Below are positions 1 to 22,262 of a stretch of DNA of 22,262 nucleotides, in pieces (within the stretch, counting starts at the first letter, position 1; each line of letters opens with the position of its first letter). Under the pieces are notes generated by a model that was not told the origin of the DNA, did no database searches, and worked only from the letters and a program-made list of their open reading frames with translations. This DNA is from a virus. Where the stretch lies: IMG/VR virus record IMGVR_UViG_3300025896_000201, positions 1-22,262 of that record. The stretch is one strand, 5' to 3'. The position numbers and the translations under genes were made by a program.

Positions 1-75
1 CCATGCGGCTGGCACCAGCGGGCCTAACTGGTCGTTCGAGCCGACCTCGGCCGGCGTTGTGTCTTTGGCGCTCAT
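1..75 (-). CDS. 5' end of an unknown gene, starting inside attC site A (runs off left edge)
   Basis: An ATG at 75-73 is preceded by an AAAGGAC Shine-Dalgarno sequence (89-83) at good spacing, the same ribosome site used by the phage lysis genes at 19150 and 20026. The frame is open for 25 codons to the window edge and begins MSAKDTTPAEVG. I do not recognise the product. The ribosome site and start codon both sit in the loop of the attC A hairpin, and codons 18-20 are written across the attC core at 22-28. Only the N-terminus is visible, so reality of the gene rests on the start context and on its position directly after the gene at 128-697. Confidence 0.5.
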   Translation of the reverse strand, partial: MSAKDTTPAEVGSNDQLGPLVPAAW

Positions 76-126
76 GTCGTCTGTCCTTTCGCCGGCCTGG
101 TCGGCGGCTCAACTTGCACGTTGTGC
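22..126 (+). repeat. attC site A (integron cassette recombination site), long form with large loop
   Basis: GCCTAAC (22-28) is an R''-type core and GTTGTGC (120-126) an R'-type core with one departure from GTTRRRY. Between them GAGCCG and CGGCTC form the L''/L' arms, followed by a GC-rich 8-bp stem, GGCCGGCG (49-56) with CGCCGGCC (90-97), and a 33-nt loop (57-89). At 105 bp it is within the known attC range but long compared with the three other sites here. The loop holds the ribosome site and start codon of the gene at 1-75. The GTTGTGC core matches the R'' box GCACAAC of site B exactly as expected for the two ends of one cassette. Confidence 0.75.
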
Positions 127-127
127 T

Positions 128-697
128 TCACGCGGCCTGCCCAGAATGCTGGTCGAGCCACGCCTCGATCCGTTCCTTGGCATATGCCGGCAGCTTCTTC
201 TCGTTCTCGTAGAACGAGACATAGGTGGTGTCCACGCCGGCCTCTCGCGCCACCGCGGCCTGCGTCATTCCAAACGCTTGGCGCAGCGCGAACAGCGTCT
301 TCACCGTGCCGAAGTCAGCATGCTCGGACTTCATGTGCTCGCGCAGGTTGGCGAAGCTGCGGTTGCAACACGGGCACACGCCGTTCATCACGCGCTCGCG
401 CATCTTGCGGTGCGCCTTGGTCACTTGGGCCAAGTTCTGCTCGGCCTTGCCGGCGCGCGCTTCTGCTGCTTCGCGCACCTGTCGTTGCCGCTCAACCTCG
501 GCAGCCTTTGCCGCCAACTCGCTACGCAGTTTGTCCTCGGTCGACTCGCGGTATGAGGCGGTGTGCCCGTTCGGACAGTAGATGTCGCGCTTGTCTTTAC
601 GGCGAGCGTCCCACCAGTGCCGTGGTGCCGCGTACAGCACGCCGCACTGGCCGCACGCATGCGCCTCCATCTCTTGTTGCTCTACAAACGTTGCCAT
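128..697 (-). CDS. zinc-finger, coiled-coil and HTH protein (cassette gene)
   Basis: This 189-aa protein has three parts. Residues about 15-45 carry a CxxC pair and a later Cys/His pair, consistent with a zinc ribbon. The middle is a charged, Glu/Lys/Ala-rich stretch likely to form a coiled coil. It is followed by a compact C2H2-type motif (CPCCNRSFANLREHMKSEH). The C-terminus is an XRE-like helix-turn-helix (LRQAFGMTQAAVAREAGV and a YVSFYENEKKLP recognition part). It is probably a DNA-binding regulator. The stop TGA (130-128) lies just after the attC A core, so the gene fills one cassette between sites A and B. I know no named family for the whole architecture. Function is inferred from motifs only. 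Confidence 0.85.
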   Translation of the reverse strand: MATFVEQQEMEAHACGQCGVLYAAPRHWWDARRKDKRDIYCPNGHTASYRESTEDKLRSELAAKAAEVERQRQVREAAEARAGKAEQNLAQVTKAHRKMRERVMNGVCPCCNRSFANLREHMKSEHADFGTVKTLFALRQAFGMTQAAVAREAGVDTTYVSFYENEKKLPAYAKERIEAWLDQHSGQAA

Positions 698-728
698 CGC
701 TATCTCCTGCGCGCTTCGGTTGGGTGAA

Positions 729-782
729 GCACAACCCCTCTCTCGACCGGACCGTCCCGGCCGGTCAACTCAAACGTTAGAA
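729..782 (+). repeat. attC site B
   Basis: R'' box GCACAAC (729-735) and R' box GTTAGAA (776-782) enclose a nearly perfect hairpin: GACCGG (745-750), an unpaired A751, CCG, loop TCC, CGG, then CCGGTC (761-766). The single extra-helical base in the 5' arm is the usual attC polarity mark and places the site rightward, opposite to the neighbouring genes. Site length is 54 bp, close to the common minimum. The stop codon of the HAD gene (779-777) lies within the R' core. Core pairing with sites A and C supports cassette ends rather than chance repeats. Confidence 0.88.
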
Positions 783-1310
783 CTCACCTTCCGCCACATG
801 GAAACACGGCACGCCAGCGTCGCGCCACATCTTCACCACTCGTGCACGGTCATCGAACACGGCCGTCAGGCGCTTGTACTCGGGCGGCTCGATCTGCGAC
901 AGCCATTCCGACTTCACCACCACGTCATCGCGATAGTCGCCGGCCTTGCGCATGCGGAACGCTTCAGGGGCAGAAAACCACCCGCCGAACTTCACCCCGC
1001 AATGCTTGGCAAGCCAGTCCTTCGTAGCTTCCTGGCATTCGTCACTGCGACCAGACCAGATCCACACCTCGGCGCCGGCCTCGCGCAGCGCCCGCATCGT
1101 GCGAATCACAGGCGTGTTCGGCACGTCGGCGTGCACTGCGCCGAAGAACGCGCGCCAATCCTTCTTGAATGCCGGGCGCGTGCCATCGCGCGAGTGGTCG
1201 CATTCCTTGAGCCACCCGCAATGCGGGCAGGCCGGGGGCGTGATGTAGTGCAGCCGGTGCTCAATCAGCGCCAACGTGCCGTCCAAGTCGAAGATGTACA
1301 AATCTCTCAT
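777..1310 (-). CDS. HAD-family phosphatase, polynucleotide kinase-phosphatase (PseT) C-domain type (cassette gene)
   Basis: The 177-aa protein opens with HAD motif I, FDLDGT, with the nucleophile and acid at D8 and D10. Motif II is in WIWSGRS, a candidate motif III Lys in VVVKSEWL, and motif IV is the DDR of VFDDRARVVKMWRDAG. The last part, including VAEGEF, matches the 3'-phosphatase domain of T4 PseT/Pnkp-like enzymes, which act on nucleic acid or nucleotide ends. There is no kinase domain, so it is a stand-alone phosphatase. An insert after motif I has CPHC plus a further Cys and His, a possible metal site. GGAG at about 1319-1316 serves ATG 1310. The start overlaps the upstream stop by ATGA, and the stop TAA lies in the attC B core. 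Confidence 0.9.
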   Translation of the reverse strand: MRDLYIFDLDGTLALIEHRLHYITPPACPHCGWLKECDHSRDGTRPAFKKDWRAFFGAVHADVPNTPVIRTMRALREAGAEVWIWSGRSDECQEATKDWLAKHCGVKFGGWFSAPEAFRMRKAGDYRDDVVVKSEWLSQIEPPEYKRLTAVFDDRARVVKMWRDAGVPCFHVAEGEF

Positions 1311-1597
1311 CGCTTCTCCACCAGAGTTCTAACAGTCACTCGTTCGGACTCGCTCCGCTCGCCGCACAGCTCGGCGTTAGGCGTCACGCTGTCTTCGAAG
1401 CCGTGCTCCACAGGTCTCCAGTCGCCGCCGTGCTTTTCCTTCATGTCCAGCGCGCGGAAACCGGCCGACTGCTGGCGCCGCAGCCTTCTGGCCGCGTACA
1501 CGTCGGCCGTGATGGTCATCGCGCCTTGGTCGAGCATGTAGCGCCCGGTACTGTTGCCTTCCGGGCCAAACTCCTCAACCAACCATGCGTATGTCAC
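1307..1597 (-). CDS. hypothetical protein whose C-terminus reads through attC site C
   Basis: The product is 96 aa and of no family I recognise. The N-terminus resembles small phage proteins of the MTYAWLVEEFGPEGNSTGRY type; the middle is Arg-rich. The start ATG (1597-1595) overlaps the upstream stop by ATGA. The frame stays open across the whole attC C site, so roughly the last 25 residues are encoded by attC DNA and the edge of the next cassette, ending in a TGA that overlaps the ATG of the HAD gene. The gene has thus borrowed its stop codon from the neighbouring cassette and is probably translationally coupled to it. Confidence 0.65.
   Translation of the reverse strand: MTYAWLVEEFGPEGNSTGRYMLDQGAMTITADVYAARRLRRQQSAGFRALDMKEKHGGDWRPVEHGFEDSVTPNAELCGERSESERVTVRTLVEKR
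1327..1382 (+). repeat. attC site C (degenerate stem)
   Basis: R'' box TTCTAAC (1327-1333) and R' box GTTAGGC (1376-1382) flank a 56-bp site with imperfect inner arms (CGGAC near 1344-1348; CGCCG near 1360-1364). The stem is weaker than in sites B and D, so it is called mainly from its cores and spacing. TTCTAAC is the exact complement of the GTTAGAA core of site B, and GTTAGGC that of the GCCTAAC core of site D, which is the signature of genuine cassette ends. Confidence 0.75.
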
Positions 1598-1812
1598 GAG
1601 TAGTCCTCGTCAAAGTTGCAAGCCACCGTCCACTGCTTGCCGCATCGGTGGCACTCCACGATGTCGTGCTCGTCCACCACGCCGCAGCAGTCCACCGTGC
1701 GCGGCTCCGGGCAGCGGTGCAGGTGCTTCTGACAAAGCTCGGGCTTTTCGGCATCGTGCAGGCTGCACCCGCCTTTGATTCGGCCGCTCTCATAGCGCTT
1801 AGGCGTCGTCAT
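1594..1812 (-). CDS. small Cys/His-rich hypothetical protein
   Basis: From ATG 1812 the protein is 72 aa, beginning MTTPKRYESGRIKGG. It has seven Cys and four His residues arranged as spaced C/H pairs, ending with CHRCGKQWTVAC, so it probably binds zinc. No HTH or catalytic motif is visible. It overlaps the end of the upstream gene by 14 nt and its stop overlaps the next start by ATGA, in line with a tight leftward operon. A longer frame back to 1881 exists but would lie wholly inside the upstream gene, so the shorter start is preferred. Confidence 0.65.
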   Translation of the reverse strand: MTTPKRYESGRIKGGCSLHDAEKPELCQKHLHRCPEPRTVDCCGVVDEHDIVECHRCGKQWTVACNFDEDYS

Positions 1813-2080
1813 ACAGGTCGTGTTTCTGGCACAGGCTGTCCATGTCCAATCGGGCGCGGTACACCGCAAGTTGGCGCCCATCGCGCTGCACCACGTAGCG
1901 GTAACGCTGGCCCGGCAGAATCTTCCACTTGTCAGCCTTCACACCTTCCAGCATCAGCAACTCGTCTGCGGTCAGCGGCACATCAGGCGGCGGCGGCCCA
2001 TAGTTGCGCCAGTGGTAGCTGGCGTCGCAGTCATAGAACTTGCGCGCCGTTCGCTCTTCGTCAGTCAGTACCAATGCCAT
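1799..2080 (-). CDS. hypothetical protein, first gene of cassette between attC C and D
   Basis: About 93 aa, beginning MALVLTDEERTARKF. It has a Pro-rich turn (GPPPPDVPLTADEL) and a basic C-terminal half, with no recognised domain. Two adjacent ATGs occur at 2083 and 2080. GCGAGGAA directly upstream is spaced better for 2080, which I chose. The gene starts about 25 nt inside the cassette relative to the GCCTAAC core of attC D. Confidence 0.65.
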   Translation of the reverse strand: MALVLTDEERTARKFYDCDASYHWRNYGPPPPDVPLTADELLMLEGVKADKWKILPGQRYRYVVQRDGRQLAVYRARLDMDSLCQKHDLYDDA

Positions 2081-2105
2081 CATTTCCTCGCTTCGGCGCC
2101 ACGAC

Positions 2106-2158
2106 GCCTAACCCGTCATTCGAGCCGACCTGTCGGCGGCTCAATTCCCACGTTAAGC
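2106..2158 (+). repeat. attC site D
   Basis: R'' box GCCTAAC (2106-2112) and R' box GTTAAGC (2152-2158) flank a textbook 53-bp site: GAGCCG (2122-2127), extra-helical A2128, CC, loop TGTC, GG, CGGCTC (2137-2142). Arms and spacers look much like the aadA-type attC of mobile integrons. As at site B the unpaired base sits in the 5' arm of the top strand, so the site points right while the genes point left. The stop TAA of the gene at 2153-2359 is inside the R' core. Confidence 0.9.
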
Positions 2159-2359
2159 CTCAACCCAACGCCACACCCACTCGTCAGACACGAGCTCGTC
2201 GTACTCGACCTCCAGCCGCCCGGCCTTCACGCCCAGCGGGAACAGGGAACCGACGACCGGCACTCCGGCGTCGCGCAACTCGCGCAGCACCAACAGCCCG
2301 CGGTGCACCTCGCTGTCAAACTTGGCCAAGCGGGCCGCTGCGATTCGGACTTCGATCAT
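2153..2359 (-). CDS. small hypothetical protein
   Basis: From ATG 2359 (GAGGGTGAC just upstream) the protein is 68 aa, MIEVRIAAARLAKF..., acidic at the C-terminus with several Trp residues near the end. It has no recognised domain. The stop TAA (2155-2153) falls in the attC D core, a common arrangement in integron cassettes, although here relative to the other end of the site. The start lies one base after the stop of the upstream gene, so the pair is coupled. Confidence 0.6.
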   Translation of the reverse strand: MIEVRIAAARLAKFDSEVHRGLLVLRELRDAGVPVVGSLFPLGVKAGRLEVEYDELVSDEWVWRWVEA

Positions 2360-2360
2360 G

Positions 2361-2585
2361 TCACCCTCGCTGCGATTCAATTGTGGCCTTCGCGGCCTCA
2401 ACATCGTCGCCGCACGCCTTCATCACCGCGCCATTCAACACGGCGATCTCCACCATTAGCCAGTAGATGAGGTTGTCGCCGACCAGATCGCGCCAGGGTT
2501 CGCCGTAGCGCAGTGCGTGCATGCGGCCATCGTTCTCGCGGATGACGGTGTACTTGCCACCGTCCAATTCAACACGTTGAGTCAT
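2361..2585 (-). CDS. phage-type hypothetical protein (MTQRVELDGGKYTV family)
   Basis: From ATG 2585, preceded by GCGAGG at suitable spacing, the product is 74 aa and starts MTQRVELDGGKYTVIREN. Small proteins with this opening and a following RYGEPWRDL block are, from memory, common hypothetical proteins of phages and prophages of Burkholderiales. No function is known to me. A longer frame to 2630 lacks a ribosome site. This is the gene nearest the repressor and thus the first accessory gene read after it on the left strand. Confidence 0.75.
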   Translation of the reverse strand: MTQRVELDGGKYTVIRENDGRMHALRYGEPWRDLVGDNLIYWLMVEIAVLNGAVMKACGDDVEAAKATIESQRG

Positions 2586-2737
2586 GTAATCCTCGCTCAA
2601 GAAAGAGAGTAGTTGAAGACCGTTCCCCAAGATTCCCTGCTCTAGCTCACGAGCACAGCCAGGGTTTGTGCATGAGCGCGCGTAAGGGTTCGCGGGCCGC
2701 GCGGCCTCGTAGCATCAAGGGGCTGGGCACCACGCGG
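2586..2737. other. spacer between the HTH regulator and the cassette genes
   Basis: This 152-bp stretch holds no convincing gene. I see no strong leftward promoter and no terminator hairpin with a U-tract. The genes at 2585 and below may therefore be read from the promoter of the HTH gene. No attC or attI core could be found here by eye. Confidence 0.5.
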
Positions 2738-3001
2738 TCACTTCGCGGCTTTCTCTGCTGGCTCCCGCATGTTCTTGCGGCACGATCGGGCGAACTCGCA
2801 CCGCGCGCAACCGCTGTTGAGATCCTCACGGCGCAGATCGAGACCGACCTTGCGGGCAGCCTTCTCGACGGTGATGGCCGTGAGGGACTTGATGCCACGA
2901 CGACCGCGGGCGTAGTGCCGCAGCATGTCGTAGCTGATGCCAGACTTCGCGCTCAGTTGCCGAAGCTGTTCGGCGGTGAGCCGGCGGATGTTGATTCGCA
3001 T
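2738..3001 (-). CDS. small HTH regulator (phage repressor or Cro-like candidate)
   Basis: The 87-aa protein has an N-terminal helix-turn-helix of Cro/CI type (LTAEQLRQLSAKSGISYDML, then RHYARGRRGIKSLTAITVEKAA). It has no CI-type autoprotease domain. The C-terminal tail carries three Cys (CARCEFARSC), unusual for such regulators and possibly a metal or redox site. It is the only gene reading left from the divergent promoter region, the place where lambdoid phages keep cI. No ribosome site precedes ATG 3001, and the predicted transcript starts at or next to that ATG, so the message may be leaderless. Whether it is the lysogeny repressor or another regulator cannot be told from sequence. Confidence 0.8.
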   Translation of the reverse strand: MRINIRRLTAEQLRQLSAKSGISYDMLRHYARGRRGIKSLTAITVEKAARKVGLDLRREDLNSGCARCEFARSCRKNMREPAEKAAK

Positions 3002-3003
3002 GC

Positions 3004-3032
3004 TTGCACTGTAGCATGTGCTCCGCTATGCT
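3004..3032 (+). promoter_or_regulatory. rightward early promoter (PR-like)
   Basis: TTGCAC (3004-3009) and TATGCT (3027-3032) are separated by exactly 17 bp. The core elements overlap those of the leftward promoter almost completely (3008-3036), so polymerase can hold only one at a time. The transcript would start near 3039 and meet the terminator at 3089-3114. Confidence 0.55.
3006..3021. promoter_or_regulatory. possible operator (inverted repeat GCAC-N8-GTGC)
   Basis: GCAC (3006-3009) and GTGC (3018-3021) form a small dyad centred between the two opposed promoters, covering the leftward -10 and the rightward -35. It is a reasonable site for the HTH protein encoded next door, but a 4-bp arm is weak evidence on its own. 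Confidence 0.25.
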
Positions 3033-3036
3033 TCAA
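3008..3036 (-). promoter_or_regulatory. leftward promoter of the HTH regulator (PRM-like)
   Basis: On the minus strand TTGAAG (3036-3031) and TACAGT (3013-3008) are separated by 17 bp, a good sigma-70 match. The expected start of transcription is about 3001, the A of the regulator ATG, giving a leaderless or nearly leaderless mRNA as for lambda cI from PRM. Confidence 0.6.
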
Positions 3037-3088
3037 CCTGCACGGTGGCCCGCAAGGGCTTGGTCTCCTCCCTCCTCAGCCGTGCTTG

Positions 3089-3114
3089 ACCCGCCACTCG
3101 GCGGGTTCTTTTTT
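3089..3114 (+). terminator. intrinsic terminator between early promoter and operon
   Basis: ACCCGCC (3089-3095) pairs with GGCGGGT (3100-3106) around a 4-nt loop and is followed by TTCTTTTTT. It would stop transcripts from the 3004-3032 promoter unless antiterminated. It insulates the main operon promoter that follows. Confidence 0.88.
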
Positions 3115-3135
3115 GCAAGCGGCCGCAAAAAGCGC

Positions 3136-3164
3136 TTGACGACCCGCGTATCAAACGCTACGCT
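3136..3164 (+). promoter_or_regulatory. main promoter of the rightward operon
   Basis: TTGACG (3136-3141) and TACGCT (3159-3164) with a 17-bp spacer make the best sigma-70 match in the region. Transcription would begin near 3171, leaving a leader of about 65 nt before the GAAAGG ribosome site and ATG at 3238. It sits just after the terminator, so the operon can be expressed independently of the switch promoters. Confidence 0.6.
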
Positions 3165-3237
3165 TCGCTCCACTTCTTTTCGCAACAGGCGCTGTGAAGC
3201 GCTTTCTCACTCCCAACCCCACCAACGAAAGGTGACC

Positions 3238-3669
3238 ATGTCCGTCGAACTGAAACTCGTCTTCGCTTCCGTGCAGGAAGCGGCCAACGCGCTGGCCCGT
3301 CTCAACGCGGTCCCTCCGGCCGCGGCGTCGGGGCCGGCGAGCCCGGCACAAGCCGCGACCCCGGCCAAGGACACGCCCAAGACCAAGGAATCCGCTGGTT
3401 CCCCGGCTTCGTCCTCTGCAGCCGCTGCCGCCTCGCCGGCACCTGCGGAACCGAAGGCCGCTGCCGCCGAGAAGCCGGCTGACGCGCCGACCTACGAGAA
3501 GTCGGGCCTGCCCGAGAAGATCAAGCAGGCGGTCGGCAAGGACAAGGCCGGCGTGATCGCGCTGCTCAAGGAATTCGGCGTGGCCAAGGGCCCCGAGCTC
3601 AAGCCCGAGCAGTTCGCCGCGTTCGGCGAGAAGATCGACGCCCTGATCGGCGCCGGCGACCTGGCGTGA
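3238..3669 (+). CDS. hypothetical protein with Ala/Pro linker and conserved-looking C-terminal helical domain
   Basis: 143 aa. The start ATG 3238 has GAAAGG seven bases upstream. Residues 1-23 form a short ordered stretch (MSVELKLVFASVQEAANAL). Residues about 24-83 are a low-complexity Ala/Pro/Ser/Lys linker. The last 55 residues form a helical region (LPEKIKQAVGKDKAGVIALL, then KEFGVAKGPELKPEQFAAF). Small phage proteins with such a tail are often found at the head of replication operons, but I know no proven function. It is first in the operon and its stop overlaps the next start by GTGA. Confidence 0.82.
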   Translation: MSVELKLVFASVQEAANALARLNAVPPAAASGPASPAQAATPAKDTPKTKESAGSPASSSAAAAASPAPAEPKAAAAEKPADAPTYEKSGLPEKIKQAVGKDKAGVIALLKEFGVAKGPELKPEQFAAFGEKIDALIGAGDLA

Positions 3670-3815
3670 ACCTGACGGCGATCGCCAAGGCGCTCACCGC
3701 GGCCGGCATCCGCCGGCCTGCGGTGGTGCTCCGGGGCACGCTGCACCCGAGCCGCGTGCGGCGGGCCTATCTCGCCGCATGCGCCCACCAGAACAGACAC
3801 TGGATGCTGGCATGA
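3666..3815 (+). CDS. tiny basic hypothetical protein (49 aa)
   Basis: The frame starts with GTG 3666, overlapping the preceding TGA (GTGA), and ends with TGA 3813-3815, overlapping the next ATG (ATGA). This double overlap is the evidence that it is a real coupled gene rather than a gap. The product (MNLTAIAKALTAAGIRRPAV...) is rich in Arg, Ala and Leu, has a predicted N-terminal helix, and matches no family I know. Confidence 0.6.
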   Translation: MNLTAIAKALTAAGIRRPAVVLRGTLHPSRVRRAYLAACAHQNRHWMLA

Positions 3816-4045
3816 GCAAGACAACCACCAAGCCGCGGCGCCCGAAGTCGCGATACCGCTACGTGTTCGAGGTGTACCGCGCCAAAGACGGATGGCGGTG
3901 GCGACTGTGGGCCCGCAACGGCCGCATCGTGGCCGTCAGCGGCGAGGCGTACAAGCGCGCTGCAGCGGCCGTCAAGCAGTGCGAGAACTTGCAGGACTAC
4001 GCTGCCCAGTCGACCGTGTTTCTCAAGGGCAAGGAAATGCTGTGA
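3812..4045 (+). CDS. DUF1508 (YegP-like) domain protein
   Basis: 77 aa from ATG 3812. After a Lys/Arg-rich N-terminus the body (YVFEVYRAKDGWRWRLWARN, then GRIVAVSGEAYKRAAAAVKQ) is a single DUF1508 repeat as in E. coli YegP, which has two. The family is small, single-domain and of uncertain function; phages carry it quite often. Coupled to both neighbours by ATGA and GTGA overlaps. A possible earlier ATG at 3779 lies inside the upstream gene and is not preferred. Confidence 0.8.
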   Translation: MSKTTTKPRRPKSRYRYVFEVYRAKDGWRWRLWARNGRIVAVSGEAYKRAAAAVKQCENLQDYAAQSTVFLKGKEML

Positions 4046-5400
4046 CCGAACACGCCAAGCTCTCACCCTCCGGCAGCAAGCGCTGGTTCGCCTGCCCCGG
4101 CAGCCTAGTGCTGGAAGCACCGATCCCCAACAAGAGCAACACCTACAGCGACGACGGTACTGCGATGCACCACGTCGCCGCGCTGTGCCTCACCGAGCAC
4201 TGGCGCGCGAGCAAGTACGTCGGCCAGGACATCCCGGTCAACGCCAAGCACGAAGAGCCGCGCTTCGTCGAGTTCACCGACGACATGGCCGACCTCGTGC
4301 AAGGCTACGTGGACACCGTGCGCAAGATCGGCATCGGCAACCGCATGCTCGTCGAGACGCGCGTGGACTTCTCGGAGTTCGTGCAGATCGAGGGCCAGTT
4401 CGGCACCGCCGACTGCATCATCTGGCACGAGCAGGACGGCGAACTGGGCGTGTACGACCTGAAGACCGGCCACACGCCGGTGACGGTCGAGCGCAACACG
4501 CAGGCGATGTTCTACGCCCTCGGTGCACTGCGTTACCTCATGGACGAGGACGTGGCCACCGGTGCCGGCGACCCGTTCGCGTGGGCCGAGGAAGCCGGGC
4601 TCAAGACCATCCGCCTGGGCATCTACCAGCCCAAGGTCTACAGCAGCGGCATGGAGGAATGGCAGTGCACGCTGCAGGATCTGCGCGAGTTCGCGAACCT
4701 GGCGCGCAGCAAGGCCGCCAGCGTGCGCAACGCCGAGGCGATGCACGGCAAGATCCCGATGGAAGAGTGGGACCGCACCTTCCTCAACCAGAACCCGAAC
4801 GAAGAAGAGTGCGCCTTCTGCCGCGCCATGTCGACGTGCCCGAGCGCGCGTCGCAAGGTCGAGCAGGTGGTCGGCGCCGACTTCAACGTGATCTCCGACC
4901 CCGAGACCGAGGTGCACCAGTTCGTGAGCAAGAACACCAACCCCCGTGATCTGTCGCTCAAGATGTCGGCCGCCGGCTTCTTGGAGGACTTCTGCAAGGC
5001 CGTGCGCGCCGAGACCGAACGGCGTCTGCTCAACCGCGAGGAAGTGCCCGGCTTCGGTCTGGAGTTGGGCCGCCAGGGCCCGCGCAAGTGGAGGGACAAG
5101 GACGAGGTCACCGAGATCGTGCGCAAGCAGTTCCGGCTGGCCGAGGCCGATGTCTTCAACATGAAGCTCAAGAGCCCCACCCAGTTCGAAGACACGCTGC
5201 TCAAGCCGGCCGAGGGCCAGACCAAGCCCGTGCTCGGCCCGCGGCAGTGGAAGAAGCTGCAGGAGCAGATCACGCGCAGCGAGCCCAAGCCCAGCGTCAA
5301 GCCCGCCGGCGCGATCAAGAAGCCCTACACCCCGCCGGCGCCGACCGACGAGGACTTCACCACTGTGGCCGACGAGCCGGCCGACGAGGATCTGTACTGA
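4042..5400 (+). CDS. DUF2800 protein: PD-(D/E)XK nuclease, Cas4/AddB-like with iron-sulfur cysteines
   Basis: 452 aa from GTG 4042 (GTGA overlap). The N-terminus SPSGSKRWFACPGS supplies the first Cys (C18). GQFGTADCII is followed by the catalytic DLK (D139, K141) and the QAMFY motif (Q154, Y158), the pattern of RecB/Cas4-type nucleases. C257, C260 and C266 (EECAFCRAMSTC) are the remaining iron-sulfur ligands. The tail after about residue 330 is charged and Pro-rich. DUF2800 proteins in phages accompany DUF2815 and a family A polymerase, as here, and are thought to process DNA ends in replication or recombination. All key residues appear present. Enzyme activity is inferred from the family. 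Confidence 0.92.
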   Translation: MTEHAKLSPSGSKRWFACPGSLVLEAPIPNKSNTYSDDGTAMHHVAALCLTEHWRASKYVGQDIPVNAKHEEPRFVEFTDDMADLVQGYVDTVRKIGIGNRMLVETRVDFSEFVQIEGQFGTADCIIWHEQDGELGVYDLKTGHTPVTVERNTQAMFYALGALRYLMDEDVATGAGDPFAWAEEAGLKTIRLGIYQPKVYSSGMEEWQCTLQDLREFANLARSKAASVRNAEAMHGKIPMEEWDRTFLNQNPNEEECAFCRAMSTCPSARRKVEQVVGADFNVISDPETEVHQFVSKNTNPRDLSLKMSAAGFLEDFCKAVRAETERRLLNREEVPGFGLELGRQGPRKWRDKDEVTEIVRKQFRLAEADVFNMKLKSPTQFEDTLLKPAEGQTKPVLGPRQWKKLQEQITRSEPKPSVKPAGAIKKPYTPPAPTDEDFTTVADEPADEDLY

Positions 5401-5401
5401 C

Positions 5402-5728
5402 ATGGACAACCAGCACCGCAAGATTGCCGGCTACCGCGAACTGTCGCAGGCCGACATCGACATGATGAACACCATCAAGGCCCTGGGTCCGCAGATGGAG
5501 GAACTGCTGGCGAAGGTCGCCGAGCACGTGGCCGCGGGCCGCAATCCTCCGCTGACCGAGGCCGACTCGCTGGCCGATCTGGAGGGACGCCCGCGGCCCG
5601 ATTTCAACATGGCACGCGCCCGCATGGATCGCGCGCAGCCCGAGCGCTGGGCCGCGATCGCGCGCACGCACTTTCAGGAAGGGCTCATGGCGTTGACTCG
5701 CGCCGTGGCTCAGCCCACGTTCTTCTGA
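5402..5728 (+). CDS. acb2: Acb2/Tad1-type hairpin protein: cyclic-nucleotide sponge, probable anti-CBASS
   Basis: 108 aa from ATG 5402, one base after the upstream stop. The N-terminus IAGYRELSQADIDMMNTIKA and the C-terminus RWAAIARTHFQEGLMALTRA match the two helices of the Acb2 family, whose members bind cyclic di- and trinucleotides and so block CBASS defence. Y11 and K26 fall at the positions I recall as ligand-binding in the Pseudomonas phage Acb2; the Arg-rich AIART segment would give a further contact. The loop between the helices (about residues 44-80) is longer than in short members such as T4 Vs.4. It sits between two replication genes, fitting early expression. Family call is from memory of motifs, not a search. 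Confidence 0.82.
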   Translation: MDNQHRKIAGYRELSQADIDMMNTIKALGPQMEELLAKVAEHVAAGRNPPLTEADSLADLEGRPRPDFNMARARMDRAQPERWAAIARTHFQEGLMALTRAVAQPTFF

Positions 5729-5762
5729 GTCCACAGCCACCAACCACGAAAGGCAATCCACC

Positions 5763-6350
5763 ATGGGCATGAAGATGATGCTCCCCAACGTCCGCTGTTC
5801 GTTCCTCGTCCTGGGCGAGCCGGAGCAGTACCAGGGCAAGGGCCCGTTCCGCTGGAGCGCAACGGCGCTCGTGCCGTACAACAGCGATCTCCACAACAAG
5901 ATCCTCGACGCCCTGAAGTCCACGGCTCGCGACAAGTGGGAGAAGAAGTGGGAGACGGCCTACGAAGGCATCATCGTCGACCCCAAAGGCTGCTGCTACA
6001 TCGACGGCAAGCGCAAGGACTACGACGGCTACCAGGGCCACTACGCGCTGACCGCGCACCGGTACCAAGAGAAGGGACGGCCGCTGGTGATGGACACCGA
6101 CAAGTCGCCGATCTACAAGCCGGACAACACCATCTACGAAGGCAAGGGCGGCCGGGTCTACTCGGGCTGCTTCGTCAACATGCAGGTGGAGTTCTGGGCC
6201 CAGCAGAACGACAACGGCAAGGGCCTGCGCGCCACGCTGCTGGGTATCCAGCGCGTGCGCGACGGCGATGCGTTCGGTGGCGGCGCCGCTCCGACCGCCG
6301 ACGACTTCGGCGAGATCACCGAAGGCGCCGACGCTGACGATCTGTCGTGA
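5763..6350 (+). CDS. DUF2815 ssDNA-binding protein
   Basis: 195 aa from ATG 5763, with AAAGG nine bases upstream. The sequence (MLPNVRCSFLVLGEPEQYQG near the start, then VYSGCFVNMQVEFWAQQN and GLRATLLGIQRVRDGDAFGG) is typical of DUF2815, an OB-fold single-strand DNA-binding family found in phages such as Enc34. The acidic C-terminal tail (TADDFGEITEGADADDLS) resembles that of other SSBs, which use it to recruit partner proteins. It lies in the standard trio of DUF2800, DUF2815 and polymerase. Confidence 0.92.
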   Translation: MGMKMMLPNVRCSFLVLGEPEQYQGKGPFRWSATALVPYNSDLHNKILDALKSTARDKWEKKWETAYEGIIVDPKGCCYIDGKRKDYDGYQGHYALTAHRYQEKGRPLVMDTDKSPIYKPDNTIYEGKGGRVYSGCFVNMQVEFWAQQNDNGKGLRATLLGIQRVRDGDAFGGGAAPTADDFGEITEGADADDLS

Positions 6351-6523
6351 AGATCACCCCCTCGCACAGTGCGCTGAAGACCGTCGCGACCGCTGACAGA
6401 TAGAGATCCCGGCCTCGCAACCCGGGCTGCATCCAAGATCCCTTCACAACGGGTCTGGTCGGTAGAAGTCGGTAGACGCGCTCCCTGTGATGGTGACGAC
6501 CTGGGCATGTCGTGAAACTGCCC
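6351..6523 (+). other. non-coding leader upstream of structured RNA
   Basis: No gene with a plausible ribosome site lies here, which is striking in an operon otherwise packed with overlaps. It contains a 10-nt direct repeat in tandem, GTCGGTAGA at 6458-6466 and 6468-6476, and a CCCGGG palindrome near 6422. I see no sigma-70 promoter I would stand by. It may belong to the RNA element that follows. Confidence 0.4.
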
Positions 6524-6690
6524 GCATTTTGGTGAGGGTGTCCTCTAGCGAGGAAGAAAGCCACTGAGCGTGTGGAGTCGGAGCACCCGCAAGGGACCGG
6601 CGGAACGGGATACCGGGGGACAGCGCCGTGTAAAGGCCCCGGGGCACTACTCAACTTGGACAAGCGACCCAAGCACCCTCACCAAAATGC
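6524..6690 (+). ncRNA. large structured RNA element covering the polymerase start codon (family unknown)
   Basis: A perfect 17-bp inverted repeat (6524-6540 with 6674-6690) encloses 133 nt that fold into several hairpins: TCCTC/GAGGA (6541-6554, loop TAGC), CCAC/GTGG (6561-6575), CCC-GCAA-GGG (6586-6595, a GNRA tetraloop), and CGGCG/CGCCG (6598-6628) with an inner CGG-GATA-CCG, a second GNRA loop. A run of G (6615-6619) could pair with CCCC at 6637-6640. The ATG of the polymerase (6687-6689) is buried in the closing stem and no clear ribosome site precedes it. Multiple GNRA loops in a compact array suggest a true structured RNA: a cis-regulator, a ribozyme, or an IscB/HEARO-like relic. I cannot assign a family. 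Confidence 0.6.
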
Positions 6691-8684
6691 CTGACATCCT
6701 CTACCTTGACACCGAGACGTACAGCACGATTCCTCTCAAGGATGGCGTGCACAAGTACAGCGAAGCCGTTGAAGTCATGATCGTCTCTTACGCGCTGGAC
6801 GATGGACCGGTGCGAGTATGGGACGTGACGGCTGGCGGCGCCATGCCTGACGATCTTGCCGCGGCGCTGGCTGATGAGAGCGTGATTGTCTGGGCGCACA
6901 ACGTCGCTTTTGACCGCACGGTTATCAAGGCTGGACTGGGCATTGACATCCCGCTTGAGCGCTGGCGCTGCTCCATGTGCTTGGCCTACATGCACTCCAT
7001 GCCAGGCGCTCTTGATGCGCTGTGCGCGGCGCTGGAGGTGGCGCAGGACAAACGCAAGCTGAAGACCGGCAAGGATCTGGTACGCCTGTTCTGCATCCCG
7101 CCGACCGAAGCCTCCGGCCGCAAGCGCGCCACCCGAGAGACGCACCCCGAGAAGTGGCAAGAGTTTCTTGAGTACGCAGGCGCTGACATCGTGGCGATGC
7201 GAGAGTGCATTGCAAAGCTGCCGAAGTGGAACCTCAACGAGAGCGAGCTCGCCATGTGGCGGCTGGATCGCGTCATCAACGAGCGCGGTATTGCGGTTGA
7301 CCTTGAGTTCTGCGAAGCCGCCGTGCAGGCAGCCGATGCGGAGAAGCTGCGGCTTGCCGAGCGCGCAGCCGAGATGACTGATGGCGCAGTGCAGGCCGCC
7401 ACCCAACGCGATGCGCTGCTTGCGCATTTGCTCAAAGCCTACGGCGTCTCGCTACCCGACATGCAAGCCGGTACGCTTGAGCGCCGGCTGGAAGACCCCG
7501 AACTGCCCGAGCCGGTCAAGGAGCTGCTGCACATCAGACTGCAAGCCAGTGGCACGAGCGTCAGCAAGTACAAAGCATTTTTGCGCGCAACGTCCAGCGA
7601 CGGTCGCCTGCGCGGCACGCTTCAGTTCGGCGGTGCCAGCCGCACTAACCGCTGGGCCGGTCGGCTCGTGCAGTTGCAGAACCTGAGCCGCGTACCGAAG
7701 TACCTGAAGAATCAGTACGACTTCGCGGTGGAGACGATCAAGTGCGGCGCTGTGGAACTTGTTTACGACAACGCCATGGACGTGATCGGGTCTACGGTGC
7801 GCGGTGCACTGATTGCGGCACCGGGAAAGAAGCTGTGCCGCGCTGACTTGTCCAACATTGAAGGTCGCGTACTCGCTTGGCTTGCCGGCGAAGAGTGGAA
7901 GATCAAGGCGTTTGCCAACGGTGACGACCTCTACATTGAAGGCTACTCACGGTCGTTTGGCGTGCCAGTGGAAGAGGTGCGCGCTGACGAGGAAGCTGGC
8001 GGAACGATGCGGCTGATCGGCAAGGTCCAAGAATTGGCCTGCGGCTTCCAAGGGGCTGTCGGCGCGTTTGGCAGCATGGCGAAGCTCTACGGCGTGAACC
8101 TTGACGAAGACCGCGTGCTTGAGATCGTGCGCGCTTGGCGTGCCGCAAATCCGAACATCGCAGCCTTCTGGTACGACTTGGAAGACGCGGCGATTCGCGC
8201 GGTCAAGGTGCCCGGAGAGACTCAGACTTGCGGCAAGCTGAAGTTGCGCCGCGACGGCCAGTGGTTGCGCATTCGCCTGCCGAGTGGCCGCGTGCTGTGC
8301 TATCCATCGCCAAAGTTTGAGCCGAAGAAGACCGTTGATCTTGCGACAGGCGAGATGGTTGACAACCCGCACGGTGGCTTGAGCTACGTTGGACTCAACC
8401 AATATTCTCGGCGCTGGGAGCGCTTGCGCACATATGGGGGCCGGCTCGCGGAAAATGTGACACAGGCAACCGCCCGGGACGTGTTCGCCGAAGGGCTCAA
8501 GCGTTGCGAAGCCAACGGCTACCCGGTCGTCATGCACGTTCACGATGAGGCGATCTGCGAGACGCCCGACACCGATGAGTATAGCGGCGAAGCGGTAGCA
8601 AGGTTCCTTGCCACGCCGCCTGACTGGGCCAACGGTCTGCCCTTGGCGGCCGAAGGTTCCGAGACCAAGCGCTACAGGAAGTGA
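6687..8684 (+). CDS. family A DNA polymerase with 3'-5' exonuclease domain
   Basis: 665 aa from ATG 6687. The N-terminal DnaQ-like exonuclease shows ExoI LYLDTET (D8, E10), ExoII AHNVAFDRT and ExoIII YAGADIVAM. The polymerase domain has motif A CRADLSNIEGR (catalytic D387), an O-helix-like motif B (IGKVQELACGFQGAVGAF) and motif C MHVHDEAICE (H619, D620, E621). No 5' nuclease domain is present, as usual for phage enzymes. Third codon positions are visibly poorer in G+C than in the genes at 3238-6350, suggesting separate ancestry. The annotated longer frame from GTG 6570 would translate the structured RNA and is rejected. Expected to be the phage replicase. Confidence 0.94.
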   Translation: MPDILYLDTETYSTIPLKDGVHKYSEAVEVMIVSYALDDGPVRVWDVTAGGAMPDDLAAALADESVIVWAHNVAFDRTVIKAGLGIDIPLERWRCSMCLAYMHSMPGALDALCAALEVAQDKRKLKTGKDLVRLFCIPPTEASGRKRATRETHPEKWQEFLEYAGADIVAMRECIAKLPKWNLNESELAMWRLDRVINERGIAVDLEFCEAAVQAADAEKLRLAERAAEMTDGAVQAATQRDALLAHLLKAYGVSLPDMQAGTLERRLEDPELPEPVKELLHIRLQASGTSVSKYKAFLRATSSDGRLRGTLQFGGASRTNRWAGRLVQLQNLSRVPKYLKNQYDFAVETIKCGAVELVYDNAMDVIGSTVRGALIAAPGKKLCRADLSNIEGRVLAWLAGEEWKIKAFANGDDLYIEGYSRSFGVPVEEVRADEEAGGTMRLIGKVQELACGFQGAVGAFGSMAKLYGVNLDEDRVLEIVRAWRAANPNIAAFWYDLEDAAIRAVKVPGETQTCGKLKLRRDGQWLRIRLPSGRVLCYPSPKFEPKKTVDLATGEMVDNPHGGLSYVGLNQYSRRWERLRTYGGRLAENVTQATARDVFAEGLKRCEANGYPVVMHVHDEAICETPDTDEYSGEAVARFLATPPDWANGLPLAAEGSETKRYRK

Positions 8685-8686
8685 CC

Positions 8687-8893
8687 ATGCCCAAGATGTA
8701 CGACCCGACCACCATGACCGTGACCGACACCGACGACACGCCAGCCGAGCGCGAACCCCGCTGCAACCGCTGCGGCAGCACCGACGTGCGCTGGCGCCAG
8801 CAGACCGGCAAGTGGGTGCTCTTCAGCAACGAGCCGGGCAAGGTGCACGTCTGCGACCTGAGCGACGATGCCTTCGACGTGGTGCCGGAATGA
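8687..8893 (+). CDS. small zinc-ribbon-like protein
   Basis: 68 aa. ATG 8687 has AGGAAG at proper spacing; an in-frame GTG at 8681 overlaps the polymerase stop but is too close to that site. The core, CNRCGSTDVRWRQQTGKW then HVCDL, has a CxxC pair and a later H-x-C, enough for one zinc. Similar small proteins are frequent in phage replication operons; function is unknown. Confidence 0.75.
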   Translation: MPKMYDPTTMTVTDTDDTPAEREPRCNRCGSTDVRWRQQTGKWVLFSNEPGKVHVCDLSDDAFDVVPE

Positions 8894-9105
8894 AGTGCCC
8901 GCACTGTGGCAGCGCTCGCAAGCAACCGGTCTACGAGACGCGCCGCGACGAGGCGAGGGTCTACCGCCGTCGAACCTGCATGGGCTGCGGCCGAGGTTAC
9001 GTGACCGAAGAGTTCACCAGTGTTGACCTCAAGATGCCCGCGCATCTGTGCTCGGGTTCGGACATCACGGCGCGGCGGCGCGCCAAGGGAGCCGCACATG
9101 AATAG
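8890..9105 (+). CDS. NrdR-like zinc-ribbon protein
   Basis: 71 aa from ATG 8890 (ATGA overlap with the upstream stop). MKCPHCGSARKQPVYETRRD followed by YRRRTCMGCGRGYVTEEF matches the N-terminal zinc ribbon of NrdR, with two CxxC pairs and the RRR segment, but the ATP-cone domain that completes NrdR is missing. It may be a small DNA-binding regulator or an Ogr-like transcription factor. The frame begins at a coupled start, although a longer frame exists upstream within the polymerase. Confidence 0.75.
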   Translation: MKCPHCGSARKQPVYETRRDEARVYRRRTCMGCGRGYVTEEFTSVDLKMPAHLCSGSDITARRRAKGAAHE

Positions 9106-9113
9106 GAGCCAAC

Positions 9114-9440
9114 ATGGCCGCTGAAGGCAAGCTGCGCGAGAAGCTCAAGAAGCGGGTCGAAGCCTACGGCGGCGAGATCCGCGCCGTGGCGTGGCTGGGC
9201 CGCCGGTATGCGCCGGATGTGATGGTGCTGTGGGTGAAAGGCGTACCTGCGGTGGCCGACCCCAACAAGTTGCGCTACGAGAACGGGGCCGTGCACCACC
9301 CCTTCATCGAGACCAAGGCCCCCGGCGGCAAGCCAACGGTCGGCCAAGCCCGCGAGCACGAACGCATGCGCGCTGCGGGCTGTGTTGTGCTCGTCATCAG
9401 CACCGAAGCTCAACTGGACGAGTGGTTGCCGCCGCTGTGA
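9114..9440 (+). CDS. VRR-NUC domain nuclease
   Basis: 108 aa from ATG 9114 with AGGAG upstream. It is a complete stand-alone VRR-NUC domain: EAYGGEIRAVAWLGRRYAPD (catalytic Asp of the PD-(D/E)XK core), then FIETKAPGGKPTVGQARE (ExK) and the closing CVVLVISTEAQLDEWL. VRR-NUC proteins of phages are structure-selective nucleases, probably acting on replication or recombination intermediates. It is immediately followed by a helicase, a very common phage pairing; the two overlap by GTGA. Confidence 0.92.
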   Translation: MAAEGKLREKLKKRVEAYGGEIRAVAWLGRRYAPDVMVLWVKGVPAVADPNKLRYENGAVHHPFIETKAPGGKPTVGQAREHERMRAAGCVVLVISTEAQLDEWLPPL

Positions 9441-10876
9441 TCCGCAAGTTCACCCCCCGGCCGTGGCAGCCGTCGCTGATTGACTTCGGAGTTGAACACC
9501 CCCGGTGCAACTTGTTGGCGCGACCCGGCATGGGCAAGACGCCTTCGGTGCTGGAGGTCTACGACCGATTGCATCTTGCGGGTGAAGTACAGCGTGCTTT
9601 GGTCGTTGCACCGCTGCGCGTGGCGCGTTCGACTTGGCCAGAAGAACCCCCCAAATGGGACGCTTTTCAGCACTTGCGCATCCAGCCAGTCATCGGCACG
9701 GCGGAGCAGCGAATCGCTGCTCTGCGCAACGACAAAGCCAACATTCACTGCATAAACTTTGAGACGTTGCAGTGGCTGATTGAACGTCTCGGGGACGACT
9801 GGCCCTTCGATATGGTCGTGGTTGACGAGGCCAGCAAACTGCGCAGCTTCCGCCTGAAGCAAGGCGGCAAGCGGGCGCAGGCACTGGCCCAGGTCGCGCA
9901 CACCAAGGTGCGCCGCTGGATCAACCTCTCCGGCACCATCGCACCGAACGGCCTGAGCAACCTCTGGGCGCCGATGTGGTTCGTCGATCAGGGCATGCGG
10001 CTCGGCCGCTCCTACGACGCCTTCGAACAGCGCTGGTTCGGCTACAAGCGGGCCAAGGACGCGGTGAACGCGCACAAGACCCGCATCTCGCGCATCGCGT
10101 TTCCGCACGCCTTCAACGAGATCACCACGCTCATGAAGGACGTGACGCTCGCGCTCAACCCGAAGGACTGGTTTGACATCAAGGACCCGATCGTCGTGCC
10201 GGTGTACGTCGATCTGCCGCCCGAGGCTCGCAAGAAGTACCGCGAGATGGAGCGGGACATGCTCACGCAGATCCAGGGCCACGACATCGAGGCCTTCGCT
10301 GCAGCCGCCAAGATCATCAAGTGCCAGCAGCTGGCCAACGGCGCGATCTACACCGGCTCCGACGAGCAGATCGAGCGCGACGTGTCGCACTGGGTCGAGG
10401 CGCACGAAGAGAAGCTCGACGCGCTGGAGTCGATCATCGAAGAGAACGACGGCGAGCCGATCCTCGTCGCCTACCACTTCAAGCCTGACCTGGCGCGGCT
10501 GAAGAAGCGCTTCCCCGACGGTCGGCACATCAGCACCAAGGCCGACGAGGATGCGTTCAAGCGCGGCGAGATTCCGCTGGCCTTCGTGCACCCGCAGAGC
10601 ATCGGCCACGGGGTCGACGGCTTCCAGAACGTGTGCCACATCATCGTCTTCTTCGCGCTCACGTTCGACCTTGACCCGAACGACCAGATCATCGAGCGCG
10701 TCGGCCCGATGCGGCAGATGCAGGCGGGATTCGACCGCGAGGTGCTGGTCTATCAGATCATCGCGCGCAACACCATCGACGAGACGGTAGCCGAGCGGCT
10801 CGTCGAGAAGCGTGGCGTGCTCGACGCCACGATGGACGCACTAGCTCTCAAACCGGAGAACATCACCCATGGCTGA
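9437..10876 (+). CDS. SNF2-type superfamily 2 helicase
   Basis: 479 aa from GTG 9437 (GTGA overlap). Walker A is RPGMGKT (K34), Walker B VVVDEASKL (D130, E131; DEAS rather than DEAH), motif III LSGTIAPNG, motif V IGHGVDGFQ and motif VI around ERVGPMRQMQAG. This is the phage SNF2-like helicase usually found beside VRR-NUC. Motif III reads SGTI where most relatives have SGTP, and motif VI is divergent, so activity is likely but worth testing. Codon use changes inside the gene: the first 130 or so codons are less GC-rich at third positions than the rest, which suggests recombination near 9830. Confidence 0.92.
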   Translation: MIRKFTPRPWQPSLIDFGVEHPRCNLLARPGMGKTPSVLEVYDRLHLAGEVQRALVVAPLRVARSTWPEEPPKWDAFQHLRIQPVIGTAEQRIAALRNDKANIHCINFETLQWLIERLGDDWPFDMVVVDEASKLRSFRLKQGGKRAQALAQVAHTKVRRWINLSGTIAPNGLSNLWAPMWFVDQGMRLGRSYDAFEQRWFGYKRAKDAVNAHKTRISRIAFPHAFNEITTLMKDVTLALNPKDWFDIKDPIVVPVYVDLPPEARKKYREMERDMLTQIQGHDIEAFAAAAKIIKCQQLANGAIYTGSDEQIERDVSHWVEAHEEKLDALESIIEENDGEPILVAYHFKPDLARLKKRFPDGRHISTKADEDAFKRGEIPLAFVHPQSIGHGVDGFQNVCHIIVFFALTFDLDPNDQIIERVGPMRQMQAGFDREVLVYQIIARNTIDETVAERLVEKRGVLDATMDALALKPENITHG

Positions 10877-11075
10877 ATTTCACTTGTGGTCTAAAGAGAG
10901 CTTGGTCAAGTTTGCCGAAGAAGCCACTGCCAAGCTCGCTCAGCTCCAGCAGGAAAACGACGAACTTCGGCAGACCGCCAAAGGTTTGCTTGCCGGGTGG
11001 CGGGCAGAGGTTGCCAAAAATGGAGCGTCTGCTACACTGCCTGCGTCACCCAAACAGGAGAGCCGCCATGCGTGA
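10869..11075 (+). CDS. small coiled-coil protein
   Basis: 68 aa from ATG 10869, overlapping the helicase end by 8 nt and preceded by GGAGAA. The central part (EEATAKLAQLQQENDELRQT) has a heptad pattern of a parallel coiled coil, so it probably forms dimers. No known family. Its codons, like those of the next gene, are less GC-rich than those of the flanking genes. Confidence 0.7.
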   Translation: MAEFHLWSKESLVKFAEEATAKLAQLQQENDELRQTAKGLLAGWRAEVAKNGASATLPASPKQESRHA

Positions 11076-11433
11076 CCATCTTCTCGGCTGCCAAGCCTTC
11101 CTGCCGCCCGAGCCGGAACCGCAGGACCGCACCATTCACCTGAAGCGCCGTTTTCCACTGGGCGTGCCCGAACGCAAGTATCGCCAGATGGAAATTGAGA
11201 TGGTCAAGGCCATCGAAGACAAGCAGAAGATCACGGCGTTCGAAGACTTTGACCACACGCCGCCGGAAATGCAGGCCGACTTCCCGCGCGAGTACGACCT
11301 CAAGACGATGCTCAACGAGACCGCCAGCCGCTTGACGTTCCCCTATCACAAGGGCATGTTGGTGCCGGAAGAGTACGAAGCGCTGTCGCGGTTCTACGAC
11401 GCCGAACTGCAACGGCTTTGCGGCATCAAGTGA
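11068..11433 (+). CDS. hypothetical protein
   Basis: 121 aa from ATG 11068 with AGGAG eight bases before it. The protein is charged and mainly helical (YRQMEIEMVKAIEDKQKITA in the middle, VPEEYEALSRFYDAELQRL at the end), with no catalytic motif I recognise. The 8-nt overlap with the coiled-coil gene and the GTGA overlap with the next place it in the operon at the border between replication and glycosylation genes. Confidence 0.75.
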   Translation: MRDHLLGCQAFLPPEPEPQDRTIHLKRRFPLGVPERKYRQMEIEMVKAIEDKQKITAFEDFDHTPPEMQADFPREYDLKTMLNETASRLTFPYHKGMLVPEEYEALSRFYDAELQRLCGIK

Positions 11434-12044
11434 CGCCATCTCCGAAGCCTGACTGGCGCGGCCACACCGCAGTGGTCGTCGCCAGCGGCCCGAGCCTCAC
11501 CGACGAGCAGATCGTGCACGTCGAGCACGCGAACGTGAAGACGATTGCGGTGAACAGCAGCTATCTCAAGCTCGCACACCCCGACGCCGTCTATGCCTGC
11601 GACTACCTCTGGTGGAAGACGAACCACATGAAGGTCAAGCAGAACATCGGCCGCGAGAAGCTGTGGACGCAGGACCGCGGCGCGGCCGAGCAGTTCTGCC
11701 TCGGCCACATCCGCTGGGAGGCCAAGGACGGCCTGGGCAAGATCGGCTTGCGCGTCAACGGCAACAGCGGCGCCGGGGCGATCAACCTCGCCTACCACTT
11801 CGGCGTGCGGCGCATCCTGCTGATCGGCATGGACATGAAGCCGGGACCGAACGGCGAGAAGCACTGGCATCCGGATCACCCGAAGCCGCTCGTGCAGGCC
11901 CAGCAGTTCGAAGAGTGGCGCAAGAAGATGGGCGTGCTCGCCGCCGATCTGAAGGCCGCTGGCGTGACGGTCGTGAACTGCACGCCTGGCTCGGCGCTCA
12001 CGCACTTCCCGATGGGCGATCTGGAACAGGAGCTCGCGCGATGA
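11430..12044 (+). CDS. DUF115/MptE-like (Maf-related) protein, norphogenetic-type
   Basis: 204 aa from GTG 11430 (GTGA overlap). HTAVVVASGPSLTDEQIV is the Gly-Pro-Ser motif of the DUF115 fold; the second half has AINLAYHFGVRRILLIGMDM and a HWHPDHP loop. This fold is shared by 6-hydroxymethylpterin diphosphokinase MptE, Maf flagellin glycosyltransferases and some sialyltransferases. Phage members are often called norphogenetic protein. As it opens a run of glycosyl- and methyltransferases, a sugar-transfer role is more likely than pterin synthesis, but this is inference. Confidence 0.82.
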   Translation: MTPSPKPDWRGHTAVVVASGPSLTDEQIVHVEHANVKTIAVNSSYLKLAHPDAVYACDYLWWKTNHMKVKQNIGREKLWTQDRGAAEQFCLGHIRWEAKDGLGKIGLRVNGNSGAGAINLAYHFGVRRILLIGMDMKPGPNGEKHWHPDHPKPLVQAQQFEEWRKKMGVLAADLKAAGVTVVNCTPGSALTHFPMGDLEQELAR

Positions 12045-12820
12045 GCCGCATCGCGGTCTTCTGCATCCGGCCCGAGCCTGCCTACCGCGCGCAGGCGATC
12101 AGCAACGGCCTCGCGCGGCTGGGCTACAAGCTCTACTCGTCGCCCTACCCGAACAACCGCTTCAGCCCTCACGGCCCCGAAGATCTGCTCGTGATCTGGA
12201 ACCGCAAGCGCGGCATCGACGAGCAAGGCGCCGATGCGTGGGAGCGCAAGGGCGGCACCGTGATCGTGCTGGAGAACGGCTACTTGCAGAAGGTCGACAA
12301 GACCTACTACGCGGTCAGCGTGCACGGCCACAACGGCTCGGGCTGGTTTCCGGTCGGCGACGACAAGCGCTTTGACAAGCTGGGCTGGACGGTCAAGCCG
12401 ATGCGTGACGGGGGCCAGTACATCCTCGTGCGCGATCAGCGCGGCATCGGCTCGACGCTGATGGCCAGCCCGCCCAACTGGGGCAAGCGCATGGAAGCGA
12501 ATCTGCGCCGGCACGCTCCGTTCCCGGTCAAGCTGATGGCGCATCCCGGCGACAAGGGCAAGCTCGACAAGGACGCCCAGGCCCTGGCCGGCGCGCGCAG
12601 CGTCGTGATCTGGAGCAGCGCGATCGGCGTGCGCGCTCTCGTCGAAGGCATCCCGGTGCAGCACTTCGCACCGCGCTGGATCTGCGAGAAGTGGGAGGTG
12701 AGCCGCGAGGCGGCGTTGGAGCGCATGGCTCACGGCCAGTGGCACTTCGACGAGATCGCGACGGGCGAGCCGTTCGCTCGCATTCTGGCCAAGCTGAAAG
12801 AGAGTCCGCGATGGGTCTGA
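12041..12820 (+). CDS. GT-B-like glycosyltransferase candidate 1 (KpsS/KpsC-like C-terminus)
   Basis: 259 aa from ATG 12041 (ATGA overlap). The N-terminal half has an alternating strand-helix pattern; the C-terminal half has VVIWSSAIGVRALVEGIPV, resembling the donor-binding S-S-x(n)-EG-x-P motif of capsule glycosyltransferases. It is a paralogue of the next gene: KLGxTxxPxR..GxYILV, then PVK and SSA/SSS..EGxPV occur in the same order. Not a clear match to one CAZy family by eye. Confidence 0.65.
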   Translation: MSRIAVFCIRPEPAYRAQAISNGLARLGYKLYSSPYPNNRFSPHGPEDLLVIWNRKRGIDEQGADAWERKGGTVIVLENGYLQKVDKTYYAVSVHGHNGSGWFPVGDDKRFDKLGWTVKPMRDGGQYILVRDQRGIGSTLMASPPNWGKRMEANLRRHAPFPVKLMAHPGDKGKLDKDAQALAGARSVVIWSSAIGVRALVEGIPVQHFAPRWICEKWEVSREAALERMAHGQWHFDEIATGEPFARILAKLKESPRWV

Positions 12821-13578
12821 CCCTCTACCCCGTGCCCGGCAAAGAGAAGAGCAAGCTCATCTGCAACGCCTTCGCCGCCGGCGCACCCAAGCACGCCACC
12901 GGCGCCGTCTTCTTCGGCACCGAGGGCCAGATGCAGAACTTCCGCCGCGCGCAGCAGGGCACGTGGTGGTACATCGACAACTCGTATTTCGACAAGCACC
13001 GCGGCATCTACTTCCGCGTCACGAAGAACGCGCTGCAAGTCGACCCGCGGGGCAAGACCAGCACCGGCGAGCGCTTCGCGAAGCTGGGCATCACGATCCG
13101 GCCGTGGCGGATCAACCCCGAGGGCTACATCCTGGTGTGCCCGCAGTCCGACGACTTCATGAAGTCGACGCTCGGCAACGGGCCTGGGTACAACTGGACG
13201 GAAGAGACGCTGCGCAAGCTGCATGAGATGCAGGGTCTTGCCGACATCGGCTCCCCGGTGAAGGTGCGGCCCTGGAACCGCGACAAGAAGGCCGCGGCGG
13301 TCACGCTGGAGAGCCTGCTGCCGAACGTGCGCTTGCTGATCTCGCACAGCAGTTCGGCAAGCATCACGGCGATGATTGAGGGCGTGCCCTCGCTCAGCAT
13401 CGGCCCGACCGCGGCGGCGTACCATCTCACCGGGCCGTTGACGCCCGAAGCCCTGGTGCGGCCGCCGACCCCGGACGACCCGCTGCGGCTCAGGTTCTGC
13501 GAGATCCTGGCCGACAACCAGTTCACCTTGGAAGAGTTCAAAAACGGGACTGCATGGCGATGGCTGGAAAAGACGTGA
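12811..13578 (+). CDS. GT-B-like glycosyltransferase candidate 2, paralogue of the upstream gene
   Basis: 255 aa from ATG 12811, overlapping its paralogue by 10 nt. Motifs in order: WWYIDNSYFDK, RFAKLGITIRPWR..GYILV, SPVKVRPW, and LLISHSSSASITAMIEGVPS with a downstream GPTAAAYHLTGPL segment that would line the sugar-nucleotide pocket. Possible earlier duplication followed by divergence with different donor or acceptor specificity. No signal peptide or membrane segment is seen, so it should act in the cytoplasm. Confidence 0.68.
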   Translation: MGLTLYPVPGKEKSKLICNAFAAGAPKHATGAVFFGTEGQMQNFRRAQQGTWWYIDNSYFDKHRGIYFRVTKNALQVDPRGKTSTGERFAKLGITIRPWRINPEGYILVCPQSDDFMKSTLGNGPGYNWTEETLRKLHEMQGLADIGSPVKVRPWNRDKKAAAVTLESLLPNVRLLISHSSSASITAMIEGVPSLSIGPTAAAYHLTGPLTPEALVRPPTPDDPLRLRFCEILADNQFTLEEFKNGTAWRWLEKT

Positions 13579-14126
13579 AGAAGGGGTGGTTCTCCACCCC
13601 GGGGCGGCCGGGCGATCGGACGCTGGAGCAGCAACTCAACGGCCTGGATCGGCTGTTCATGGCCGCGCACGGAAAGACAATCCTTGACCTCGGGTGTGCT
13701 GAAGGGCTGATCAGCATCGAACTGGCCAAGGCCGGTGCGCTGGCGGTGCACGGCGTCGAGATCGTGCCGGGGCACGTCGAGGTGGCCAACAAGCTGCGTG
13801 GCGATCTGCCGGTGACGTTCGAAGTCGGCGACGCCAACGTGTGGCAGCCCAAGCGCAACTACGACATCGTGATCGCGCTGGCGCTGCTGCAGAAGGTCCG
13901 CAACCCCACGGCGGTGGCGGCGCGCCTGGCCGCCTCGGCGCGCGAGCTCGTCGTCCTGCGCCTGCCCCCACAGCACGCGCCGACGATCATCGACGAGCGC
14001 TCGGGCAACGAGCCGCACCACATCGGCACCGTGATGAAGAACGGCGGCTGGTACGTCGAGCACGCCGGCTACGACGGTGCCTTCGGCGAATATGTGGGCT
14101 ACTACCGCAGGAACAAGAATGCCTGA
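13575..14126 (+). CDS. class I SAM-dependent methyltransferase 1
   Basis: 183 aa if started at GTG 13575, which overlaps the upstream TGA (GTGA) and has GGA seven bases ahead; in-frame ATGs at 13554 and 13560 are alternatives. Motif I is TILDLGCAEGLISIELA, the acidic motif II VHGVEIV, and motif IV-like YDIVIALALLQKV. This is the nucleotide-binding core of a Rossmann methyltransferase. Substrate unknown; in this setting a sugar, nucleoside or protein are all possible. Confidence 0.82.
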   Translation: MKKGWFSTPGRPGDRTLEQQLNGLDRLFMAAHGKTILDLGCAEGLISIELAKAGALAVHGVEIVPGHVEVANKLRGDLPVTFEVGDANVWQPKRNYDIVIALALLQKVRNPTAVAARLAASARELVVLRLPPQHAPTIIDERSGNEPHHIGTVMKNGGWYVEHAGYDGAFGEYVGYYRRNKNA

Positions 14127-14634
14127 CCTGATTCCTCTTTACCGCGAACTCGCGGCCAAGGACAGCAACAACTTCCAGGGGCTGTCGATCCTTCAGCACA
14201 AGGAACGCATCCAGAAGCTGGCGCGCGAGGTGCGCGCGAAGAGCATGCTCGACTACGGCTGCGGCCGTGGCGACGCCTACCGCAGCCCGCACAAGCTGCA
14301 CCACCAGCTGGGCATCGCCCGCGCCGATGTCACGCTCTACGACCCGGCCTTTCGCCGCGACGACGTGCTGCCGACCGGCAAGTTTGACCTCGTGCTGTGC
14401 AGCGATGTGCTGGAGCACGTGCCCGAAGACCAGGTCGACGAAGTGATCGCGCGGCTCTTCAGCTACGCCCGCTACGCGGTCTGGGCCTCGGTGTGCTGCC
14501 GACCGGCCAAGAAGACCTTCCCGGACGGCACGAACATGCACGTCACGGTGCAACCCTACGAGTGGTGGCGCCGCAAGTTCCAGACGTGGGCCGACGCGAC
14601 CAACATCCGCTTCGAACTGACGGAGACGCCCTGA
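14119..14634 (+). CDS. class I SAM-dependent methyltransferase 2
   Basis: 171 aa from ATG 14119 with AGGAA upstream, overlapping the previous gene by 8 nt. Motif I is SMLDYGCGRGDAY, followed by DVTLYDPAF and FDLVLCSDVLEHVPEDQV, the latter a very typical Methyltransf_11/25 signature. The C-terminal YEWWRRKF is also seen in phage relatives. It is not closely similar to methyltransferase 1. The stop overlaps the next ATG as TGATG. Confidence 0.85.
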   Translation: MPDLIPLYRELAAKDSNNFQGLSILQHKERIQKLAREVRAKSMLDYGCGRGDAYRSPHKLHHQLGIARADVTLYDPAFRRDDVLPTGKFDLVLCSDVLEHVPEDQVDEVIARLFSYARYAVWASVCCRPAKKTFPDGTNMHVTVQPYEWWRRKFQTWADATNIRFELTETP

Positions 14635-15407
14635 TGGGCTACGGTGATTGGCTCATGGCGGCCGGCGAGGCCAAGGCGGCGCACGCTGCTACCGGCCGCC
14701 CTGTGCTGATCACCGACCCGGCGGGCAAGCCCCAGTGGTCCGAAGTGTTCGCCAACAACCCCTACATCCTGCGCAAGCCCGACGGCCGCCCGTTCGTGCG
14801 GGTGATCAGTTCCTCCGGCCACCGGCCCTACATCGCGGCCAAGAGCGCGGGGCGGTGGACGTGGAAGCCGTACAAGCCCAAGCCCGCCGAGATGTTCTTC
14901 ACGCCCGAGGAACTGGCGTTCGCCGAGCCGTACCGCGGCGCGGTGCTGGTCGAGCCCAACGTCAAGGCCACCGGCCGCTCCAACAAGGCGTGGCCGTGGC
15001 ACAGCTGGACGCAGTTCGTCGCCTGGGCACCGCAGTACGTGCGAGGTCTGCGGCTCTTGCAGTGCGGCCCGGCCAGCACGAAACGGCTGCCCGATGTGGA
15101 GTTCGTCGAGACGCCCACCTTCCGGCACGCGCTCGCGGTGCTCTCGGTGTGCCGCGCGCTTGTCACGACGGAAGGCGGCCTGATGCACGGCGCCGCAGCG
15201 GTCGGCGTGCCCGCCGTGGTGCTGTGGTCGGAGTTCATCGACCCGAGCATCACCGGCTACACCACGCATCGCAACATTCGCCACGCCTCCAAGACTTGCG
15301 GCATGCGCATCAACTGCGCCAGCTGCCGAAGGTCGATGGAGATGATCCCGGTCAAAGAGGTGACCGACAACCTGATGGAGATTCTGCGCAATGAAGAAGG
15401 TCGATAG
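14634..15407 (+). CDS. GT9-like (heptosyltransferase-type) glycosyltransferase
   Basis: 257 aa from ATG 14634. The C-terminal half carries TTEGGLMHGAAAVGVPAVVL, the donor-binding signature of ADP-heptose:LPS heptosyltransferases and other GT9 enzymes, with WPWHSWTQFVAWAP before it. The N-terminal acceptor domain is short compared with true WaaC/WaaF (about 320-350 aa). It ends with a Cys-rich CGMRINCASC. GT-B fold; cytoplasmic. Suggests transfer onto LPS-core-like or other sugar acceptors. Confidence 0.8.
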   Translation: MGYGDWLMAAGEAKAAHAATGRPVLITDPAGKPQWSEVFANNPYILRKPDGRPFVRVISSSGHRPYIAAKSAGRWTWKPYKPKPAEMFFTPEELAFAEPYRGAVLVEPNVKATGRSNKAWPWHSWTQFVAWAPQYVRGLRLLQCGPASTKRLPDVEFVETPTFRHALAVLSVCRALVTTEGGLMHGAAAVGVPAVVLWSEFIDPSITGYTTHRNIRHASKTCGMRINCASCRRSMEMIPVKEVTDNLMEILRNEEGR

Positions 15408-16053
15408 CTGGTGGTTCCCGGACGGTGAGAGGCACCTGCCGGAGTGGATGGCCAACGCCAAGAACCGCATCATCCTCAACGGCCGCCCGTCCTACCAGGG
15501 CAAGAAGCAGATCGCGTGCATCAACGCGGTGAAGAAGTACAAGGGCACCGCGCGCACCGCGATTGACGTTGGCGGACACATCGGCCTTTGGTCGTTCAAT
15601 CTGGCGGCGGCTTTTCAGCACGTCCTCGCCTTCGAACCGGTGGCAGCGCATCGTGAGTGCTTCGCCCGCAACGTCGAAGCGCGTAACGTCGAATTGATCC
15701 CGTGTGCGCTGGGCAAGGAAGAGGGCAGCGTCAGCATCTACACGGCGCCCACCAGCAGCGGGGACTCCTACGTCAGCGGTGGTGGCGAGATTCCGCTGAA
15801 GATGCTTGACACGTTCACGTTGGCCAACGTCGATTTCATCAAGATCGACTGCGAGGGCTACGAAGAGAACGTGCTGCGCGGCGCCGAGCATCTGCTCAGG
15901 ACGTGGAAGCCGGTGGTGTGCGTCGAGCAAAAGCGCGACATGGCCAGCACCCGCTTCGGCCTTGCGCCGCTGGGCGCCGTCAAATTCTTGCAGACGCTGG
16001 GCTACGGCGTCGAGCAGGAGATCGGCGGCGACTACATCATGGTGACCAAGTGA
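15391..16053 (+). CDS. FkbM-family methyltransferase
   Basis: 220 aa from ATG 15391, overlapping the upstream gene by 17 nt. Motif I AIDVGGHIGLWSFNLA, then LAFEPVAAHRECFARN and DFIKIDCEGYEENVLRGAEH are diagnostic of FkbM methyltransferases, which O-methylate sugars and other hydroxyls. This is the clearest sign that the island modifies carbohydrate. A lower-GC third position is visible in parts of the gene relative to neighbours. Its stop overlaps the next GTG. Confidence 0.92.
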   Translation: MKKVDSWWFPDGERHLPEWMANAKNRIILNGRPSYQGKKQIACINAVKKYKGTARTAIDVGGHIGLWSFNLAAAFQHVLAFEPVAAHRECFARNVEARNVELIPCALGKEEGSVSIYTAPTSSGDSYVSGGGEIPLKMLDTFTLANVDFIKIDCEGYEENVLRGAEHLLRTWKPVVCVEQKRDMASTRFGLAPLGAVKFLQTLGYGVEQEIGGDYIMVTK

Positions 16054-16412
16054 GCGGCATCGGAATTGACGCTTGGTTGGCGCAGCAAGAAGCTGAAGAG
16101 CAGAAGCACAAGTCTAGGCTGAAGCCTGGGCAACTGCATCTTGCCGCCATGCTGGACCAACTGGCGCGACAGATTGCCATCGGCGCAATGGGCGACGTGA
16201 CTGATTGCGTAGTGTTCGTGCGCGGTGTCAAGTCCTCGGCAATTGTGACGCTGCCCAAAGAGCCGGTCGCGGAAACGCTGAAGCGGCTGGGGGACGCTGA
16301 AATCTACCTGAAGACTGGCGAACTCCCGCCCCGAGAGATGCCTTGGCACGGATGCTCCAATTGCACCGAAGGCCGCAATCCTGAGTGCCCCGACCACGGA
16401 AACTACGCATGA
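16050..16412 (+). CDS. hypothetical protein with C-terminal Cys cluster
   Basis: 120 aa from GTG 16050 (GTGA overlap). No domain recognised; the middle (DVTDCVVFVRGVKSSAIVTL) looks like a beta-rich fold. The C-terminus WHGCSNCTEGRNPECPDHG has CxxC, a later Cys and a His, likely a zinc site. Codons are clearly less GC-rich than those of the glycosyltransferase genes on either side, which marks it as a recent insertion in the island. Confidence 0.7.
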   Translation: MSGIGIDAWLAQQEAEEQKHKSRLKPGQLHLAAMLDQLARQIAIGAMGDVTDCVVFVRGVKSSAIVTLPKEPVAETLKRLGDAEIYLKTGELPPREMPWHGCSNCTEGRNPECPDHGNYA

Positions 16413-17125
16413 AGGTCTACATCGGTTACGACGAGCGCGAGCACAAGGCCGCAGCGGTCTGCCTCAAGTCGCTGCTGGATGCCACGCGCGGCGAAGTGCA
16501 CGCCGAGTTCCTCACGCTCAGCGGCCTGTACTCCCGCGGCTTGCTCACCCGCATCCGCGACGCGCGCACCACGCAAGAGTACGATCTCGTGAGCAACGCG
16601 CACTACAGCACGCGGTTCAACATCAGCAGGTTCCTGACGCCGATCTTGTGCCAAGAAGGCTTCGCACTGTTTGTGGACTCGGACACCGTATTCGTGCGCG
16701 ATCCGCGCGAGATGCTGCGTGAGGTACCGTCACGGCTGCCGCTCAGCGTGGTCAAGCACACGCACGAGCCGACGCGCAGCGTGAAGATGATGGAGCAGTT
16801 CCAGAACGAGTATCCGCGCAAGAACTGGTCGAGCGTGATGCTCTTCAACTGCGACCACCCGGCCAATCGCCGCCTGAGCCTGTGGGACGTGAACAACCGC
16901 ACCCGGCAGGAGCTCCACGGCTTCTACTGGCTTCACGACGAAGAGATCGGCTCGCTGTCGCCGGCCTGGAACTGGCTTGTGAACGAACAGCCCAAGCCCG
17001 ACAATCTCGGCGTCGCGCACTTCACCAACGGCGGCCCGTTCAACGAAGGCTGGCCGGGTGCGGAGCACGACGATCTCTGGTACCACTACGCAGGAGAACG
17101 AGATGGCGACGATGCCCAAGGGTAA
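16409..17125 (+). CDS. GT-A-type glycosyltransferase (GT8-like)
   Basis: 238 aa from ATG 16409 (ATGA overlap). MKVYIGYDERE at the N-terminus and ALFVDSDTVFV with the DxD motif for metal and nucleotide-sugar binding are typical of GT8 and related GT-A transferases. The downstream part has VMLFNCDHP and a GFYWLHDEE segment with possible catalytic acid residues, then AHFTNGGP. It is the last large gene of the island and the only GT-A member. Confidence 0.85.
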   Translation: MKVYIGYDEREHKAAAVCLKSLLDATRGEVHAEFLTLSGLYSRGLLTRIRDARTTQEYDLVSNAHYSTRFNISRFLTPILCQEGFALFVDSDTVFVRDPREMLREVPSRLPLSVVKHTHEPTRSVKMMEQFQNEYPRKNWSSVMLFNCDHPANRRLSLWDVNNRTRQELHGFYWLHDEEIGSLSPAWNWLVNEQPKPDNLGVAHFTNGGPFNEGWPGAEHDDLWYHYAGERDGDDAQG

Positions 17126-17288
17126 GAAGCCCGTGATGAAGAAGCCCGCGGCCAAGAGCATGAGCAAGGCCGAGATGAAGGTCGAGAAGGCCGAGATGAA
17201 GATGGCCAAGAAGCTGCCGCCGGCCGACCGCAAGAAGTTCGCCGCGCTGCACAAGGGCGAGATGAAGATGGAAGGCAAGGAGAAGTAG
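17103..17288 (+). CDS. small Lys-rich repetitive protein
   Basis: 61 aa from ATG 17103, overlapping the upstream gene by 23 nt and preceded by GGAG. About one third of the residues are Lys, with a repeated KAEMK-VEKAEMKMAKK pattern and Ala/Met in helical phase. Such proteins may bind nucleic acid or act as a virion-internal basic protein. No assigned family. Confidence 0.7.
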   Translation: MATMPKGKKPVMKKPAAKSMSKAEMKVEKAEMKMAKKLPPADRKKFAALHKGEMKMEGKEK

Positions 17289-17290
17289 CC

Positions 17291-17464
17291 ATGGCCAAGA
17301 ACTGGATCAAGGGCGCCATCAAGCACCCGGGCGCGCTACACGAAGACCTGGGCGTGCCCAAGGGCAAGAAGATTCCCGCCGCCAAGCTGAACGCCGCGGC
17401 CAAGAAGAGCGGCAAGGTCGGCCAGCGTGCCCGCCTAGCCAAGACTCTCAAGAAGATGAAGTGA
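17291..17464 (+). CDS. small basic phage protein (KNWIKGAIKHPGAL type)
   Basis: 57 aa from ATG 17291. The opening KNWIKGAIKHPGALHEDLGV and the C-terminal GKVGQRARLAKTLKKMK recur, from memory, in many tailed phages as a very small conserved protein, often fused or adjacent to others of the same kind. It is strongly basic. Function unknown. The stop overlaps the next ATG as TGATG. Confidence 0.8.
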   Translation: MAKNWIKGAIKHPGALHEDLGVPKGKKIPAAKLNAAAKKSGKVGQRARLAKTLKKMK

Positions 17465-17976
17465 TGCGCGTCAGGCACGCGCATCCCGGGCTACCCAAGA
17501 GCATCCGCTCGCACCCGAAGGCCCGAGGCATCGTCTCGGCCGCTGACATCTTCGTGACCGGCGGCGCACGCCTGCGGCTCAAGGCGATCGTCTTCGAACG
17601 ACAACGGGATCTCGTGCACTTCTGGAAGCACGTGCTCGGAAGACCCGACCTCGGGCCGAAGTGCCTCGGTGCGGTCAACTCTCTCGGCTACGAGCTCATC
17701 AGCGTTCTGCCAGATGGCCGCGAGCGCTCGACCTTGATGTGCGATCCGCGGTACTTCGCGGTCATGGGTCTGGTGCTCGGGCACCTCAACATGGAGATCG
17801 TCACGCACGAGTCCGTGCACGCGGCATTCGCATACGCTCGCCGGCAACGCAGGGATCTCTGGTGCAGTCCTGGCGATCTGGAAGAGGAAGCCGTCTGCTA
17901 TCCGGCAGGCATCATCGCCAAGCGCATCAACGCATGGCTGCATGGCGAGGATCTCTACAAGGAAGCGAAGCGATGA
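17464..17976 (+). CDS. putative metallopeptidase-like protein with HESVH motif
   Basis: 170 aa from ATG 17464 (overlaps TGA). The motif HESVH at 115-119 with a Glu (EEEAVCYPAGII) about 25 residues later is the HExxH pattern of zinc peptidases. No signal peptide or membrane segment. Part of the phage-encoded HExxH family often annotated as metallopeptidase or hypothetical. Activity is unproven. ATGA overlap with the gene after it. Confidence 0.7.
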   Translation: MRVRHAHPGLPKSIRSHPKARGIVSAADIFVTGGARLRLKAIVFERQRDLVHFWKHVLGRPDLGPKCLGAVNSLGYELISVLPDGRERSTLMCDPRYFAVMGLVLGHLNMEIVTHESVHAAFAYARRQRRDLWCSPGDLEEEAVCYPAGIIAKRINAWLHGEDLYKEAKR

Positions 17977-18281
17977 GCGCCAAGCTGCAAGATGTGTGGC
18001 TCCGATCGGAGCGTCCCCAGGTCCGCTCCGGCCCCGCGCCGGCGCGCTACCGGCCCGGCAAGCACGAGAAGATGGTGCGGGCCATGGATCGCGGCCAATG
18101 GGTCGTTGTGACGCCAGCGGAGGCCAAGGCCCTGGCGGCTGCCGCGACGCGGCTCGGCGGCCGCGCTACGCGCTACCTCGTCAGCGAGACACGCTCGTGC
18201 TTCAAGGTACTGGAAGCGCCATGGAAAAAGGCCCCGCAGGGCCTTTCTCTGGTCAAGGAAGCCGACGCTACTGAACCGTGA
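17973..18281 (+). CDS. hypothetical protein, last gene of the rightward operon
   Basis: 102 aa from ATG 17973 (ATGA overlap). Basic, Arg/Ala-rich with a GQWVVVTPAEAKALAAAATR segment; no known domain. Its 3' end contains the bidirectional terminator at 18227-18246, and the last codons overlap the end of the convergent gene at 18268-18636. Confidence 0.68.
   Translation: MSAKLQDVWLRSERPQVRSGPAPARYRPGKHEKMVRAMDRGQWVVVTPAEAKALAAAATRLGGRATRYLVSETRSCFKVLEAPWKKAPQGLSLVKEADATEP
18227..18246. terminator. bidirectional intrinsic terminator between convergent operons
   Basis: AAAGGCCC (18227-18234) pairs with GGGCCTTT (18239-18246) around CGCA. On the minus strand the hairpin is followed by TTTTT (18229-18225), so it stops the leftward lysis operon after its last gene; on the plus strand it is followed by CTCT and should be weaker. 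Confidence 0.8.
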
Positions 18282-18636
18282 TCGTCACCGCGGTGGCCGG
18301 CGAGAGCGGGAATGCCTTGCACGCCTCGTTCGACAGTGCACTCTCGGGACCCCCGGCCTCCTGGGCTGACACCTGCCAACAGTATTCGGTGCCCCCGAGC
18401 AGCCCCGTCGTGATCTGCCCGGTGGTTGTGGCGATGGTGCCCACCTTGGTCTTCGGCTGCCCCTTCACGCCCTGATAGACGCCATAGGACAGCGCGCCGG
18501 TGATGGCCGTACCGTCCAGACGCGCGGTTGGCGCGCTGAAGGTGATCGTCGCAGTGTTGGGTGCGGTCTGCGCCAGCACCGGCGCGGCGAAGACGGCCAG
18601 CAGGGCGAGTGCGATTCCGATGAGCCAGGTCTTCAT
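18268..18636 (-). CDS. secreted fibronectin type III-like protein
   Basis: 122 aa from ATG 18636. Residues 1-22 form a signal peptide (MKTWLIGIALALLAVF, cleavage probably after VLA). The rest is one Fn3-like beta sandwich, with the typical GTEYCWQVSAQEAGG segment and a second Cys that may form a disulfide. Fn3 domains on phage proteins often bind carbohydrate surfaces. It is the last gene of the leftward operon. Confidence 0.8.
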   Translation of the reverse strand: MKTWLIGIALALLAVFAAPVLAQTAPNTATITFSAPTARLDGTAITGALSYGVYQGVKGQPKTKVGTIATTTGQITTGLLGGTEYCWQVSAQEAGGPESALSNEACKAFPLSPATAVTITVQ

Positions 18637-18806
18637 GCTTGCTTCTCCAGCGCGTCGATGGCGGCCTGCGCTTGGGCCTTCGCGGCGGCGAGTTCCTCGT
18701 CCGTCACGTCACGGCCCTCGGCTTGCGCCTTGGCGATGGCCAGTTGGTAGGTCTGCAACTGCGTCAGCAGCTGCAACGAGAGGCCCACGAGGGCGGCTGC
18801 GTTCAT
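18633..18806 (-). CDS. small helical protein
   Basis: 57 aa from ATG 18806, with ATGA overlaps at both ends (upstream lipoprotein stop and downstream Fn3 start). The sequence begins MNAAALVGLSLQLLTQLQTY and is Ala/Gln-rich, probably all-helical and amphipathic. No family recognised; the double overlap supports it as a real gene of the lysis block. Confidence 0.7.
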   Translation of the reverse strand: MNAAALVGLSLQLLTQLQTYQLAIAKAQAEGRDVTDEELAAAKAQAQAAIDALEKQA

Positions 18807-19150
18807 TGCGTCGATCCTTTCGTCGCCAGGTAGGCTTGGAGTGCGGTCAGCACGGTGATGGTGGCCGTCAGCTTGTCACCGCCGGCCTGCGGATTGGTCT
18901 TGAAGGTCAGCACGGCCAGGTCGATGCCCGCCTCGGCGCTGCGCAGCGTCGAGACGATGTTGTCGCGGTCGGCATCGGAGAGCTTGCCGGAGGCGCGCAG
19001 CGTGCTGGCGGTGTTGGCGATGGCGGTGACCGTGCCGTGGGCTGCGAGCACCTTCTGGTTGAAGGTGGCCGGCGCTTGCACGCCCAGGTTGGAGCACGCG
19101 GCCAGCATGAAGGCCAGCACGAGTGCAAGGTACAGGTTGAGTCTTTTCAC
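18803..19150 (-). CDS. phage lipoprotein
   Basis: 115 aa from GTG 19150, with GAAAGGA well placed upstream. It has a lipobox LAAC (Cys about residue 19) after a hydrophobic stretch, so it should be lipidated and sent to the outer or inner membrane. The body is Ala/Thr-rich and helical. In this place it could be an outer-membrane spanin component or a superinfection-exclusion lipoprotein, but the sequence does not decide. Confidence 0.78.
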   Translation of the reverse strand: MKRLNLYLALVLAFMLAACSNLGVQAPATFNQKVLAAHGTVTAIANTASTLRASGKLSDADRDNIVSTLRSAEAGIDLAVLTFKTNPQAGGDKLTATITVLTALQAYLATKGSTQ

Positions 19151-19160
19151 AGGTGTCCTT

Positions 19161-19628
19161 TCAGAGTTCCATCAGGTTGGACGCGATGCGATTGGCCCAC
19201 CCGCGTCCGAAGGCGGGCCAGTTGGGCAGGCTGGCCATGAAGACCAGCCGCTGCGCATTGAACCGCACGCCAAGCCGAAGCGCGGCGACGCTCTGGATCG
19301 CTTGGAGCGTCCGCGGCCCGAGCACTCCGTCAGGCATCTCTCCAACCGCGCGTTGCAGTGTGCGCACCGCGGCCTTGACGCCAGAGTTGACGGCCATGTC
19401 GAACAGGTCGAAGCGAATGCCGTCAGGCACCGTTTCGCAGCCCGCCGGCCCCCAGAAGTCGCGCTTGTAGATTTGCTTTGCGCGGTCGAGGGTCAGGTTC
19501 TTGATGTCCTCGCCGGGGTAGCTGCGCTTGCTGATGCCGTACTTCGTCTCGCCGCCCGGGTCTGCCGGATGGTTGACGTAGCCACCCTCGTGGCCGATGA
19601 GCCGCTGGAAGGCTTCGTCGAACGTCAT
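19161..19628 (-). CDS. endolysin: GH108 N-acetylmuramidase with peptidoglycan-binding domain
   Basis: 155 aa from ATG 19628 (an in-frame GTG at 19631 is also possible). The N-terminus IGHEGGYVNHPADPGGETKY is the GH108 signature, with the catalytic Glu in HEGGY. FDMAVNSGVKAAVRTLQRAV and GVLGPRTLQAI mark the PG_binding_3 domain. No signal peptide, so export needs the holin-like protein encoded just upstream. Muramidase activity on the cell wall is known for the family. Confidence 0.94.
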   Translation of the reverse strand: MTFDEAFQRLIGHEGGYVNHPADPGGETKYGISKRSYPGEDIKNLTLDRAKQIYKRDFWGPAGCETVPDGIRFDLFDMAVNSGVKAAVRTLQRAVGEMPDGVLGPRTLQAIQSVAALRLGVRFNAQRLVFMASLPNWPAFGRGWANRIASNLMEL

Positions 19629-20026
19629 CACGGGGCCTGCTTCTTGAGCGCTTCGGCGGCGTTGAGAATCGCCGCGATCTCGCTAGCGGTGAGCTTCAGC
19701 GACACCGTGCCAGTGGTGTCGGGCGCCGGTGCGGGCGGAGGTGTCGTCAGGCTCGCCACACCGATCTGCGGCCCGGTCAGAGGCTCGTTCTTGTCGAGCA
19801 GCGAGGTGTCGGGCTTGTTCTGCGACGCGACCCGCGCGGCGTACCAGACGGCGAACGAGAAGATGGGCGCGTAGTACTTGAGCGCCGGCCACTGGGTCAG
19901 GATCTGCTGTTGCTGTTCCACCGGCAGTTGCACCCACCAGCCGAAGATGAACATGATGGCCGCAGCCACCCACGTGCTGTACATCTTCAGGGAGTTGGCA
20001 ATGTTCTCGGGGGTGGTCGGGTTCAT
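19628..20026 (-). CDS. holin-like membrane protein
   Basis: 132 aa from ATG 20026 with AAAGGAC upstream. Two hydrophobic segments are visible (STWVAAAIMFIFGWWVQL and YYAPIFSFAVWYAARV), then a Pro-rich soluble tail. Size, two membrane spans and position next to an endolysin fit a class II-type holin. Long soluble C-terminus is somewhat unusual. Lacks sequence motifs that would prove pore formation. Confidence 0.75.
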   Translation of the reverse strand: MNPTTPENIANSLKMYSTWVAAAIMFIFGWWVQLPVEQQQQILTQWPALKYYAPIFSFAVWYAARVASQNKPDTSLLDKNEPLTGPQIGVASLTTPPPAPAPDTTGTVSLKLTASEIAAILNAAEALKKQAP

Positions 20027-20036
20027 GCGCGTCCTT

Positions 20037-20381
20037 TCACTTCTTCAAGCCTTGCAGCCGTAGCTCGACGGCCGACAGGCGGGTTTGCACATCAGTCATC
20101 CGCGTCTGCAAGTCGGCGATCCGGATGTCGTGCTCCAAGTCCTTCAAGTCCTTGCCGCTCAGCGCCGCCGTAAGCCCCTGCACCTCTTTCGTGAGCTTCA
20201 CGATCGCTTCGGCCTGCGCGTCCTGCTTGTAGTAGACGAGCGCAGCCTGCAGGAAGCCGGCGGCGACGATGCCCACCAGCCAAGGCAACGGAATCTCCCG
20301 GGAGACCTTCAGCCCGATAGGATCCTCGTGACGAGTGTGCACCATTTGGTGGCCTTGCTCATGAGTGTCCGGAGCGCTCAT
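20037..20381 (-). CDS. membrane coiled-coil protein, possible i-spanin
   Basis: 114 aa from ATG 20381 (ATGA overlap with the giant gene stop). A hydrophilic N-terminus of about 30 residues precedes one membrane segment (LPWLVGIVAAGFLQAALVYY) and a long coiled coil to the C-terminus (KLTKEVQGLTAALSGKDLKD onward). One transmembrane span plus periplasmic coiled coil is the layout of Rz-type i-spanins, but an embedded o-spanin is not visible; the lipoprotein at 18803-19150 might be its partner. Confidence 0.65.
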   Translation of the reverse strand: MSAPDTHEQGHQMVHTRHEDPIGLKVSREIPLPWLVGIVAAGFLQAALVYYKQDAQAEAIVKLTKEVQGLTAALSGKDLKDLEHDIRIADLQTRMTDVQTRLSAVELRLQGLKK

Positions 20382-22262
20382 TTTCGTTGCCTAGTCGATG
20401 TTAGTGAATCCCCACCTTCAGGGCGGTTCTTGATCATCGTCGGTGAGCGCTGCACGCCGAGGTTCTTCTTTGGGTCCAGCATCTCGTTGAGAGCCTTCAG
20501 CAGCGGAGAGTCAGAACGCACCCCGACAGTTTCCTTGACGTGCTCGATCATCTCACGCATCCACTGGCGGGCCTGCGCACGCCAGCTGCCTCGGCCGGTG
20601 AACCGCTCGTGCATGATGCGTGCGCCGTTCACGGCCCAGTATTCGGTGGGGTTCACGTACTGGTAGTCGCTCTCGGCCAGCACCCCTTCCTTGAACGCGC
20701 GCTCCACCGCGTCCAGCGCGGTCATGTCGTTGCTGGAGACCCGGTTCAACGCCTCCATCGCCGCGCGGCGTTCTGGCGTAGCGCCTTCCATCTTGACCTT
20801 CAGTGCACGTTGCCAGGCACGGTAGATGCCCTGCTGCACAGCCTCCGGCATCATGCGCTCGGCGTGGTGCAGGATCTCGTGCATCGCGGTCTGCGGGTTG
20901 TCGTTGCCTTGGAACAGCTTGACGATCCGCGTGGCCGAGTTGTAAGACCCGTTCCCGGATGGCCCCGCCTCGGGCCGCAGCACTTCCAGCCGCAAGCCGC
21001 GAGCAAGGTTCTCGTTGCGGTCCAGCGCCCACAGGGCTAGGCTGGCGCCATCCTTGTCCAGCGTGCCCTCGGCGATGCCCCGCTCCAGCGCGCGGCGTAC
21101 CTGACGGCGGCCGCGGGGGCTGGGCGGCGGGGGCGGCGCAGTGCGCTCGGCGGCGCGCTGCTGGAGATCCAGCAGGCCCTCTTCGATCTTCGGGAAGTCC
21201 AGACTCAGCGCTTCTTCGCCGCCTTTCGGGGCTTGGGCGCCGGCGTTACCGCCTTCTTGTACGCCTTCTTGACCGGCTTCTTTCCGTACACCGTCGGTGC
21301 CCACTGGCTCGCTGGCAGCGTCATTCGCCTTCTCCTGCTTCTTGGCCGGCGCGATCGCGTCGGCGCGCTTGATCAGCGCGGCCTTGACCTCGGGGTCGGT
21401 CTCTGCCGCCGCGGCGGCGCGGAGCTCGTCGGCCGCGGCCTGCTTCTTGGCCTCGGCCTCGCGCTTCTTGGCGATCTCCTGGCGGATCTTGGCCACCTCC
21501 GGGTGCTCGCGCACCTCGGGGGCGGGCCTGACGTTCTCCGGGGTGATCTCGGTGGCTTCGCCAACCGGGATCGGCTCGTCGGGCATCTCCGGCGCCGGGC
21601 GCGCAGTCTCGGGCGTGAGCTCGGTGGCCTCGCCGACCGGCACCGGCTCGGCGCGCTCGGCCGCAGCGGCGCGCTCCACGGCGGCCATGCCCTGTTGCCG
21701 GCGGGCTTCGATGGCGCCGGGCGTCACCATGGCGGCGTTGTCGGCCGCCGTGGCCGCGGACTCGGCGGGGCCGCCCACAGTCAGCGTGTCGGGCAGATCC
21801 GGGCGGCCGGGCACAGCGGGGATCTCCTGGCCCGCGCGCGTGCGCATGTCGACCCGCGTGCCGGTGGTCGGGGCTTCCTCGCCCAAGGCGGGCACCAGGC
21901 CGGGCTCGGCGCCGCGGCCGCCCGCGCCGTCAGCGCCAAGTTGGGTCTCCCAGTCGGGCGTGAGGTCGCCCAACGGCCTCTCTTCGGCCAGCGGGATCTG
22001 CGCACCGGGGCGCTGCGGAATGCCTTGCGGCAGCGGTTCGGCCTCGTCGACCGCGCGCACCATGCCGGCGGGGTCGATGCCCTGCTCGCGCGGCGGCATG
22101 GCGCCGGGCGCCGTCTCCCAGTCGGGAGTCAGGTCACCCAGTGGGGTGCCCGGGCCGCCCGGGCGATTCTGCGGCACATCTTCGAAGCCTTGGCCGAGCG
22201 TCGGCTCGGCGGGCGGGCGCGGCGCTTCGGGCGTCGGGGCTTCACGGCGGCGCTGCGCTTCC
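20378..22262 (-). CDS. giant polyvalent virion protein, C-terminal part (runs off right edge)
   Basis: At least 627 aa are visible and the frame is open at the right edge. N-terminal visible part is Pro/Gly/Glu-rich with repeats (LGDLTPDWET twice; PVGEATE-TPE repeats near residues seen at 21525-21660) and a coiled coil. The C-terminal domain has the HEILHH motif (20864-20881) with a helical region around it, ending in REMIEHVKETVGVR. This resembles large polyvalent proteins of phages and plasmids, which carry protease-like domains and are often packaged in the virion and injected. Position next to the lysis genes matches podophages with one giant protein. Confidence 0.8.
   Translation of the reverse strand, partial: EAQRRREAPTPEAPRPPAEPTLGQGFEDVPQNRPGGPGTPLGDLTPDWETAPGAMPPREQGIDPAGMVRAVDEAEPLPQGIPQRPGAQIPLAEERPLGDLTPDWETQLGADGAGGRGAEPGLVPALGEEAPTTGTRVDMRTRAGQEIPAVPGRPDLPDTLTVGGPAESAATAADNAAMVTPGAIEARRQQGMAAVERAAAAERAEPVPVGEATELTPETARPAPEMPDEPIPVGEATEITPENVRPAPEVREHPEVAKIRQEIAKKREAEAKKQAAADELRAAAAAETDPEVKAALIKRADAIAPAKKQEKANDAASEPVGTDGVRKEAGQEGVQEGGNAGAQAPKGGEEALSLDFPKIEEGLLDLQQRAAERTAPPPPPSPRGRRQVRRALERGIAEGTLDKDGASLALWALDRNENLARGLRLEVLRPEAGPSGNGSYNSATRIVKLFQGNDNPQTAMHEILHHAERMMPEAVQQGIYRAWQRALKVKMEGATPERRAAMEALNRVSSNDMTALDAVERAFKEGVLAESDYQYVNPTEYWAVNGARIMHERFTGRGSWRAQARQWMREMIEHVKETVGVRSDSPLLKALNEMLDPKKNLGVQRSPTMIKNRPEGGDSLTSTRQRK
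21525..21660 (-). repeat. tandem repeat of about 20 codons in the giant gene
   Basis: Two copies encode VPVGEATELTPETARPAPE and IPVGEATEITPENVRPAPE, with the DNA similar but not identical (roughly 21525-21577 and 21593-21651). They lie in the disordered linker before the coiled coil. Likely a spacer that can expand and contract. Confidence 0.6.
21943..22145 (-). repeat. interrupted repeat LGDLTPDWET in the giant gene
   Basis: The decapeptide occurs twice, at about 21943-21975 and 22111-22142, each preceded by a Pro-rich stretch. Spacing is about 56 codons. Such repeated short motifs in a linker may be docking sites for a virion partner. Confidence 0.55.

Follow-up and report, generated by a model that had tools for sequence, protein, structure and literature searches.

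The window, i.e. the whole stretch of DNA analysed here, is the IMG/VR record IMGVR_UViG_3300025896_000201 of 22,262 bases, which is a fragment and not a whole genome. Genes running rightward from ~3.2 kb encode phage-type proteins, including a DUF2800 exonuclease (4042-5400) and a Gp2.5-like annealing protein (5763-6350), both recognised by profile matches, as well as a DNA polymerase and a helicase. The backbone also has a gene at 5402-5728 (+; PF24729, E 3e-14) that belongs to the Acb2/Tad1 hairpin family, which is known to sequester the cyclic-nucleotide signals of CBASS/Thoeris defence. Within 10900-22262, one of the seven long ORFs tested had a PHROG match (a methyltransferase, 15391-16053), and the remaining right half is unannotated.

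A leftward operon starts near 3.0 kb, passes through backbone genes at 2585-2153, and enters a cassette array at the left end of the window, where the cassette genes are co-directional with the operon. A small putative DNA-binding protein is encoded at the head of the operon (2738-3001, -), with only a weak MerR match (E 0.004) that lies below the cut-off, and a search for a consensus promoter of the leftward operon found none. The backbone gene phrog_3052 (2361-2585, -; PHROG match) is outside any cassette and is common to the related phage contig L001 (IMGVR_UViG_3300009095_000026, 44.6 kb), which encodes a major head protein, an internal virion protein, and an endolysin. The TTA of the R' box at the border of the array serves as the stop codon of the last backbone gene (2153-2359, -), which also has a counterpart in L001 (94% protein identity; 94% DNA identity over 1 kb).

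Rfam at the gathering threshold gave no match in the window, and a dedicated attC covariance model was therefore built from 30 attC sites, all of bacterial-chromosome origin, with the R and L stems set by hand. This model identified exactly four attC sites in the 22-kb window, all on the + strand: site A (22-126; R'' GCCTAAC at 22-28 and R' GTTGTGC at 120-126; 43.6 bits, E 5e-9), site B (729-782; R'' GCACAAC, R' GTTAGAA; 23.4 bits, E 6e-4), site C (1327-1382; R'' TTCTAAC, R' GTTAGGC; 26.7 bits, E 9e-5), and site D (2106-2158; R'' GCCTAAC, R' GTTAAGC; 56.6 bits, E 3e-12), which is the right border of the array and the place where the homology to L001 starts. Site A has a long loop that holds the start of the next leftward gene, and sites B and C are weak, with some R-box consensus positions missing. 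Up to E=10, neither strand of the window gave a fifth match. The model also found no attC site in 244 kb from 18 other related phage loci, including the DUF2800 relatives L002-L010 (35-40% identity) and the relatives of the w2 phosphatase described below (L011-L019).

These sites divide the left end into one truncated and three whole cassettes. The right-hand end of the first, cassette 'beta' (1-120), is closed by site A, and its gene (MSAKDTTPAEVG..., -) runs from 75 down to 1, where it is truncated by the contig end. Cassette w1 (121-776; opener TTGTGCTTCAC), which ends on the G of the R' box of site B, carries a gene for a zinc-binding/HTH protein of 189 aa (128-697, -; HTH_3, E 2e-7; phrog_33336, E 6e-22), antisense to attC. 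Cassette w2 (777-1376; opener TTAGAACTC) carries a gene for a polynucleotide kinase-type 3'-phosphatase (HAD_PNKP) of 177 aa (777-1310, -; PF25109, E 1e-30; phrog_415, E 1e-40), whose TAA stop codon is the TTA of the R' box. Cassette w3 (1377-2152) contains three leftward genes, namely w3a (1799-2083, -; 94 aa; phrog_13613, E 4e-23) and two ORFs, w3b (1594-1812, -; 72 aa, Cys-rich) and w3c (1307-1597, -; 96 aa), both of which are kept in the contigs L135 and L107. The w3c ORF reads through site C, such that its C-terminus is encoded by part of this attC, and the start of the next gene overlaps its stop codon.

In the three whole cassettes, the two ends are exactly complementary over 11 (w1), 9 (w2), and 9 (w3) bases, extending beyond the R box. 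With two cassettes of a sister phage (8 and 9 bases), such complementarity was observed in all five cassettes (8-11 bases). The locus meets several of the criteria for a cluster of attC sites lacking integron integrases (CALIN): at least two close attC sites (four within 2.1 kb, E 3e-12 to 6e-4), a single attC orientation (all +), and an opener that is the complement of the closing R'' box (three of three whole cassettes). Co-directionality of the genes with attC, a typical but not strictly defining trait, is not met in the window: all cassette genes are on the - strand and all attC sites on the + strand, and the gene strand is backed by the families HTH_3, phrog_33336, HAD_PNKP, and phrog_13613.

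A previous sequence-only reading had proposed four attC-like sites, with the opening bases of three segments complementary to their closing R'' boxes. Both claims held: an independent covariance model finds all four sites, and the complementarity is longer than was claimed. Its extent for the cassette region, 22-2585, held only in part, since the array ends at the site D crossover (2152/2153) and the genes at 2153-2585 are backbone common to L001. The phage repressor that it placed beside the cassettes is unsupported, the gene at 2738-3001 having only the sub-threshold MerR-like match, and it missed that the attC sites point right and all the cassette genes left.

Cassette exchange between related phages

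L001 and the window share 93-98% identity across most of the replication region, and their homology begins at window 2150, in the R' box and crossover of site D. Left of this crossover, L001 contains two different cassettes, each with its own attC site. Two further viral scans with the backbone proteins returned only the contig of L001 itself. L001 also has an insertion relative to the window at 8200-8910, and a tRNA-like stretch lies within it near 8690-8755.

In the contig L123, a backbone of the L001 type (86-97%) is joined to a third array, which comprises four cassettes. The second of these is the left-edge cassette of the window, 'beta', which is complete in L123: the end of the window is identical to positions 6832-6953 of the L123 reverse complement (122/122 bases), and the window and L123 then diverge immediately past G|TT at site A. 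In an assembly graph with k=123 (JGI assembly settings), two branches share 122 bases where they fork. The window and L123 contigs may therefore derive from one sample containing both junctions; if so, they are not independent genomes. L123 also carries an Acb2/Tad1-type gene at 54-281 (reverse-complement 7678-7905; PF24729, E 1e-16) within a cassette of the array, and a counter-defence gene therefore travels as an integron cassette.

Cassette w3 was found as a unit in L135 (79%) and L107 (82%), where its neighbours are unrelated and the homology breaks at the crossover. Among internal blast ends in all phage contigs fetched, 14 fell on the crossover in both partners (one of them within a single isolate record), as against 0.02 expected at random. 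Cassette exchange at G|TT is thus documented for the window versus L001, L123, L135, and L107. The array is genuine, and its cassettes vary between sister phages, switching exactly at the G|TT crossover. In four other pairs (L086 and L113, L033 and L060, L052 and L064, and L066 and L127), single cassettes or whole backbones are in common and the breaks lie at or near attC crossovers; we read these pairs as more natural examples of exchange.

The claim of the sequence-only reading that integron cassettes are joined to a phage genome is therefore supported, as relatives show the same junction with different cassettes, a comparison that this reading had itself put forward as a check. Neither of the outcomes that it had named as refutations, i.e. 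no model matches or fixed repeats, occurred: all four sites match the model, and the repeats are rearranged. We conclude that the left end of the window is in all likelihood an integron gene cassette cluster without an integrase (CALIN) in a phage genome, with the reservation that recombination at these sites by an integron integrase has not been assayed.

Orientation and cargo of the cassettes

The antisense orientation extends to the cassette genes of L001 and L123 and to most cassettes in other phage contigs. In phage contigs, 72 cassette genes were antisense and 16 sense to attC (37 vs 4 loci), whereas the same script applied to bacterial loci gave 3 antisense and 91 sense (0 vs 26 loci). 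Twelve viral loci from isolate genomes or with intI were bacteria-like in this respect (1 antisense vs 14 sense). The 72:16 count leaves out some viral loci that were excluded by hand after the data had been seen; with no exclusions, it becomes 78 antisense vs 31 sense. The survey used one type of attC seed motif, genes were called by ORF length alone, the contigs are related, and the flanking genes were often ambiguous. The 16 'sense' cassettes of phage contigs are probably for the most part miscalled ORFs, because none of the 15 scanned had a PHROG match and one (L135) is homologous to the antisense w3.

Antisense ORFs match PHROG families, chiefly DNA methyltransferases, with Mom, Lar, and NinX once each; the cargo of related arrays includes the counter-defence families DNA methyltransferases, Mom, Lar, and Acb2/Tad1. 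The stop codon lies exactly within the R' box in 25 of the 72 antisense phage cassettes. The cargo in the window is phage-like, and its genes look phage-derived rather than host-derived, because the PNKP phosphatase gene occurs in only 2 of 698 bacterial genomes and has homologues in other phages without attC. Searches of the cassette DNA against phage records, plasmids, and 399 Burkholderiales genomes returned no matches or only short ones within common motifs. The open-access literature searched contained no description of cassettes that are systematically antisense, nor of sister phages exchanging cassettes. The antisense layout is apparently new; CALINs in phages themselves are already known.

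Proposed mechanism and alternative explanations

The intI gene that a complete integron requires is missing from both the window and L001: no tyrosine recombinase (PF00589) match was obtained in the window, itself a fragment, or in the 44.6-kb record of L001. Such a recombinase is also absent from 15 of 20 other phage records with arrays of this kind, and an intI-like protein is encoded by only 4 of 118 viral loci. The site type resembles the attC of Burkholderiales, Rhodocyclales, and Xanthomonadales integrons, and four of six genomes checked from these groups encode an integron integrase above the curated cut-off. Because no recombinase was found in the phage records, the sites resemble those of these bacteria, and most of the genomes checked carry an integrase, we infer that a host probably supplies the integrase in trans, which is the simplest source; no host or integrase has been identified.

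The left border of the window's array lies outside the window. The first cassette of L001 is preceded by ...CATCACG|TTATGC, and the left borders of both L001 and L123 lack a recognisable attI-like second box. A short perfect palindrome lies 9-11 bases before G|TT, to the left of the first crossover, in L001 (6338-6376; CTTACTTTGCAAAGTAAG) and in the L123 reverse complement (6240-6275; CGACATGTCG). This palindrome may be part of an attI-like entry site.

The best overall explanation, which we consider likely, is a phage CALIN that is served by a host integrase in trans and expressed from a phage operon; the transfer and expression steps are inferred. As part of this explanation, the phage is probably podovirus-like, with the array at the downstream end of its leftward operon. 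During infection, a host integron integrase would act in trans on the folded bottom strands of attC and would thereby excise and insert cassettes, which would circulate mainly among phages. Since the operon runs leftward into the array, the array is inferred to be expressed from its attI-distal end, where the phage operon promoter would replace the Pc promoter, and such expression would select cassettes whose genes are antisense to attC. Read along the gene, the mobile unit would be [attC - ribosome-binding site - gene - stop], with attC upstream and not downstream of the gene; this unit is proposed because the commonest position of the stop codon in phage contigs is the R' box, where its TAA reads as TTA. 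With genes antisense, the recombinogenic bottom strand of attC may also come to lie on whichever strand is more exposed, favouring mobilisation. Inversion of the chromosomal integron of Vibrio cholerae places the recombinogenic strand on the lagging-strand template and increases cassette excision (PMC11023631). Strand exposure might thus account for the inverted layout in phages, as might expression from the phage promoter; both are untested proposals.

A bolder reading, which in our judgement could as easily be wrong as right, holds that phages keep their own cassette pool, which host integrases would move in trans and counter-defence genes would stock. The same evenly balanced doubt applies to the other half of this joint claim, that the pool is structurally unlike the bacterial one, with genes antisense, attC upstream of the gene, and a stop codon that forms part of the crossover box. 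If true, an integrase belonging to the host may reassort the genes with which its attackers counter defence (methyltransferases, Mom, Lar, and Acb2/Tad1-type genes). Research on integrons treats them as devices by which bacteria share resistance and defence genes; the present data suggest that phages swap accessory genes by way of the integron machinery of their hosts. In addition, attC antisense to genes would provide a cheap sequence signature for phage accessory or anti-defence genes in metagenomes.

Among the alternatives, the one that survives best, although unlikely, is that a host chromosomal integron built the array, which then moved en bloc into the phage by illegitimate or homologous recombination, with no integrase acting on the phage. 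Vibrio anguillarum phages gained pieces of host integrons by such recombination (PMC9892861), and integrons of Burkholderiales, Rhodocyclales, and Xanthomonadales have attC sites of this type. Against this, host arrays are sense (91/94) and these arrays antisense, sister phages differ in their individual cassettes at G|TT, neither 399 Burkholderiales genomes nor plasmids contain a long match to the cassette DNA, and the PNKP gene is nearly missing from 698 bacterial genomes. Less plausible still is that the repeats are blocks of homology between which phage homologous recombination swaps genes. The phage does encode annealing and exonuclease functions (the Gp2.5-like protein and the exonuclease), and the attC repeats offer short homology; however, the sites differ from one another at most positions, at the window/L001 border the match upstream of G|TT is limited to a few bases, breakpoints fell on the crossover in both partners far more often than expected (14 vs 0.02) and for the most part do so even where the adjoining attC arms lack homology, and the end complementarity of every cassette is left unexplained. 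That the repeats are no more than intergenic hairpins of the phage, acting as terminators or regulatory sites and looking like attC, is all but excluded: within the operon, each does have a stop codon on one side and a ribosome-binding site on the other, but the model matches show canonical bulges and R boxes, the elements are absent from the other relatives (18 loci, 244 kb), and the whole unit turns over between sister phages.

Comparison with known systems

The sequence-only reading had mentioned chromosomes as a known setting of attC clusters without integrases, which has to be extended to phages: Qi et al. (2023) described 17 CALINs in phages, and in Escherichia coli IntI1 recombined five of six tested phage attC sites with attI1 (PMC9892861). 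Those CALINs, found in virulent and temperate phages, are, like the array in the window, attC clusters without an integrase; their cargo includes DNA methyltransferases, as does that of the related arrays. The cassettes of phages TJE1 and H101 were described as one-directional with a typical structure (PMC9892861), whereas the genes in the window are systematically antisense. When these two isolate phages, the only ones scanned, were searched with our covariance model, attC sites were found in both, in the sense orientation in TJE1 and antisense in H101. In Pseudoalteromonas phage H101 (L207, 26730-28188), the two sites are nearly identical and weak (24 and 21 bits), and the annotated genes between them are antisense to the model strand, although the source paper calls the layout typical. 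No natural exchange between sister phages is reported in the sections of that paper bearing on it, whereas the sister phages described here carry different cassettes.

Insertion at attG sites outside integrons has reportedly been observed and could let a first cassette enter a phage operon at G|TT; the phage case differs in that several cassettes form ordered arrays at a single conserved position within a phage family. The sedentary chromosomal arrays of Burkholderiales, Rhodocyclales, and Xanthomonadales resemble the phage arrays in attC class (GCCTAACNNNTCRTTCGAGCSGAC), in the logic of the R boxes, and in the frequent R-box stop. They differ in cargo and in that their genes run along attC and intI is present, whereas in phage arrays the genes run against attC and there is no intI.
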